Under the pieces are notes generated by a model. The model was not told the DNA's origin and searched no databases. It was given only the letters and a program-made list of their open reading frames with translations. A program made the translations under genes and the position numbers. A DNA stretch of 64,000 nt, taken from Erythrobacteraceae bacterium CFH 75059 (GTDB taxonomy: Bacteria; Pseudomonadota; Alphaproteobacteria; Sphingomonadales; Sphingomonadaceae). The DNA is taken from NCBI GenBank assembly GCA_004331795.1, contig SJSR01000002.1, positions 372,001 to 436,000 of the forward strand, written 5' to 3'. Positions 1 to 64,000 of the stretch are shown piece by piece (the stretch's first letter is position 1; every line of letters starts with the position of its first letter).

Positions 1-1584
1 TCGGGGGCGTTGCTGCGGACAGGCGCTCTGGAGGAAGTGGCGGGGTGGGTGATCCGGCGCACCATGCGCAAGCCACGGCTGGCGCTGGGGGAAATCGCCG
101 GAGGCACGATGCTCGCCTCCGCGTTCATGAACAACACCCCGGTGGTGATCGTCATGATCCCGATCGTCCGCCGTCTGGCACGGGTGCTCAACGTCGCCGC
201 GACCCGGCTCCTTATCCCGCTGTCCTACATCTCGATCCTCGGCGGAACGCTGACCCTGATCGGCACCTCCACCAATCTGCTGGTGGCGGGCGTGTGGCAG
301 GAGCAGGGCCGCGCGCCGTTCGGCATCTTCGACATCACGCCCATCGGCTTCGTCGCCGCCGCGACGGGTGTTCTCGTCCTGCTCGTCCTTGGACCGCTGC
401 TGCTGCCCGACCGGAGGGCGGCGACGGAAAGCGACGAGCGTGAAAGCGACCTGTATCTTTCACATCTCGTGCTCGAGGCCGACAGCAAGCTGATCGGGAA
501 GAGACTGGCGGAATGCGGCATCAGCCGCAGAGCCGGGATCCGGATCATCGCCGCGCAGCGCGGCACGGCAAAGACCCGGCGTGACCTCGGAGAGTGGGTG
601 CTTGCCGCAGGCGACCAGCTTGTCGTTGCTGCCAACCCGACCGAACTCGCCTCGCTCGCGGAGGCGCCCGACTTCCGCACGGGCCTGGCGAGCGTGGGCG
701 GCGGCGTCGTCACCGCCGGGCCGCGCCGCCCGGCCGATCTGCAGCTGGTGCAGGCCGTCATCTCGCCCTCGCACCCCGTCATCGGGCGGCGCCTCGCCGA
801 GATCCCGCTGCTGTCGCGCATCCGGGTGCGCGTGCTCGGGCTGTCGCGGCCCCGTCACGTGGCCGGCCCGGACCTCGCCAATGTGCGCGTGCGCGCCGGC
901 GACCGCCTGCTGATCGCGGCCGGCAACGACGCGGCGCTGGCGCTGCGCACGAACGTCAATCTGGCCGACGTGGGCGGAGCGAAGGTGCGCGCGTTCCGGC
1001 GTGCCCGCGCGCCGATCGCCATTCTGACGCTTGCCGGGGTTGTCGCGGGGGCGGCGATGCTGGGCTTGCCGATCGAGGTGCTGGCGCTCGCCGGGGTGGG
1101 GCTGGTCCTGCTGACCCGCTGCCTCGAGCCGGAGGAGGCATGGTCCTCCATCGACGGCAACACGCTGGTGCTGATCTTCGGGATGCTTGCCGTCGGGCGA
1201 GGTCTGGAGAATGCGGGGACGGTCGACCTCCTCGTCGCCGCAGTCGCGCCCCTGCTTGGCGCAGCGTCGCCGCTCCTCCTGCTGATCGCGGTCTATGCCG
1301 TGACCAGCCTGCTGACGGAAACCGTCACCAACAACGCGGTGGCGGTGATCGTCACGCCCATCGCGATCGGTCTGGCCGAGGCGGCGGGGATGGACCCGCG
1401 CGCGCTGGTGGTGGCGGTCATGTTCGGCGCCAGCGCCAGCTTCGCCACGCCCATCGGCTATCAGACGAACACGCTCGTTTACGGAGCGGCAAATTACCGG
1501 TTCGCCGATTTCCTCAAGATCGGCGTCCCGATGAACATCATCGTCGGCCTTGCCACCTGCGTCGCGATCGAGATGCTGATGTAG
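1..1584 (+). CDS. SLC13/DASS-type anion permease with RCK_C (TrkA_C) domains, 5' end outside window
   Basis: Inner-membrane sodium/anion symporter-like permease. The reading frame is open from base 1 and no convincing start is seen, so the N-terminus lies upstream. About 524 residues are visible, against roughly 590-600 for this family. Order: N-terminal membrane segments containing the conserved FMNNTPVVIVMIPIV stretch; two RCK_C regulatory domains at about residues 150-310 (DSKLIGKRLAECG and SHPVIGRRLAEIP); then a second membrane half with GNTLVLIFGMLAVG and TNNAVAVIVTPIAIGLA. The duplicated TNN-type motifs and central RCK_C pair are typical of the family. The substrate (sulfate, dicarboxylate or other) cannot be told from sequence. 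Confidence 0.85.
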   Translation, partial: SGALLRTGALEEVAGWVIRRTMRKPRLALGEIAGGTMLASAFMNNTPVVIVMIPIVRRLARVLNVAATRLLIPLSYISILGGTLTLIGTSTNLLVAGVWQEQGRAPFGIFDITPIGFVAAATGVLVLLVLGPLLLPDRRAATESDERESDLYLSHLVLEADSKLIGKRLAECGISRRAGIRIIAAQRGTAKTRRDLGEWVLAAGDQLVVAANPTELASLAEAPDFRTGLASVGGGVVTAGPRRPADLQLVQAVISPSHPVIGRRLAEIPLLSRIRVRVLGLSRPRHVAGPDLANVRVRAGDRLLIAAGNDAALALRTNVNLADVGGAKVRAFRRARAPIAILTLAGVVAGAAMLGLPIEVLALAGVGLVLLTRCLEPEEAWSSIDGNTLVLIFGMLAVGRGLENAGTVDLLVAAVAPLLGAASPLLLLIAVYAVTSLLTETVTNNAVAVIVTPIAIGLAEAAGMDPRALVVAVMFGASASFATPIGYQTNTLVYGAANYRFADFLKIGVPMNIIVGLATCVAIEMLM

Positions 1585-1684
1585 GCACGTTCCCGCGCAG
1601 GCGCTGGCGGTGCCGCTGATGCCGGCGCTTTTCTGCCGCGCACGATCGCGTATGCTTGCACAACAGGTGGAGAGGAGCGCGAGC

Positions 1685-3001
1685 ATGATCAGGGTTCTCG
1701 GAGCGGCGGCGCTCGCCGCGATTGTCACCGCCCCGTCGGCGGCAAACACGCTGAGACAGGATGTGACCGCGCGCATGCCCGAGTTGATGGAGGTCTATCG
1801 CGACCTCCACGCCAATCCCGAATTGAGCTTCCAGGAGTTCGAGACGGCAGCCAAGCTCGCCGCCCGCGCGCGCGCGCTCGGCTTCGAGGTGACGGAGAAG
1901 GTCGGACGCACCGGCGTGGTCGCGGTCCTGCGCAACGGGCCAGGACCGACCGTGATGGTGAGGGCCGACATGGACGGGCTGCCCGTGACCGAGCAGACGG
2001 GACTGCCCTATGCGAGCACGCGCACGGCGACGCTCGCCAATGGCGCGACCAGCGGCGTCATGCACGCGTGCGGCCACGACACCCACATGGCGGCCTGGCT
2101 GGGCACCGCGCAGATCATGGCCGCGCGCCGGCAGGATTGGAGCGGCACGCTGGTCATGATCCTCCAGCCGGCCGAGGAAACGGGCGAGGGCGCGCTGGCC
2201 ATGCTGGAGGACGGGCTGTTCACCCGCTTCCCGCGGCCCGATTTTGCGCTTGCCTTCCACGATGCCGCCCAGTTCGAAGCCGGTATGATCGGCTACTCCG
2301 CGGGATACGCATTGGCCAATGTGGACAGCGTCGACCTCGTCATTCGCGGGGTGGGCGGGCACGGGGCCTATCCCCACACGACCAGGGATCCGGTAGTTCT
2401 GGCGGCGTCCACCGTCATGCGGCTGCAGACGCTCGTCAGCCGGGAAATCGCGCCGTCCGATCCGGCCGTCGTCACGGTGGGAAGCTTCCAGGCCGGGGCG
2501 AAGCACAACATCATCCCCGACGAGGCGCGGCTGCAACTCACGGTCCGTTCCTATTCCGACGGGACCCGCGCTCAGTTGCTGCGCGGGATCGAGAGGATCG
2601 CGCGGGGAGAGGCGATCGCGGCGGGCCTGCCCGAGGACCGGATGCCTCTGGTCACGGTGCAGGAACCCTACACTCCGGCGACCTTCAACGACGTCGATTT
2701 CACCGAGGAGGTCATGGCCGGGCTGCGCGAGCAGTTCGGCGCCGAACGGGTGATCGCCGTGCCGGCCGTCATGGGCGGCGAGGATTTCGGCCGGTTCCGG
2801 CGCGCCGATCCCGACCGGTTGAAGTCGCTGATCTTCTGGGTTGGCGGCGTGCCGGCCGACCAGTGGCAGAAGGCACAGGCGGGCGAGGTGGAACTGCCCT
2901 CGCTGCACTCCCCCTTCTGGGCCCCGGATGCCGAAAAGGTCATCGCCACCGCGGCCGAGGCGCTGGCAGCCGCGTCGATACGGCTGATGCCGAAAGGCTG
3001 A
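1685..3001 (+). CDS. Secreted M20D-family amidohydrolase/peptidase
   Basis: Zinc metallohydrolase of the M20 aminoacylase/hippurate hydrolase type. It cleaves N-acyl or amide bonds of acylated amino acids and probably acts in the periplasm. The start at 1685 is preceded by GGAGAGGA at 1669-1676 and begins a signal peptide (residues 1-20, ending SAA), so the upstream GTG at 1610 was not used. Metal ligands are visible in MHACGHDTHM (126-135) and the Glu pair 164-165. The dimerisation domain carries GVGGHGAYPH, and the C-terminal VMGGEDFGRF motif is present. Length is 438 residues, normal for the subfamily. The substrate is unknown. A strong hairpin follows the gene. Confidence 0.88.
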   Translation: MIRVLGAAALAAIVTAPSAANTLRQDVTARMPELMEVYRDLHANPELSFQEFETAAKLAARARALGFEVTEKVGRTGVVAVLRNGPGPTVMVRADMDGLPVTEQTGLPYASTRTATLANGATSGVMHACGHDTHMAAWLGTAQIMAARRQDWSGTLVMILQPAEETGEGALAMLEDGLFTRFPRPDFALAFHDAAQFEAGMIGYSAGYALANVDSVDLVIRGVGGHGAYPHTTRDPVVLAASTVMRLQTLVSREIAPSDPAVVTVGSFQAGAKHNIIPDEARLQLTVRSYSDGTRAQLLRGIERIARGEAIAAGLPEDRMPLVTVQEPYTPATFNDVDFTEEVMAGLREQFGAERVIAVPAVMGGEDFGRFRRADPDRLKSLIFWVGGVPADQWQKAQAGEVELPSLHSPFWAPDAEKVIATAAEALAAASIRLMPKG

Positions 3002-3027
3002 ACGGGTTCTCCGCTCCTCAGGGCAAA

Positions 3028-3057
3028 CGCCGCCGGAAGCACAAGCTTCCGGCGGCG
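3028..3057. terminator. Bidirectional intrinsic terminator
   Basis: A perfect 13-bp inverted repeat (CGCCGCCGGAAGC / GCTTCCGGCGGCG) with loop ACAA lies between two convergent genes. On the minus strand it is followed by a short TTT, and on the plus strand only by weak T content. It probably ends both the M20 gene and the aceA-side transcript. Confidence 0.7.
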
Positions 3058-3085
3058 CGGTTCTCCTCCCCAGGAGAAAGCAGGA

Positions 3086-3277
3086 TCATTCGTCGCCCGG
3101 AACGTACGTTCCGAGGCGGTGGTGAAGGGCGTTGATGCGGGCGAGCTCGTCGCGGTCGTCCGTCTGGCGGGCATAGGCGGTCAGCGCTGTCCGCAGCAGC
3201 CGGAAGTCGGCGGTCGAGAACAGTGCCCGGGCGCGGCCCGGCTCGCTCGTGCCCGGCTGGTCGTGGTCGGTGGCCAT
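3086..3277 (-). CDS. Small hypothetical protein downstream of aceA
   Basis: Soluble 63-residue protein, not recognised. It is charged and helical in appearance (RALFSTADFRLLRTALTAYARQ), with no signal peptide or membrane segment. It starts 11 bases after the aceA stop. Its ribosome-binding site GGAGAAA overlaps the aceA stop codon region, so it is almost certainly co-transcribed and translationally coupled with isocitrate lyase. A role linked to the glyoxylate bypass is only suggested by position. Confidence 0.7.
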   Translation of the reverse strand: MATDHDQPGTSEPGRARALFSTADFRLLRTALTAYARQTDDRDELARINALHHRLGTYVPGDE

Positions 3278-3288
3278 GGTGTTTCTCC

Positions 3289-4881
3289 TCAGGCAGCCGC
3301 GAACTGGTTCATGGTGTTGGCCGCGCCACCGGCCTTGAGGGCAGCCTCGCCGGCAAAGTATTCCTTGTGATCGTCGCCGATGTCCGACCCGGCCATGTTC
3401 TGGTGCCGCACACAGGCGATGCCCTGCCGGATTTCCGCCCGCTGCACGTCGCGGACGTAGCCCAGCATGCCGTCACCCCCGAAATAGCGCGCCGCGAGAT
3501 TGTCGGTGCTGAGCGCGGCGGTGTGATAGGTCGGCAGCGTGATCAGGTGATGGAAGACACCGGCCTCGCGCGCGGCGTCGGCCTGGAAGGATCGGATGCG
3601 CGCGTCCGCCTCACGCGCAAGCGCCGTCTCGTCATACTCGGCGCTCATCAGGCGGCTGCGGTCATAGTCCGACACGTCGCGGCCTTCATCCTTCCACAGA
3701 TCAAAGACCTGTTGGCGGAAGTTCAGAGTCCAGTTGAAGCTGGGTGAATTGTTGTAGACCAGCTTCGCGTTGGGGATCACCTCGCGGATCCGCTTCACCA
3801 TGCCGCCGATCTGGCCGATGTGCGGCTTCTCCGTCTCGATCCAGATGAGGTCGGCGCCGTTCTGCAAGGACGTGATGCAGTCCAGAACGCAGCGGTCCTC
3901 GCCCGTGCCCTCGCGGAACTGGAACAGGTTCGAGCGCAGCCGCTTGGGCCGCACCAGCCGCCCGTTCCGGGAGATCAGCACTTCGTTGTTGCCGAGCGAT
4001 CCCACGTCCACCTCCTCGCAGTCGAGGAAGCTGTTGTAGCGGTCGCCAAGATCGCCAGGTGCCTCGCTGTAGGCGATCTGCTTCGTCAGACCGGCTCCAA
4101 GGCTGTCGGTGCGCGCGACGATGATCCCGTTGTCGACCCCAAGCTCCAGAAACGCGTGGCGGACAGCTCGGATCTTCTGCAGGAAATCCTCGTGCGGAAC
4201 GGTCACCTTGCCATCCTGATGGCCGCACTGCTTCTCGTCCGACACCTGGTTCTCGATCTGAATGGCGCAGGCGCCCGCCTCGATCATCTTTTTGGTCAGC
4301 AGGTATGTGGCTTCCGCATTGCCGAACCCGGCGTCGATGTCGGCGATTAAGGGCACGACGTGGGTCTCGAAGGAGTCGATCCGCTGCTCGATGCGGCGCG
4401 CCTCCAGCTCGTCTCCGCGGCTTCTGGCGGCATCAAGCTCGCGGAACAATCCGCCAAGCTCGCGCGCGTCCGCCTGGCGGAGGAAGGTGTAGATCTCCTC
4501 GATCAGCGCCGGGACGGCCGTCTTCTCGTGCATCGACTGGTCCGGCAGCGGACCGAACTCGCTGCGCAACGCCGCGATCATCCATCCTGACAGATAGACA
4601 TACCGCCCCCTGGTGGATCCGAAATGCTTCTTGATCGCGATCAGCTTCTGCTGCGCGATGAAGCCGTGCCAGCAGCCGAGCGACTGCGTGTATTTCGCCG
4701 GATCGGCGTCATACGCGTCCATGTCTCGCCGCATCACGCCCGCAGTATGGCGCGCGATGTCCAGGCCGCAGCGGAAGCGGTTCTGCAGCCGCATCCGCGC
4801 CACGTGTTCAGCCTCGGCCGCCTTTCCGTGCACGGATCCGATATCCGCCCGCGCGCGCTCGACCATCTCGTTGTACGTCAT
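3289..4881 (-). CDS. aceA: Isocitrate lyase
   Basis: Cleaves isocitrate to succinate and glyoxylate, the first step of the glyoxylate bypass needed for growth on acetate and fatty acids. The 530-residue length and the catalytic motif KQCGH (217-221, nucleophile Cys219) place it in the long isocitrate lyase subclass known from Pseudomonas and Acinetobacter, whose motif is KQCGH rather than KKCGH. The start at 4881 is chosen because GAGGGA precedes it; the upstream codons 4911-4884 lack a site. No malate synthase gene is adjacent. The divergent regulator gene at 5022 and the repeats between them suggest local control. Confidence 0.96.
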   Translation of the reverse strand: MTYNEMVERARADIGSVHGKAAEAEHVARMRLQNRFRCGLDIARHTAGVMRRDMDAYDADPAKYTQSLGCWHGFIAQQKLIAIKKHFGSTRGRYVYLSGWMIAALRSEFGPLPDQSMHEKTAVPALIEEIYTFLRQADARELGGLFRELDAARSRGDELEARRIEQRIDSFETHVVPLIADIDAGFGNAEATYLLTKKMIEAGACAIQIENQVSDEKQCGHQDGKVTVPHEDFLQKIRAVRHAFLELGVDNGIIVARTDSLGAGLTKQIAYSEAPGDLGDRYNSFLDCEEVDVGSLGNNEVLISRNGRLVRPKRLRSNLFQFREGTGEDRCVLDCITSLQNGADLIWIETEKPHIGQIGGMVKRIREVIPNAKLVYNNSPSFNWTLNFRQQVFDLWKDEGRDVSDYDRSRLMSAEYDETALAREADARIRSFQADAAREAGVFHHLITLPTYHTAALSTDNLAARYFGGDGMLGYVRDVQRAEIRQGIACVRHQNMAGSDIGDDHKEYFAGEAALKAGGAANTMNQFAAA

Positions 4882-4971
4882 TGCCGTCCCTCTTTTTTCG
4901 CGTTGGACCACTCAATGACCGGATCACGGCACGACGTCAGGCGAGGATGAAAAGAATTTTAGTGAAAACTC

Positions 4972-4992
4972 ATACAAGGTGATATCCAAGGT
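4972..4992. promoter_or_regulatory. Direct repeat in the aceA/regulator intergenic region (candidate operator)
   Basis: Two copies of a 9-bp element, ATACAAGGT and ATCCAAGGT, are spaced by GAT to give a 12-bp period. They lie in the 140-bp, locally AT-rich region between divergent aceA and the XRE regulator gene. Position and spacing fit an operator for the regulator, but this is inference. Confidence 0.35.
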
Positions 4993-5021
4993 GGTAATGT
5001 TGTGAACGGGGGATAAGGCTC

Positions 5022-6329
5022 GTGCCAGTTTATGTGGGCGGCGCGCTCCGTCGGCTCCGGCGGAAGGAACGCCTGACGCAGGCCGCGCTTGCCGCGCGGC
5101 TCGACATTTCGACCAGCTATCTCAACCTCCTCGAACGCAACCAGCGTCCCCTGAGCACGCGTGTCCTGATGCAACTCGCGGCCGAGTTCGGCTTCGACAC
5201 CTCGCTTCTCGAAGGGCAGGGCGACTTCGGCGGCGTCGACGGACTGGCGCGGCGGCTGGCCGATCCGCGGTTCGCCGATCTCGCTCTCGACCGCAGCGAG
5301 ATCGAGGATTGCGTCGCCGCCTCGCCGGGCCTTGCGGCTGCCTTCGCGCGCCTGTTCGACGCGGGGCCTCTTCCTTCCTTGTCGGAGCAGGCGCCGGGAG
5401 GCCGCCCACCGGCCGTCGCCCGCTGGCGCAATCATTTTCCCGCCCTCGACGATGCGGCCGAGCGGCTGGCCGATGCGCTGCGCATGTCCCGCAGCGACCC
5501 GATGGGCGCCTTGCTCGATCATCTGCGGCAGACCCATCATCTGCTGGTCAGGATCCTGCCTCACGAGGTGATGGCGGGGGCGGTCGGCCGGCTGGATCTG
5601 CATGCGCGGCAGCTCCAGGTGAGCGAGCTGCTGGGCCCCGAAGAGCGCCTGGTGGAGGTCGCCAGGGCAATCGGCCGCATCGAGCACGGGCCGGCGATGA
5701 TGTCTCTCGCGCGGGGAGCCGAGCTTGATCCCGCGAGCATGGAGCACGCAGCATTCCTGCGGCATCTCGAACATTACTTCGCTGCGGCGTTGCTGATGCC
5801 TTACCGCCGCTTTTTGAGAGCCGCGGACGCGGTGAGTTACGATCTGCGGGTTCTTCAACGGCGCTTCGGCGTACCGTTTTCCGCTCTTGCACTGCGCCTG
5901 TCCTCGCTGCAGCGGGTGGGGGAGGCGGGCCTGCCGTTCTTCATGGGCCGCGTCGATGCGGCCGGCCAGTGGTCGAAGGCGATCGCCGGCGCGAGCGCGG
6001 CGACCTTCATCGAAACCGAACCGCGCTGTCCGCTGTGGGTCGTTCACCAGAGCTGGCGCAGCCGGGGAAGGTTGCTGGGTCAGCGGGTGAACCTTTCCGG
6101 CGTGCATCCGTCCGACTGGGTGATCTTCAGCGTCGCGGAAGGCGAGGAGCACCTTCCCGGAGGCGCGCAGGCGGTGGTGCTGGGGCTGGAGAGCCGGTTT
6201 GCGAAAGAACTGTCGCCCCAACTCTTGCCGCCGGAAATCACGCCTGCAGGCCTGGGATGCCGCCGCTGCGAGCGATCCGACTGCCTCCAGCGGTCGCTGC
6301 CGCACGCAGGCAACGCGCCGCCGTCTTGA
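5022..6329 (+). CDS. XRE-family regulator, RamB/ScfR type (HTH plus DUF2083 domain)
   Basis: DNA-binding regulator of the family that senses short-chain acyl-CoA or glyoxylate-pathway status (RamB, ScfR, MccR). Residues about 5-60 form a Cro/CI helix-turn-helix (LTQAALAARLDISTSYLNLL). The rest is an ImmA-like/DUF2083 region, including FAAALLMPYRRFL and the conserved RRFGVPFSALALRLSSLQR. The C-terminus carries the cysteine cluster CRRCERSDC seen in this family. The GTG start at 5022 follows GGGGGATAAGG. Divergence from aceA strongly suggests it controls the glyoxylate bypass, as RamB does in actinobacteria. Whether it activates or represses cannot be read here. Confidence 0.88.
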   Translation: MPVYVGGALRRLRRKERLTQAALAARLDISTSYLNLLERNQRPLSTRVLMQLAAEFGFDTSLLEGQGDFGGVDGLARRLADPRFADLALDRSEIEDCVAASPGLAAAFARLFDAGPLPSLSEQAPGGRPPAVARWRNHFPALDDAAERLADALRMSRSDPMGALLDHLRQTHHLLVRILPHEVMAGAVGRLDLHARQLQVSELLGPEERLVEVARAIGRIEHGPAMMSLARGAELDPASMEHAAFLRHLEHYFAAALLMPYRRFLRAADAVSYDLRVLQRRFGVPFSALALRLSSLQRVGEAGLPFFMGRVDAAGQWSKAIAGASAATFIETEPRCPLWVVHQSWRSRGRLLGQRVNLSGVHPSDWVIFSVAEGEEHLPGGAQAVVLGLESRFAKELSPQLLPPEITPAGLGCRRCERSDCLQRSLPHAGNAPPS

Positions 6330-6348
6330 ACCCGGCGGTCAGGCGCGT

Positions 6349-7227
6349 TCAGGCGGTGGTCCGGTACACATGCCCTGCCGAGGGGAAGGAGCGGTTCCGG
6401 ACAGCCGCTGCATAGGTGCGCGCGGCCGTGCCGACCTCCTCGGCGAGGTTGGCGAACCGCTCGACAAAGCGGGGCACACGGTCGAACATGCCGAGCATGT
6501 CGTCCGTCACGAGCACCTGCCCATCGCAGTGGTTCGAGGCGCCGATGCCGATGACCGGAATGGCAAGCCTGTCGGTCAGCGTGACGGCAATCGGCTCGAC
6601 CACGCCTTCGCACACAACGGAAAACGCCCCCGCGGCTTCGAGTGCGGTGGCGTCGGCGAGGATCTTCTCGGCCTCGGCATCCGATTTCCCGCGCGCGCCG
6701 TAGCCGCCCAGCACGTTGACCGCCTGAGGCGTCAGACCCACATGCCCCATCACGGGGATGCCGCGCGCCACCAGAAACGCGACCGTGTCCGCCATGGCGG
6801 CACCGCCTTCCAGCTTCACGGCGCCCGCCCCTGTCTGTTTCAGCAGCGACGCCGCGCTGGCGAAGGCCTGCTGGGGGGCGCCCTCGTAGCTGCCGAACGG
6901 CATGTCGACGACCACGAGGGCGTGCCGCGCGCCGCGCACCACCGCTGCTCCGTGCGCCGCCATCATCTCGAGGGTGACCGGGATTGTCGACGGCAGGCCG
7001 TAGATCACCTGCGCCAGCGAGTCCCCGACCAGCAGCATGTCGCAATGCGGGTCGAGCAGTTCTGCCTGACGCGCCGTGTAGGCGGTGAGCATGACGATGG
7101 GCGTTTCGGTCCGCCCCTCGCGCTTGCGTTGCCGGATCAGGGGCACTGTCGTCGCCCTTGTCCGCGAGGCTTGCGAGGGGGTGTCGGGTTCCGGCAAGGG
7201 TGGAGCGCTCTCGTGATGCGTGGACAT
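6349..7227 (-). CDS. panB: 3-methyl-2-oxobutanoate hydroxymethyltransferase
   Basis: First committed enzyme of pantothenate synthesis. It transfers a hydroxymethyl group from methylene-tetrahydrofolate to 2-oxoisovalerate. Family motifs are clear: [40 protein letters not shown] and [11 protein letters not shown]. The start at 7227 gives 292 residues, with about 30 non-conserved residues before the barrel; the Shine-Dalgarno sequence there is poor. The frame stays open further upstream, but that extension overlaps the divergent permease gene and has no homology-like features. No panC or panD is adjacent. Confidence 0.95.
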
Positions 7228-7366
7228 GGCGAGGTTGGTACATGCCCTTGCCTGCCGGGGAAAGGCCGCATTCCGCCTTGTAAAGCGGCTCGTTTCCGCT
7301 AGCGTCCGCCGCGACAAGAGCGGCAGGTGCGCCGCCGCTCGCACCAGTGGAGGGGTCGGGGACAGC

Positions 7367-8950
7367 ATGCTTTTCGGTCGTGTGAAGCCGTTGGACGCCA
7401 TTCTGGCGACCGCGAAGAAGAAGTCGCTTGAACGGACGCTCGGCGCCTTGCAGCTCACGCTGTTCGGCATCGGCGCGGTGATCGGCACCGGCATTTTCGT
7501 GCTGACCTCCGAAGGGGCGCAGAAAGCGGGACCCGGCCTCATGCTGGCGTTCGCCATTGCCGGGCTGATCTGCATCGTCGCGGCGCTGTGTTATGCGGAA
7601 ATTGCGTCCATGATCCCCGTGGCCGGTTCCGCCTACACCTACACCTACGCCACCATGGGCGAATTGCTGGCCTGGACGGTGGGCTGGGCACTCGTGCTCG
7701 AATATGCAGTGGCCGCGTCGGCGGTGTCCGTGGGCTGGTCAGGCTATTTCGTCGGCACGTTGCGCGAACTTGCCGGTATCGACCTGCCGATCTGGTTGAC
7801 GGCCGGTCCGGTGGCACTGGGCGGCGCGCCGGGCGGCTTCATCAACCTGCCGGCGGTGTTCATCGCCGGGGTCATCACCTGGCTGCTGATGATCGGCACC
7901 ACGGAGAGCGCGCGGGTCAACGCCATTCTCGTCGTCATCAAGGTGGTGGCGCTCACGACCTTCATCGTGCTCACCCTGCCGAGCGAGGAATTCGACACGG
8001 GCCGGTTCAATCCGTTCCTCCCGGCGGGCGTGTTCGGTGGGTTCGGAACGGGGCTGGGCGCCGTCGGCGCGGCGGCGATCATCTTCTTTGCCTATGTCGG
8101 GTTTGACTCGGTCTCGACCGCGGCAGAGGAAACCAAGAACCCGCAGCGCAACGTCCCCATCGGGCTGATCGGGAGCCTGCTGTTCTGCACGGTCTTCTAC
8201 ATCCTCGTGGCGGCCGGCGCGATCGGCACCATCGGCGGGCAGCCGATCATGGGTCCGAACGGCATTCCGTTCCCGGCGGGTTCGGCCGAACTCGCGCGCC
8301 AGTGCGCGCTGCCGCAGTATGCGGACTGGCTCGTGTGCTCGAACGAGGCGCTTGCCCATGTCCTGCGGCAGATCGGTTATTCGACCATCGGCAACATGCT
8401 GGGGCTGGCGGCGTTCATCGCCCTGCCGTCGGTCATTCTCATCCTGCTTTACGGGCAGACGCGCATCTTCTTCGTGATGTCGCGCGACGGGCTGCTGCCG
8501 GAGGGGCTGTCGAAGATTCATCCGAAGTGGAAGACCCCCTATGTGGTGACGCTGATGACCGGATGCGTGGTGGCGTTTGCGGCCGCGTTCCTGCCGGTCG
8601 GCCGGCTGGCGGAGATCGCCAACACCGGCACGCTGTATGCCTTCCTGATGGTGGCGCTGGCGGTGCTTCTCCTGCGGGTGCGCGATCCGCAGCGGCCGCG
8701 GGCCTTCCGGGTTCCCGGGGTCTGGTTCGTGGCGCCGGCGGCGATGTTCGGTTGCGCCTTCCTGTTCTTCAACCTTCCGGCAAGCGCCATGCTCGTGTTC
8801 CCGGTGTGGGGTGCGGTCGGGCTGCTGATCTATTTCGGCTACAGCCGCAGCCGCAGCCATCTGGGCCGCGGCATTGTCGAGGTCGTCGACGACATCGAAG
8901 GCCGGGAGACGATGCTGCCGATCGACGCGCCGGGCGCGGCGGAGCGCTAG
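7367..8950 (+). CDS. APC-superfamily amino acid permease
   Basis: Inner-membrane amino-acid transporter of the cationic amino acid/YfnA-like branch, 527 residues with about 12 hydrophobic segments. The N-terminal substrate and sodium-site motif [15 protein letters not shown] is present, as are [13 protein letters not shown] and [21 protein letters not shown] long extracytoplasmic loop at about residues 290-330 contains two cysteines (ARQC and WLVC) that could form a disulfide. The start at 7367 has GGAGGGG at 7349-7355; the frame upstream of it overlaps panB and is rejected. Specificity is not assignable. An intrinsic terminator follows. Confidence 0.93.
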
Positions 8951-8967
8951 GCGCGGAGGGCTAACGT

Positions 8968-9000
8968 GGAAACGGGCGCCGCAACCGGGCGCCCGTTTCC
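8968..9000. terminator. Intrinsic terminator between convergent genes
   Basis: A perfect 13-bp stem (GGAAACGGGCGCC / GGCGCCCGTTTCC) with a 7-base loop sits 17 bases after the permease stop. The 3' arm ends in TTTCC and is followed by TTA. By symmetry it can serve the convergent stress-protein gene too. Confidence 0.75.
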
Positions 9001-9037
9001 TTATCCGCGCTGATCCGCGCCCCGCGCGGATGCCGCC

Positions 9038-9520
9038 TCAGAGTGTGGTTTCGGTGTGGTTTTCCGCCGCTTCCTGGCGCACGTCGCCGCCGAGCAGCAT
9101 CTTCACATTGTCGAACAGCCCGAGATCGCTGTTCCAGATCTCGGCCTGACCGAGATCCATCCGCAACATCAGCAGGTTCGGATCGTCCTTGCCCCCGTCG
9201 AACCAGGCGGCGGTCATCCGGTCCCATTCCTTCTCCAGACGCTCGCGGCTGGTTTCCTCGTTCAGCGTGCCCTCGAAGCGGGCGAAGATCTTGTGGTCCT
9301 TGCTGGCGAAGGTGCAGACCGCTTCGCCCATCTGGGCAAGGTGATGATCGCGTCTGGTGAAGAACCAGATCGCGCTGTTTGCGTCCTTGTCGAGCTTGGC
9401 GGTCATCACCACCGCATTGGCGGGATCGGCCTTGCGCTCGAGAAATACGAAGGGCGAGTCGGCAAGGGCGCGCCAGAATGTCTGCTTCAGTTCGTCATCC
9501 TTGTGTGTGTCGTGATGCAT
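9038..9520 (-). CDS. PNPOx-like general stress protein (FMN-binding split barrel)
   Basis: 160-residue cytoplasmic protein of the pyridoxamine-phosphate-oxidase-like general stress family 26. These proteins bind flavin or related cofactors and are induced by stress; their reaction is generally unknown. Visible family features are FWRALADSPFVFLE, AIWFFTRRDHHLAQ, ARFEGTLNEETSRERLEKEW and the C-terminal DLGQAEIWNSDLG. The ribosome-binding site AAGGAGAG precedes the start. An EcfG-type promoter lies directly upstream, which supports membership in the general stress regulon. Confidence 0.9.
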   Translation of the reverse strand: MHHDTHKDDELKQTFWRALADSPFVFLERKADPANAVVMTAKLDKDANSAIWFFTRRDHHLAQMGEAVCTFASKDHKIFARFEGTLNEETSRERLEKEWDRMTAAWFDGGKDDPNLLMLRMDLGQAEIWNSDLGLFDNVKMLLGGDVRQEAAENHTETTL

Positions 9521-9541
9521 TCGTGCTCTCCTTTGCTCGCG

Positions 9542-9567
9542 AACGGAGGGTGCGCGGCTTTGGTTCC
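9542..9567 (-). promoter_or_regulatory. EcfG-type (general stress response) promoter
   Basis: Reading the minus strand, GGAAC (9567-9563), a 17-base spacer and CGTT (9545-9542) match the alphaproteobacterial EcfG consensus GGAAC-N16/17-CGTT. The element ends about 21 bases before the start codon of the general stress protein gene. The match is seen directly; use by EcfG is inferred. Confidence 0.7.
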
Positions 9568-9598
9568 GCTCGCGCTGTGGACAGCCGCGACACGCGTG

Positions 9599-9627
9599 TT
9601 GCCACAGCCCTGTGCATGGAACATAAC
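9599..9627 (+). promoter_or_regulatory. Promoter of imuA-imuB
   Basis: TTGCCA (9599-9604), a 17-base spacer and CATAAC (9622-9627) resemble a housekeeping promoter. The -10 lies inside the LexA box. The predicted transcript start falls at about 9634, on an in-frame ATG. A 10-bp palindrome ACACGCGTGT (9590-9599) abuts the -35. Confidence 0.5.
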
Positions 9628-9633
9628 AGGAAC
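9619..9633 (+). promoter_or_regulatory. LexA (SOS) box upstream of imuA
   Basis: The exact direct repeat GAAC-N7-GAAC (GAAC 9619-9622, GAAC 9630-9633) is the complement of the alphaproteobacterial LexA box GTTC-N7-GTTC. It covers the predicted -10 element, so bound LexA would block transcription of imuA-imuB. Confidence 0.85.
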
Positions 9634-10437
9634 ATGAGTCTTCGACACGGATCTGCTGCCGGCCCTGCTGCTGTCATGTCCGCTCTCCCGCACAAGGTGG
9701 CCGCGGCGCGGACCGGACCGCGCGGGTCTTTGCCCGGTGAGCGCTGGCACCCGGGGAAAACCATGACAAGGCCGCCGGTTCTGCATGGGGAGGTGTTCGG
9801 CAGCGGGAATGACGCCGCGGCCTGCGCCGCTGCACTTGCTCTGGCCATGGACGGCTGGCGCAGCGCGCAGGCACGCGGTTCACTCCGCGAGGAGCAGGAT
9901 CGCCGCAGCGTGCTGTGGGTTCAGACCCGCAAGGCTGCCCGCATTGGCGGGGTGCCATACCGTCCCGGCCTTCCCGCAGATGTGGCCGACCGCCTCGTTC
10001 ATGTGCTTGCCCGCACCTGCGAGGATGCCCTGTTCGCCATGGAAGAAGGGCTGCGGTGCCGGGATCTGGCTTTCGTGCTGGGCGAAGTGGACGGCAATCC
10101 GCGCGCACTCGACTTCACCGCCTCGCGGCGTCTCAGCCTTGCGGCAGAGCGGCACGGCGTGCCGCTGTGGCTGATCCGTCTCGACGCCGAGGCCGAGCTG
10201 TCGTCGGCGCGGGCACGCTGGCGGGTGCAGGCCCGGCCGTCCTCGCCGCCGCAGTGGAATCCGGCGGCACCGGGAGCCGCGACCTGGCATGGCGAACTCT
10301 TCCGCTCGCGGCTTCATCCGCCCGGAGAATGGCTGCTGGCCTGGGACGGCGCCGGCCAGCTCGGCATCGTCTCCGCCGACGCGTTGCCGCCCATGCGCAC
10401 AGGAACCCGGCATGGCATGCGCGGACAGCCCGGCTGA
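9634..10437 (+). CDS. imuA: ImuA, mutasome accessory protein (SulA/RecA-like fold)
   Basis: Partner of ImuB and DnaE2 in damage-induced translesion synthesis. The recognisable core begins at about 9763 with VLHGEVFGSGNDAAACAAAL, then RSVLWVQTRKAARIGGVPY, LAFVLGEVDGNPRALDFTASRRL and PLWLIRLDAEAELSSARARW. It resembles RecA/SulA-type folds but has no Walker A motif. Start choice is uncertain. ATG 9634 fits the promoter (leaderless, 267 residues). ATG 9676 begins typical GC-rich codon use. ATG 9763 has GGGGA upstream but would give only 224 residues. The next gene, imuB, follows after 21 bases. Confidence 0.85.
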   Translation: MSLRHGSAAGPAAVMSALPHKVAAARTGPRGSLPGERWHPGKTMTRPPVLHGEVFGSGNDAAACAAALALAMDGWRSAQARGSLREEQDRRSVLWVQTRKAARIGGVPYRPGLPADVADRLVHVLARTCEDALFAMEEGLRCRDLAFVLGEVDGNPRALDFTASRRLSLAAERHGVPLWLIRLDAEAELSSARARWRVQARPSSPPQWNPAAPGAATWHGELFRSRLHPPGEWLLAWDGAGQLGIVSADALPPMRTGTRHGMRGQPG

Positions 10438-10458
10438 TCCATCCGCGGCAGCACGGTC

Positions 10459-12042
10459 ATGACCGGCTCGCCTCGGGCGGAACGCCGGATCCTGTCGTTC
10501 TGGTGCCCGGACCTTTCGCTCGACCGCTGGCGGCAGATGCACGGGTGCGGCGCGGGGGAGGGCGCCGATGCCGTGCCGGTGGTGCTGTTTGCCGACACCG
10601 CTCATGGCCCGCGGATTGCCGCGGCCAACGCGGCCGCCGCGGCGGGTGGGGCGCGGCGGGGCATGATGCTGGCCGATGCGCGCACCCTGTGCCCCGCGAT
10701 CCGGGCCGTTCCCGCCGATCCGACGGGTGACCGCGCCATGCTGGAGAAGCTCGCTCTGTGGGCTAGGCGCTGGGGACCGTGGAGCGCGCTCGATCCACCT
10801 GACGGCGTGATGGTGGATGTGACCGGCGCGGCGCATCTTTTCGGGGGTGAGCGGGCTTTGCTCGAGGATGTGAGGAGGCGATGCGGCAGGCGCGGATTTG
10901 GCGTGCGGGCGGCGCTGGCGCCCACCGCCGGCGCCGCGTGGGCGCTCGCCCGGCATGGTGCAGACGGCGCCGTCATCGCGGCGGGGGAGGAACCGATGCG
11001 CTGGCTTGCAGACCTGCCGGTTGCGGCGCTGCGGCTCGACGAGGACGTGCTCATCGTGCTGCGCCGGCTGGGGTTCAGGACGCTCGGCGAACTGGCGGCT
11101 GCCGCCGGCGCGCCGGGCGGACGGAGCGCGGTGCATCGCCGGTTCCGCAACCGCCGCTCCGCCGCAGCCAATCCGCTGATCCGGCTGGACCAGTTGCTGG
11201 GCCGTGTTCCCGAGCCGTTGCTGCCGATTGCCCCGCCGCACCAGCCGCTGGTGCAGCGCCGCCTGCTCGAGCCGCTCAGGCACCGCGAGCTGCTCGACCA
11301 GGTGATCGACGACTTGGCCGGCGATCTGGTGCGTGTGCTGGCCGAGCGCGGGCAAGGTGCGCGCCGGCTGGAGCTTGGTCTGTGGCGCGTCGACGGCGAT
11401 GTCGTGGCCCGCCCGCTCGAACTCGCCGCCGCCACGCGCGACCCTGCCCACATCGCCCGCCTGTTCCGGATGCGGCTCGACGATGTCGACGCCGGATTCG
11501 GGATCGAACTGGTGCGGTTGCGAAGCACATGGACTGAATCGCTTGCCAGCGCCCAGGCCGATCTCGAGCGTCAGGCGGACACGCTGGGCACTTCACTGGC
11601 TGCCTGCGTCGACCGGCTCGTCGCCCGTCTCGGCCCCCATGCCGTGCGCCGACCTGTTCCTGCCGCCAGCCACCTGCCCGAACGGGCGCAGAAATGGGTC
11701 CCTCCGCTCGACAGCGGCATGGTGGAGCAGGGGCAGTTGCGGTTTCATGCCCGACCGCTCAGGCTGCTTGAACAGCCCGAGCAGATCGCGGTGCTCTACG
11801 CCACGCCCGACGGCTATCCCCGGCGCTTCCGCTGGCGCGGCCGGGTGCACGAAGTCACGCGCGTCGAGGGACCGGAACGCATCGCGCCCGAATGGTGGCG
11901 CGAGAAAGGGACGGCACGCCTGCGCGACTATTACCGGATCGAGGACGGGGAGGGGCGCCGCTACTGGATCTATCGGCAGGGGCTGATCGGGGACGGGCGG
12001 GGCGGAGTGCCCGACTGGTTCCTCCAGGGGCTGTGGGGATGA
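10459..12042 (+). CDS. imuB: ImuB, catalytically inactive Y-family polymerase homologue
   Basis: Hub of the ImuA-ImuB-DnaE2 mutasome, which tethers the error-prone polymerase to the sliding clamp. The 527-residue protein opens with ILSFWCPDLSLDRWRQ and carries the palm-like VDVTGAAHLFGG at 119-130. Active Y-family polymerases have an acidic pair (SxDE) there, so the Glu is missing, as is typical of ImuB. Helix-hairpin-helix-like and little-finger-like regions follow. The C-terminal extension RFRWRGRVHEVTRVEGPERI is typical of ImuB. I could not assign a clamp-binding peptide with confidence. It is expressed from the LexA-controlled promoter ahead of imuA. Confidence 0.93.
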   Translation: MTGSPRAERRILSFWCPDLSLDRWRQMHGCGAGEGADAVPVVLFADTAHGPRIAAANAAAAAGGARRGMMLADARTLCPAIRAVPADPTGDRAMLEKLALWARRWGPWSALDPPDGVMVDVTGAAHLFGGERALLEDVRRRCGRRGFGVRAALAPTAGAAWALARHGADGAVIAAGEEPMRWLADLPVAALRLDEDVLIVLRRLGFRTLGELAAAAGAPGGRSAVHRRFRNRRSAAANPLIRLDQLLGRVPEPLLPIAPPHQPLVQRRLLEPLRHRELLDQVIDDLAGDLVRVLAERGQGARRLELGLWRVDGDVVARPLELAAATRDPAHIARLFRMRLDDVDAGFGIELVRLRSTWTESLASAQADLERQADTLGTSLAACVDRLVARLGPHAVRRPVPAASHLPERAQKWVPPLDSGMVEQGQLRFHARPLRLLEQPEQIAVLYATPDGYPRRFRWRGRVHEVTRVEGPERIAPEWWREKGTARLRDYYRIEDGEGRRYWIYRQGLIGDGRGGVPDWFLQGLWG

Positions 12043-12058
12043 CGCAATTCCGCAGGTT

Positions 12059-12361
12059 CTACGACCCTGCCCATGGCGAGCCGAAAAGCCCCACGGCCAG
12101 CTCGCCCCAGATCAGCGCCAGCGCCAGCGCCACGCCCGTCAGCCCCACGAGGCGCGTCCGTGACCCGCGCGACAGGCGGAGCACCAGTTCGGCAGCCCCC
12201 GCGCCCGTGACAAGCAGGAGGGTGGCGATGATGAAATCGGACGCGGTCCAGCGCACTGCGTCGGACACGGTCATCCCGAGAACGGGCAGGAGCAGCAGAA
12301 GCGGAATGACCGCCCACATCAGGTGGCGCGGCGTTCTCATCCCCCGGTTCAGAATGCCGTG
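12059..12361 (-). CDS. Small integral membrane protein, unknown function
   Basis: About 100 residues with three hydrophobic segments (AVIPLLLLLPVLGM, DFIIATLLLVTGAGAA and LVGLTGVALALALIWG), so an inner-membrane protein. The start at 12361 lies 8 bases after GGGAG; ATG 12367 is an alternative. It lies tail-to-tail with imuB with only 16 bases between. No motif reveals function, although the pattern resembles uncharacterised small membrane proteins of alphaproteobacteria. Confidence 0.65.
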   Translation of the reverse strand, partial: HGILNRGMRTPRHLMWAVIPLLLLLPVLGMTVSDAVRWTASDFIIATLLLVTGAGAAELVLRLSRGSRTRLVGLTGVALALALIWGELAVGLFGSPWAGS

Positions 12362-12435
12362 CATCGTCATTTCTCCCGCCAGCCCACTCGCTCGCCAGCG
12401 GCACCGGGCGCACGCGTCCGCCCGCACGCCTGCTT

Positions 12436-13377
12436 CTAGAGATTGGCCGGGGTGGTCGCAACGCTGGCGGCCGTCACCTCGTCGACGATCGCCTGCCGGT
12501 CCTGCCGACTGGCGCCATCCAGACCATCGAAAATGCCGCCTTCCTCGCCGCCGGTGCGCTGCAGGAACGCGATGATGTCCTCGGCCAGCCGCTCCGTCTG
12601 CGTGGCGAACAAGCCGTGCGGCTCTCCGCCATACTCCAGCAGCTCGGCCCCGGGCACCTCCTGCGCCACCACGCGCGCGGTGGCATCGATCGGCACCGTC
12701 CGGTCGTCCGTGCCGTGGATGACGAGCGTGGGCACGGTGAAGCTGGGCAGGTCAGGGCGGAAGTCGGTGGTGGCAAACGCCTGCGCCGCTTTCAGCACGG
12801 CATGGCGCGAGGCCATCATGGCCGTGTTCCAGGCCCACTGTTTCTCTTCGTCGGCAACGCGGCTGCGCACCCATCCGTCGCCGTAGAAATCCTGAAAGAA
12901 CCCGGTGAAGAACCGCCGGTAGTCGGTCTCCATTCCTTCGGCCATCTGGTCGAACGTCGACTGGGGAACGCCGTCGGGGTTCGAGTCGGTTTTGAGGAGG
13001 TACGGGACCACCGACCCGACCAGCACCGCCTGCGCCACGCCCTTGCCCCCATGCCGGCTCATGTAGCGCGCAACTTCGCCGCCCCCCATGGAGAAGCCGA
13101 CCAGGGCAACATCCCGCGTGGCGTTCATCGCCGCCATGACGTCAGCCAGATCATCGGTGAAGGTGTCGTAGTCATAGCCGCGGGGCGCATGTTCCGAATG
13201 GCCAAAGCCGCGCCGGTCGTAGGCGATGGCGCGAAACCCGCTGTCCGCGAGGGCGATCATCACCGGATCCCAGCTGTCCGCCGACAGCGGCCAGCCATGG
13301 ATGAGGACGACAGGGCGCCCCTCGCCAAGCTCCTTGACCCGGAGCTGAGTGCCATCGCGTGCGTCCACATACTTCAT
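12436..13377 (-). CDS. Alpha/beta hydrolase (non-haem chloroperoxidase/esterase type)
   Basis: Serine hydrolase of the cofactor-free haloperoxidase/esterase branch, 313 residues. The oxyanion region HGWP is at 27-30. The triad is readable as Ser96 in GFSMGG, Asp225 in HGTDD and His254 in GEPHGLF. DRRGFGHSEHAPRGYDYDTF is typical of the family. GGGGACAAGCG precedes the start at 13377. A tail of about 35 residues follows the fold. The gene diverges from the SOS-controlled radical SAM operon. The natural substrate is unknown, and a detoxifying role is only a guess. Confidence 0.9.
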   Translation of the reverse strand: MKYVDARDGTQLRVKELGEGRPVVLIHGWPLSADSWDPVMIALADSGFRAIAYDRRGFGHSEHAPRGYDYDTFTDDLADVMAAMNATRDVALVGFSMGGGEVARYMSRHGGKGVAQAVLVGSVVPYLLKTDSNPDGVPQSTFDQMAEGMETDYRRFFTGFFQDFYGDGWVRSRVADEEKQWAWNTAMMASRHAVLKAAQAFATTDFRPDLPSFTVPTLVIHGTDDRTVPIDATARVVAQEVPGAELLEYGGEPHGLFATQTERLAEDIIAFLQRTGGEEGGIFDGLDGASRQDRQAIVDEVTAASVATTPANL

Positions 13378-13483
13378 CGCTTGTCCCCGCAGGTTCCTGT
13401 GCTTCTGGAACGCCGCCTTCGGCATCTGGTTTCAGTCGGCGGCGCGCGGCCGCCGCAGGAAGGGCTGGTCAAACCATGGTTGA

Positions 13484-13498
13484 GAACATATAAGGAAC
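13484..13498 (+). promoter_or_regulatory. LexA (SOS) box upstream of the radical SAM-UdgX-dnaE2 operon
   Basis: A second exact GAAC-N7-GAAC (GAAC 13484-13487 and 13495-13498) ends three bases before the ATG at 13502. The spacer contains TATAAG (13489-13494), a good -10 hexamer, as in the imuA box. LexA binding would cover both the -10 and the AAGGA ribosome-binding-like sequence. Confidence 0.85.
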
Positions 13499-13501
13499 AA
13501 C

Positions 13502-14746
13502 ATGGCAGAGATGACGCTCATGCAGAAGCTGGAGGTGCTTGCCGACGCCGCCAAGTATGACGCTTCCTGCGCCTCGTCGGGCACGGCGCGCAAGAACTCT
13601 CTCGGGGGGAAAGGGATCGGCTCGACGGAGGGAATGGGCATCTGCCATGCCTATGCGCCGGATGGCCGTTGCATCTCGCTGCTCAAGATCCTGCTGACCA
13701 ATCACTGCATCTTCGACTGCCACTACTGCATCAACCGCAAGAGTTCCAACGTGCGGCGCGCCCGCTTCACGCCTCAGGAAGTGGTCGACCTCACGCTCAG
13801 CTTCTACCGCCGCAACTACATCGAAGGCCTGTTCCTGTCCTCCGGCATCGTGAAAAGCTCCAATCACACCATGGAACAGCTGGTGGAAGTGGCGCGCATC
13901 CTTCGGGAAGAACACGATTTTCGTGGCTACATCCATCTCAAGACCATTCCCGACGCCGATGCCGAACTGGTTCATCAGGCGGGGCTGTATGCCGACCGGG
14001 TGTCCATCAACGTGGAGTTGCCGACGGATGCCGGTCTGACCCGCCTCGCGCCCGACAAGGACGCGCGCCAGATCGAAGGGGCCATGGGCGGCGTGCGCAT
14101 GGCCATCGCGCAGGCGAAGGACGAAAAGAAGCGCTTCCGCAATGCCCCTCGCTTTGCGCCCGCCGGACAGTCCACGCAGATGATCGTGGGCGCCGACGGG
14201 GCGTCCGATGCCGACATCGTGGGCAAGGCCAGCCGGCTGTATGACGGGTTCAAGCTGCGGCGGGTCTATTACTCGGCCTTTTCGCCCATCCCGGATGCGA
14301 GCGCGGTGTTGCCGCTCAAGCGGCCGCCCCTTGTCCGTGAGCACCGCCTTTACCAGTCGGACTGGCTGATGCGGTTCTACGGCTTCTCGCCGCGCGAGGT
14401 GATGCAGGCGACCGGCGAGGATGGCAACCTGCCGCTCGACATCGATCCCAAGCTTGCCTGGGCGCTGAAGTTCAGGGACCAGTTCCCGCTGGATGTGAAC
14501 CGCGCCACGCGCGAGCAGTTGCTGCGCGTGCCGGGTCTGGGTGTGCATGCGGTCAACCGCATCATCGCCTCCCGCCGCCACCGCAGCTTGCGCTTGCAGG
14601 ACGTAGGCCGGCTCACCGCATCGATCAGCAAGGTCCGCCCCTTCATCTGCACGGTCGACTGGCGCCCCACCGCGCTGGCCGACCGGGCCGACCTGCGCGC
14701 CCTTCTGGCACCAAAAAGCGAGCAGCTTGAACTGTTTGCCGCATGA
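13502..14746 (+). CDS. Putative DNA modification/repair radical SAM protein
   Basis: Radical SAM enzyme of the family found paired with UdgX-like proteins (TIGR03916 type), 414 residues. The 4Fe-4S motif is CIFDCHYC (Cys69, Cys73, Cys76), followed by INRKSSN and the barrel motifs LFLSSGIVKSSNHTMEQ and HLKTIPDADAELV. The C-terminus holds a helix-hairpin-helix, LLRVPGLGVHAVNRIIASRR, indicating DNA or RNA contact. The reaction is not established for the family. It begins an operon: its stop overlaps the next start by four bases (ATGA), and a LexA box lies immediately upstream. Confidence 0.9.
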   Translation: MAEMTLMQKLEVLADAAKYDASCASSGTARKNSLGGKGIGSTEGMGICHAYAPDGRCISLLKILLTNHCIFDCHYCINRKSSNVRRARFTPQEVVDLTLSFYRRNYIEGLFLSSGIVKSSNHTMEQLVEVARILREEHDFRGYIHLKTIPDADAELVHQAGLYADRVSINVELPTDAGLTRLAPDKDARQIEGAMGGVRMAIAQAKDEKKRFRNAPRFAPAGQSTQMIVGADGASDADIVGKASRLYDGFKLRRVYYSAFSPIPDASAVLPLKRPPLVREHRLYQSDWLMRFYGFSPREVMQATGEDGNLPLDIDPKLAWALKFRDQFPLDVNRATREQLLRVPGLGVHAVNRIIASRRHRSLRLQDVGRLTASISKVRPFICTVDWRPTALADRADLRALLAPKSEQLELFAA

Positions 14747-16206
14747 GTTCGGCACGCTCTCTCAGGAACGTGAAGCTCGGCACCTATTACGTGGTGCAAT
14801 TGCCCGAGCCGGACGACTTCGATTTCTGGCGCGAGCGGGCGCGGATCATGGTGCAGTGCGACGTGCCGCCTGACCGGATTGCCTGGATCGAGCCGGGAGG
14901 ATCGGGCGACCTGTTCGCTCACGGTGACCGCCGCCTGCCCGTGCCTGCCGATCCGGCCCGGCCCGTGCGCGCGTCCAGACGGTTTCTGGCCTTGGCGAAG
15001 AACGCGGCGCTGCACTCCGATCCGGATCGCTGGGCGCTGCTCTACCGGCTGTTGTGGCGGCACCAGAACAACGGACGGATCATGGAGGACAAGGCCGATT
15101 GTGACGTTGCGCGGCTGGAAGCGCTCGACAAGGCGGTGCGGCGCGACAGTCACAAGATGCATGCCTTTGTCCGCTTCCGCATGGTGGAGGTCGACGATGC
15201 CGCCGGAACCCCGCAGGAGCATTACGTCGCGTGGTTCGAGCCGGAACATCACATCGTTCGGGCCAATGCCGGCTTCTTCATGCGGCGGTTCGCCAACATG
15301 CGCTGGTCCATTCTCACTCCGCGCGGCTCGCTGCATTGGGACGGGGAGGTGATGCGTGAAGGCCCGCCGGCCTTGCGAGCGGATGCACCGGCCGGGGATC
15401 CGGTGGAGGATCTGTGGCGCAGGTATTACGCCTCGATCTTCAACCCCGCGCGCCTGAAGGTCGGCGCGATGCTGAAGGAGATGCCGAGGCGGTACTGGAA
15501 GAACCTGCCCGAAGCCGCACTCATCCCCGAACTGGTGGCCGGAGCGCAGGGCCGGGAGGCGCAGATGGTCGAGGCGGGCGCTCTGGCGTTTGAGGCGCGG
15601 CCGGACTCGCTGGAGGAGATTGGCAAGGCGATCCACGCCTGCCGCAAGTGCCCGATCGGTCTCCTCGACAACACCGCGGTCATGGGCGAGGGGCCGCGCG
15701 ACGCGCCGCTGATGATCGTGGGGGAACAGCCCGGAGACAAGGAGGATCTGGCCGGCCGCCCCTTCGTCGGCCCGGCCGGCCAGTTGCTCGACCTGCATCT
15801 GGAGAAGGCAGGCATCCCGCGGGACCGGACCTACGTCACCAACGCCGTCAAGCACTTCAAATATGTCCATCGCGGCAAGTTCCGGCTGCACCAGTCGCCC
15901 GCCGCCAAGGAAATCGACACCTGCCGCTGGTGGCTCGAGGGTGAGCGCGCCCTCGTCCGCCCGCGGCTCGTTCTTGCCTTGGGGGCGAGCGCCGCCCGCG
16001 CGCTGCTCGGCAAGACGGTCAGCATCTCGCGGGCACGCGGACGCCCGCAACCTCTCGACGATGGCAGCGAGTTGTGGGTGACCGCGCATCCGTCCTACCT
16101 GCTGCGTCTGGAGGGCGAGGCGCGGGAGGCGCAGACGCGGCTTTTCGACGCGGACCTGTCGGCCGTGCGCGCGCGGCTCGAGGAGCTGTGCGCACCGGGC
16201 AGTTGA
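14743..16206 (+). CDS. DUF4130 - UdgX fusion, uracil-DNA binding/glycosylase-like protein
   Basis: 487 residues with two parts. Residues 1 to about 260 form a DUF4130-type domain (HKMHAFVRFRMVE and ANMRWSILTPRGSLHWDG). From about 300 onward lies a family-4-like uracil-DNA glycosylase of the UdgX class. It has GEQPGDKEDLAGRPFVGPAG from residue 327 and the R-loop KFRLHQSP with His383, which corresponds to the His that forms a covalent bond with uracil-DNA in mycobacterial UdgX. AHPSYLLRL gives the C-terminal HPS motif. It is translationally coupled to the radical SAM gene upstream and lies 6 bases before dnaE2, so all three are likely produced together under SOS control. Confidence 0.9.
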   Translation: MSSARSLRNVKLGTYYVVQLPEPDDFDFWRERARIMVQCDVPPDRIAWIEPGGSGDLFAHGDRRLPVPADPARPVRASRRFLALAKNAALHSDPDRWALLYRLLWRHQNNGRIMEDKADCDVARLEALDKAVRRDSHKMHAFVRFRMVEVDDAAGTPQEHYVAWFEPEHHIVRANAGFFMRRFANMRWSILTPRGSLHWDGEVMREGPPALRADAPAGDPVEDLWRRYYASIFNPARLKVGAMLKEMPRRYWKNLPEAALIPELVAGAQGREAQMVEAGALAFEARPDSLEEIGKAIHACRKCPIGLLDNTAVMGEGPRDAPLMIVGEQPGDKEDLAGRPFVGPAGQLLDLHLEKAGIPRDRTYVTNAVKHFKYVHRGKFRLHQSPAAKEIDTCRWWLEGERALVRPRLVLALGASAARALLGKTVSISRARGRPQPLDDGSELWVTAHPSYLLRLEGEAREAQTRLFDADLSAVRARLEELCAPGS

Positions 16207-16212
16207 GCCGCC

Positions 16213-19200
16213 GTGCCGGACGCACCCCTTACCCCGGACAAGCGGACGATCGAGGTCGATCCCGACCTGATCGACACGCCTGCACGTGCGCCGTTCGTGG
16301 AACTCGGCGTCATGTCGTGCTTCTCGTTCCTTCGCGGCGCCTCGGATGCGGTGGACCTGGTGCTCACCGCTCGGGCGCATGGCTACGATGCCATCGGCAT
16401 CGCCGATGCGAATTCGCTGGCCGGGGTGGTGCGACTCCACACCGAGGCGAAAACACTGAAACTCCGGCCGCTTGTCGGGTGCAGGATCGAAACGGTGGAA
16501 GGTCTGACGCTGCTTGCCTATCCGACCGGGCGAGCGGCCTATGGCCGGCTGTGCAGGCTCGTGTCCGCGGGACGCATGGCGACGCTGGAGGGCGAATGGC
16601 AGGAGAAGGGGGCCTGCCACATCTCGCTGGCCATGCTGGCCGAACATGCCGAAGGTGTGCAGCTCATCCTGCTGCCGCCGGCCGACCTCGACGCGCCGCT
16701 GACGGTCGCGGTGCCGGGCAACGTCGTGCCGATGGCGGGAACCGGCCCGTCATCGCGCACGATCGACGGCACACTGGCGCAGCTTCTGCCGGAGCTCGTC
16801 CGCATCCTGCCGACGATGCGGCATCTGGCGGTGTCGTTCCTCTACCGCGGCGACGATGTGGCCCGGATCAACCGGCTGGATGCGTTGGCGCGGGATCACG
16901 GGCTGTCCATCCTTGCCACCAACGATGTCCATTATCACGCGCCGGAACGGCGGCCGCTGCAGGACGTCATGACGGCCATCCGCCACAAGACCACCGTGGC
17001 TGCGGCCGGACATCTGCTGCACGGGAATGCCGAACGCTACCTGAAGCCGCCGGAAGTCATGCTGCGCCTGTTCGCGCCATGGCCGCATGCGATCGCGGCG
17101 GCGCGGGCGGTGGCCGATGCATGCCGCTTCAGCCTGGACGAGCTGACCTACGAATATCCCGAGGAGATCCTCCCGGCCGGTCTCGATCCGCAGACCCATC
17201 TGGTGCAGGAGACGTGGCGCGGAGCGCAAGGGCGGTTTCCGGACGGCATTCCCGACGCCGTGCGCAGCACCCTTGAACGGGAGCTGGAGCTGATCGGCAG
17301 GCTGGAGCTGGCCCGGTACTTCCTCACCATCAAGGACATCGTTGATTTTGCCCGCAGCCAGGATCCGCCCATCCTGTGCCAGGGGCGGGGCAGCGCGGCC
17401 AATTCGGCGGTGTGCTACTGCCTTGGCATCACCAGCGTCGATCCCTCGCGGCATCAGCTGCTGTTCGACCGCTTCATTTCCGAGGAACGCCGCGAACCCC
17501 CCGACATCGACGTCGATTTCGAGCACGAGCGGCGCGAGGAGGTGATCCAGTACATCTACCGCAAATACGGGCGCCACCGCGCCGGGCTCTGCGCGACGGT
17601 GATCCATTACCGGCCGCGCATGGCGATCCGCGAGGTGGGCAAGGCGATGGGGCTGAGCGAGGATGTGACCAGCGCCTTGGCCGGCATGGTGTGGGGCGGG
17701 TGGGGCACCGAAATCGGTGACCGCCACGCGGCCGAGACGGGCATGGATGTCTCCGATCCGCATCTCAGGCGCGTGCTCGCACTGACGCGCCAGATGATCG
17801 GCATGCCCCGCCATCTGGGTCAGCATGTCGGCGGGTTTGTCCTGACCCAAGGGCCGCTGATCGAAACGGTGCCGATCGGCAACGGCGCCATGCCCGAACG
17901 TTCGTTCATCGAGTGGGACAAGGATGACATCGACGCTCTGGGCATCCTCAAGGTCGACGTGCTGGCGCTGGGGATGCTGACCTGCATCCGCAAGTGCCTC
18001 GACCTGCTGGAGGATCACCATGGCAAGGCGCTGACGCTTGCCACGGTTCCGCGCGAGGACGAAGAGACATACGCCATGCTGCGGCGCGGGGACTCGCTGG
18101 GGGTGTTCCAGGTGGAAAGCCGGGCGCAGATGAACATGCTGCCGCGGCTGCGCCCGCGCGAGTTCTACGACCTGGTGATCCAGGTGGCGATCGTGCGACC
18201 CGGCCCCATCCAGGGAGACATGGTGCATCCCTACCTCAAGCGCCGGCGCGGTGAAGAGCCGGTGGTGATCCCCGCGCCGGGTCCCGGACACGGCCCTCCC
18301 GACGAGTTGTCCAGCATCCTTGCCCGCACGCTGGGCGTTCCCATCTTCCAGGAGCAGGCCATGAAGATCGCGCTCGATGCGGCGCGGTTTTCCTCGGCGG
18401 AAGCCAACCGGCTGCGCAAGGCCATGGCCACCTTTCGCAGCCGCGGCATGGTGGACGAACTGCAGGACATGATGGTCGAGCGCATGGTGGCGCGCGGCTA
18501 CGACCGGGAGTTCTCGCAGCGCTGCTTCAACCAGATCCGGGGGTTCGGCGAGTATGGCTTTCCGGAAAGCCACGCCGCCAGCTTTGCCCATCTGGTCTAT
18601 GTGTCGAGCTGGCTCAAATGCCATTATCCCGCCGCTTTCGCCTGCGCGCTGCTGAATTCGCAGCCCATGGGGTTCTATGCGCCGGCGCAGATCGTCCGCG
18701 ACACGGTGGAGCATGGCGTGCCGGTGCTGCCGGTCGATGTGAACCACAGCAGCTGGGACTGCACCCTTGAGCCCGCAGGGCGGGGCCACACCGCACCGGA
18801 GGGCGATGGGGCCGGTCGGTCTGCCCGGCATCCGGCGCTGCGGCTCGGGCTGCGGCAGATCGATGGACTGCCCGAAGCGGTCGCCGCACGCCTCGTGCAC
18901 GAGCGCGAGGAGCACGGTCCGTTTGCCGACGTGCGCGCGCTGCGCGAGCGGACGGGACTGTCACCCGCGCATATCGAACGGCTGGCCAGCGCCGACGCGT
19001 TCGGCAGCATGGGTCTGTCCCGCCGACAGGCGCTGTGGGATGCGCGCAGCCTCATTGCCGGACCCGACCTGCCGCTGTTCGCCCACGCGGCTGCACGCGA
19101 CGAGGGAGCGGATGCGCGCATTGCCCTGCCGGCCATGCCGCTTTCGGAGGAGGTGGTGGCCGATTACCAGACGACCCGGCTCAGCCTCAAGGCGCATCCG

Positions 19201-19752
19201 GTGGCGTTCCTGCGCGCGTCGCTGGCGGAACGCGGCTTCGTGCGCGCGGCCGACCTGCGCCAGAAGAGGTTTCGCGCCATGGTGCAGGTTGCCGGCGTGG
19301 TGCTGATCCGGCAGCGGCCGGGCAGCGCGAAGGGTGTCTGCTTCATCACGCTGGAAGATGAGACGGGCGTCATCAATCTGGTGGTCTGGCCGGATCTCAA
19401 GGAGAGGCAGCGCCGCGTCGTCATGGGCGCGCGCCTGATGGAAGTGCGGGGCCGGGTCGAATACGACGACGAGGTGATCCATGTCATCGCGCAGCACATG
19501 ACGGACGCCAGTCATCATCTTTACCGCCTGTCCGACGACCTGTTGAACGCGCCGGTCGCGCGGGCCGATCATGTCACCAGCCCGCTGCCGGCCAAGTTCG
19601 GTCCGCGCGATGGCCTGCGCGACGGCAACCCGAATCCTTTTCAGCCGGTCGAGCCTTGGCAGGAACCGCCTGCGGGAAGCAAGGAATGCGGCTGGCACGG
19701 CGGCCATCCGCGGGATGTCCGGATCGTTCCGCAGCCGCGCGATTTTCACTGA
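16213..19752 (+). CDS. dnaE2: Error-prone DNA polymerase DnaE2 (ImuC)
   Basis: C-family DNA polymerase that performs translesion synthesis with ImuA and ImuB. The N-terminal PHP domain starts MSCFSFLRGASD; the palm holds GRGSAANSAVCYCLG and the catalytic PDIDVDF (Asp431, Asp433, Asp435). VFQVESRAQMNMLPRLRP and the C-terminal OB domain (QVAGVVLIRQRPGSAKGVCF) follow. At 1179 residues it is somewhat longer than typical DnaE2 (about 1080-1100), partly because of a glycine-rich insertion near residues 855-875 and N-terminal extra residues. The GTG start at 16213 is 6 bases after udgX. It is separated from imuAB by about 4 kb but shares SOS control. Confidence 0.95.
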   Translation: MPDAPLTPDKRTIEVDPDLIDTPARAPFVELGVMSCFSFLRGASDAVDLVLTARAHGYDAIGIADANSLAGVVRLHTEAKTLKLRPLVGCRIETVEGLTLLAYPTGRAAYGRLCRLVSAGRMATLEGEWQEKGACHISLAMLAEHAEGVQLILLPPADLDAPLTVAVPGNVVPMAGTGPSSRTIDGTLAQLLPELVRILPTMRHLAVSFLYRGDDVARINRLDALARDHGLSILATNDVHYHAPERRPLQDVMTAIRHKTTVAAAGHLLHGNAERYLKPPEVMLRLFAPWPHAIAAARAVADACRFSLDELTYEYPEEILPAGLDPQTHLVQETWRGAQGRFPDGIPDAVRSTLERELELIGRLELARYFLTIKDIVDFARSQDPPILCQGRGSAANSAVCYCLGITSVDPSRHQLLFDRFISEERREPPDIDVDFEHERREEVIQYIYRKYGRHRAGLCATVIHYRPRMAIREVGKAMGLSEDVTSALAGMVWGGWGTEIGDRHAAETGMDVSDPHLRRVLALTRQMIGMPRHLGQHVGGFVLTQGPLIETVPIGNGAMPERSFIEWDKDDIDALGILKVDVLALGMLTCIRKCLDLLEDHHGKALTLATVPREDEETYAMLRRGDSLGVFQVESRAQMNMLPRLRPREFYDLVIQVAIVRPGPIQGDMVHPYLKRRRGEEPVVIPAPGPGHGPPDELSSILARTLGVPIFQEQAMKIALDAARFSSAEANRLRKAMATFRSRGMVDELQDMMVERMVARGYDREFSQRCFNQIRGFGEYGFPESHAASFAHLVYVSSWLKCHYPAAFACALLNSQPMGFYAPAQIVRDTVEHGVPVLPVDVNHSSWDCTLEPAGRGHTAPEGDGAGRSARHPALRLGLRQIDGLPEAVAARLVHEREEHGPFADVRALRERTGLSPAHIERLASADAFGSMGLSRRQALWDARSLIAGPDLPLFAHAAARDEGADARIALPAMPLSEEVVADYQTTRLSLKAHPVAFLRASLAERGFVRAADLRQKRFRAMVQVAGVVLIRQRPGSAKGVCFITLEDETGVINLVVWPDLKERQRRVVMGARLMEVRGRVEYDDEVIHVIAQHMTDASHHLYRLSDDLLNAPVARADHVTSPLPAKFGPRDGLRDGNPNPFQPVEPWQEPPAGSKECGWHGGHPRDVRIVPQPRDFH

Positions 19753-19753
19753 G

Positions 19754-20482
19754 GTGACGACGCCCCTGTTCTCGCGCCGCATCGGACGGTTTCGAGGCGA
19801 TCGCGCGGTGCTGGCGCTCCTCTTCGTCGCTGGACTCTTCCTGTCGGCCAGAGCCTGGCTGTCCGCGCATCCCCAGCACGATCCCCGGGCGCCGCTCGAT
19901 TTGCGCCAGCCCGACGGATGGACCACCGCCGCCAAGTTCGCGCGGATCAAGGAGGACGTCGCCGAGTGCCGCGCCGTTCTCGAGCGGAGCGATGTGGCGC
20001 ATGCCGTGCTGCCTCCTGCGGGCGAGCCGCCCTGCCTGCAGGCCGACCGCGTGCAGCTCGCGCAGGCGAGCCTCGCCCCTACGTCACCGCCCGTCACCTG
20101 TCCGGTCGCCGCTGCCATGACCCGCTGGCGAACCGCCACCGTGGAGCCGGCGGCGGAGGCGCTTCTGGGAAGCGCGCTTGCCCGCATCGAACATGTCGGC
20201 GCGTTCTCCTGCCGCCGGCTGTACGGGCGCGAAGACGGCGCCTTCAGCGAACACGCGACCGGCAACGCCATCGACATCGCCGCGTTCGTGCTGAGCGACG
20301 GAAGGCGGATCAGCGTGCTTCAGGACTGGTACGGCGACGATGAGGAGGCACGCTTCCTGCGCGCGGTGCGCGATGGCGCGTGCCGTGTCTTCGCCACCGT
20401 GCTGTCCCCGGACTACAACGCCGCGCACGCCGATCACTTCCATTTCGACCAGTCCGGGCGCTGGCGACGCGTCTGCCGCTAG
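19754..20482 (+). CDS. Extensin-like C-terminal domain protein
   Basis: 242-residue membrane-anchored or secreted protein. A hydrophobic N-terminal segment (AVLALLFVAGLFLSARAWL) precedes an extensin-like_C domain with SCRRLYGREDGAFSEHATGN, AIDIAAFVLSDGRRI and the C-terminal HADHFHFD, recalling peptidase-like zinc folds with conserved His and Asp. The domain is common in alphaproteobacterial envelope proteins but its reaction is not established. The GTG start at 19754 is one base after the dnaE2 stop; the upstream part of the frame inside dnaE2 is rejected. It may simply read through from the SOS operon. Confidence 0.82.
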   Translation: MTTPLFSRRIGRFRGDRAVLALLFVAGLFLSARAWLSAHPQHDPRAPLDLRQPDGWTTAAKFARIKEDVAECRAVLERSDVAHAVLPPAGEPPCLQADRVQLAQASLAPTSPPVTCPVAAAMTRWRTATVEPAAEALLGSALARIEHVGAFSCRRLYGREDGAFSEHATGNAIDIAAFVLSDGRRISVLQDWYGDDEEARFLRAVRDGACRVFATVLSPDYNAAHADHFHFDQSGRWRRVCR

Positions 20483-20497
20483 CGCACGGCGCCTTGA

Positions 20498-21184
20498 TCA
20501 CGGCTCCAAAGCGTAGCCGGCCGAACGCACCGTGCGGATCGGATCGCGCAGCCCTTCGACCTCGATGGCCTTGCGCAAGCGGCGGATGTGCACGTCCACG
20601 GTGCGCATCTCGATGTCGCTTCCCGTGCCCCAGACCCCGTCGAGCAGCTGCCCGCGGCTGAAGACCCGGGTGGGGTTCTCCATGAAGAACTTGAGCAGCC
20701 GGTATTCCGTCGGCCCGAGCTGAAGCGTCCGGCCGGCGCGCTCCACCCGGTGCGCGACCGGATCCAGCCGGATATCCCCGACCTCCAGCACCTGCCCCGC
20801 CAGAGCGGGACGGATCCTGCGCATCACGGCGGTGACCCGGGCCAGCAGCTCGCGCGGGCTGAAGGGCTTGGTGATGTAATCGTCGGCGCCCGTCTCCAGA
20901 CCGCGGATCCGGTCGTCCTCGCTTTCGCGCGCCGTCAGCATGATGATGGGCGTGTGCGCCGTCTGCTGGTTCCGCCTCAAACGGCGGCAGACCTCGATGC
21001 CGGACGTGCCGTTGATCATCCAGTCCAGGATGATGAGATCCGGGCGCTCCTCGGCGGCGAGGATCAGCGCCTCGTCGCCGTCGGCCGTGGTGCGAACGTC
21101 ATAACCCTCGTTGCGGAAGCGGTACTGGAGCAGCTCCGCCAGCGAGGGATCGTCTTCGACCAGCAGCAGTTTGGCCGCATCCAT
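20498..21184 (-). CDS. phoB: Phosphate regulon response regulator PhoB
   Basis: OmpR-family response regulator activated by PhoR. The receiver domain has acidic pair Asp11-Asp12, phospho-acceptor Asp54 (IILDWMING) and KPFSPRELLARV. The C-terminal winged helix has LGPTEYRLLKFFMENP and RTVDVHIRRLRKAIE. The ATG at 21184 is preceded by AGGGAG and is preferred to the TTG one codon earlier. It is the last gene of the phoR-pst-phoU-phoB run, 54 bases after phoU. Confidence 0.96.
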   Translation of the reverse strand: MDAAKLLLVEDDPSLAELLQYRFRNEGYDVRTTADGDEALILAAEERPDLIILDWMINGTSGIEVCRRLRRNQQTAHTPIIMLTARESEDDRIRGLETGADDYITKPFSPRELLARVTAVMRRIRPALAGQVLEVGDIRLDPVAHRVERAGRTLQLGPTEYRLLKFFMENPTRVFSRGQLLDGVWGTGSDIEMRTVDVHIRRLRKAIEVEGLRDPIRTVRSAGYALEP

Positions 21185-21238
21185 CAACTCGCTCCCTGTC
21201 CAATCCCCTGCGCCCGCGGAGCCGACGCTGCGCGCGCC

Positions 21239-21934
21239 TCATGACGTCGTGGCGCGCTGCCTTTGCCCGTCCTCCGCTTCCGGCGGGTAGGAGCCGGTCG
21301 CGGCGAAATGGACCATCTCGGCGACATTGGTGGCGTGGTCGCCGATCCGCTCGATGTTCCGCGCCACGAACAGCAGCTGTGCCGCGCTCGAAATGGTGGC
21401 CGGATTCTCGACCATGTGGCTGACCAGATTGCGGAAGATGCTGTCGTAGAAGGCATCGACCTTCTCGTCCGAGCGGATCACCTCCAGCGCCAGCTGGGCA
21501 TCGCGCGCCGCGTAGGCCGTGAGGACGTCGTGCACCATTTCGCCGGCGATCTCGCCCATGGTGGGGAGCAGGGTGAGCGGTTCGAACCGGCTGCGGTTCT
21601 CGATCCGGCCCACGCGTTTGGCGATGTTCTTGGCGTAGTCGCCGATGCGCTCCACCACGCCGCCGATCTTGAGCGCCGCGATCACTTCGCGCAGGTCGTC
21701 GGCCATCGGCGCACGCAGGGCGATGATCTGCACCGCGAGCCGGTCCACCTCGACCTCGAGCTGGTCGAGCCGGCGGTCGCGCGCCACCACCCTGTCGCCG
21801 AGCGCCTCGTCGCCACGGATCAGCGCCTCGAGCGCCTCCTGCAAGGCAACCTCCGCCAGCCCGCCCATTTCGGCGATGAGGCCGCGCAGGCGGGTGATGT
21901 CCTCGTCGAAAGCCTTGACGGTGTGTTCTCTCAT
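21239..21934 (-). CDS. phoU: Phosphate signalling protein PhoU
   Basis: Two three-helix PhoU repeats over 231 residues. It links the Pst transporter to PhoR and represses the regulon when phosphate is sufficient. The metal-cluster motifs are visible as ERIGDYAKNIAKRV and ERIGDHATNVAEMV, one in each half. The ATG shares one base with the pstB stop (TGATG), so translation is coupled. The open frame continues far upstream through pstB but is a shadow there. Confidence 0.96.
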   Translation of the reverse strand: MREHTVKAFDEDITRLRGLIAEMGGLAEVALQEALEALIRGDEALGDRVVARDRRLDQLEVEVDRLAVQIIALRAPMADDLREVIAALKIGGVVERIGDYAKNIAKRVGRIENRSRFEPLTLLPTMGEIAGEMVHDVLTAYAARDAQLALEVIRSDEKVDAFYDSIFRNLVSHMVENPATISSAAQLLFVARNIERIGDHATNVAEMVHFAATGSYPPEAEDGQRQRATTS

Positions 21935-22722
21935 CAGCCGTACCGTCCCGTGATGTAGTCCTGCGTGCGCTTTTCGCGCGGATTGGTGAAGATGTCGGTC
22001 GTCGAGCCGTACTCGACCATCCTTCCGAGGTGAAAGAACGCCGTGCGCTGCGAAACGCGGGCGGCCTGCTGCATGGAGTGGGTCACGATGACGATCGCAT
22101 AGCGGTTGGCGAGTTCGGCAATCAGCTCCTCGATCCGGGCCGTGGCGATCGGATCGAGGGCGGAACACGGCTCGTCCATCAGGATCACTTCGGGATCGAC
22201 GGCGATGGCACGGGCGATGCAGAGCCGCTGCTGCTGCCCGCCCGAGAGCGCCGTGCCGGAATCGGTCAGGCGATCCTTGACCTCGTCCCACAGGCCGGCG
22301 CGCTGCAGGGACCGTTCGACGACCGCGTCGAGCTCGTCCTTCTTCTCGGCAAAGCCGTGGATGCGCGGGCCATAGGCCACGTTCTCGTAGATGGATTTGG
22401 GGAACGGGTTCGGTTTCTGGAACACCATCCCCACACGCGCCCGAAGCGCGACCACGTCCATCCTGGAGCGGTAGATGTCCTCCCCGTCCAGCAGGATCTG
22501 CCCCTCGACGCGCGCCGTCGGGATGGTGTCGTTCATCCGGTTGAGCGCGCGCAGGAAGGTCGACTTCCCGCATCCCGACGGGCCGATGAAGGCCGTGACG
22601 AAGGCTGCCGGAATGTCGATCGACACGTTGTCGATCGCCTTGTTGGCACCGTAGTACACGGACACGTCGCGCGCCTGCATCTTGATCGCGCCGCCGGAGG
22701 GTATGGGTGGCTGTGTCACCAT
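21934..22722 (-). CDS. pstB: Phosphate ABC transporter ATP-binding protein
   Basis: ATPase of the high-affinity phosphate importer. Walker [10 protein letters not shown] is at 47-55. The signature [14 protein letters not shown], Walker [15 protein letters not shown] and switch histidine in [10 protein letters not shown] are all intact. [20 protein letters not shown] is characteristic of PstB. Length of 262 residues is normal. It overlaps the pstA end by seven bases. Confidence 0.97.
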
Positions 22723-23999
22723 CGTCGTTCAAACCTGTTGCGAAGATATATGGCCAGGGCGTTCATCGTCAGCAGGAACAGCAGCAGCACGATGATCGCC
22801 GCGCTGGTGCGCTCGACGAATCCCCGGCTGACCTCGTCCGACCACAGGAAGATCTGCACCGGCAGGACCGTGGCCGGCGACGTGAAGCCGTCGGGCGGCG
22901 TGGCGACAAAGGCGCGCATCCCGATCATCAGCAGCGGCGCCGTCTCCCCAAGCGCGCGCGCCATGCCGATGATCGTCCCGGTCAGGATGCCGGGCAGGGC
23001 GAGCGGCAGGACATGGTGGAACACCACCTGCACCGGGCTGGCGCCGAGGGCGAGAGCGCCGTCGCGGATGGACGGAGGCACCGCCTTGATCGCGTTGCGC
23101 CCGGTGATCACGATGACCGGCATCGTCATCAGCGCCAGCGTCAGACCGGCGATGAGCGGCGCGGAGCGGTAGTTCGGAAAGATCGTCAGGAACACCGCCA
23201 GACCCAGCAGACCGAAGATGATCGACGGGACGGCCGCGAGGTTGTTGATGGAGATCTCGATCGCGTCCGTCCAGCGGTTCCGGGGGGCGTACTCCTCCAG
23301 ATACAGGGCCGCGAGCACGCCGATGGGGAAGGCGAGGCTCAGGGTGACGATCATGGTTAGCAACGACCCCTTGAGCGCACCCCAGATGCCGACGTCCTGC
23401 GGCTGGGTGGCGTCCGACCGGGCGAAGAACCCGCCATCGAAGCGCCGCGCCAGAACGCCTTGCGCCTGAAGCGCCTGCGCCTGCCGCTGAAGCTCGGGAT
23501 CGCCGCGCCCTTCGAGTGCCGCGACGAGAGGTGCACTGGCCGGAAGCCACAAGGTCTGCTGCCGCTGGAGCAGGCCCGGATCGGCGGCGATGTGCCGGGC
23601 CACTTCGCGCCACGCATCGGCCGGAACAGGCGAGGGCTGGAGAGGACCGTGCGCCTCCTCGACCGAGCGGGACACAAGTTCGGGCAGTCCCTGCGCCTCG
23701 AGCGAGGCAAGGCCGCTGGCACCGGCGAGCGTCTGCGCATCGCCGGCGATGTCGTCGGCGGCAAAGTTGATCGGCACCGCCAGCTCGACCCGCTGAAACC
23801 CGCGCAGTCCGGTGCTCAGGATGGTGACGAGAAGGATGAGGAGCATCGCCACCGAGACGATCACCGCGCCAAGGCCGAGCGCCTTGAAACGGCGCTCGGC
23901 CGCGTATCGCCGCGCCAGGCGACGCTGATACGCCTCGCCGCGCAGGTCGTGCATGTCGGCAGCCAGCGGCTCCGCTGTCAGGGCGCCTGCATCATTCAT
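22716..23999 (-). CDS. pstA: Phosphate ABC transporter permease PstA
   Basis: Inner-membrane subunit of the phosphate importer, 427 residues. A first membrane segment ([19 protein letters not shown]) is followed by a large extracytoplasmic region at about residues 70-195 typical of alphaproteobacterial PstA (DUF3333 type). The transport domain then follows with [23 protein letters not shown] and the EAA-like loop [20 protein letters not shown]. The ATG at 23999 overlaps the pstC stop by eight bases; a GTG at 24008 is an alternative. Confidence 0.94.
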
Positions 24000-25371
24000 A
24001 GGCTTCACGGAACCTCTTCACGACGCGCAAGGCAATGAAGTTGAGCCCTAGCGTGACCACGAAAAGCACGAAGCCCAGGGCAAAGGCCGCAAGCGTGGCG
24101 GGATGCTCGAAGCTTCCCTCGCCGGTGAGCAGGGCGACGATCTGGAAGGTGACGGTGGTCATCGCCTCCAGCGGATTGGCGGTCAGGTTCGCCGCCGCAC
24201 CGGCTGCCATCACGACGATCATGGTTTCGCCGATGGCGCGGCTGATCGCGAGCATGATGCCGGCCACGATTCCCGGCAGCGCCGCCGGGATCAGCACGCG
24301 CCGGATCGTCTCGGACTTGGTCGCGCCCATGGCAAGGCTGCCGTCCCGCATCGCCGTCGGCACGGCGGCGATGGAATCGTCAGCCATGGAGGACACAAAG
24401 GGGATGATCATCACCCCCATGACAACACCGGCGGCAAGCGCACTCTCGCTCGAGGCGTTGGCGATGCCGGCGGATACGGCGAGGTCGCGGATGGCCGGCG
24501 CGACGGTCAGCGCGGCGAAATAGCCATACACCACCGTCGGCACCCCGGCGAGGATCTCGAGCGCCGGTTTGATCCACGCCCGCAGCCGCGGTGCGGCATA
24601 CTGTGTCAGGTAGATGGCGCTCATCAGGCCAAGCGGGATCGCGACGATCATGGCGATGATCGCCCCGATGTAGAGCGTGCCCCAGAACAGCGGAATTGCG
24701 CCGTACCGGCTCGGATCGATGGCGTCCGGCGGGACCATGGGATCCGGGCCCCACTGGAACCCGAACAGGAAGTCGAGCGGCGATACCGCGCCAAAGAAGC
24801 GCAGCGTCTCGAACAGCAGGCTGGCGATGATGCCGAAGGTCGTCAGGATGGCGACAAGCGAGGCCAGCAGCAGGACGGCCATCACCAGCCGCTCCACCCG
24901 CGTCCGGGCGGCGAAAGTAGGCTTCAGCCGCAGAAACGCGTGCGCTCCGGCGGCAAACGCGATCAGCAGCACGGAGAGCAGGCCGATGGTGTCGTAGCGC
25001 CGGATGGCGGAGCGGAACGGCTCCACGAGCGGCTGCGCGGCGGGGTTGAAGACGGCCGGCGCCTGTCCGGCCGCCACCGCCCGTGCTTCCTGAAGCAGGC
25101 TTTCGCGCTGCAGCCCGAAGGCGGGCAGCCCGCCTGCCGCAGGGTCCGCAAGAACGGCCCGCAATTCGAGGTGAGGGGAGGCAATCTCCCAGGCGACGAT
25201 GAACAGGACGACGGGGATCGTCACCCAGGCGGCGACATACCAGGCATGATAGTTCGGCCGCGCGGCCAGGCGCTGTCCGCCGGACTGCAGGCTCCAGGCG
25301 CGCGCGCGGGCCGCCAGCCACGAGGCCAAGCCGAGCCCCAGCGCCAGGAGCAGCATGAGGGTGAGCGACAT
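23992..25371 (-). CDS. pstC: Phosphate ABC transporter permease PstC
   Basis: Second membrane subunit of the Pst importer, 459 residues, longer than enterobacterial PstC (about 320) because of an N-terminal half with two extra membrane segments and a soluble stretch, as is usual in alphaproteobacteria. The transport core has YLTQYAAPRLRAWIKPALEI, EILAGVPTVVYGYFAALTVA and the EAA-like AVPTAMRDGSLAMGATKSET. It starts 31 bases after pstS. Confidence 0.94.
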   Translation of the reverse strand: MSLTLMLLLALGLGLASWLAARARAWSLQSGGQRLAARPNYHAWYVAAWVTIPVVLFIVAWEIASPHLELRAVLADPAAGGLPAFGLQRESLLQEARAVAAGQAPAVFNPAAQPLVEPFRSAIRRYDTIGLLSVLLIAFAAGAHAFLRLKPTFAARTRVERLVMAVLLLASLVAILTTFGIIASLLFETLRFFGAVSPLDFLFGFQWGPDPMVPPDAIDPSRYGAIPLFWGTLYIGAIIAMIVAIPLGLMSAIYLTQYAAPRLRAWIKPALEILAGVPTVVYGYFAALTVAPAIRDLAVSAGIANASSESALAAGVVMGVMIIPFVSSMADDSIAAVPTAMRDGSLAMGATKSETIRRVLIPAALPGIVAGIMLAISRAIGETMIVVMAAGAAANLTANPLEAMTTVTFQIVALLTGEGSFEHPATLAAFALGFVLFVVTLGLNFIALRVVKRFREAYE

Positions 25372-25402
25372 GGTGAGGTGCGTCGTTCCGCGCCGCGTCG
25401 GC

Positions 25403-26440
25403 CTAGCCGAGATCCGCCGCTGTCAGGGTCCGCATCTGCGTCGCGCGGGCGCTCTGTTCCGCGGCTTCGGCAGCAGGCAGCGCCACCAGGCCGCGCTGCG
25501 CCAGCAGGCCGTCGCGTCCCCAGTTCGCCACCCAGGCGGCGACGAATTCCCGCAGGCCCGGAATGGCATCCGCGTGCGCGCGCTTGATGTAGATGAACAT
25601 CGGCCGCGCGCCGAGGTAATCGCCCGAGGCGATGTTTTCGACATTGGCCGTGACACCGTTCATCGGCAGCGCCTTCACACGGTCGAGGTTCTCCTCGAGA
25701 TAGGAGAAGCCGAAGATGCCGACCGTCTGCGGATTGGACTCGATCTTCTGGAGGATGAGGTTGTCCTGCTCCCCCTGCTCGACGAAGGCGCCGTCGGTGC
25801 GGATTTCCGTGCAGATGCGGTCGTGCTCTTCGGCGTTGCTGTCCGCAAGCGCCTCCATAGCCGGATTGGCGTTGCATCCGGCCTCCATCACCAGCTCGTT
25901 GAAGGAGTCGCGGGTGCCGGAGGTCGACGGCGGACCGTAGACGAGGATGCGCTGGGCCGGCAGCGAGGGATCGACATCAGCCCAGGTGGTCGCCGTTTGC
26001 GGCTGACCATACGGACGCGCCGCCAGTGCGCGATAGACGAGTTCGGGCGTGAGGTTCATGGTGATGCCGTTCACCGCCGAGGCGAGCACCAGACCGTCGT
26101 AGCCGACCTTGACCTCCACCACGTCGGTGACCCCGTTGTTCTGACAGGTCTGGAACTCGGACGGCTTGATCCGCCGCGACGCGTTGGTGATGTCCGGCGT
26201 GTCCGGCCCCAGGCCACGGCAGAACAGCGCAAAACCGGCGCCGGTGCCGGTGGACTCGATGATCGGCGATTTGAAGCCCGGATTGCTGCGGGCGAACTCC
26301 TGCGCCACCGCCTTGGCGAATGGCAGGACCGTGGACGATCCGACGACGCGGATCGTGTCTCGCGTTCCGCCGCCGCTGTTGCAGGCGGCCAGCGCGAGCA
26401 CGGGAAGGAGAAGCATCGCGACACGGGATGATGCGGTCAT
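25403..26440 (-). CDS. pstS: Phosphate-binding lipoprotein PstS
   Basis: Substrate-binding component of the phosphate importer. The start at 26440 gives a lipoprotein signal with lipobox LAAC at about residues 17-20, so it is a lipid-anchored periplasmic protein of 345 residues. Phosphate-binding signatures are VVGSSTVLPFAKAVAQEF, STGTGAGFALFC, TNASRRIKPSE and YGPPSTSGTRDSFNELVME. Extra codons upstream to 26506 lack a signal and overlap the Pho box. It heads the pstSCAB-phoU-phoB unit. Confidence 0.94.
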   Translation of the reverse strand: MTASSRVAMLLLPVLALAACNSGGGTRDTIRVVGSSTVLPFAKAVAQEFARSNPGFKSPIIESTGTGAGFALFCRGLGPDTPDITNASRRIKPSEFQTCQNNGVTDVVEVKVGYDGLVLASAVNGITMNLTPELVYRALAARPYGQPQTATTWADVDPSLPAQRILVYGPPSTSGTRDSFNELVMEAGCNANPAMEALADSNAEEHDRICTEIRTDGAFVEQGEQDNLILQKIESNPQTVGIFGFSYLEENLDRVKALPMNGVTANVENIASGDYLGARPMFIYIKRAHADAIPGLREFVAAWVANWGRDGLLAQRGLVALPAAEAAEQSARATQMRTLTAADLG

Positions 26441-26487
26441 GTCAAACGTCCAGGATGTTCGGGATCGCCGCAGCCTAAGCCGAGCAT

Positions 26488-26507
26488 TGTTACAGTCGCG
26501 CGACAAT
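26488..26507 (-). promoter_or_regulatory. Candidate Pho box upstream of pstS
   Basis: Reading the minus strand, TTGTCGC-GCGA-CTGTAAC forms two 7-base repeats with an 11-base period, close to the Pho box CTGTCAT-N4-CTGTCAT. It is centred about 57 bases before the pstS start. The second half-site fits well and the first is weaker. Confidence 0.5.
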
Positions 26508-26524
26508 CGCGGGAAACCGGCGGG

Positions 26525-27823
26525 TCAGGCTCCTGCCGGAGTGATTTCGGCTGCCTGCGTGTTCACGGAGGTTGCCCCCGCGGGCCGGGGGCTGAGCGGC
26601 AGGCGCACCACGACGCGGGTTCCGGATCCGACCGTGCTGCTGATGTCGAGCCGGCCGCGGTGGCGCTCCACGATGTGCTTGACGATGGCCAGCCCCAGCC
26701 CGGTGCCGCCAGAGCGGCGGCTGCGGCCGGGATCGGTGCGGTAGAAGCGCCGGGTGAGGTGGGGCAGGTGTTCCTTGGCGATCCCGACGCCCCGGTCGAC
26801 GACCTGAAGCCGCGCGTGGGAGTCGCCGATGCGCGTCAGGGTGACGCGCACCGGTTCGGTGTCGCTGCCGTAGGCGAAGGCGTTGGCCACGAGGTTGCGA
26901 ACGACCTGTTCCAGCTGCTGTTCGTCGGCGTAGGCGGTCACGCTTTCGTCCAGCGCGAAGTCGAGCCGGTGGCGATGCTCGTCACCGGCCGCCTCAAGCG
27001 CCGCGCGGCGGACAACGGCCGCCAGCGCCACCGACGTCTCCGGGAGATCGTGCTTCTCCGCCTCGATGCGGGACAGGGAGATGAGGTCGCTGACGAGTTC
27101 CTGGAGCCGCTTGGCCTCGCGCTCGATGATCGACAGAAACTTCTCCACCGTCTCTGGCGGAAGGTCGCCGCCACTGTCGCGCAACGTTTCCACATACCCG
27201 AGGATCGACGCGAGCGGGGTGCGCAGTTCGTGACTGGCATTGGCGACGAAATCCGTCTGGGCCTGCATGGCCGTCACCTCGGCCGTCCTGTCCGTCAGCT
27301 CGATGATCGCCAGACGGTCATCGATGATCTGTCGCCGCAGCAGCCAGAAATCACGCAGCCGCCGGAAGTTGCGGATCTGCACCGAACCGCCGCTGCGGTC
27401 CTTCAGGAGTTCGATGGCGGCCGGATTGCGGAACGCCACCCGCGCATCCTGTCCAATGATGTGGGCGCCGACCACGTCGCGCGCGGCGCTGTTGGCAATG
27501 ACCACCACCCCGCCATCGGTCAGGATGATGGGGGAGGACGACAGCTCGAGAATGGCGCCCAGATTTCCGCGCGTGAAAGGATCAGCCTTCACCGCCTCGA
27601 CCGCACGCGGGGGACGCGCCACGCTGATCCAGATGGATCCGGCCCACACGAGCAGGATCACGGCAGCGATCGCGGGAGAAAGGCCGTTGAGGACGAGGGC
27701 CAGCGTGGCCACCGCCGCGAAAGCGAGGCCGACCCACGATGCCTTCAAGCTGTCACGCATGGCGTCTGCACATCCCGACGACGCCGCCGATGCCCCAAGC
27801 GCCGGAGCCGCGCGGATGACCAT
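26525..27823 (-). CDS. phoR: Phosphate regulon sensor histidine kinase PhoR
   Basis: Membrane histidine kinase that phosphorylates PhoB under phosphate limitation. One hydrophobic region (about 29-68) anchors it. A PAS domain spans about 85-180 (ELSSSPIILTDGGVVVIANS). HisKA carries His198 in ANASHELRTPLASILGY. The ATPase has the N box NLVANAFAYG, DRGVGIAKEHLPHLTRRFYR and GGTGLGLAIVKHIV. The start at 27823 gives 432 residues; ATG 27760, just before the membrane segment, is a credible alternative because neither has a strong ribosome-binding site. It is separated from its partner phoB by the pst genes. Confidence 0.94.
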   Translation of the reverse strand: MVIRAAPALGASAASSGCADAMRDSLKASWVGLAFAAVATLALVLNGLSPAIAAVILLVWAGSIWISVARPPRAVEAVKADPFTRGNLGAILELSSSPIILTDGGVVVIANSAARDVVGAHIIGQDARVAFRNPAAIELLKDRSGGSVQIRNFRRLRDFWLLRRQIIDDRLAIIELTDRTAEVTAMQAQTDFVANASHELRTPLASILGYVETLRDSGGDLPPETVEKFLSIIEREAKRLQELVSDLISLSRIEAEKHDLPETSVALAAVVRRAALEAAGDEHRHRLDFALDESVTAYADEQQLEQVVRNLVANAFAYGSDTEPVRVTLTRIGDSHARLQVVDRGVGIAKEHLPHLTRRFYRTDPGRSRRSGGTGLGLAIVKHIVERHRGRLDISSTVGSGTRVVVRLPLSPRPAGATSVNTQAAEITPAGA

Positions 27824-27843
27824 CCGGTCGCCGCCGCCGGTGA

Positions 27844-27918
27844 TGGTGACCCCTACGGGAATCGAACCCGTGTTTCAGCCGTGAAAGGGCCGCGTCCTAA
27901 CCGCTAGACGAAGGGGCC
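27844..27918 (-). tRNA. tRNA-Glu (anticodon UUC)
   Basis: 75 bases including an encoded CCA (27846-27844). The acceptor stem GGCCCCT pairs with AGGGGTC and the discriminator is A. The anticodon loop CTTTCAC gives UUC. The T-loop GGTTCGAATCC is present. It lies upstream of phoR on the same strand, about 20 bases from the phoR start. Confidence 0.97.
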
Positions 27919-27957
27919 GAACCGTCGTGACAACGGAACGCCGTTGATGTGCAGGGG

Positions 27958-27986
27958 CGCTTAGATGGCGCATGGCCGCCCGTCAA
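27958..27986 (-). promoter_or_regulatory. Candidate promoter of tRNA-Glu
   Basis: Minus strand TTGACG (27986-27981), 17-base spacer, TAAGCG (27963-27958). The predicted transcript start is about 30 bases before the tRNA 5' end. A small hairpin CAACGG/CCGTTG (27931-27946) lies in the leader. The -35 is strong and the -10 only partial. Confidence 0.5.
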
Positions 27987-28061
27987 GGCCAAGCTTTGCT
28001 GGCGTTGTGGCGGTCCGGTCCTCGCGGTGTCGATCGCGCCGTACCGGAGCCGGACACCGGC

Positions 28062-29861
28062 TCATGCGTGCGCGGCATCCTCCACATGCAGTTCGGCCGA
28101 CCGTCTTGCGCCCCACTCGTCGAGCGACACCCTGCCTGCCAGCCAGTACCGGCGCTCCGCCGAGGCGTGCAGCAGCGACTGCCCCCATTGCGTTTCCGCG
28201 GCGCGAAAGGCGACTGCCTTGACCCGCGCGCCGTCCTCTCCCGCAGCGAGGAAACGGACGTGATCGCGGCCGACGATGGAAGCGTTCAGGATCCGCACCG
28301 GGCCGAGTGCCACGCGCGGTGCCGGCCAACCGACCCCGAAAGGCCCAGCCGCGTCGATCCGTTCGGCCAGATCCGCGTTCAGCCCGCGCGGCAGCACGGC
28401 AAGATCAAGCAGCAGCGCCCGCGATGCACGCGACCGCGCGACACGCGCGGCGAGCTGCGCCTCCAGGAAGTCGGCGAACGCGGGGATGCCCTCTGCCGCC
28501 ACTGTCATGCCCGCAGCCATGGCGTGTCCGCCCCCCGCGAGCAGCAGTCCGGCGTCCTTCGCGGCGATGATGGCCGCGCCGAGGTCGACCCCGGCGATGG
28601 AACGGCCCGATCCTTTGCTGACGCCGGTGTCCGGGTCGACGGCCAGCACGATCGCCGGACGCTCCGTGCGTTCTTTGATCCGCCCGGCGACGATCCCGAT
28701 GACGCCGGGATGCCAGCCAGAACCGTGGGCGATGACAACGTGCCGGTCCTGCTGGGCGGCGAGCTGCTGCTCCGCCTCCTCGCGCACCTGATGCTCGATG
28801 GCGCGCCGCTCCTCGTTCAGCCGCGACAGCTCTGCGGCAAGGGCGCTGGCCTGCGCCTCGTCGGATGCGGTGAGAAGATCGACGCCGAGCGAAGCGCGGC
28901 CGACGCGCCCTCCGGCGTTGATCCGTGGACCGAGCGCGAAGCCGAGATCGCTGCAGCGCGGAGCGCGGTGCAGCCGCGAGGCGTTCACCAGCGCGGCGAG
29001 TCCCACATTCGCGCCTCTCGCCAGAACCTTCAGCCCCTGTGCGACAAAGGCCCGGTTGAGCCCGTGGAGCGGCGCGACATCCGCCACGGTGCCGAGCGCG
29101 ACCAGATCGAGGAGGGACAGAAGGTCCGGCTCAGCCCGGTGCGAAAAGAAGTTGCGGGCGCGCAGGCTGCGCACGACCGCAATGGCCAGCAGAAACGCCA
29201 CGCCGACAGCGGCAAGGTGGCCGTGCGACGCCGCCTCGTCGCCCTCATCGCGGCGATTGGGGTTCACCACCGCCAGGGCCGGCGGCAGCGCGTCGGAGCA
29301 TTGGTGATGGTCGACGACGATCACGTCGAGGCCGGCTTCGGCTGCGGCCTGCAACGCGTCGTGCGCCATGGCGCCGCAATCGACGGTGACGACGAGCCGG
29401 GTGCCCCGGCCGGCGATCCTTTTCATGGCCGCGACCGAAGGGCCGTATCCCTCCGCGATGCGGTCGGGGATGTAGGCGTCGGCCTCCTGCCCGAGCATGG
29501 CGAACAGGCGAAGCAGCAAAGCCGCGCTGGTGGCGCCGTCGACGTCGTAGTCCCCGAACACTGTGACAGGTTCGCCGGCAGCGATGGCCTGTGCGATCCG
29601 GTCGGCCGCCGTGTCCATGTCGCGAAAGATCGACGGATCCGGCAGGAAGGCGCGCAGGGTCGGCGCGCGGTGGCGTTCGACATCGTGCTCCGGCACGCCG
29701 CGTGTCATCAGCAGGTGACGCAGCAGGCTTTCGCCGGGAATGTTCGCGCCTGTTGCCGTGAGGTCGAGCGTGCCGCCGCGCCACTCCCATCGCCTTCCGG
29801 TGAGGGAGCGGCTGACCCCGCACGCGGCGGGAGTCTGCAGCGCGGCGTCCTGAATGTTCAC
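28062..29861 (-). CDS. recJ: Single-stranded-DNA-specific exonuclease RecJ
   Basis: 5'-3' exonuclease of the DHH superfamily acting in RecF-type recombination and mismatch repair. DYDVDGA at 104-110 and VVDHHQC supply catalytic aspartates and histidines. DHHA1 motifs GSGWHPGVIGIVAGRIKE and GGGHAMAAGMTV follow, with an OB-like C-terminus. The GTG start at 29861 forms a four-base overlap (GTGA) with the preceding gene stop and gives 599 residues, normal for RecJ; the longer open frame upstream is a shadow of the monooxygenase gene. Confidence 0.95.
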   Translation of the reverse strand: MNIQDAALQTPAACGVSRSLTGRRWEWRGGTLDLTATGANIPGESLLRHLLMTRGVPEHDVERHRAPTLRAFLPDPSIFRDMDTAADRIAQAIAAGEPVTVFGDYDVDGATSAALLLRLFAMLGQEADAYIPDRIAEGYGPSVAAMKRIAGRGTRLVVTVDCGAMAHDALQAAAEAGLDVIVVDHHQCSDALPPALAVVNPNRRDEGDEAASHGHLAAVGVAFLLAIAVVRSLRARNFFSHRAEPDLLSLLDLVALGTVADVAPLHGLNRAFVAQGLKVLARGANVGLAALVNASRLHRAPRCSDLGFALGPRINAGGRVGRASLGVDLLTASDEAQASALAAELSRLNEERRAIEHQVREEAEQQLAAQQDRHVVIAHGSGWHPGVIGIVAGRIKERTERPAIVLAVDPDTGVSKGSGRSIAGVDLGAAIIAAKDAGLLLAGGGHAMAAGMTVAAEGIPAFADFLEAQLAARVARSRASRALLLDLAVLPRGLNADLAERIDAAGPFGVGWPAPRVALGPVRILNASIVGRDHVRFLAAGEDGARVKAVAFRAAETQWGQSLLHASAERRYWLAGRVSLDEWGARRSAELHVEDAAHA

Positions 29862-30838
29862 CTGCAACCGCCGTCGCTTGTCCCGAGCAGCTTGCGGCGC
29901 GCGTCGTGATATTCGCCTTCGAGGCGGGACACGAGGTCGGCCACGGAGACGACGTTCTTGACCGCTCCGACGCCCTGTCCCGAACCCCAGATGTCCTTCC
30001 ACGCCTTGGCCTTGGTGTTTCCGCCGCTGCCGAAGTTCATCTTGCTGGGGTCGCTCTGCGGCAGATTGTCCGGGTCGAGGCCGCTGCGCTCGATCGAGCT
30101 GCGCAGGTAATTGCCGTGCACCCCGGTGAACAGATTGGTGTAGACGATCCCCTCCGCGCTTCCCTCGACGATGCCCTGCTTGTACGCCGCGTCGGCATTG
30201 GCCTCCTCGGTGGCGATGAAGGCGCTGCCGATATAGGCGAAGTCCGCGTCCAGAGCCTGTGCCGCGAGGACCGAGCGGCCATGCGCGATGGCCCCGGACA
30301 GAGCCACGAGGCCGTCGAACCATTCGCGGATTTCCTGCATCAGCGCAAAGGGCGAAAGCGTGCCGGCGTGTCCGCCCGCGCCGGCGGCAACCGGCACCAG
30401 CCCCGTTGCCCCCTTGTCGATCGCCTTGTGGGCGAAGCGGTTGTTGATGACGTCGTGCAAAGTGATGCCGCCCCAGTTGCGCACCGCCGCGAACACCTCC
30501 TCCCGCGCGCCGAGCGACGTGATGACCAGCGGCACCTGCCACTTTTCGCACACGCGCATGTCCTCTTCGAGCCGCGTGTTCGACTTGTGCACGATCTGGT
30601 TGACCCCGAACGGGGCCGCCGGCCGGTCCGGGTGCTGCCGGTTGTGCTCGGCCAGTTCCTCGGTGATCCGGTGCAGCCATTCGTCCAGCAGGGATGCCGG
30701 CCGCGCGTTCAGCGCGGGGAAGGTGCCGACGATCCCCGCCTTGCACTGGGCGATAACGAGCTCGGGGCCGGACACGATGAACATCGGCGAGGCGATGACG
30801 GGCAGGCGCAGGCGGTTGAAGGGGGCGGGCAAGGTCAT
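29858..30838 (-). CDS. Nitronate monooxygenase (2-nitropropane dioxygenase family)
   Basis: FMN-dependent TIM-barrel enzyme oxidising alkyl nitronates such as propionate 3-nitronate, 326 residues. Visible motifs are RLPVIASPMFIVSGPELV, GIVGTFPALNARP, VNQIVHKSN and the FMN phosphate region VPVAAGAGGHAGTLSPFAL with catalytic-type His in GGHAG. AGGAG precedes the start. It overlaps recJ by four bases. Confidence 0.92.
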   Translation of the reverse strand: MTLPAPFNRLRLPVIASPMFIVSGPELVIAQCKAGIVGTFPALNARPASLLDEWLHRITEELAEHNRQHPDRPAAPFGVNQIVHKSNTRLEEDMRVCEKWQVPLVITSLGAREEVFAAVRNWGGITLHDVINNRFAHKAIDKGATGLVPVAAGAGGHAGTLSPFALMQEIREWFDGLVALSGAIAHGRSVLAAQALDADFAYIGSAFIATEEANADAAYKQGIVEGSAEGIVYTNLFTGVHGNYLRSSIERSGLDPDNLPQSDPSKMNFGSGGNTKAKAWKDIWGSGQGVGAVKNVVSVADLVSRLEGEYHDARRKLLGTSDGGCR

Positions 30839-30907
30839 TCGGTACTCCTGCGGCAGCGGTGGAATGGAGCGGCGATCGTGCCGTCGCGGCGGGGCGGGGT
30901 GATGCGC

Positions 30908-31978
30908 TTACCCTGCGTCCGGATCAGCGAGGCGGTAGAAGCGCTCCGCCGTGCCGGCGAACAGCGCGTCGCGTTCTTCCGCGGACGCACCGGCGGCAAT
31001 CCGCTTGAAGGCGTTCCAGATGGTCACGTAGTCGCCCGCCCAGCGGTCGACGGGATAGTTCGACTCGAACATGGCCCGGCGGGGGCCGAATGCCTCGATG
31101 CAGGTCTCGATGTAAGGCCGCCACAGATCGGCGAGCTGCGCCGAAGAGGGCCGCGGATCATCGCCTGTCGCCGGCATCCCGCAGAAGGGCATGCCCAGCC
31201 CGCCGAGCTTCACGACCACGTTCTCGCATGCGGCGAGGGCGGTGATCTTGTCGCGCCAGACGCCGAAGCGTTCCGCCAGCCTCCCTGCTTCGGCGGCGAT
31301 GTTGAGCGGCGTGCCGCAATGATCGAGGCAGATCGGCAGGTCGGGCAGCGCCCGCGCGAGATCCAGCACATCCTCCAGCTGCGGCTCGAGCACCCAGGCA
31401 TCGAAGGTGAGCGCGTGCGCGCTCAGCAGCGCCGCGCCGCGCCGGAACGCGTCGGAAGCATACAGGCCGGGCGGGGCGTGAAAGGGCGGCCCCAGAACAT
31501 CGGGATCGGCATGCCAGGCGCCCTGGTGGCGCAGTCCGCGCAGGCGCGGGAACCGCACCGCCGCGTCGGCCAGCGCCGCATCAAGCTCCCCCTTGTCCAT
31601 CCGCAGGTCGAGATGGCCCACGATGGCGGCACACGGCCGCACTTCGCCGTGAGCGCCGGCCGCGGCGCCCTGCGCCGCCACGCCCGTCACGTATTCGAGT
31701 TCGCCGAAGCTTTGCCGCGGGCCATACGCCGGATTGTAGAAGGCGCCGCATTCAATGAACACGGTGGCCGTCACCCGGTGACCCGCGGCGAGGTCGCCCA
31801 TCAGTTCATCAAACCCGTAGCGCGGGGTGCGGGCCACCGTGGCGACGAACGGGTGGCGCGGTTCGGGGAAAATCGGGAGAAGCGGGCGCAGATCCCACAG
31901 ATGGTGGTGCGGATCGACGATGCGCCAGTCAGGCTCCAGCGCCTCCTCCGCCGGTCTGGCGGCAGACGCCATGCTCAC
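30908..31978 (-). CDS. Amidohydrolase-2 family metal-dependent hydrolase
   Basis: TIM-barrel hydrolase of the family that includes 2-pyrone-4,6-dicarboxylate lactonase and L-fuconolactonase, 356 residues. DPHHHLWD (His24-His26) provides the N-terminal metal or substrate site. PICLDHCGTPLN, VVVKLGGLGMP and the C-terminal RAMFESNYPVD are family signatures. The GTG start shares a GTGA overlap with the yceI stop; ATG at 31972 is an alternative. The natural lactone or ring substrate is not predictable here. Confidence 0.88.
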   Translation of the reverse strand: MSMASAARPAEEALEPDWRIVDPHHHLWDLRPLLPIFPEPRHPFVATVARTPRYGFDELMGDLAAGHRVTATVFIECGAFYNPAYGPRQSFGELEYVTGVAAQGAAAGAHGEVRPCAAIVGHLDLRMDKGELDAALADAAVRFPRLRGLRHQGAWHADPDVLGPPFHAPPGLYASDAFRRGAALLSAHALTFDAWVLEPQLEDVLDLARALPDLPICLDHCGTPLNIAAEAGRLAERFGVWRDKITALAACENVVVKLGGLGMPFCGMPATGDDPRPSSAQLADLWRPYIETCIEAFGPRRAMFESNYPVDRWAGDYVTIWNAFKRIAAGASAEERDALFAGTAERFYRLADPDAG

Positions 31979-32628
31979 CGCCGCTCGAACGCGGCCGTGA
32001 TGGCCAGCTCCACCTCATCCCCGACGAGCGGCAGCGCATAGGTCAAGCCGAAGTCGGACCGCTTGATCACGGCGGTGCCGGTGAAGCCGACGGTGGCGCG
32101 TCGGTTCATCGGGTTGTCCCCGGCGCCGGTGAACTGGGCGTCGATGGCGAGGGGTCGCGTGACGCCGTTCAGGGTGAGTTCCCCGTGGATCCGTGCATCG
32201 CGCGCTCCCGTCGGCTGCACGGAGGTGGAGCGGAAGCGCGCCGGCGCAGGCTCCGGTCCGAAGAAGTCGGGGCGGGCTCCGTCGGCTCCCGGCCGGAACA
32301 GGTGCTCGCGCAGGCCGCCGCTGACCACCGACAGGGAGGTGACGGGGATCGTCACATCGACGGTGGCGCCGGCAAGGTTGGCGGGATCGATCGTCAGCGT
32401 TCCTTCGACATCGCCGAACAGGCCGAAATAGGGGTTGAAGCCGAAGTGATCGACGCTCCACTGGACCAGCGTGTGCGCCCCGTCGACCGCGTAGGTGCCG
32501 GCCGCGACGCGGGTGGTGTCAAGCTGGCCGGGCAGGTCGGCGGGGCGGCCCTGGCTGGTGAACGCGGCAGCGCCGGTCGCGAGCAGCACGGCGGCGGCGA
32601 TGCCGATCGGAAGCGTGGGTGCGGACAT
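31975..32628 (-). CDS. YceI-family periplasmic protein
   Basis: Lipocalin-like beta barrel that binds polyisoprenoid-type lipids, exported by a signal peptide (residues 1 to about 23, ending TGAAAF). Motifs are VDGAHTLVQWSVDHFGFNPYFGLFG, GELTLNGVTRPLAID and KRSDFGLTYALPLVGDEVEL. AAGGAG precedes the start at 32628. It is coupled to the downstream amidohydrolase. Length is 217 residues. Confidence 0.92.
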   Translation of the reverse strand: MSAPTLPIGIAAAVLLATGAAAFTSQGRPADLPGQLDTTRVAAGTYAVDGAHTLVQWSVDHFGFNPYFGLFGDVEGTLTIDPANLAGATVDVTIPVTSLSVVSGGLREHLFRPGADGARPDFFGPEPAPARFRSTSVQPTGARDARIHGELTLNGVTRPLAIDAQFTGAGDNPMNRRATVGFTGTAVIKRSDFGLTYALPLVGDEVELAITAAFERR

Positions 32629-32685
32629 GGGCTGTCTCCTTTGGGTGGCGGCAAATCCTATCGCATGGGGAAGGGGGCCAGGCAA

Positions 32686-33592
32686 TCAGCACGCCGGCCC
32701 GAACCGCTGCCAATGCGCCGGCGCGCTGTGCCTGAACCAGGTGTACTGCCGCTTGGCATACTGGCGGGTGGCAAGACGGGTTTGCTCGAGCGCGCTCTCC
32801 AGCGTGCGCTCGCCGCGTAGCAGGGCGGCGATCTGTGGCACCCCGATCGCGCGCATGACCGGGAGCTCGGGCGGAAGGCGGCGGGCAAGAAGGCGCTCGA
32901 CCTCTGCGACTGCCCCGGACTCGAACATGCGGGTGACACGGCTGTCGCAGCACGCGTACAGGCTGTCGCGATTGGGCAACAGCACTTCGGCGGTCGTTGC
33001 GACCCGATGACCAAGGCCGCCGGTCCGCACCGCGCGCCAATGGCGCAGCGAGCGTCCCGTGGACCGCTTCACTTCCAGCGCCCGCTGTGTCCGGCTCGCG
33101 TCGTTCGGGTTGAGGCTCGCGGCGATGGGCGGATCTTCCCGCAAGAGAGCCGCCCACGCCTCGTCCTGCGGAAGGCGGCGGACCTCGGCGCGGATGACGG
33201 GATCGACATCCGGAACAGGTGCCAGACCCTCCAGCACCGCACGCAGGTAAAGACCGGTGCCGCCCACCAGGATCGGCACCGCGCCGGCGGCGTGGGCGTC
33301 GTCGATGGCCTCGACGGCGAGCGCCGCGTATCGCCCGGCCGAACCGGGCCGTGCTCCGTCCCAGACGCCGTAAAGACGATGCGGCACCCCGCCCATCTCC
33401 GCCGCTGTCGGGCGGGCGGTCAGGATCGAGAGGTCGGCATACATCTGCGCGCTGTCGGCGTTGATGATCACCGCCCGGTCGCCGCGGCGTTCCATCGCGT
33501 GCGCGAGAGCGACCGCCCGCCTGCTCTTGCCGCTGGCAGTGGGCCCTGCGATGAGGAATAGCTGTGGCCGGTCATCGGCTCTGTGAGGGGAC

Positions 33593-33594
<2 letters not shown>
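32686..33594 (-). CDS. miaA: tRNA dimethylallyltransferase
   Basis: Adds a dimethylallyl group to A37 of tRNAs reading UNN codons. The P-loop GPTASGKS is at 17-24, then INADSAQMYADLSILTARPT, GGTGLYLRAVLEGL and the tRNA-binding C-terminus KRQYTWFRH. The start at 33594 gives 302 residues. The start codon is base-overlapped with that of divergent serB (shared CATG), and no clear Shine-Dalgarno sequence precedes it. Confidence 0.95.
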
Positions 33595-34456
<862 letters not shown>

Positions 34457-34484
34457 GTTCATCCCGGCTGCCGATCGACAGGAC

Positions 34485-34513
34485 TTGCGGGGAGACCCGC
34501 ATCTTGCTATTTA
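34485..34513 (+). promoter_or_regulatory. Weak candidate promoter before coq4
   Basis: TTGCGG (34485-34490), a 17-base spacer and TATTTA (34508-34513) lie in the AT-richest part of this gap. A 6-bp hairpin TGCGGG/CCCGCA (34486-34501) overlaps it and could instead be a weak serB terminator. Confidence 0.35.
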
Positions 34514-34538
34514 CACCTTTGTCAGTAGTGAGGTCGAG

Positions 34539-35366
34539 ATGAACGCTCCCGTCCCTTCCGCTCCCCTTGCGATCGAATGCAGCAGCGACGGCGTCCCGCT
34601 CCGCGACCCGGCGCGCGCGGTTCCGCGCTACAGCCTGCCGCGGGCGGTCCACCACTTCCGCGAGCTCCTGAAGGACAAGGAAGAGACCAGCCACGTCTTC
34701 AAGATCTTCGAGGCTCTGCCGTCGAAGAGCTTTCTTCCCCGCGTGCGCCGGCTTGCCCTATCTCCGCATGGAGAGGCGTTGCGCCGGTCCGAGCCGTATC
34801 TGCCGCCCATCCTCGACGACCACGCCGCCCTTCGCCGCCTGCCGCGCGGCAGCGTGGCGCATGCCTATTGCGATTTCATGGAGAGCCAGGGACTGTCGGC
34901 CGCGGGACTGGTGGCCGAGGCCGACAAGCTTGGCCGGCCGCGCTACGACGACCTCGTTCAGTGGGTCGCGGACCGCAGCCGCGATGTGCATGACCTGATG
35001 CATGTGCTCACCGGCTACAGCCGCGATGCACTGGGCGAGCAGTGCGTGCTGCTGTTCACCCATGGTCAGCAGCCCTCGCATGGCCATCTCCTCATCGGCT
35101 GGGCCGGCGCGGCGCACATCAGGCGTCTGACCCGCACGCGCGCCCCGATCTTCAAGGCCGCCCTTGAGGCGCAGCGCACGGGCCGGGCGTGTCCGCCGCT
35201 GATTTTCCTGCCCATCCGCGATCTGCTGGCGCTGAACCTCGAGGAGGTGCGCCGCCAGCTCAACATTCCCGAGCCGCGCTGGTATCGCGAGTGTCACCGC
35301 GTTTGGCGCGCGGAAGGCATCGACCCGTTCCACCTGATGGCGCCGGAGCGACCTCAGGCCGCGTGA
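34539..35366 (+). CDS. Coq4-family ubiquinone biosynthesis protein
   Basis: Homologue of mitochondrial COQ4, which organises ubiquinone biosynthetic enzymes; bacterial copies occur in alphaproteobacteria, notably sphingomonads. The diagnostic HDxxHx11E motif is intact: His151, Asp152, His155 and Glu167 in RDVHDLMHVLTGYSRDALGE. The C-terminal half has HGHLLIGWAGAAHIRRL. The start at 34539 follows GAGG and gives 275 residues. It sits between serB and purL with no other quinone gene nearby. Confidence 0.9.
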   Translation: MNAPVPSAPLAIECSSDGVPLRDPARAVPRYSLPRAVHHFRELLKDKEETSHVFKIFEALPSKSFLPRVRRLALSPHGEALRRSEPYLPPILDDHAALRRLPRGSVAHAYCDFMESQGLSAAGLVAEADKLGRPRYDDLVQWVADRSRDVHDLMHVLTGYSRDALGEQCVLLFTHGQQPSHGHLLIGWAGAAHIRRLTRTRAPIFKAALEAQRTGRACPPLIFLPIRDLLALNLEEVRRQLNIPEPRWYRECHRVWRAEGIDPFHLMAPERPQAA

Positions 35367-35408
35367 TCGCGCTCCTGCCGATCCCCGCGCGCGCAGCCGG
35401 GGACAGGC

Positions 35409-37631
35409 TCAGGAGCCGGCCGGGCGCGCCGTCTGCATCCAGTCGTCGAAGAAGCGTTCGTGTGCGGCGCGCAGCTGCGCCACGGAGCGGGACCAGTCCG
35501 CACCGCGGATGCTGTCTCCGCCACTCCGGGCCACGACTTCGCAGGTGATCCCTTTGGCCATGGCCCGCTCGCGCAGGACCGCCGCGGCCTTGCGGACGGC
35601 GATGAGGTAGAGACCCTGGCTCTCCCCAAAACAGGCGTCCGCATCCGGCCGGCCGAGCAGTTCCAGTCCCACATCGCCGGCGAGCGCCATCTCCGCGAGC
35701 GCCACGAGCATGCCGCCGTCGCTGACGTCATGCACGGCCGCGACGCTGCTGGTCCCGGCGAGCGTACGCACGAATTCGCCATGCGCGCGTTCTTCTTCCA
35801 GATAGACCCTGGGAGGCAGACCCGCCTCGATGCCGTGGATTTCGCGCAGCCACAGGCTCTGGCCCAGCGCCCGCTGGGGTGTGCCGAGCAGCAGGATCTC
35901 GCACTCGCCCTCGAGCGCGATGGTGTGGATCCGGGTGTAATCGTCGAGCAACCCCACACCGCCGATCGCCGGCGTCGGCAGGATCGCGCTTCCACCTCCG
36001 GTCGCGCGACTTTCATTGTAGAGCGACACATTGCCGCTCACCACGGGAAAGTCGAGCGCGGCGCACGCCTCCGCCATGCCTTCAATGGCATGGACAAACT
36101 GGCTCATGATCTCGGGACGCTGCGGATTGCCGAAGTTCAGGCAGTTGGTGATGGCCAGCGGCCTTGCCCCGACCGCACACAGGTTGCGATAGGCTTCCGC
36201 GACCGCCTGTTTCCCGCCTTCGTAAGGGTCGGCGTAGACGTAGCGCGGGGTGCAGTCGGTCGTGATCGCCAGCGCCTTTCCGGTCCCGTGCACCCGGACA
36301 ACGCCCGCATCGCCCCCGGTCTGCAGCGTATCTGCGCCAACCTGGCTGTCGTATTGCTGCGTGATCCAGCGCCGCGAGGCGAGGTCGGGGCATGCAAGCA
36401 AGCGTTCAAGGTCGCCGCCGATGTCGTCGCTCTCCGGCCAGTCCTGTTCCGACTTCACCTGCGCCCACGCGCGGTAGGCGTTGCGGTCCAGATAGGGGCG
36501 GTCATAGCGCGGCGCCTCGTCCGCCAGCGGCCCGAGCGGTATGTCGCACACGACGTCGCCGTTCCATTCGAGCACGAGCCGCCCGGTGTCGGTGACGGAG
36601 CCGATGACGGCGAAGTCCAGATCCCACTTGCGGAAGATCGCCTCGGCTTCCGCCTCGCGGCCGGGCTTGAGCACCATGAGCATCCGCTCCTGGCTCTCGC
36701 TCAGCATGATCTCGTACGGCGTCATCCCCTCCTCGCGGCAGGGCACCTTGTTCATGTCGAGATGGATGCCCGCACCGCCCTTGGCACCCATCTCCACCGA
36801 AGATGAGGTGAGGCCGGCCGCGCCCATGTCCTGAATGGCGATGATGGCATCCGTGGCCATCAGTTCGAGACACGCCTCGATCAGCAGCTTTTCCGTGAAG
36901 GGATCGCCGACCTGCACGGTGGGCCGCTTGGCGTCCGCATCCTCGCCGAAGTCGGCCGAGGCCATGGTCGCGCCGTGAATGCCGTCACGCCCGGTCTTGG
37001 AACCGACATAGACGATTGGATTGCCGATGCCGCTCGCCGCGGAGTAGAAGATGCGGCTGGTCTCGGCGATGCCAACGGTCATGGCGTTGACGAGGATGTT
37101 GCCGTCATAGGCGGGATGGAAATTGGTCTCGCCGGCGACCGTCGGCACCCCGACACAATTGCCGTAGCCGCCGATCCCGGCGACGACGCCCCGGACAAGA
37201 TGCTGCATTCGCGGGTGGTCGGGGCGCCCGAAACGCAGGGCGTTGGCGTTCGCGACCGGCCGGGCGCCCATCGTGAACACGTCGCGCAGGATGCCCCCGA
37301 CGCCGGTCGCCGCGCCCTGATAGGGTTCGATGTAGGACGGGTGATTGTGGCTCTCCATCTTGAAGATGGCGGCCTGTCCGTCGCCGATGTCGATCACGCC
37401 CGCGTTCTCGCCCGGTCCGCAGATGACCCACGGTGCCTCGGTCGGAAGCTTGCCGAGGTGTATGCGCGACGACTTGTAGGAGCAGTGCTCGCTCCACATC
37501 ACGGAGAACACCCCCAGCTCGACGAGGTTCGGTTCGCGGCCAAGGGCCTTGAGGACACGGTCGTATTCGGCCGGATCCAGCCCGTGCTGCTCGGCGAGTT
37601 CGGCTGTCGAGGGTGGGGGTGTGCTGTTCAT
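35409..37631 (-). CDS. purL: Phosphoribosylformylglycinamidine synthase subunit PurL
   Basis: Small-type PurL (740 residues) of the PurLQS complex. It catalyses ATP-dependent conversion of FGAR to FGAM in purine synthesis. Motifs are [15 protein letters not shown] with the catalytic-type His, [42 protein letters not shown] and the C-terminal [18 protein letters not shown]. purQ and purS are not in the window. It is divergent from xseB across about 128 bases. Confidence 0.97.
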
Positions 37632-37759
37632 GGCCGGCGCCTTACTCCAGACGGGGCCGCAAGCGCCAGCGGCCTGTGCACACCCATGATTGGCGTCCGC
37701 GTCGGACGATCGGCAGCCGCTCCTTGACCACCGCCGCGACGCCCGCCATTGATCTTCGG

Positions 37760-38011
37760 ATGGAACCCGATCCCCATGCGCGTGCCGCCATGACGTTCGA
37801 GCAGGCGCTTGCGGAACTCGAGCAGGTCGTCCGCCGGCTGGAGAGCGGCGAAGAGCCGCTGGAGGAGTCGATCAGCCTGTACGAACGCGGCGAAGAGCTG
37901 CGCCGCCTCTGCCAAGCGCGGCTGGACAGCGCGCAAATGCGCATCCGGCAGATCGTCGTCGATGCGGATGGCGAGGCGGCCGGGGCGCGTCCCTTCGACG
38001 AGAACGCCTGA
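37760..38011 (+). CDS. xseB: Exodeoxyribonuclease VII small subunit
   Basis: 83-residue helical subunit of exonuclease VII. The conserved core is [42 protein letters not shown] 37760 is used here; ATG 37790 (MTFEQ) is equally plausible because neither has a clear ribosome-binding site. It is two bases ahead of ispA, the usual alphaproteobacterial arrangement. A possible -35/-10 (TTGACC-N17-CATTGA) ends only about 10 bases upstream. Confidence 0.9.
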
Positions 38012-38013
38012 GC

Positions 38014-38922
38014 ATGGCGGCATCGGGAGGGGGGGCGGACACTCTCGGTTCCGCCATGGCATCTGTCCGGCAGGAGATCGATGCGGCCTTCGGTCGCCTC
38101 CTGCCTGTGCCCGACGATCGTCGCGCGCGTCTCGTCGAGGCGATGCGGTATGCGGCCATCGGTGGAGGCAAGCGGATCCGGCCGCTGCTGCTGACCGAGG
38201 CGGCGCGGCAGTTTTCCGTCGACCGCGACATCGCCATCCGGGCCGCGTGCGCGGTGGAAGCGATCCACATCTATTCGCTCATCCATGACGATCTGCCTTG
38301 CATGGACGATGACGCCACGCGGCATGGACGGCCCACCGTTCACGTGCAGTTCGACGAAGCCACCGCCGTTCTTGCCGGAGATTGCCTGCATGCGCTGGCC
38401 TTCGAGCTGCTGGCGACGCCGCAGATGTCGGGCGACCCGTTCGTGCGCGCCGAACTGGTGGAATGCCTCGCGCGGGCGAGCGGCCACAACGGCATGGCCG
38501 GCGGGCAGATGATGGACATGCTCGCCAGCGCCGGGGCCTACGACCTGCCCACCGTGACGCGGCTTCAGCAGCTCAAGACCGGCGCGCTGCTGTCGGCCGC
38601 GGTCGAGATGGGCATGATCCTCGGGCGGCTCCCGGTCGACGGGCGGGCACCGCTCAGAGCCTATGCGCGCGACCTCGGGCTGGCCTTCCAGATTGCCGAT
38701 GATCTGCTCGACGTCGAAGGAGACGAGGAACTTGCGGGCAAGGCGCTGCGCAAGGATGGCGAGCAGGGGAAGCAGACGTTCGTGACCATTCTCGGCGTCG
38801 AGGGCGCGCGCAATCAGGCCCGCACGCTGGCCGAGCAGGCCGTTGCCTGCCTGTCGGGGTTCGACGCCCGCGCCGACGTGCTGCGCGCGCTGGCGCGCTT
38901 CGTCGTGGAGCGCGACCGGTGA
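38014..38922 (+). CDS. ispA: Farnesyl diphosphate synthase (polyprenyl synthetase family)
   Basis: Chain-elongating prenyltransferase making farnesyl diphosphate for quinone, undecaprenol and carotenoid synthesis. The first aspartate-rich motif DDLPCMDDD starts at Asp92 with the four-residue spacing of type II bacterial enzymes. The second is DDLLD in AFQIADDLLDVEGD, and GGGKRIRPLL binds diphosphate. It has 302 residues. It overlaps coaD by four bases (GTGA). Confidence 0.93.
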   Translation: MAASGGGADTLGSAMASVRQEIDAAFGRLLPVPDDRRARLVEAMRYAAIGGGKRIRPLLLTEAARQFSVDRDIAIRAACAVEAIHIYSLIHDDLPCMDDDATRHGRPTVHVQFDEATAVLAGDCLHALAFELLATPQMSGDPFVRAELVECLARASGHNGMAGGQMMDMLASAGAYDLPTVTRLQQLKTGALLSAAVEMGMILGRLPVDGRAPLRAYARDLGLAFQIADDLLDVEGDEELAGKALRKDGEQGKQTFVTILGVEGARNQARTLAEQAVACLSGFDARADVLRALARFVVERDR

Positions 38923-39434
38923 CGGGGCCGCGCACGGGCATCTATCCCGGCACCTTCGATCCTGTGACGCTTGGCCATGCCGACATCATCCGCCGCGCAA
39001 GCAAGCTTGTCGACCGGCTGATCGTCGGGGTGACCACCAATCCGTCCAAGCAGCCGCTCTTCTCCGCGGCGGAGCGGCAGGACATGGTCCGGCGCGAGGT
39101 CGGGGCGCTCGGCCTTGGCAATGTCGAGGTGCAGGGATTCGACGCCCTGCTGGTGAAGTTCGCCCGGCGCATGAACGCCGGCATCCTCATCCGCGGCCTG
39201 CGAGCGGTGGCCGACTTCGAGTACGAGTACCAGATGGCCGGCATGAACCAGCAGATCGACCATTCCATCGAAACGGTGTTCCTGATGGCGGATGTCTCGC
39301 TCCAGCCGATCGCCTCCAAGCTCGTCAAGGAGATCGCCCTGTTCGGCGGCGACATCGCGCCGTTCGTCAGCCCGCAGGTGGCCGCCGATCTGATCGCGCG
39401 CGTGCAATCGGTCGGCCTGCGCGGCGAGTACTAG
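38919..39434 (+). CDS. coaD: Pantetheine-phosphate adenylyltransferase
   Basis: Penultimate enzyme of coenzyme A synthesis. The nucleotidyltransferase motif IYPGTFDPVTLGH (TLGH at 17-20) and RGLRAVADFEYEYQMAGMN are diagnostic. It has 171 residues. The GTG start overlaps the ispA stop. Pathway partner panB lies elsewhere in the window, at 6.3-7.2 kb. Confidence 0.96.
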   Translation: MTGPRTGIYPGTFDPVTLGHADIIRRASKLVDRLIVGVTTNPSKQPLFSAAERQDMVRREVGALGLGNVEVQGFDALLVKFARRMNAGILIRGLRAVADFEYEYQMAGMNQQIDHSIETVFLMADVSLQPIASKLVKEIALFGGDIAPFVSPQVAADLIARVQSVGLRGEY

Positions 39435-39504
39435 ATATTCATGGCCAGGACAGAGGGCGCGCGCTAACGGCGGGCGCTCGAGACAGTTCAAGCGACGGAA
39501 CCCC

Positions 39505-40179
39505 ATGACCATGCTGATGCGCATTGCCCTTGCCGCGGCCCTGGCAGCACTTCCCGCGGGCGCCGCGTTGGCCCAACAGCCCGCGCCGACCAGCGCGGCC
39601 ACCGGGGCGCAGGATTTCACCGCGCGGGTCAACTTCAACCTTGCCGAGGATCGCGACAACATCCTCTATCTCGATCTGTCCAGCGGCGAACGCGTGGCCA
39701 TTCGCCTGATGCCGCAATGGGCGCCCGCCCATGTCGAGCGGATCAAGACGCTGGCGCAGCAGGGCTTCTACGATGGGGTCGTGTTTCACCGCGTGATCGA
39801 CAACTTCATGGCGCAGACCGGCGATCCCACCGGCACGGGGCAGGGCGGCTCGCCGCTCCCGGATCTTGCGGCCGAGTTCAATCCGATGCCGCATGTGCGC
39901 GGCACCGTCAGCATGGCCCGCGCCGAGGCGGAGAACAGCGCCAACAGCCAGTTCTTCATCGTCTTCTACCCGCGCTTCAGCCTTGATCGCCGCTACACCA
40001 ATTTCGGCCGGGTGATCGCGGGGATGGAGGCGGTGGACGCCATCGCGCGGGGCGAGCCGCCGGCCAATCCGACCCGCATCCTCCAGGCCTCGATTGCCAG
40101 CCAGAACCGCCCCCGGCCCCCCGCACAGCCTGCGGCCGTCCCGCCGCCGGGCGAAGGGCTGGATGCCCTGCTGCGCTGA
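39505..40179 (+). CDS. Periplasmic cyclophilin-type peptidyl-prolyl isomerase
   Basis: Cyclophilin fold (residues about 50-195) behind a signal peptide (MRIALAAALAALPAGAALAQ). It is therefore a periplasmic proline isomerase that helps fold envelope proteins. Motifs are FYDGVVFHRVIDNFMAQTGD, GTVSMARAEAENSANSQFFI and TNFGRVIAGMEAVDAI. The usual catalytic Arg is in FHRV. A proline-rich C-terminal tail of about 25 residues follows. No strong ribosome-binding site is seen before the ATG at 39505. Confidence 0.92.
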   Translation: MTMLMRIALAAALAALPAGAALAQQPAPTSAATGAQDFTARVNFNLAEDRDNILYLDLSSGERVAIRLMPQWAPAHVERIKTLAQQGFYDGVVFHRVIDNFMAQTGDPTGTGQGGSPLPDLAAEFNPMPHVRGTVSMARAEAENSANSQFFIVFYPRFSLDRRYTNFGRVIAGMEAVDAIARGEPPANPTRILQASIASQNRPRPPAQPAAVPPPGEGLDALLR

Positions 40180-40222
40180 GCCGCGTCTTTCTCCGTTTGC
40201 GCCGCTGCGCTAGGGGCGGGGC

Positions 40223-41269
40223 GTGAAGACCGACCTGTTCGACTTCGACCTGCCCGAGGACCGGATCGCCCTCCGCCCCGCAGTGCCGCGCGACGCAGCG
40301 CGTCTGCTGGTGGCCACGCGCGAGGGGCCGTTCGGCGACCATGTGTTCCGCGAATTGCCGCGCCTCCTGCGTGCCGGAGACCTGCTGGTGTTCAACGACA
40401 CCCGGGTCATTCCGGCACAGCTTGAAGGCGTCAGGCGCGCACGCGACGGAGGGGCGGGCGCGAAGATCGGTGTGACGCTGCATCAGCGGCTCGGCGCGCG
40501 GCGCTGGCATGCCTTCGTCCGCAACGGCCGGCGGCTCGCGCCGGGCGACCGGATCGATTTCGGCCACGACGTCGCGGCTGAAGTGGAGGACCGGCTGCCG
40601 GATGGCAGCTTTCACCTCTCGTTCCTGGGTGCCGAACCGGCCGAGGATCTGCTGGCGCGCGCGGGCACGGTGCCGCTTCCCCCTTACATCGCCAGCCGCC
40701 GCCGCGCGGACGCGCGCGACCGTGCCGATTACCAGACGGTGTTTGCGCGAGAGGATGGTGCGGTGGCGGCACCCACGGCGGCGCTGCATTTCACCGACGC
40801 CGTGCTTGGGGAACTGGCCGGCGCGGGCATCCGCAGCACGACGGTGACGCTGCATGTCGGAGCGGGAACGTTCCTGCCGGTCAAGGCCGCGGACACCCGG
40901 GACCATGCCATGCACTCCGAATGGGGACGCATCACGCCGGAGGCGGCGCGGGCATTGAACGAGGCGAAGGCACAGGGAGGGCGGATCATCGCCGTTGGCA
41001 CCACCAGCCTCCGGCTCCTTGAAAGCGCGGCGGACGACAACGGAAGCGTCGTCCCGTTTACCGGGTCGACCGACATCTTCATCACGCCCGGCTACCGCTT
41101 CCGCGCCATTGACGGACTGGTGACCAATTTCCACCTGCCGCGTTCAACCCTGTTCATGCTGGTGAGCGCGCTCATGGGACGTGAACGGATGCTGGAGGCG
41201 TACGCGCATGCGATCGAGAACCAGTACCGCTTCTACTCGTATGGCGACTCGTCGCTGTTGCTGCCTTGA
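40223..41269 (+). CDS. queA: tRNA preQ1(34) S-adenosylmethionine ribosyltransferase-isomerase
   Basis: Transfers the ribosyl part of SAM to preQ1 in tRNA to form epoxyqueuosine. Family motifs are [49 protein letters not shown] and [17 protein letters not shown]. The GTG start at 40223 follows GGGCGGGGC. It has 348 residues. It starts a tightly packed run that ends with tgt, the enzyme for the earlier base-exchange step. Confidence 0.96.
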
Positions 41270-42258
41270 CGGGTGAGCGCTCGCTGCCCGGCGCGGTTCC
41301 GGCGGAGGACGAGGCGCCTCCCATCCTGCAGATCGACGGTCTGACGAAGCGATTTGCCGGCGGGGCGCTCGCGCTGGACAACGTCAGCCTGCAGATCCGT
41401 CCGGGAGAGATCTTCGCGCTGCTTGGCCCGAACGGCGCGGGCAAGACGACGCTGATCGGCGCCGTGTGCGGCCTCGTGCGTCCCACCTCCGGCCGCATCC
41501 AGGCCTTCGGACAAGACGCGCGGCGGCACTGGCGCGCGATGCGCGGACGCATCGGCCTGGTGCCGCAGGAACTCGGGTTCGACATCTTCGACACTGTCTG
41601 GCGGCAGGTGCGCTACTCGCGCGGCCTGTTCGGACGCTCGCCCGCCGCGGATCTGCTGGAGGAGGTGCTGCGTTCGCTGTCCCTGTGGGACAAGCGTGAC
41701 GCACAGATCCGCACCCTGTCGGGCGGGATGAAGCGCAGGGTCCTGATCGCCAAGGCGCTGGCGCACGAACCCGACATCCTGTTCCTCGACGAGCCGACGG
41801 CGGGCGTGGACGTGGAATTGCGCCGCGACATGTGGCGTCAGATCGCCGGCCTCAAGGCCCGCGGCGTGACCATCATCCTGACGACGCACTATCTCGAAGA
41901 GGCGGAGGAGATGGCCGACCGGATCGGGATCATGCACCGCGGCCGGCTGCTGCTGGTCGACGACAAGCGGAGCATGATGAAGCGGCTCGGGCGCACGGAG
42001 GCGCGCTTCACCCTCATCCGGCCGCTCGGCGCGGTGCCGGAACCGCTTGCCGATCTGCCTGTCGAACTCGTCGACGGGGGCCGGGTGCTGCTCTACCGGG
42101 GTGGCGACGGCGCGGGACGCGGACGCGAGCACGTTGCCGTCTTGGCGCAGCGCCTCGCGGAAATGGGCGAGCGTTTCACCGCCATCGAGCAGCGGGAATC
42201 CTCGCTCGAGGACATCTTCATGCAGTTCGTCGACGCGGAAGGGACACGCGCGTGCTGA
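41266..42258 (+). CDS. ABC transporter ATP-binding protein (ABC-2/DrrA type)
   Basis: ATPase of a two-component ABC-2 exporter, 330 residues. Walker [10 protein letters not shown], signature [19 protein letters not shown], Walker [13 protein letters not shown] and switch [15 protein letters not shown] are intact. The DrrA-like C-terminal domain (about 230-330) is present. The only suitable start is TTG 41266, giving a TTGA overlap with queA and implying translational coupling. The export substrate is unknown. Confidence 0.9.
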
Positions 42259-43016
42259 ACACCCGATCGACGTGGGCAATCTACACCAACGAGCTGGCGC
42301 GGTTCCGGCGCACCGTCTTCGGGTCGCTCGTCGCGCCCGTGCTCACCACGTCGCTCTACTTCATCGTGTTCGGTGCCGCCATCGGCGGGCGCATGGATGC
42401 CATCGACGGTGTGGCATACGGCGCCTTCATCGTGCCCGGCCTGTTGATGCTCACGCTGCTGTCGGAGAGCACCTCCAACGCGAGCTTCGGGATCTACATG
42501 CCGCGCTTCACCGGCTCGATCTACGAGCTGCTCTCGGCTCCCGTAGGAGCAACGGAAATCCTGCTCGGCTTCGTCGGCGCGGCGGCCACCAAGAGCCTGG
42601 TGCTCGCGGCGATCATTCTCCTGACCGCACGGCTGTTCGTCGACTACAGCATCGCTCATCCGGTGCTTGCCCTGCTTTACGTGGTCCTGATCGCCACCGC
42701 CTTCTCGCTGCTCGGGTTCCTGCTCGGGATCTGGGCTGAAGGCTTCGAAAAGCTGCAGCTGGTCCCCTTGCTGATCCTGACGCCGCTCACCTTTCTTGGC
42801 GGGACGTTCTACTCCATTGGCATGCTGGCGGAGCCGTGGCGCATGGCGGCCATGCTCAACCCGATCGTGTATCTCGTCAGCGGCCTGCGCTGGACCTTCT
42901 TCGGACAGGCGGATGTGCCGTTTGCAACTTCGCTGCTGATGACGCTGGGCTTCCTTGCGGTCTGTGCCGGCGCGGTCGGGCTGGTGTTCAGGACCGGCTG
43001 GAGGCTGCGAAGCTGA
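42252..43016 (+). CDS. ABC-2 type transporter permease
   Basis: Membrane partner of the ATPase just upstream, 254 residues with about six membrane segments. Visible features are [34 protein letters not shown] and the ABC-2 signature [19 protein letters not shown]. The GTG start at 42252 overlaps the ATPase end by seven bases; the earlier part of the frame is a shadow. It resembles NodJ/DrrB-type exporters of lipids, polysaccharides or drugs. Confidence 0.9.
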
Positions 43017-43074
43017 TGCGTTCCACGCGCAGCCGCCTTGCGTCGGAGCCGGGTCCGGTCCTACGACGGTCGGC

Positions 43075-44043
43075 ATGATGCACGCCTTTGCCATGGCGGC
43101 GACACTCGTCCTCCCGCTGGCCGGGCAGGCTGCAACCCTGCCCGAACCGCTGCGCCTGATGATTGAGGCGGCCATGGCCACCGGCGACGCGGACAAGGTT
43201 GAAACCGTGCTCGACCTTGCCCGGCAGACCCACCCCGAACATGGCGATGCGATTGCCGCGCTGGAGCAGCGCTGGCAGAACCGGACCCCGGTTCCGGCGG
43301 CGCAGATCGCCGCCGCTGAGCTGCCAGCCGAGGCTCCGGTGCCGCAGGACGCTGCCCCGCCGCCCGCCCGCCGGGCCACATGGTCCGGACGAGGGGAACT
43401 GGGCGGATTTCGTGCCACAGGGTCGGGACGGAGCAGCGGCATCACCGCCGCGCTGAACGTCACTGCCACCGATGGGCCGTGGCAGCACAAGCTGCTGCTG
43501 CGCGGCGATTATCAGCGGGCGGGCGAGCGAACCGTGCGCGAGCAGCTCCTCGCCGCCTACGAGCCACGCTACGAGTTCAGTCCGCGCCTGTTCGCCTACG
43601 GGCTCGGCCAGTTCGAGACCGACCGCGTGCAGGGTTTCGTGTCCCGCACCTCCTTGTCCGGTGGCATCGGACACCACCTCGTCGACCGCGACGATCTTGA
43701 CCTGTCGATCAAGGCCGGGCCGGCGCTGCGCCACCTTCGCTACACCGCGGGAGGCAGCGACCTGCGGCTCGCCGCGCTGATCGGGGTCGATTTCGACTGG
43801 CGCATCACCGACCGGCTCACGCTTTCCCATGACGCCAACGCCGTGGCGGAAACGGCGGGTTCGGCGACGGTCGTGCTCGACTCGCGCAACACCAACCTCA
43901 ATCTCGTCACCGCTCTCGACGCAAAGGTGACGGACTCCGTCTCTGTCCGCGTGAGCTATACGGTCGACTATGACAGCAACCCGCCGCCGGGCGGACAGCG
44001 CACGGACACGCTGTCGCGCTTCTCGTTCGTGTACGGGTTCTGA
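43075..44043 (+). CDS. DUF481-type outer-membrane beta-barrel protein
   Basis: 322 residues. A signal peptide (about 1-21, ending GQAA) and an alpha-helical periplasmic stretch (about 22-100, ending in a Pro/Ala-rich linker) precede a DUF481-like barrel. The barrel has alternating-hydrophobicity strands such as HKLLLRGDYQRA, FSPRLFAYGLGQFETDR and DSVSVRVSYTVDYDS, and a terminal Phe (FVYGF) as expected for BAM-assembled proteins. Function is unknown. Either ATG 43075 or 43078 may start it. It sits between an ABC-2 exporter and tgt. Confidence 0.82.
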   Translation: MMHAFAMAATLVLPLAGQAATLPEPLRLMIEAAMATGDADKVETVLDLARQTHPEHGDAIAALEQRWQNRTPVPAAQIAAAELPAEAPVPQDAAPPPARRATWSGRGELGGFRATGSGRSSGITAALNVTATDGPWQHKLLLRGDYQRAGERTVREQLLAAYEPRYEFSPRLFAYGLGQFETDRVQGFVSRTSLSGGIGHHLVDRDDLDLSIKAGPALRHLRYTAGGSDLRLAALIGVDFDWRITDRLTLSHDANAVAETAGSATVVLDSRNTNLNLVTALDAKVTDSVSVRVSYTVDYDSNPPPGGQRTDTLSRFSFVYGF

Positions 44044-44052
44044 GCGGTCCCG

Positions 44053-45180
44053 ATGACACGCTTCCAGTTCGACCTTCTCGCCACCGACGGCGCCGCGCGG
44101 GCCGGGCGCATCGCCATGCGGCGGGGGGTGATCGACACGCCGGCATTCATGCCGGTCGGCACCGCGGCCAGCGTCAAGGCGATGAAGCCGGGCACCGTCC
44201 GCGCGCTGGGAGCACAGATCATTCTCGGCAACACCTATCATCTCATGCTGCGGCCGGGCGCCGAACGGGTGGCGCGACTCGGCGGGCTGCACCGTTTCAT
44301 GGGCTGGGAGTTGCCGATCCTGACGGACAGCGGCGGCTATCAGGTCATGAGCCTCGCGGAGCTGCGCTCGCTGTCCGAGGAGGGCGTCACCTTCCGCAGC
44401 CACCTCGACGGGTCACGCCACATCCTCACGCCCGAGCGGTCGATGGAGATCCAGCGCCTGCTCGGCTCCGACATCGTCATGGCCTTCGACGAATGCCCGC
44501 GCCCGGATCAGGATCGCGATGCGCTGGGCCGGAGCATGGAGCTGTCGATGCGCTGGGCCGCGCGAAGCCGAACCGCCTTCGACGCAGGCGCCGATCATGT
44601 GCAGCGTGCCGCCCTGTTCGGCATCCAGCAAGGCGGCCTGGACGAGGATCTGAGGCGGCACAGCGCCGAGGCGCTCACCGCGATCGGGTTCGATGGCTAT
44701 GCCGTGGGCGGCCTTGCCGTCGGCGAGGGGCAGGAGGCGATGTTCGCCACTCTGGATTTTGCTCCGGGGCAGCTCCCGGCGGATCGGCCCCGCTACCTGA
44801 TGGGTGTCGGCAAGCCGGACGATCTCGTCGGCGCCGTGGAGCGGGGCATCGACATGTTCGACTGCGTCCTGCCGACCCGTTCAGGCCGGAACGGACAGGC
44901 CTTCACATGGTCCGGGCCGCTCAACCTGCGCAACAGCCGGTTTGCTGAAGATGAGTCGCCGCTTGATGATCGTTGCACCTGCGACGTGTGCCGCGGGTAT
45001 TCGCGCGCCTATCTGCACCATCTCGTCCGCAGCAAGGAAATCCTCGGCGCAATGCTGATGACCGAGCACAACCTCGCTTTCTATCAGCAGTTGATGGCGC
45101 GCATGCGCGCCGCCATTGCGCGGGGGGAGTTCGCCGCCTTCGCCGCGTCTTTCCGCGCATCCTACGGGGCGGAGCGGTGA
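44053..45180 (+). CDS. tgt: Queuine/preQ1 tRNA-ribosyltransferase
   Basis: Exchanges guanine 34 for preQ1 in tRNAs with GUN anticodons. The active-site region [39 protein letters not shown] and the zinc site [18 protein letters not shown] are intact in 375 residues. It acts before queA in the queuosine pathway; the two genes flank an ABC exporter and barrel gene. Its stop overlaps the start of the SDR gene (GTGA). Confidence 0.97.
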
Positions 45181-45878
45181 CTGGATGGCCGCGCGCGGTG
45201 GTCGTCGGCGCCTCGGGCGGCATCGGCAGCGCGCTGGTGGCACGGCTTGAGAGCGCCGGCACGGAAGTGGCGGGGTTCAGCCGGGCGGGAGGGGGCGCGC
45301 TTCCCCCGCTCGACCTGACAGACGAAGCGAGCATCGCCGGCGCCGCGCAGTGGTGTGCCGAAAGCGGACCTTGGCATCTCGTCATCGTAGCCACCGGCAT
45401 TCTGGACGGGCGGCAATGCTCCCCGGAGAAGAGTTGGCGCCAGATAGAACCGGCGGGGATGGCCGAAAGTTTCGCCATCAACGCCACCGGCCCGGCGCTG
45501 GTCGCCAAGCACTTCCTGCCGCTGCTGCCGCGACGAGGGCGGTCGGCATTCGCGGCCTTGTCGGCGCGCGTGGGCAGCATCTCCGACAACCGGCTCGGAG
45601 GCTGGTACGGTTATCGCGCGTCCAAGGCTGCGCTCAACATGATCATCCGCTCGCTGGCCATCGAACTTGCGCGCACGCGGCCCGATGCCTTCTGCGTGGG
45701 TCTGCACCCGGGCACGGTTGCGACGAAGCTGTCCCGCCCTCACCGGCGCAGCGGTGCCGGACACCACGTCTTCAGCCCCGAGGATGCCGCCGGACACCTG
45801 CTCGATGTGCTGGACACGCTGCAACCCGCCGACACCGGGAGGATCTACGGGTGGGACGGGGTCGAGATCGCCCCCTGA
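45177..45878 (+). CDS. Short-chain dehydrogenase/reductase
   Basis: Rossmann-fold oxidoreductase, 233 residues. The cofactor loop is [10 protein letters not shown] and the catalytic YxxxK lies in [14 protein letters not shown], with [19 protein letters not shown] and the late [12 protein letters not shown] typical of SDRs related to C-factor/CsgA-like proteins. The GTG start at 45177 overlaps tgt, so it is likely the last gene of the queA-tgt run. The substrate is unknown. Confidence 0.9.
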
Positions 45879-46054
45879 ACCGGGCTGCCCGTCCCCACGT
45901 GCCGCAACTCGAGCACTGTACCCCGATAGGGGACGAAGGTGCCCGCGGAATCCAGGAACCCGGCCCCGATCGCATTGGCGTGATACTGCGCCTCGGTGAG
46001 CGATCCGTACCACTTGCCCCGCCGGCGGGGAGTGAGAAAACGGTACTGAATCAT
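45845..46054 (-). CDS. Small hypothetical protein
   Basis: 69 residues beginning MIQYRFLTPRRRGKWYGSLT and containing AQYHANAIGAGFLD and YRGTVLELR. Codon use is GC-rich at third positions like its neighbours, which favours a real gene. The last 34 bases overlap the tail of the convergent SDR gene. No ribosome-binding site is visible. Instead the ATG lies in the centre of a 9-bp inverted repeat. Function unknown. Confidence 0.55.
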   Translation of the reverse strand: MIQYRFLTPRRRGKWYGSLTEAQYHANAIGAGFLDSAGTFVPYRGTVLELRHVGTGSPVQGAISTPSHP

Positions 46055-46066
46055 GACATTCAGTAC
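46043..46066. promoter_or_regulatory. Perfect 9-bp inverted repeat over a start codon
   Basis: GTACTGAAT (46043-46051), spacer CATGAC, ATTCAGTAC (46058-46066). On the minus-strand transcript this would fold with the AUG of the small ORF in the loop. As DNA it looks like a 24-bp operator. It is far more AT-rich than its surroundings. Downstream on the minus strand CGTTTTC follows, so a terminator role is a third possibility. Confidence 0.5.
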
Positions 46067-46123
46067 AAAAGGGATGGTTCTTTGTTGTTCCGCCTTTTGC
46101 GGCGAGAAGCGGGAGGGGCGCAC

Positions 46124-46148
46124 AAAAAAGGCGGCCATGGCGGCCGCC
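46124..46148 (-). terminator. Intrinsic terminator of rpsD
   Basis: Minus-strand GGCGGCC / GGCCGCC stem with a 5-base loop is directly followed by TTTTTT (46129-46124). It lies 23 bases after the rpsD stop. Confidence 0.85.
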
Positions 46149-46170
46149 CTTCCTGTCGTATGATGAAGCG

Positions 46171-46785
46171 TCAGCGGGAGTAAAACTCCACCACCAGGTT
46201 CGGTTCCATCGTCACCGGATAGGGCACCTCGTCGAGCTTCGGCACGCGGGTGAACGTCACCTTGTCGTTGCCATCGGGAACGACATAGTCGGGGATGTCG
46301 CGTTCGGGCAGGCTCTGCGCCTCGATCACCAGCGCCATTTCCTTGGCCTTGGGCCCGAGGCTGATCACGTCGCCGACATCCACACGCCGGCTGGCGATGT
46401 TGCATTTCACGCCGTTGACGCGCACGTGTCCATGGCTGACGAGCTGGCGGGCGGCGAAGATGGTCGGCACGAACTTGGCGCGATAAACCACCATGTCGAG
46501 GCGCCGCTCGAGCAGACCGATGAGGTTCTGGCCCGTGTCGCCGCGCATGCGGCTCGCTTCCTGATAGGTGCGCTTGAACTGCTTCTCCGTGACGTCGCCG
46601 TAATAGCCCTTGAGCTTCTGCTTGGCGCGGAGCTGCAGACCAAAGTCGCTCACCTTGCCCTTGCGGCGCTGCCCGTGCTGGCCGGGGCCGTAGGACCGCT
46701 TGTTGACGGGGGAGTTAGGCCGCCCCCAGATGTTCTCGCCCATGCGGCGATCGAGCTTGTGCTTGGCGCTGGTGCGCTTGGTCAT
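46171..46785 (-). CDS. rpsD: 30S ribosomal protein S4
   Basis: Primary 16S rRNA-binding protein, 204 residues. [28 protein letters not shown] and the S4 domain [30 protein letters not shown] are diagnostic, though each is only partly quoted here by position (about 22-50 and 95-125). AGGAG precedes the ATG at 46785. It is monocistronic in this window, outside any r-protein operon, with a strong terminator and two leader hairpins. Confidence 0.97.
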
Positions 46786-46805
46786 GGTCGTCTCCTGATC
46801 TGCTG

Positions 46806-46864
46806 GCCGCCGAAGGGTGGCGGCTTCAACCCGGCATCGCACCGCCAGACCCTTGCATCTGGCG
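46806..46864 (-). promoter_or_regulatory. Two-hairpin leader upstream of rpsD
   Basis: Minus-strand hairpins CGCCAGA/TCTGGCG (46864-46843 with inverted arms, 8-base loop) and GCCGCC/GGCGGC (46824-46806, 7-base loop) stand in series just before the AGGAG at 46796-46792. S4 is a known autoregulator of its mRNA in other bacteria; such a role here is inferred from position. Confidence 0.35.
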
Positions 46865-47018
46865 CGGCATCCGCTTCACCGGGGTGCGGAGCCAATTCGC
46901 GAGCGCGGCCGATAGCACATGGCGGCGCGGGGTCAAGCCGCGCGTTCCGGCTCCTGCGGGCGGTTGGGTTGCGCGGCCCGCTCTCGACAAAAGGGCCGGG
47001 TCTCGGCAGGACGGCGCC

Positions 47019-47345
47019 ATGTGCACCTCACGACACGACAGCAACACCATCGCCCCCGAGCGTTGCGAGACGATGGAGCAGGTGCGCGCCGGCGTCGATC
47101 ACACCGACCGGCTGCTCATGGCGCTGCTGGAAAGACGGTTCGGCTACATGCGCGCCGCGGCCCGGATCAAGGAACGACGCGATGCGGTGCGCGACGAGGC
47201 ACGCAAGGCGCAGGTCATCGCCAATGCCCGGCAGGACGCGATCGGACGCGGTGTTCCGGACGATTGCGTGGCTGCCATGTGGGACGTGCTGGTGGAAAGC
47301 TCCATCGCTTACGAGATGGAGGAATGGGACCGGATCAGGCGTTGA
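47019..47345 (+). CDS. Chorismate mutase (AroQ class, monofunctional)
   Basis: 108-residue all-helical enzyme converting chorismate to prephenate for phenylalanine and tyrosine synthesis. MEQVRAGVDHTDRLLMALLERR is followed by AAARIKERRDAVRDEARKAQVI, typical of the AroQ dimer, with catalytic-type Arg and Lys in these helices. The start at 47019 has AGGA upstream. Its tail overlaps the convergent methyltransferase gene by 11 bases. Confidence 0.87.
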   Translation: MCTSRHDSNTIAPERCETMEQVRAGVDHTDRLLMALLERRFGYMRAAARIKERRDAVRDEARKAQVIANARQDAIGRGVPDDCVAAMWDVLVESSIAYEMEEWDRIRR

Positions 47346-48066
47346 TCCGCCGCTCGATCGCCGACAGCGCGCCGCGCAGCGTCCGCACTTCGAGATGGTT
47401 CCAGCTTGCCCGGGTCAGCAGGTTGCGCAGGGTCAGGCGGGTCGCCGCAGCGCGGTCGGCGGGCAGGAAGTAGCCAGCCGGCTCGAGCAGCCGTTCGAAA
47501 TGGGCGATCAACCCGTCGAGTTCGTGTTGCGGCGCCGGCGGTAGCAGCTGTGTCGCCGTGGGCTGGGACAGGCCTTCGGCGGCGGCGGTGAGGCTCCATT
47601 CGTAGGCACAGATCGCAACCGCCTGGGCAAGATTGAGCGAGCCGAAACCGGGATTGATGGGTATGGTCAGGATCGTGCGGGCGAGGGCGACGTCGGCCGT
47701 CTCGAGGCCGGAGCGTTCCGGGCCGAACAGGATGGCGGACCGGCCCGGCAGGGCCGCCATCTGCACCGCCGCCTCACGCGGGGCGAGCACCGGCTTGGTC
47801 ACGCCGCGCTTGCGCACGGTTGTCGCGAACACGTTGCTGCATTCGGCGATGGCGGAGGACACGTCGGGATAGACGCGCGCCGCGGCCAGCACGCTGTCCG
47901 CACCGGCCGCCGCGGGACCCGCCGCAGGATTGGGCCAGCCATCCCGCGGCGCCACCAGACGCAGATCCGTCAGGCCGAAATTGAGCATCGCCCGCGCAGC
48001 CTTGCCGATGTTTTCGCCAAGCTGGGGACGCACGAGAACGATGGCCGGGGCGCGATCGGAATGCAT
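47335..48066 (-). CDS. TrmJ-like tRNA/rRNA 2'-O-methyltransferase (SPOUT)
   Basis: SAM-dependent methyltransferase with a trefoil knot, 243 residues. Motif 1 is ALVRP-like IVLVRPQLGENIGKAARAM, motif 2 ILFGPERSGLETADVALA and motif 3 IPINPGFGSLNLAQAVAICAYEW, as in TrmJ, which methylates the wobble ribose of tRNA. The start at 48066 leaves only AGG as a ribosome-binding hint. It lies at the end of the rpiB-glyA run. Confidence 0.9.
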   Translation of the reverse strand: MHSDRAPAIVLVRPQLGENIGKAARAMLNFGLTDLRLVAPRDGWPNPAAGPAAAGADSVLAAARVYPDVSSAIAECSNVFATTVRKRGVTKPVLAPREAAVQMAALPGRSAILFGPERSGLETADVALARTILTIPINPGFGSLNLAQAVAICAYEWSLTAAAEGLSQPTATQLLPPAPQHELDGLIAHFERLLEPAGYFLPADRAAATRLTLRNLLTRASWNHLEVRTLRGALSAIERRINA

Positions 48067-48114
48067 CCTGCGGCCGATGGCGCAGCGCCGCGCCCGGTGC
48101 AAGATGCGAACGCG

Positions 48115-48336
48115 CTAGCGCTTGATCCGGTTGTAGAAGGCGTAACCCGCCCCCGCCACCAGCCCGAATGGCAGAGTGACCACCGGGAGCAGCGCCCCGG
48201 CCAGTGCACCGATCGCCGCGCCGGCGAGCACGGGCTTCGTCGAGGGGTGCTGGAGCCCGCCCTTTGCCATGGCCGACAGTTCCGCCTTGGCGTCTTCGAC
48301 CAGCCCTGACCTGCCCTTGTGATCGTCGTGTCGCAT
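48115..48336 (-). CDS. Small glycine-rich membrane protein
   Basis: 73 residues. A charged N-terminal half (DHKGRSGLVEDAKAELSAM) precedes a hydrophobic Gly/Ala-rich stretch, KPVLAGAAIGALAGALLPVV then TLPFGLVAGAGYAFYN, suggesting one hairpin or two membrane segments. It begins three bases after the glyA stop and is likely cotranscribed with it. Unknown function. Confidence 0.7.
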   Translation of the reverse strand: MRHDDHKGRSGLVEDAKAELSAMAKGGLQHPSTKPVLAGAAIGALAGALLPVVTLPFGLVAGAGYAFYNRIKR

Positions 48337-48339
48337 TGC

Positions 48340-49650
48340 TCAGCGCTCCGGATAAACGGGAAATCTGTCGCACAGGTCGGCGACCTGCTGCAAGACGGCG
48401 CGTTCCGTGTCGGTGTCGCCGTCGTCGCCGCAGCGGGACACGCCCTTGATCACCTCCGCAATCATGGCGCCGACCTGGCGGAACTCCGCCGGTCCGAACC
48501 CGCGCGTCGTGGCGGCCGGTGTGCCAAGGCGGATGCCGCTGGTGACGAAGGGGGAGCGCGAGTCGAAGGGAATGCTGTTCTTGTTGCAGGTCAGGCGTGC
48601 CCGCTCCAGCGCCTTTTCAGCCGCCTTGCCGGTCACGCCCACAGCCGTCAGGTCGACGAGCATCGAGTGATTGTCCGTGCCACCCGACACGATGCGCAGG
48701 CCGTGCTCCTCGAGGCTGGCCGCCAGGACGCGGGCATTCTCCACCACCCGGTGCGCGTACACGCGGAAGGAGGGTTGCAGAGCTTCGCGGAAGGCCACTG
48801 CCTTGGCGGCGACGACATGCATCAGCGGTCCGCCCTGCAGCCCCGGGAACACGGCGGAATTGAACGCCTTGGCAAGCCCGTCATCGTTGGTCAGGATCAC
48901 CCCCGAACGCGGTCCCCGCAGGCTCTTGTGGGTGGTCGTCGTGACGACGTGCGCGTGCGGGAAGGGCGAGGGGTGCGCGCCGCCCGCCACCAGACCCGAA
49001 ATGTGGCTCATGTCGCACAGCAGGGTGGCGCCCACCTCGTCGGCGATCTGCCGGAAGCGGGCGAAATCCCAGTGCCGGGAATAGGCTGTTCCGCCGCAGA
49101 TGATCAGCTTTGGCCGGTGCTCGCGCGCGGTGCGCTCCACCGCGTCCATGTCGATCCGCTCGTCGTCGCGCCGCACGCCGTAGCTGACCGGCTTGAACCA
49201 CTTGCCGCTGATGTTGACGGGCGATCCATGGGTCAGATGCCCACCCGAGTTCAGGTCCAGACCCATGAAGGTGTCGCCCGGCTCCAGCAGAGCGAGGAAC
49301 ACGGCCTGGTTCATCTGGCTGCCGGAATTGGGCTGCACGTTCGCGTGGGCACAGCCGAAGAGCTGCTTGGCGCGGTCGATGGCGAGGCGTTCGACCGCAT
49401 CCGCATACTCGCAGCCGCCATAGTATCGCTTGCCGGGATAGCCTTCCGCGTACTTGTTGGTGAACACGCTGCCCGTCGCCTCGAGAACGGCCCGGCTCGC
49501 GATGTTCTCGCTGGCGATGAGTTCGATGCCGCTCTGCTGCCGTCGCAGTTCGCCCGCGACGGCCGCATGAACCTCGGGGTCGGTGTCGGCGAGGCTGTTG
49601 CTCCAGAACCCGTCATCGGTGTGTTCGCGCGGTGCGGTGGCGGTGCCCAT
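48340..49650 (-). CDS. glyA: Serine hydroxymethyltransferase
   Basis: PLP enzyme interconverting serine and glycine and charging tetrahydrofolate with one-carbon units, 436 residues. [52 protein letters not shown] and the PLP-lysine motif [16 protein letters not shown] are intact. AAGGA precedes the ATG. It follows rpiB by nine bases. serB, also in the window, supplies its serine. Confidence 0.97.
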
Positions 49651-49659
49651 GATTGATCC

Positions 49660-50097
49660 TTATGATGTCAGTTGTGCAAGCTGGTCGACCCGGCGCTGAT
49701 GCCGGCCCCCCGCGAACGGCGTGACGAGGAAGGCTTCGAGACACGCCTTGGCCATGTCCACCCCGACGATCCGCGCGCCGAGCGCCAGCACGTTGGCGTC
49801 GTTGTGTTCACGGGCAAGGCGCGCGGACAGCGGCTCGGTGACGAGCGCACAGCGGATGGACGGAAAACGGTTGACCGCGATCGAGACGCCGATGCCCGAG
49901 CCGCACAGGATCACGCCGCGCTCCGCCTCCCCGTGAGTCACCGCTTCGGCCAGCCGCCGCCCCATGCCCGGATAGTCGATGCTGGCGTCCGTGGCTGGCC
50001 CGAGATCGAGAACATCGCGACTCTGCTCTGCCAGCCACGTGCGCAAGGCTTCTTTCAATTGGAAACCGGCATGATCCGAAGCGATGGCGATGCGCAT
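49660..50097 (-). CDS. rpiB: Ribose 5-phosphate isomerase B
   Basis: Interconverts ribose 5-phosphate and ribulose 5-phosphate. It has 145 residues with IAIASDHAGFQLKEAL, DIDYPG-like ASIDYPGMGRRLAEAV, the catalytic-type Cys in GVILCGSGIGVSIAVNR and EHNDANVLALGARIVG. The start at 50097 is the conserved MRIAIASDH. The paired order rpiB-glyA is common in alphaproteobacteria. Confidence 0.95.
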   Translation of the reverse strand: MRIAIASDHAGFQLKEALRTWLAEQSRDVLDLGPATDASIDYPGMGRRLAEAVTHGEAERGVILCGSGIGVSIAVNRFPSIRCALVTEPLSARLAREHNDANVLALGARIVGVDMAKACLEAFLVTPFAGGRHQRRVDQLAQLTS

Positions 50098-50151
50098 GGC
50101 CGCCACATAGGAAATTTGCCGCGCCGGAACCACCGCAAAAGCGCGCGGATC

Positions 50152-50529
50152 TCAGTTCTCCTCGGCACCTTTCAGGGCGCAACCGATCGCCCTGGCAATC
50201 TCGAGCGGCGAGTAGGGCTTGGGGATTGTCGGGACGTGCCGGAACGGCTCCGGATGCACGGTGTTGCCGTAGCCGGTCGCGAAAATGAAGGCCATGCGCC
50301 GTTCGACAAGCTTGCTGGCAACCGGATAGCTCGGCGATCCGTTGATGTTCACATCGAGGATGGCGAAGTCGAAGCAGCCTTCCGCCGCCGCCGACATTGC
50401 CTCGTCGATGGAGCAGGTCAGGGTCGGCTGCGCCCCTGCATCGGCGAGCAGATCCTCAAGCGTGAAGGCGATGATCGGCTCGTCCTCCAGCACCAGGACC
50501 GATGCGCCTTGCAGAAACCGGAGCGGCAT
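50152..50529 (-). CDS. Single-domain response regulator of the FATGUY type
   Basis: 125-residue receiver with no output domain. Acidic residues are in VLVLEDEP, phospho-acceptor Asp59 is in AILDVNING, and the beta-4 region reads AFIFATGYGN. FATGYG is the hallmark of FATGUY receivers such as SdrG, which relay phosphate in the alphaproteobacterial general stress response. KPYSPLEIARAI follows. It starts two bases after the stop of the adjacent HWE kinase, its probable partner. Confidence 0.88.
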   Translation of the reverse strand: MPLRFLQGASVLVLEDEPIIAFTLEDLLADAGAQPTLTCSIDEAMSAAAEGCFDFAILDVNINGSPSYPVASKLVERRMAFIFATGYGNTVHPEPFRHVPTIPKPYSPLEIARAIGCALKGAEEN

Positions 50530-50531
50530 CC

Positions 50532-52040
50532 TCAGAGCCTCGCTGACATGTGATAGGCAAAGCCATCCGGCTCGAAGTCCAGCCTGGTCGCACTTCCGCT
50601 GCCCAGACCGTGACGGATCAGCCGGCTGCCGAAACCCTTGCGCGCCGGGTTCGTCGCCGGCGGTCCGCCGTGCTCGGTCCAGCACAGGTTGAGGTCCGTG
50701 TGGCTGTCGCGGTTGTCGACCGACCATTGCACGGACACCGTGCCCGTTTCGTTGCTGAGCCCGCCATATTTCAGGGCGTTGGTGGCGAGTTCATGGACGA
50801 TCATGGCCATCGACACCGCCTGCTGCGGTCCGAGCGTGACCTGCGGGCCGTCGACCGCCACGCGCGCCTTCGCCGGCCCGGCGGTCGCGCTGAGCGCGTC
50901 GCAGACGATGTCCTTGAGCTCGGCCGCTTTCCAGCTGCACTGGGTGAGCAGATTGTGCGCGGCCGCCAGGGCGGCAAGGCGCGCGTTGAACGCCTTCATC
51001 GGGCCGGGATCGGTTGCGGCGGCGCTGAAGGTCTGCTGCGCGAGGCTCTGCACAATGGCGAGGGTGTTCTTCACCCGGTGATTCAGCTCGTCGATCAGCA
51101 GCTGCTGCCGCTCGGCCGCCTGATGTTCGGCCGTGACGTCATAGCCCTGGATCAGCACGCCGCTGACATCCTGTCCGTTGAGCCGCACCGGCTGGAACAC
51201 GAATTGCAGCATGAGTTCACGCCGCGCGCGGCCTTCGCCGCCGTAGAGGCTGACCGGCTCCCGCACGCCGAAATAGGGTTCGCCCGTCGCGACCACGGTG
51301 TCGAGGATGTCCAGGAATCCCTGCTCGACAACCTCGGGGAGCGCCTCGGCAACGGTCCGTCCCACCAGGTCGTCACGCATCACCAGCGTCCGGTAGGCCG
51401 CATTCGTCATGACGAAGCGGTGGTCGGCCCCTTCCAGCATGGCCACGAAGCCGGGTGCCTGTTCGAACATGGCGCGCAGCGTCTCGGCCTCGTCCTCCAG
51501 CGCGTTCATCCGCGCGGTGACGGACCGGGCGCGTTCCATCAGCCCGACCTCGTCGCGCAGCCGGCGCAGATTGTGCAGCTCGGTGACGTCCACCGTATGC
51601 TGAAGGAGCTGAACCGCTTCCCCGTGTTCGTCGAGGATGGGCGTGTGCGTCGCGCTCCAGTAGCGCTCGACCATCTCGCCGTTCTCGTCCGCCAGATCAT
51701 AGCGGATGTGCGGCACCTCGTCGACGCGAGCGTCCCGGAAGGTGCGGTCGAAAGAGGCGCGTAGCTGCCGCTGGCTTTCCGAGGCCTCCTCGCTGGGGAA
51801 GGCCTCGAACATCGCGCGACCGATCAGTTCGTCCCGCTGGCGACCCGTGACCGCAAGATAGGCTTCGTTCATCCAGACAATGCGGTAAGCGCGGTCGAGC
51901 ACGACATACGCATTCGGTGAACGGTTGAGCAAATCCTCGTACGGGATCAAGGGCCGGTCTCCTCCGCCGTAAGTCGATGGGCCGGCATGCCTCGTGCCAG
52001 CCAGGCGCCGAAAGTCAACAGGCTGCAACTCTGAAGCCAT
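50532..52040 (-). CDS. HWE-family sensor histidine kinase with two PAS domains
   Basis: Soluble sensor kinase, 502 residues, no membrane segment. PAS1 spans about 34-155 and PAS2 about 190-310. The HWE dimerisation motif is DELNHRVKNTLAIVQSL with His321. The ATPase has MIVHELATNALKYGGLS and the HWE-specific WTEHGGP, then GFGSRLIRHGLG. HWE/HisKA2 kinases often feed the PhyR-EcfG stress pathway. The PAS ligand (flavin, haem or none) cannot be told; no NCRFLQ LOV motif is present. Confidence 0.92.
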   Translation of the reverse strand: MASELQPVDFRRLAGTRHAGPSTYGGGDRPLIPYEDLLNRSPNAYVVLDRAYRIVWMNEAYLAVTGRQRDELIGRAMFEAFPSEEASESQRQLRASFDRTFRDARVDEVPHIRYDLADENGEMVERYWSATHTPILDEHGEAVQLLQHTVDVTELHNLRRLRDEVGLMERARSVTARMNALEDEAETLRAMFEQAPGFVAMLEGADHRFVMTNAAYRTLVMRDDLVGRTVAEALPEVVEQGFLDILDTVVATGEPYFGVREPVSLYGGEGRARRELMLQFVFQPVRLNGQDVSGVLIQGYDVTAEHQAAERQQLLIDELNHRVKNTLAIVQSLAQQTFSAAATDPGPMKAFNARLAALAAAHNLLTQCSWKAAELKDIVCDALSATAGPAKARVAVDGPQVTLGPQQAVSMAMIVHELATNALKYGGLSNETGTVSVQWSVDNRDSHTDLNLCWTEHGGPPATNPARKGFGSRLIRHGLGSGSATRLDFEPDGFAYHMSARL

Positions 52041-52111
52041 GCGCCCAAGCGCCGGAGAGCCGCCCGGATCGTGCAGAGGCGTGCCGGGAACGGACCGGGC
52101 GCCGACGCGCG

Positions 52112-54178
<2,067 letters not shown>

Positions 54179-54201
54179 GTCGCAATCTGATCCATCGTGC
54201 C

Positions 54202-54217
54202 GCGGGAGCGTTCCCGC
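54202..54217 (-). other. Hairpin between dnaG and rpoD
   Basis: GCGGGA/TCCCGC stem with a GCGT-type tetraloop lies in the 45-base dnaG-rpoD gap and has no T-run. It may be an mRNA processing or stability element, as this junction is processed in E. coli; that comparison is inference. Confidence 0.3.
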
Positions 54218-54223
54218 AGCGTG

Positions 54224-56053
54224 TCACGTCTGTCCAACCCTGGGTGCAGGTTTGCCCGCTATGTGGCGCAGGCGGGTGTCAAATTCCAGCTTTCGTTTGC
54301 GCAGGCGCTGCTGCTCGGCGAAGGCGCCTTCCGGATCGGTTGCGAAACGGGCCGTCGCTTCGGCGAGTGCGCGCTCGAGTGCCGGCCGCTCCACCAGCAG
54401 CGTCACCGCCTCGCGCAGCGCGTCGGCAGCCTGCTGCGGATCGCGTTCGGATGCGATCGGCATGGCATCGGCGCTGCCGGCGGGCAATGCCGCCCTGACC
54501 GCCGCGGCAAGAGATGCGCCGTCGCCCGGATGCTCCGCATGGTCGAGCAGGATGTCCGTCGCGGAGGCGAGGCAAGGGTGAAGGCCGGCAAGGCGCGCAA
54601 GTAGGTCCGCGCAGCAGCCGATCGCGTCGGGATGCCGCGCAAGGCCGAGCAGGACGGCGGCGGCGAGCCGGTGACCGTCTCCGCCGCTCTGGCGGGCACG
54701 GAGCGCGGCGGAGGCCTGCTGCGGCACCGCTGAACCCGCCGATCCGGCGCGACCGCGCGTGGCATGGCCTCGCCCCGTGACCTGACGGGGCGGAAAGGCG
54801 AAGGCCGAAAAGCGGTCCATCAGCTCGCGCCGGTACAGGGCGGCGATGTCGCGGTTGCCGATCGCCTCGACATGGCGGAGCAGCCGCGCCTTGAGAGCGG
54901 CCTTCTCCTCCGGGCTTTGCACCGGGGCGGCGTCGCGTTCTGCATGCCACAGGAACTCGACGAGACTGCTCGCCCGGTCGAGAAGGCTCTCCACCGCCTT
55001 TGCGCCGCCAGCCCGGACGAGGTCGTCGGGATCCGCGCCCGGCGGCAGGGACACGATCCGCAGCGACTTGCCGGGCTGGAGCAAGGGGAGCGCCCGCTCC
55101 GCTGCCTTCAACGCCGCCCTCCGCCCCGCCGCGTCGCCGTCGAAGCACAGCAGCGGACAGTCGGCATGGTGCCAGAGCAGGGCGAGCTGTTCGCCCGTCA
55201 GCGCCGTCCCCAGCGCCGCCACCGCCTCGTCCAGGCCGGCCGCCGACAGGGCGACGACGTCCATGTAGCCCTCGACGACGATCAGCCGCCCCTTCGTCCG
55301 CGCAGCCGGAGCCGCACGGTCGAGATTGAAGAGCATGGTCCCCTTGCTGAACAGCGGCGTGTCGGGCGAGTTCAGGTATTTGGGCGCGTTCGGGCGGTCG
55401 CTGATCAGGCGGCCGCCAAAGCCCACGACACGGCCGCGCGCGTCACGGATGGGCAGGGTGATACGGTCGCGAAACCGCTCCACCGCCTGGCCGTCCTCCG
55501 TGACCGACAGCAACCCCGCGGTCACCAGACGTTCGGTGCCCAAGTGGCCGAGAGCAGCGACCAGTTGCCCTCGTGCGGCAGGGGCATAGCCGAAGCCGAA
55601 GCCGCGCAGCACCTCTGCCGGCACCATGCGCGAACGGAGATAGGCCCGCGCGCCTTCCCCCTGGGGTCCGCCGAGCTGGGCGGTGAACCAGTCCTGCGCG
55701 GCGGCGAGCGCCTCGCGCAGGAGGCTGCGCTCGTCCTGCCGTCTGGCGGCCGCCGGATCCGGCTGCGGCACGTCCATGCCCGCCTGCGCCGCCAGTTCGC
55801 GCACGGCATCCATGAAGCCGAGCCCCTGATGATCGGTCAGCCACCGGATGACGTCCCCATGCGCCTGGCAGCCGAAGCAGTGGTAGAACCCCTTCGCGTC
55901 GTTGACGTAGAAGCTGGGCGTCTTCTCCTGGTGGAAGGGACAGCAGGCGCGATACTCGCGCCCGGCCTTCTGCAGGCGGACCGAGCGGCCGATCACGGCG
56001 CTGAGCGTGATGCGGGCGCGCAGCTCGTCGAGCCATTGCGGCGACAGCGTCAT
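54224..56053 (-). CDS. dnaG: DNA primase
   Basis: Synthesises RNA primers at replication forks, 609 residues. The CHC2-type zinc site is Cys38, His41, Cys59, Cys62 (CCPFHQEKTPSF and FYHCFGCQAHG). FGFGYAPA and VGFGGRLI lie in the catalytic core. The TOPRIM domain has VEGYMDVVALSAAGL and CFDGDAAGRRAAL. A C-terminal helicase-interaction region follows an Ala/Arg-rich linker near residue 420. It is 10 bases downstream of yqeY. Confidence 0.96.
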   Translation of the reverse strand: MTLSPQWLDELRARITLSAVIGRSVRLQKAGREYRACCPFHQEKTPSFYVNDAKGFYHCFGCQAHGDVIRWLTDHQGLGFMDAVRELAAQAGMDVPQPDPAAARRQDERSLLREALAAAQDWFTAQLGGPQGEGARAYLRSRMVPAEVLRGFGFGYAPAARGQLVAALGHLGTERLVTAGLLSVTEDGQAVERFRDRITLPIRDARGRVVGFGGRLISDRPNAPKYLNSPDTPLFSKGTMLFNLDRAAPAARTKGRLIVVEGYMDVVALSAAGLDEAVAALGTALTGEQLALLWHHADCPLLCFDGDAAGRRAALKAAERALPLLQPGKSLRIVSLPPGADPDDLVRAGGAKAVESLLDRASSLVEFLWHAERDAAPVQSPEEKAALKARLLRHVEAIGNRDIAALYRRELMDRFSAFAFPPRQVTGRGHATRGRAGSAGSAVPQQASAALRARQSGGDGHRLAAAVLLGLARHPDAIGCCADLLARLAGLHPCLASATDILLDHAEHPGDGASLAAAVRAALPAGSADAMPIASERDPQQAADALREAVTLLVERPALERALAEATARFATDPEGAFAEQQRLRKRKLEFDTRLRHIAGKPAPRVGQT

Positions 56054-56063
56054 GCGGCGCGGC

Positions 56064-56519
56064 TCACTCCGACAGCGCGTCCTTCACCAGCGCGCTGGCG
56101 CGGGCCATGTCGAGGCTCGCGCCGTGCCGCGCCTTCAGGGCGGCCATGACCCTGCCGATGTCTTTTGGCCCCTGCGCTCCCAACTCGTCGCGCAGCCGGG
56201 CGATCGCCTCCTTCATGGCAGCTTCGTCCATCCGTTCGGGAAGGAAGCTTTCGATGACGTTCAGCTCCGCGCGTTCCTGTTCGGCAAGCTCGGTGCGGCC
56301 GCCTTTGGTATAAAGGGCGATGGATTCCTGCCGCTGCTTGGCCATCTTGAGCAGCACGTCCGTGACGAGCGCATCGTCGTCCACCGGCGCAGAGGCCGTC
56401 CGCTGCTCGATGTCGCGATCCTTGATCTTGGCGCCGATCAGCCGGAGCGCCGCAAGACGTTCCTTGTCGCCGGCCTTCATCGCCGCCACCGTTTCGGCCT
56501 TGATCCTGTCTCTCAACAT
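56064..56519 (-). CDS. GatB/YqeY-domain protein
   Basis: 151-residue helical protein related to the tail domain of the GatB amidotransferase subunit; freestanding copies are thought to bind tRNA but have no established reaction. MLRDRIKAETVAAMKAGDKERLAALRLI is the typical start (residues 1-28 only partly quoted), with ESFLPERMDEAAMKEAI and GRVMAALKARHG. GGAG precedes the ATG at 56519. It is first gene of the yqeY-dnaG-rpoD unit and divergent from carA. Confidence 0.93.
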   Translation of the reverse strand: MLRDRIKAETVAAMKAGDKERLAALRLIGAKIKDRDIEQRTASAPVDDDALVTDVLLKMAKQRQESIALYTKGGRTELAEQERAELNVIESFLPERMDEAAMKEAIARLRDELGAQGPKDIGRVMAALKARHGASLDMARASALVKDALSE

Positions 56520-56587
56520 CGGGGTCTCCGTCGCCTGATCCGGGTCCGGGCACTGACAGGCCGGAGCGGCGTTGCCAAGAGCCGCGG

Positions 56588-56616
56588 TTGACGGCCGCCG
56601 CCACAGGCCTTAGCGA
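56588..56616 (+). promoter_or_regulatory. Candidate promoter of carA
   Basis: TTGACG (56588-56593), 17-base spacer, TAGCGA (56611-56616). The predicted start is about 41 bases before the carA ATG. The layout resembles the tRNA-Glu promoter (same -35, same spacing, GC-shifted -10). Confidence 0.45.
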
Positions 56617-56663
56617 CCGCCTCTTAGCACACATCGCCGGCTTGCCACACTTCGGAGCGCTTC

Positions 56664-57830
56664 ATGGCCACGTCCGCACCCGTTCCCGCGCCTCCTCCCG
56701 GCGCCACCGGCTGTCTGGTGCTCGCGGACGGGACGATCATCTGGGGACAGGGGTTCGGCGCGACTGGCGACGCGGTCGGCGAGGTGTGCTTCAACACCGC
56801 CATGACCGGCTACCAAGAGGTCATGACCGACCCATCCTATGCCGCGCAGATCGTCTGCTTCACCTTTCCACATATCGGCAATGTCGGGGCCAATCCCGAA
56901 GACATCGAGAGCGAGGGGCATGGCGCGGTCGGCTGCATCGTGCGCGAGCGGGTGACGCCGCATTCGAACTTCCGGGCGGAGACGCACTTTTCCGACTGGC
57001 TGCGCGAGCATGGCCGCATCGGCCTTGCCGGGGTGGACACGCGCGCGCTCACCCGGCGGATCCGTCGCGGCGGCGCCCCAAACGCCGTCATCGCGCATCA
57101 CCCCAGAGGGGAGTTCGACGTCGCCGCACTGCTTGACCGGGCACGATCCTGGCCGGGGCTGGAAGGGCTCGACCTCGCAAAGCTCGTCACGCGCGACGAG
57201 CACACGCACTGGGTGGGCGGCCCATGGTCGCTCGGCGGGGCGGAGGGGGTGGACGGTGCGCAATCGGATCGTCCGCACGTGGTCGCCATCGATTACGGGT
57301 CCAAGGACAACATCTTCCGCAATCTGGTGCGCGCCGGCGCGCGGGTGACGGTGGTGCCGGCGCGCGCCACGCTCGATGACATCCTCAGGCTCCAGCCGGC
57401 GGGCGTGTTCCTGTCCAACGGTCCGGGCGATCCGGCGGCGACGGGCGAATACGCGGTGCCGGTGATCCGCGGCCTGCTGGACCGCGACGTGCCGATCTTC
57501 GGCATCTGCCTTGGCCACCAGCTCCTCGGCCTCGCCGCCGGGGCCAAGACGGCCAAGATGCACCAGGGGCATCGCGGCGCCAACCATCCGGTCAAGCGGC
57601 TGGGGGATGGCGCGGTGGAGATCACCAGCATGAACCACGGCTTCGCGGTGGATCGTGACACGCTGCCCGAAGGGGTGGAGGAAACGCACGTCTCGCTGTT
57701 CGACGGCTCGAACTGCGGCATCAGCCTGCGCGGCAAGCGGGCCTTCGGCGTGCAGTACCACCCGGAGGCGTCGCCGGGGCCGCAGGACAGCTTCTACCTG
57801 TTCGAGAAGTTCGTGGGGGAGTTGGGTTGA
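56664..57830 (+). CDS. carA: Carbamoyl-phosphate synthase small subunit
   Basis: Glutaminase subunit that supplies ammonia to CarB for arginine and pyrimidine synthesis, 388 residues. The N-terminal CPSase_sm domain has CFNTAMTGYQEVMTDPSYA. The class I glutamine amidotransferase domain has nucleophile Cys282 in FGICLGHQLLGLAAG and the His/Glu pair in VQYHPEASPGP. GGAG precedes the start. The next ORF begins directly at its stop. Confidence 0.97.
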   Translation: MATSAPVPAPPPGATGCLVLADGTIIWGQGFGATGDAVGEVCFNTAMTGYQEVMTDPSYAAQIVCFTFPHIGNVGANPEDIESEGHGAVGCIVRERVTPHSNFRAETHFSDWLREHGRIGLAGVDTRALTRRIRRGGAPNAVIAHHPRGEFDVAALLDRARSWPGLEGLDLAKLVTRDEHTHWVGGPWSLGGAEGVDGAQSDRPHVVAIDYGSKDNIFRNLVRAGARVTVVPARATLDDILRLQPAGVFLSNGPGDPAATGEYAVPVIRGLLDRDVPIFGICLGHQLLGLAAGAKTAKMHQGHRGANHPVKRLGDGAVEITSMNHGFAVDRDTLPEGVEETHVSLFDGSNCGISLRGKRAFGVQYHPEASPGPQDSFYLFEKFVGELG

Positions 57831-58181
57831 GTGGCTGTGTTGAGCAAGCTCGAGAGAAGAATTCTCCTGAAGCTGCGTCGGGACGGCGCTCTCCCCGGAC
57901 ATGCAAAGCCAGTATGGGAAAGCAGTGCGAATGACTGGGAGGCGCGGAAAGCAGCAGGCATGTCTCTCGCAAGTTTGCACTTAGCGCGGAGGGTCCAGAA
58001 CAGCGAAGCGCCAGGTATACTGCACCTCGATCTCACTCCCGCCGGTGTCAGCTTGGCTGATCGTAGCATCGAAGAAGATAGGCTGCTCAACAAGCTCAAG
58101 TCGGTCCAATGGGTAAGCTGGCTGGCGCTGGTTATGTCAGCCATCTCCACCGCCATTTCCTTCGCGAGTCTTTCAAGATAA
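57831..58181 (+). CDS. Orphan ORF wedged between carA and carB
   Basis: 116-residue protein, not recognised. A basic, winged-helix-like N-terminal half ([20 protein letters not shown] and [16 protein letters not shown]) is followed by a C-terminal membrane segment, [20 protein letters not shown]. The GTG start abuts the carA TGA with no gap, and its TAA overlaps the carB ATG by one base (TAATG). Base composition is visibly lower in GC, with more A/T third positions than carA or carB, suggesting acquisition. carB lacks its own good ribosome-binding site, so this ORF may carry ribosomes into carB. Confidence 0.7.
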
Positions 58182-61100
58182 TGCCCAAACGTACCGACAT
58201 CTCCTCCATCCTCGTCATCGGCGCCGGTCCCATCATCATCGGGCAGGCGTGCGAGTTCGACTATTCGGGCACGCAGGCGATCAAGGCGCTGAAGGAGGAA
58301 GGGTACCGGGTTGTCCTGGTGAACTCCAACCCGGCCACGATCATGACCGATCCGGACATGGCCGACGCGACCTATGTCGAGCCGATCACGCCCGCCATTG
58401 TCGCCAAGATCATCGAGCGCGAACGCCCCGACGCGCTGCTGCCGACGATGGGCGGGCAGACGGCGCTTAACTGCGCGCTGGCGCTCTACAACGACGGCAC
58501 GCTGGCCAAGTACGGCGTGCAGATGATCGGCGCCAACGCCGATGCCATCGACAAGGCGGAAAACCGCCAGCGCTTCCGCGAGGCGATGGACCGCATCGGC
58601 CTCGAAAGCGCGCGCAGCGGGGTAGCGACCACCGTTGAACAGGCGTTCGCCGTGCTGGAGCGCACCGGGCTTCCCGCGATCATCCGCCCCTCGTTCACGC
58701 TCGGCGGCACGGGCGGGGGCATCGCCTACAACCGCGCGGAGTTCGAGCGGATCGTGCGCGAAGGGCTCGCCGCCTCGCCGACCACCGAGGTGCTGATCGA
58801 GGAGTCGCTGCTCGGGTGGAAGGAGTTCGAGATGGAGGTGGTCCGCGACCGGGCGGACAATTGCATCATCGTGTGCTCCATCGAGAACGTCGATCCGATG
58901 GGCGTGCACACAGGAGATTCGATCACCGTCGCCCCCGCGCTGACCCTGACGGACAAGGAATACCAGATCATGCGTTCGGCCAGCATCGCCGTGCTGCGCG
59001 AGATCGGGGTCGAGACGGGCGGGTCGAACGTGCAGTTCGCGGTCAATCCCAGGGACGGGCGCCTGATCGTCATCGAGATGAACCCGCGCGTATCGCGCTC
59101 TTCCGCGCTGGCGTCGAAGGCGACGGGCTTTCCCATCGCCCGCGTCGCGACCAAGCTGGCGGTCGGTTACACGCTGGACGAGATCACCAACGAGATAACC
59201 GGCGCCACTCCGGCTGCGTTCGAACCGACGCTGGATTACGTGGTGACCAAGATTCCGCGTTTTGCCTTTGAGAAGTTCAAGGGTGCGGACCCGACGCTTT
59301 CGACCGCGATGAAGTCCGTCGGCGAAGTCATGGCGATTGGCCGGAACTTCGCCGAATCGATGCAGAAGGCGCTGCGCAGTCTCGAGACCGGTCTCGACGG
59401 GTTCAACCGGGTGGTCGAGCTTGAAGGCGCGGGGCGGGACGTGATCCTCGCCTCGCTTGCGCAGCGGACGCCCGACCGGCTGCTCAAGGTTGCGCAGGCG
59501 TTCCGGGAAGAATGTTCGGTCGAGGAGGTCCAGGCGGTCACGGGTTACGATCCGTGGTTCCTGCGCCAGATCGAGGCGGTCATTTACGAAGAGCGCATGA
59601 TCGGCCACCACGGGATCCCGACATCCGCCGGCGAGCTGCGGCGGCTGAAGGCCATGGGCTTTTCTGACCGGCGGCTGGCGACGCTGGCGGTGCGCTCGGT
59701 CGGGGTGGCGGGAGGGCTCGCCGAAACGCAGGCGAAGCGCGCGGGGCTGCTGCACGACACGCTGCGGGCGATGGCCGGCGCGACCTCGGCGGACGAGGTG
59801 CGGCGGCTGAGGGAGAAGCTCGGCGTCCTGCCCGTGTTCAAGCGGATCGACAGCTGCGCAGCCGAGTTCGAGGCGATCACGCCCTACATGTACTCCACCT
59901 ACGAGGCGCCGAGTTTCGGCGAGGCGGAGTGCGAGGCGCAGCCTTCCGACCGGCGCAAGATCGTCATCCTGGGCGGGGGCCCGAACCGCATCGGTCAGGG
60001 GATCGAGTTCGACTATTGCTGCGTGCATGCGTGCTTCGCCCTCTCCGAGGCGGGGTTCGAGACGATCATGATCAACTGCAACCCCGAAACCGTCTCGACC
60101 GACTATGACACGTCCGACCGGCTGTATTTCGAGCCGCTGACGGAGGAGGACGTGCTCGAAGTCCTCCGCGTCGAGCGGACTCGCGGCGAACTGGTGGGCG
60201 TCATCGTCCAGTTCGGCGGGCAGACACCGCTGAAACTGGCGCGGGCGCTCGAGCGGGCCGGCATCCCCATCCTCGGCACGTCTCCCGACGCCATCGATCT
60301 CGCCGAAGACCGCGAGCGGTTCGCGCGGCTCGTCGAACGGCTCGGTCTCGACCAGCCGCTGAACGGCATCGCCCGCAGCCGCAACGAGGCCGCCGCCGTG
60401 GCGCGCGAGATCGGCTATCCGGTGCTGCTGCGGCCATCCTATGTTCTGGGCGGACGGGCCATGGAGATCGTCGACAGCGAGGCGCAGCTCGACAGCTACA
60501 TCGCCACCGCGGTCAGCGTGTCCGGCGACACTCCCGTCCTCGTGGACCAGTATCTGCGCGATGCCATCGAGTGCGACGTCGACGTGCTGTGCGACGGCGA
60601 GGAGGTACGTGTCGCCGGCATCATGCAGCACATCGAGGAAGCCGGCGTCCATTCCGGTGACAGCGCCTGCACCCTGCCGCCCTACAGTCTCGCGCCGGAG
60701 ATCGTCGCTGAAATGGCGCGGCAGGCCGAGGCTCTTGCCCGCGCGCTTCAGGTGCGCGGGCTGATGAACGTGCAGTTCGCCATCCGCGGCGAGCGGGTCT
60801 ACCTGATCGAGGTGAACCCGAGGGCAAGCCGCACGGTGCCCTTCGTGGCCAAGGCGACGGGCGTGCCGATCGCGAAGCTTGCCGCGCGCGTGATGGCGGG
60901 GGAATCCCTGAGGGGCATGCCGTCCGTCGACACGGCGCCGCCCTACATGGCGGTCAAGGAAGCCGTGTTCCCCTTTGAACGGTTTCCCGGCAGCGATCCC
61001 GTCCTCACCCCGGAGATGAAGTCGACGGGAGAGGTGATGGGCATCGACAAGGATTTTGTGACCGCCTTCTACAAGGCGCAGCTTGGCGCCGGTGTCACGC

Positions 61101-61507
61101 TGCCGCGCTGCGGAACCCTGTTCGTGTCGGTCAAGGACACGGACAAGCCGGGCATCCTCGCACCGGTGCGCGAACTCGCCGCGGCGGGATTCGCGATCGT
61201 CGCCACCGGCGGCACGCAGAGGTTCCTCGCCGAGCACGGCATCACTGTGCAGCGCGTCAACAAGGTTGCCGAAGGGCGGCCGCACATCGTCGACCGGATC
61301 GTCGACGGCGATATCGACCTGATCTTCAACACCACAGAAGGGTGGCAGAGCCATCGCGACTCCGAGTCCATCCGCTCTTCGGCGCTCGCAGGGAAGGTGC
61401 CCTACTACACCACCGTGGCGGGGTGTGCGGCCACGGCGCAGGCCATTGGCGCGGTGCAGCCCGGCGCGCTTGAAGTGCGGCCGCTTCAGGACTATCATTG
61501 CGCCTGA
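58181..61507 (+). CDS. carB: Carbamoyl-phosphate synthase large subunit
   Basis: 1108 residues with two homologous ATP-grasp halves. The carboxyphosphate half starts [20 protein letters not shown], and the carbamoyl-phosphate half has [19 protein letters not shown]. Repeated [18 protein letters not shown] and [18 protein letters not shown] mark the ATP sites. The C-terminal MGS-like allosteric domain contains [16 protein letters not shown]. The ATG at 58181 is preceded only by AAGAT, so initiation probably depends on coupling to the preceding ORF. Codons upstream from 58109 are a shadow. Confidence 0.97.
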
Positions 61508-61623
61508 CTGCGAAGTGAAACCTCCTGAAATCCGGCTAAAAGATGCATGCGGATGTGACCGTCTCGGTTCGGCATCGGCAAGCAGGCCGGGTTGATGCTG
61601 CTTAAAGCGAAAGGCTCTTGTCG

Positions 61624-62091
61624 ATGGAAAAGGTGCCCATGCTTGCCGAAGGGTACGAGAAGCTGTTGGCCGACCTCAAGCAGCTGCGGGCCGAGCGGCC
61701 CAAGATCGTCGAGGCGATCGAGGAGGCGCGGGCACATGGCGACCTGTCGGAGAATGCCGAATATCATGCCGCCAAGGAGCGGCAGGGTCAGGTCGAGGCG
61801 CAGATCGCCGAGCTGGAGGACAAGGTGACCCGCGCCCAGATCATCGATCCGGCCAGCCTGTCAGGGGACAGGATCGTGTTCGGCACGACGGTGCACCTCT
61901 TGGATGACGAGGATCAGCCGGTCACGTACCAGATCGTCGGCCAGACCGAAGCCGACGCCGCGCAGGGGCGGATTTCCTACAACTCGCCGCTGGGTCGGGC
62001 GTTAATCGGCAAGAAGGTGGGCGACGAGGTGGAAGTGACCGTCCCGGCCGGTGACAAGTTCTTCCTGATCGACAGCATCGAATTCATCTGA
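61624..62091 (+). CDS. greA: Transcription elongation factor GreA
   Basis: Rescues backtracked RNA polymerase by stimulating transcript cleavage. The N-terminal coiled coil ([20 protein letters not shown]) has the acidic tip in [18 protein letters not shown]. The C-terminal FKBP-like domain ends [23 protein letters not shown] 61624 lies 9 bases after AAAGG; TTG 61618 is an alternative. It follows carB by about 115 bases, the usual alphaproteobacterial neighbourhood. Confidence 0.96.
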
Positions 62092-62156
62092 TCCGGCAGG
62101 CTCCGCCCGGCTCTGCCGACGCTCCGCGAGGGGCGCTGGTGGCCCGCGGGCGGGGA

Positions 62157-62393
62157 TCAGCGCGAAGGTGACGGGTCGAGGATCCGTTGCAGGTCGACGA
62201 TGACGTACTTCATCTCGGCATCGTCGACCGTGCGCTGCGCATTGCTGCGCCAGGCGGCCTCGGCGGCCTCGTAGCTCGAGTACACGCCGGCAACGTGGAT
62301 GCTTTCGGGGTCACGGAAGTGGAGCGAGCGGGGGTCGGTGACACGCCCGCCCATCACGAGATAGAGCTGCTGACGCTCCGTGGCCGCACCCAT
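62157..62393 (-). CDS. DUF4170-family small protein
   Basis: 78-residue soluble protein of unknown function found mostly in alphaproteobacteria. The signature is YLVMGGRVTDPRSLHFRDPE, then VAGVYSSYEAAEAAWRSNAQ, RTVDDAEMKYVIVDLQRILD. GGGAG lies 10 bases before the ATG at 62393. It lies convergent with greA. Confidence 0.88.
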   Translation of the reverse strand: MGAATERQQLYLVMGGRVTDPRSLHFRDPESIHVAGVYSSYEAAEAAWRSNAQRTVDDAEMKYVIVDLQRILDPSPSR

Positions 62394-62532
62394 GACGAAC
62401 TTGCTCCCGCGTAATCCTGCACATGGCAGAACCGCCTGCGCGCCCGCGCGAGCAGCCTGCCGCGCGGTCCTTTACCGCACCGTCGCCGCAAGGCAAGGGC
62501 GGCACCGGTTTGCGGCCGGTACCGCGGGTGCG

Positions 62533-63102
62533 TCAGAGGTCGCGGAGACGGCGCGACAATGCCCGGCCCGCGCTGCGCGACGTCACGCCGGCCCGGTCGC
62601 TCGCGGACCGCGCGTAATGCTCCGCGCTGCGCCGGGCTTCGCGCAGGCCAAGACCCACCCGTTCGCCCGTGTCAACCAGAGCATCCTTGCCGTGACGTGC
62701 GGCATCTGCGGCATCATCGATCAGGCCCATGGCAAAGCCGATTGCCGCTTCCGAGGCGCTGCTTGCCAGCCCGCCCGCGCGGCGCCGCACCCGGCGCCCG
62801 GCGGGAGTCATCGAGCCGATCAGCAAACCGACGGCAAGCCCGCCCAGCACCGTCGCGACCGGGTGTTCGCGCGCGAAGTTGCCCAGTGTGCTTGCCGCAT
62901 CGCGCGCGTGGTGCGCCACCGTGTCGCCGTGATGCTGCGAGCCGGCGGCAATCCGCCGCTTCAGCTCCTCGTGCTTTTCATCTCCGGTCGCGGCGTCCTT
63001 TCCGGCGGCGTCCGCAGCCGCCCCGCCGGTCTGCGTGTGGCCCAGTGTTTCGCCATGAAGGGCATTTTCCCGATCAACGGTTTCCTGAAGCTTGTCACTC
63101 AT
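62533..63102 (-). CDS. DUF883/ElaB-like membrane-associated protein
   Basis: 189 residues. The N-terminus is hydrophilic (QETVDRENALHGETLGHTQT). Residues about 75-110 form an amphipathic region leading to a single membrane segment, HPVATVLGGLAVGLLIGSMT, then RRVRRRAGG. A long Ala/Arg-rich helical tail follows. The pattern of an amphipathic helix before one glycine-rich membrane segment resembles DUF883 stress proteins. The start at 63102 follows GGAG; codons upstream to 63234 are rejected. It is last of three likely cotranscribed envelope genes. Confidence 0.75.
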   Translation of the reverse strand: MSDKLQETVDRENALHGETLGHTQTGGAAADAAGKDAATGDEKHEELKRRIAAGSQHHGDTVAHHARDAASTLGNFAREHPVATVLGGLAVGLLIGSMTPAGRRVRRRAGGLASSASEAAIGFAMGLIDDAADAARHGKDALVDTGERVGLGLREARRSAEHYARSASDRAGVTSRSAGRALSRRLRDL

Positions 63103-63136
63103 CACGTCCACTCCAAATCCTTGCTGATGCCGCGGT

Positions 63137-63490
63137 TCAGTTGCGGAACCGGAACGCAGATCGTTCGCGTTCGTCCGGCTCCCAATCGTCGACATCCTCG
63201 TCCTCGTCCGACCGCTCGCCGGTGAAGAAAGCAATCAACGGGTGGCGGGCGAACCACACGACGATCGCCGCGAGCAGCGCGACCACCAATCCCTTGTGCT
63301 CCCTTGCCAGATGGGCGCCTTCCTCCAGGACGTCGCTGGCGCCGTCCTTGATCTTGTCCGTGGCGCGATCCTTGATGCCCTTTTCGGCGTGTCCCGCCTT
63401 CAGCAGAGCGATGTCTTCCTGAACCGCGGCGTAGGCGCTGTCTCTGGCTCGCCGCTCCTCGCCCAGCCGCCGTGCCAGATCGTCGGTCAT
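63137..63490 (-). CDS. Small single-pass membrane protein
   Basis: 117 residues. A charged helical N-terminal region (RRLGEERRARDSAYAAVQED) and KIKDGASDVLEEGAHLAREH precede one membrane segment, LVVALLAAIVVWFARHPLIA, and an acidic tail rich in Asp and Glu. Its ATG overlaps the stop of the holin-like gene (ATGA). Function unknown; context suggests an envelope-stress role. Confidence 0.78.
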   Translation of the reverse strand: MTDDLARRLGEERRARDSAYAAVQEDIALLKAGHAEKGIKDRATDKIKDGASDVLEEGAHLAREHKGLVVALLAAIVVWFARHPLIAFFTGERSDEDEDVDDWEPDERERSAFRFRN

Positions 63491-63957
63491 TCGTCCTCTC
63501 CCTTGAGCACCCTGACCATCGTCATGGCCTTGCTGCGCGCCATCATCCCCAGGACGGCGGCAACCACCAGCAGAGCCACCACCACCACAAGCGTGGCGGC
63601 AAGCGGACCGATCAGGGTCGCGAGCGAGAGGATCGCGCCGACGGTCAGGCCGATGGCCGCAAGCAGGGCCACGACGCCCGCAGCCACCCCGAGACCCGCG
63701 ATGCTCCCCACCGATTTGCCGGCATAGGCAGCGCGAGTCTTCTGATAGGCAAGCTCGTGGGTGAGATAGTCGCGTCCGTCGTGGTACAGAGCGGTCACAT
63801 TCTCGATCAGCGAGATGTCGGAGTCCGCATCCGGCATCTCGCCGTCGTCTCCCATATGCTGGCCACGAGGAACCGCGCCGGCATGGGAGTCCGTCCGCCG
63901 GATCGGATTGTCCGCAGGTTGCGCAGGTTCGGGACGCGTTCGGTCATGCTCAAGCAC
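63487..63957 (-). CDS. Phage-holin-superfamily-III-like (Holin-X/DUF1469) membrane protein
   Basis: 156 residues. A hydrophilic N-terminus of about 45 residues, then ISLIENVTALYHDGRDYLTHELAYQ, and two membrane segments, GLGVAAGVVALLAAIGLTVG and LAATLVVVVALLVVAAVLGM. This is the chromosomal Holin-X-like family, not evidence of a prophage. The GTG start at 63957 follows AGGAAG; ATG 63855 is an alternative. It heads the three-gene cluster; any promoter lies at or beyond the window edge. Confidence 0.8.
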   Translation of the reverse strand: MLEHDRTRPEPAQPADNPIRRTDSHAGAVPRGQHMGDDGEMPDADSDISLIENVTALYHDGRDYLTHELAYQKTRAAYAGKSVGSIAGLGVAAGVVALLAAIGLTVGAILSLATLIGPLAATLVVVVALLVVAAVLGMMARSKAMTMVRVLKGEDE

Positions 63958-64000
63958 GGCTCATCTTCCTCGTGGCTCTTTCAGGATCGCAAAGCCGCGC

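Follow-up and report, generated by a model that had tools for sequence, protein, structure and literature searches.

The window, by which we mean the whole 64,000-nucleotide stretch of Erythrobacteraceae bacterium CFH 75059 DNA that was analyzed, contains imuA-imuB and, further downstream, a run of four genes encoding a radical SAM protein, a DUF4130-UdgX fusion protein, the error-prone polymerase DnaE2, and an extensin-like protein (Table 1). The first-pass annotation had placed an exact LexA box before each of these two groups and had named the genes of the run. Both boxes are present, and the gene assignments were borne out by family scores above the cut-offs, including: (i) 577 bits for the radical SAM protein (TIGR03916; cut-off 343.5); (ii) 217 bits for the DUF4130 part of the fusion (TIGR03915; cut-off 112); (iii) 310 bits for its UdgX part (TIGR03914; cut-off 190); and (iv) 1395 bits for DnaE2 (NF004225; cut-off 939). 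The tight coupling to dnaE2 described earlier was also found, with an ATGA overlap between the radical SAM and fusion genes (14743-14746) and a 6-base gap between the fusion gene and dnaE2 (16207-16212). For the extensin-like gene, the most likely start is a GTG 2 nt past the dnaE2 stop codon; the ATG of the long frame (position 19571) was rejected as its start.

Table 1. Genes and sequence features of the SOS locus, in positions of the window.
Feature	Position	Strand	Remark
LexA box GAACATAACAGGAAC	9619..9633	+	exact; directly before imuA ATG 9634
imuA	9634..10437	+	ATG 9634 likely start; ATG 9676 possible
imuB, Y-family-like with DUF6504	10459..12042	+	Pfam matches
Small ORF between the two SOS units	12059..12427	-	no family match
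Alpha/beta hydrolase	12436..13425	-	family match
LexA box GAACATATAAGGAAC	13484..13498	+	exact; 3 nt 5' of radical SAM ATG 13502
Radical SAM protein TIGR03916	13502..14746	+	family score, CX3CX2C
QLELF codons, putative beta-clamp-binding-like motif	14723..14737	+	protein end ...SEQLELFAA
DUF4130 (TIGR03915)-UdgX (TIGR03914) fusion	14743..16206	+	starts inside ATGA overlap
dnaE2, error-prone DNA polymerase	16213..19752	+	6 nt 3' of fusion gene
Extensin-like_C gene, last in run	19755..20482	+	likely GTG start 19755

ImuB matches IMS (PF00817), IMS_C (PF11799), and DUF6504 (PF20114), all above the Pfam cut-offs, the last of which we take to be the ImuB C-terminal domain. ImuA was named from its position and homologues because its family match is weak (NF033429, 27 bits against a cut-off of 150; no Pfam family), and the imuA of relatives is the gene at the same position. 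Two opposite-strand frames (12059-13425) separate imuB from the radical SAM gene, and the locus is therefore read as two SOS transcription units. The alpha/beta hydrolase gene was not seen at the corresponding place in the linked loci of the order.

The window holds six exact LexA boxes (GTTC-N7-GTTC), where 1.3 would be expected. The host genome encodes lexA (169.7 bits; cut-off 110.95) with a LexA box 60 nt before this family match, and a further gene with the same kind of box is presumably uvrA, judged from its N-terminus. Among imuA loci, a box lies within -300 to +200 nt of the expected start in 67 of 68, and the reversed-pattern control gave 0 of 68. Upstream of the radical SAM gene, a LexA box was found in 90 of 92 alphaproteobacterial genomes, the window included (three locus sets: 41/42, 18/19, and 30/30), with control patterns found 0-1 times per set. 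In non-alphaproteobacterial loci, an E. coli-type box (CTGT-N8-ACAG) precedes the pair of radical SAM and DUF4130 genes in 14 of 22; none of the boxes searched for was found in 8 of these 22, nor in the plasmid loci of Bacteroidota, Fusobacteriota, and Gemmatimonadota. The box of the window that lies right at the radical SAM start (13484-13498) overlaps a -10-like hexamer, TATAAG, contained within it. A -10-like hexamer with at least four of six matches lies inside the box in 113 of 149 loci, a count that reflects in part the constraint of the box itself on the hexamer, and a -35 element with at least four of six matches was found in 86 of the 149, versus 11% at random places.

The pair thus carries its own LexA box nearly everywhere, even where dnaE2 is distant or was not found, and for this reason the data do not support LexA control as something gained through the position in the mutasome, as had been supposed. 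Rather, the radical SAM/DUF4130(-UdgX) pair, as read from gene order and boxes, constitutes a self-contained SOS module that is joined here to dnaE2; its membership in the mutasome is a proposal only. SOS (LexA-type) control of the pair has already been published, with Caulobacter and Verrucomicrobia cited for it in the accessible part of that paper (PMC8565304).

Conservation of the adjacency to dnaE2 was examined across genomes, its absence from related genomes having been named in the first-pass annotation as a refutation; the adjacency proved to be conserved. It is kept in 18 of the 43 order genomes with a radical SAM gene, representing nine genus codes and, among the order genomes, a single Erythrobacteraceae/Novosphingobium clade; in two other alphaproteobacterial lineages the same genes are linked divergently across LexA boxes. 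The co-linked run was found in 31 loci including the window. With gene starts and gaps in relatives set by a mechanical rule, the gap between the radical SAM and fusion genes in the other 30 is -4 to 2 nt in 29 and that between the fusion gene and dnaE2 is -1 to 9 nt in 26. In the 28 of these co-linked loci with imuB, this gene lies anywhere from 48 to 3335 nt away from the radical SAM gene. In five relatives (L022, L026, L032, L173, and L176), the pair adjoins the extensin-like gene and dnaE2 is not there. Some genomes have the pair and dnaE2 loosely linked at about 25-46 kb. SOS genes can lie together without being functionally coupled.

A FastTree tree was built from 169 of 193 rows, the other 24 having been dropped because their flank was too short to read linkage. 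On this tree the co-linked rows form one supported set and the divergent rows need two more origins; the divergent label changes twice and the co-linked label nine times, with well-supported branches requiring three of the nine. There are at least three separate linkages of the pair to the same cassette, among rows related by descent and locus sets that may share species (L037 and L187 have identical spacings). Their chance under random placement is about 5e-4, a rough and not strict value that assumes 100 independent lineages and 4000 genes. The radical SAM gene also co-occurs with dnaE2, in 42/43 versus 44/104 genomes in the order, 21/23 versus 130/314 in the class, and 62/70 versus 84/279 in the phylum, these being raw counts over genomes that are related by descent and differ in size. 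Searches for dnaE2 with strict E-values (1e-200 and 1e-230), which broken copies may escape, gave no match in 8 of the 70 phylum genomes carrying the pair, in 2 of the 23 from the class, and in 1 of the 43 from the order, one genome being common to the phylum and class sets. Since dnaE2 was not found in some of these genomes and most pair-carrying genomes have no linkage to it, joint action is not obligatory.

The radical SAM protein has a conserved C-terminal tail. In 180 of 192 homologues (one truncated protein, L171, was excluded), a Q[LMF]xL[FLWIA] pattern falls within the final 20 residues, compared with 9 hits among 4430 other open frames, 1 among 425 neighbouring proteins, and about 2% of shuffled tails; the strict form QL[SD]L[FL] is present in 59 of the 192. 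The motif was found in all five plasmid loci examined, which were taken from 40 of the 158 plasmid matches; three of the five belong to Bacteroidota, Fusobacteriota, and Gemmatimonadota. Two viral contigs also carry a relative. In the predicted structure the tail is disordered (pLDDT <50 at 407-414). The beta-clamp consensus QL(S/D)LF is usually C-terminal in translesion polymerases (PMC9690074, PMC3716654, accessible parts), with QLGLF in Pol II, QLVLGL in Pol IV, and QLNLF in UmuC (PMC3716654). The QLELF of the window is likewise a short Q-L-x-L-F motif, with E where the consensus has S/D, and suggests a putative beta-clamp-binding-like motif; unlike in those polymerases, its carrier is a radical SAM enzyme. 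The strict clamp pattern was found in 4 of 72 ImuB proteins, with no clear motif in the ImuB of the window, and mycobacterial ImuB is described as docking to the beta clamp (PMC10421592, accessible part). We also considered, as a second clamp motif, a [DS]L[FI] stretch without Q in the N-terminal part of DUF4130 (35/42, 37/70, and 52/78).

These data bear on whether the linkage reflects regulatory convenience, in which two independent SOS modules adjoin because both need LexA control and do not cooperate biochemically. The pair does keep its own LexA box where it is unlinked, is present in the eight phylum genomes where dnaE2 was not found, and has relatives in which the linkage or either partner was lost (L081, L088, and L022). 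Yet the separate linkages to the same cassette, the near-fixed gene coupling, and the co-occurrence with dnaE2 speak against such indifference, as does the clamp-like tail, which suggests a shared place of action, and we regard this explanation as unlikely.

A second explanation, close to the first-pass annotation, is that error-prone synthesis forms one damage-tolerance system with UdgX, which would capture uracil or abasic sites covalently. In the UdgX domain, Q329, R381, and H383 are invariant in 59 aligned fusions and correspond to the Q53, R107, and H109 that define UdgX, GEQPG is present, and motif B reads HPSYLLR, with Y replacing the S/A of HPS(S/A)(L/V)(L/V)R (PMC10359453, accessible part). 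The domain has 45% identity and a fold match of Z 30.1 to Mycobacterium smegmatis UdgX (6ail, 6l6s), whose GEQPG, R107, and H109 it keeps, and the matches listed in a fold search with the fusion model are filled by UDG folds; it differs in forming a fusion with DUF4130, in having a LexA box upstream, and in lying beside radical SAM and dnaE2 genes. The covalent chemistry of UdgX is established (PMC10359453), the fusion is carried by all 40 readable loci of the order, and SOS UDGs have been proposed to handle ribonucleotide misincorporation by error-prone polymerases (PMC8565304, accessible part). (Loci in which the fusion was unreadable numbered 2 of 42 in the order, 2 of 71 in the class/phylum sets, and 5 of 80 among the named loci.) Against this, 22 of the 69 class/phylum loci that could be read have a DUF4130 lacking UdgX; in 15 such genomes searched, a UdgX above the cut-off was present elsewhere in two, only a weaker UDG-family match in six, and none in seven, so that 13 of the 15 have no UdgX above the cut-off. 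We therefore rejected uracil capture as the core function; UdgX is optional to the radical SAM/DUF4130 module. This explanation also leaves the radical SAM enzyme unaccounted for, and we consider it quite improbable.

A third possibility, put forward by Aravind and co-workers, is an SplB-like direct reversal of a thymine photoproduct by the radical SAM enzyme, with DUF4130 as a modifier of thymines. This would be compatible with SOS control. Several observations count against it. In addition to the invariant C69, C73, and C76 (CX3CX2C), aligned homologues share three further invariant cysteines (23, 48, and 57), which, by analogy, could mean a further cluster. In lipoyl synthase, such extra cysteines hold a further cluster. 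SplB is absent from the family matches, and the best folds for the model are lipoyl synthase, HydE, and biotin synthase, with SplB not among the matches listed, a result inconclusive for SplB itself. Overall, we find this proposal very doubtful. No known reaction for TIGR03916/DUF4130 was found in the literature; in the accessible parts of the papers, such a radical SAM gene is upregulated in desiccated Acinetobacter (PMC13130816) and appears in gene lists only in PMC9611098 and PMC9848294. Finally, chance adjacency was rejected because the arrangement is conserved in nine genus codes.

Among known systems, the COG1573-COG4277 SOS operon is presumably the same gene pair, as we take COG4277 to be the radical SAM/HhH family and COG1573 the UDG part. 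This operon of Bacteroidetes is under LexA-type control, as here, and is described in the accessible part of PMC8565304 as a two-gene operon; dnaE2 linkage, the overlap of -10 element and operator, and the clamp-like tail are features of the present locus. In the ImuA-ImuB-DnaE2 mutasome of mycobacteria (PMC10421592) and Caulobacter (PMC1839093, both accessible in part), imuA, imuB, and dnaE2 are SOS-controlled, as here, but in the window dnaE2 lies apart from imuAB, behind the radical SAM and UdgX genes and a second LexA box. A literature search made mostly among openly available papers found no report of the dnaE2 linkage of the pair or of a clamp motif in a TIGR03916 radical SAM protein; SOS control of the pair was known before (PMC8565304, accessible part).

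Taken together, the earlier interpretation is partly supported, and the best reading is a LexA-controlled, putatively clamp-docked DNA-repair enzyme that would be co-translated with DnaE2 in this clade, its lesion, clamp binding, and joint action being conjectural. LexA would block RNA polymerase at the box, with the mRNA probably starting at or near the radical SAM ATG, and DNA damage would free the operon. The disordered QLxLF tail may then dock the radical SAM enzyme on the beta sliding clamp, as in translesion polymerases, and a helix-hairpin-helix near its C-terminus, a weak match (21.2 against a Pfam cut-off of 27), may touch DNA. Together with DUF4130, the enzyme would use 5'-deoxyadenosyl-radical chemistry to act on a damaged base at a stalled primer-template, where the optional UdgX domain could excise or covalently cap any uracil or abasic sites encountered. 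DnaE2, made from the same message, and ImuA-ImuB would elongate the primer past or after the lesion thus processed, with the repair and DnaE2 arms sharing the clamp and not forming one stable complex. We consider it reasonably probable that an SOS-induced radical SAM and DUF4130(-UdgX) repair pair works at the replication machine. A broader generalization, which might equally prove right or wrong, is that TIGR03916 proteins are clamp-docking radical SAM enzymes that process lesions at the fork with DUF4130 (often with UdgX), are LexA-controlled in most Proteobacteria examined, swap clamp places with ImuB-DnaE2, and are co-translated with DnaE2 in erythrobacters.

The operon arrangement and the clamp-like tail suggest that a radical SAM enzyme may carry out repair at stalled replication forks. 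TIGR03916/DUF4130 is a widespread SOS module, and its conserved clamp-like tail hints at the place in the cell where it may act. The dnaE2 operon would allow repair chemistry and error-prone synthesis to be separated genetically, and it may help in understanding the bacterial balance between repair and induced mutation.

A pattern scan of the 64-kb window detected six exact LexA boxes against 1.3 expected, and the two that the first-pass annotation had placed before imuA-imuB and the radical SAM operon are both present (table); its statements on gene families, gene overlap and spacing were also borne out in the window. The genes fall, as typical members, into TIGR03916 (radical SAM), TIGR03915/TIGR03914 (DUF4130-UdgX fusion) and DnaE2; the window's ImuA scored weakly against its family model, and imuB and the radical SAM gene are kept apart by two opposite-strand frames. 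The same genome encodes lexA, whose family match is preceded by a box at 60 nt, and a frame carrying the same box type that we take, from its N-terminus, to be UvrA. Adjoining the SOS island are phoB and PhoU-, PstB- and PstA-like frames, the latter identified by eye.

LexA boxes and neighboring features of the window, and tails of plasmid-borne radical SAM proteins
Feature	Position	Sequence	Remark
LexA box, exact	9619-9633	GAAC-N7-GAAC	abuts ATG 9634 of imuA
LexA box, exact	13484-13498	GAAC-N7-GAAC	3 nt before ATG 13502 of radical SAM gene
Exact box match	8269-8283	GTTC-N7-GTTC	inside long open frame; probably chance
Exact box match	32167-32181	GTTC-N7-GTTC	
Exact box match	38338-38352	GTTC-N7-GTTC	
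Exact box match	63927-63941	GTTC-N7-GTTC	
Extensin-like gene	19755-20482		start probable
phoB, PhoU-, PstB-, PstA-like frames	20498-24008		minus strand
Bacteroidota plasmid tail		NQLSLF	at very end
Fusobacteriota plasmid tail		RQLKLFNLQ	
Gemmatimonadota plasmid tail		QLSLW	then longer run
Burkholderiales plasmid tail		QLSLL	
Leisingera plasmid tail		QLSLF	

Conservation of the radical SAM-fusion-dnaE2 adjacency had been proposed as a test of the annotation. Among 147 genomes of the order, the radical SAM family (counted when over cut-off) was found in 43, dnaE2 in 86 and both in 42. We fetched the radical SAM regions of all 42 other genomes with this gene; 17 of them match the window in having dnaE2 behind the fusion gene in the same orientation. 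These co-linked loci span nine genus codes, all within the window's own family. Co-linkage was also present in 13 of the named loci (best 80 of 590), which belong to Erythrobacter, Qipengyuania, Alteraurantiacibacter, Croceicoccus, two Novosphingobium and unclassified relatives. Spacing was compared across the 30 co-linked loci other than the window's, with gene starts chosen by a fixed rule. The radical SAM and fusion genes are separated by -4 to 2 nt in 29 of these, and the fusion gene and dnaE2 by -1 to 9 nt in 26, whereas the distance from the upstream imuB ranges from 48 to 3335 nt across the 28 loci where the flank reaches it. The tight gaps and variable imuB distance indicate that radical SAM, fusion and dnaE2 make up the coupled unit, with imuAB as a nearby second unit; the latter has its own LexA box, found at all 28 imuA genes of the co-linked loci. 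At one locus (L045, genome G030) the UdgX part after DUF4130 is a short frame matching only profile positions 99-231, with radical SAM, DUF4130 and dnaE2 kept. The extensin-like gene still adjoins the pair in L022, L026, L032, L173 and L176, with dnaE2 not between, and is a persistent neighbor whose connection to DNA repair is not obvious.

A FastTree phylogeny built from 169 radical SAM proteins places every one of the 31 co-linked rows in a single supported set of 43, whose remaining 12 rows are not co-linked. We read co-linkage as one gain and several losses, although the label needs 9 changes on the tree. Six divergent rows, in which the radical SAM gene lies back-to-back with imuA-imuB-dnaE2, need two more origins on this tree, which brings the separate origins of mutasome linkage to at least three, with two gene arrangements. 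They comprise five genomes of family code f172 and Henriciella pelagia, with gaps of 47-164 nt (starts by the same rule); the f172 genomes share a single LexA box within this gap, and in H. pelagia a box within the gap is joined by another located at its imuA end or just inside it. dnaE2 was near the radical SAM gene in 0/19 class loci outside the window's family, within the fetched flank (L171 being a 3.9 kb fragment), and among 52 further phylum genomes only in the five of f172. In the relatives G019 and G117 (loci L081 and L088), imuA-imuB-dnaE2 is contiguous, the cassette closed up without the pair, and a genome search gave no radical SAM match. Order loci L063-L100 and L021-L046 carry two kinds of dnaE2 cassette, with ~46-55% or ~61-80% identity to the window's DnaE2, which suggests replacement by another lineage.

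The start of the radical SAM gene has a LexA box no more than 200 nt away in 41/42 order, 18/19 class, 30/30 further alphaproteobacterial and 77/80 named loci (best 80 of 590), with 0-1 matches per set for reversed-pattern controls. Among 22 non-alphaproteobacteria, CTGT-N8-ACAG precedes the gene in 14 (control 0), and neither LexA-type box was found at the radical SAM start in the other 8. Box type differs by group, so the operator follows the local LexA, and the radical SAM-DUF4130 pair is predicted to be an SOS module of its own; we do not count it as part of the mutasome. The alphaproteobacterial box begins most commonly at position -17 relative to the start codon. A -10-like hexamer (at least 4/6 to TATAAT) lies inside it in 113/149, a count without a control because the box itself constrains the hexamer, and a -35 of at least 4/6 stands at the right distance in 86/149 vs 11% at random places. 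LexA would sit on the -10 element, and the transcript would have little or no leader. COG4277 is presumably the same radical SAM family as the window's. SOS control of the pair is already on record: the SOS networks predicted for Bacteroidetes include a COG1573-COG4277 operon according to an extract of PMC8565304, which also cites Verrucomicrobia and Caulobacter. Plasmids of Phaeobacter, Leisingera, Paracoccus, Agrobacterium and others commonly carry the radical SAM gene (158 records in a plasmid collection), and a Leisingera plasmid locus beside repABC (L268) keeps both pair and LexA box.

The pair also co-occurs with dnaE2, which is present in 42/43 order, 21/23 class and 62/70 phylum genomes with the radical SAM gene vs 44/104, 130/314 and 84/279 without it (84/219 for phylum assemblies at least 90% complete), in Fisher tests that ignore kinship and genome size. 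The pair without dnaE2 was found in 1 order, 2 class and 8 phylum genomes, one genome being in both of the latter counts; these exceptions suggest that DnaE2 is not essential for the pair to work.

A DUF4130 frame accompanies the radical SAM gene, adjacent or within a few kb, in 42/42 order, 70/71 class/phylum and 78/80 named loci (best 80 of 590). UdgX is fused in 40/42 (2 unread), 47/71 (22 without, 2 unread) and 70/80 (5 without, 5 unread), respectively. Sixteen genomes were searched for UdgX, and in one it proved to lie next to the radical SAM gene. Among the remaining 15, two had UdgX over cut-off elsewhere, six only a weaker UDG-family match and seven no UdgX or UDG-family match. A Spirosoma plasmid carries the pair under the annotation radical SAM plus TIGR03915. 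Where UdgX is present, the alignment shows that the residues defining covalent capture are kept, and the model of the window's UdgX has the fold known for the family (6l6s; Z 30.1, rmsd 1.5, 198 residues). The radical SAM model (pLDDT 83.9) is closest to lipoyl synthase (Z 16.3, 223 residues, 13% identity) and HydE (Z 16.1, 211 residues, 18%), which are tied. Besides C69/C73/C76, three more cysteines (C23, C48 and C57) never vary across 20 diverse and 63 mostly named sequences, a pattern that would be compatible with an auxiliary iron-sulfur cluster. A helix-hairpin-helix match is weak (Pfam 21.2 bits vs a cut-off of 27; profile E 0.03).

The window radical SAM protein ends in ...SEQLELFAA, a tail disordered in the predicted structure. 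According to extracts of PMC9690074 and PMC3716654, the bacterial clamp consensus is QL(S/D)LF, usually at the C-terminus, and an extract of PMC10421592 reports that mycobacterial ImuB requires its clamp motif for focus formation. Q[LMF]xL[FLWIA] occurs within the last 20 residues of 42/42 order, 60/70 class/phylum and 78/80 named homologues (best 80 of 590), and the strict QL[SD]L[FL] in 3/42, 29/70 and 27/80. Of the 12 homologues without the looser pattern, eleven have a near form (QASLF, QGSLF, QLGFGF, QLDMF) and one does not (AEQPRLL). Controls gave ~2% for shuffled tails, 3/3658 for other 20-residue windows of the same proteins, 1/425 for tails of neighboring proteins and 9/4430 for other open frames of at least 250 codons, many not genes. 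The motif is kept in 5/5 plasmid loci fetched, at 37-67% protein identity (table). In the divergent f172 loci (L134, L145-L148) the tail is ATQLGFGF, not QLxLF. A [DS]LF motif recurs in the N-terminal region of many DUF4130 proteins (GDLF at about residues 55-58 of the fusion); it may provide another contact to the clamp or simply belong to the fold. Our literature search found nothing joining the TIGR03916 protein to the clamp; as far as it goes, the operon with dnaE2, the recurrence of the linkage and the clamp-binding-like tail are new.

Taken together, these sequence features suggest that the pair acts as a base-processing enzyme system, SOS-induced and docked on the clamp, which would be active when and where the DnaE2 mutasome is. 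In erythrobacters the pair is also predicted to share a message with DnaE2.
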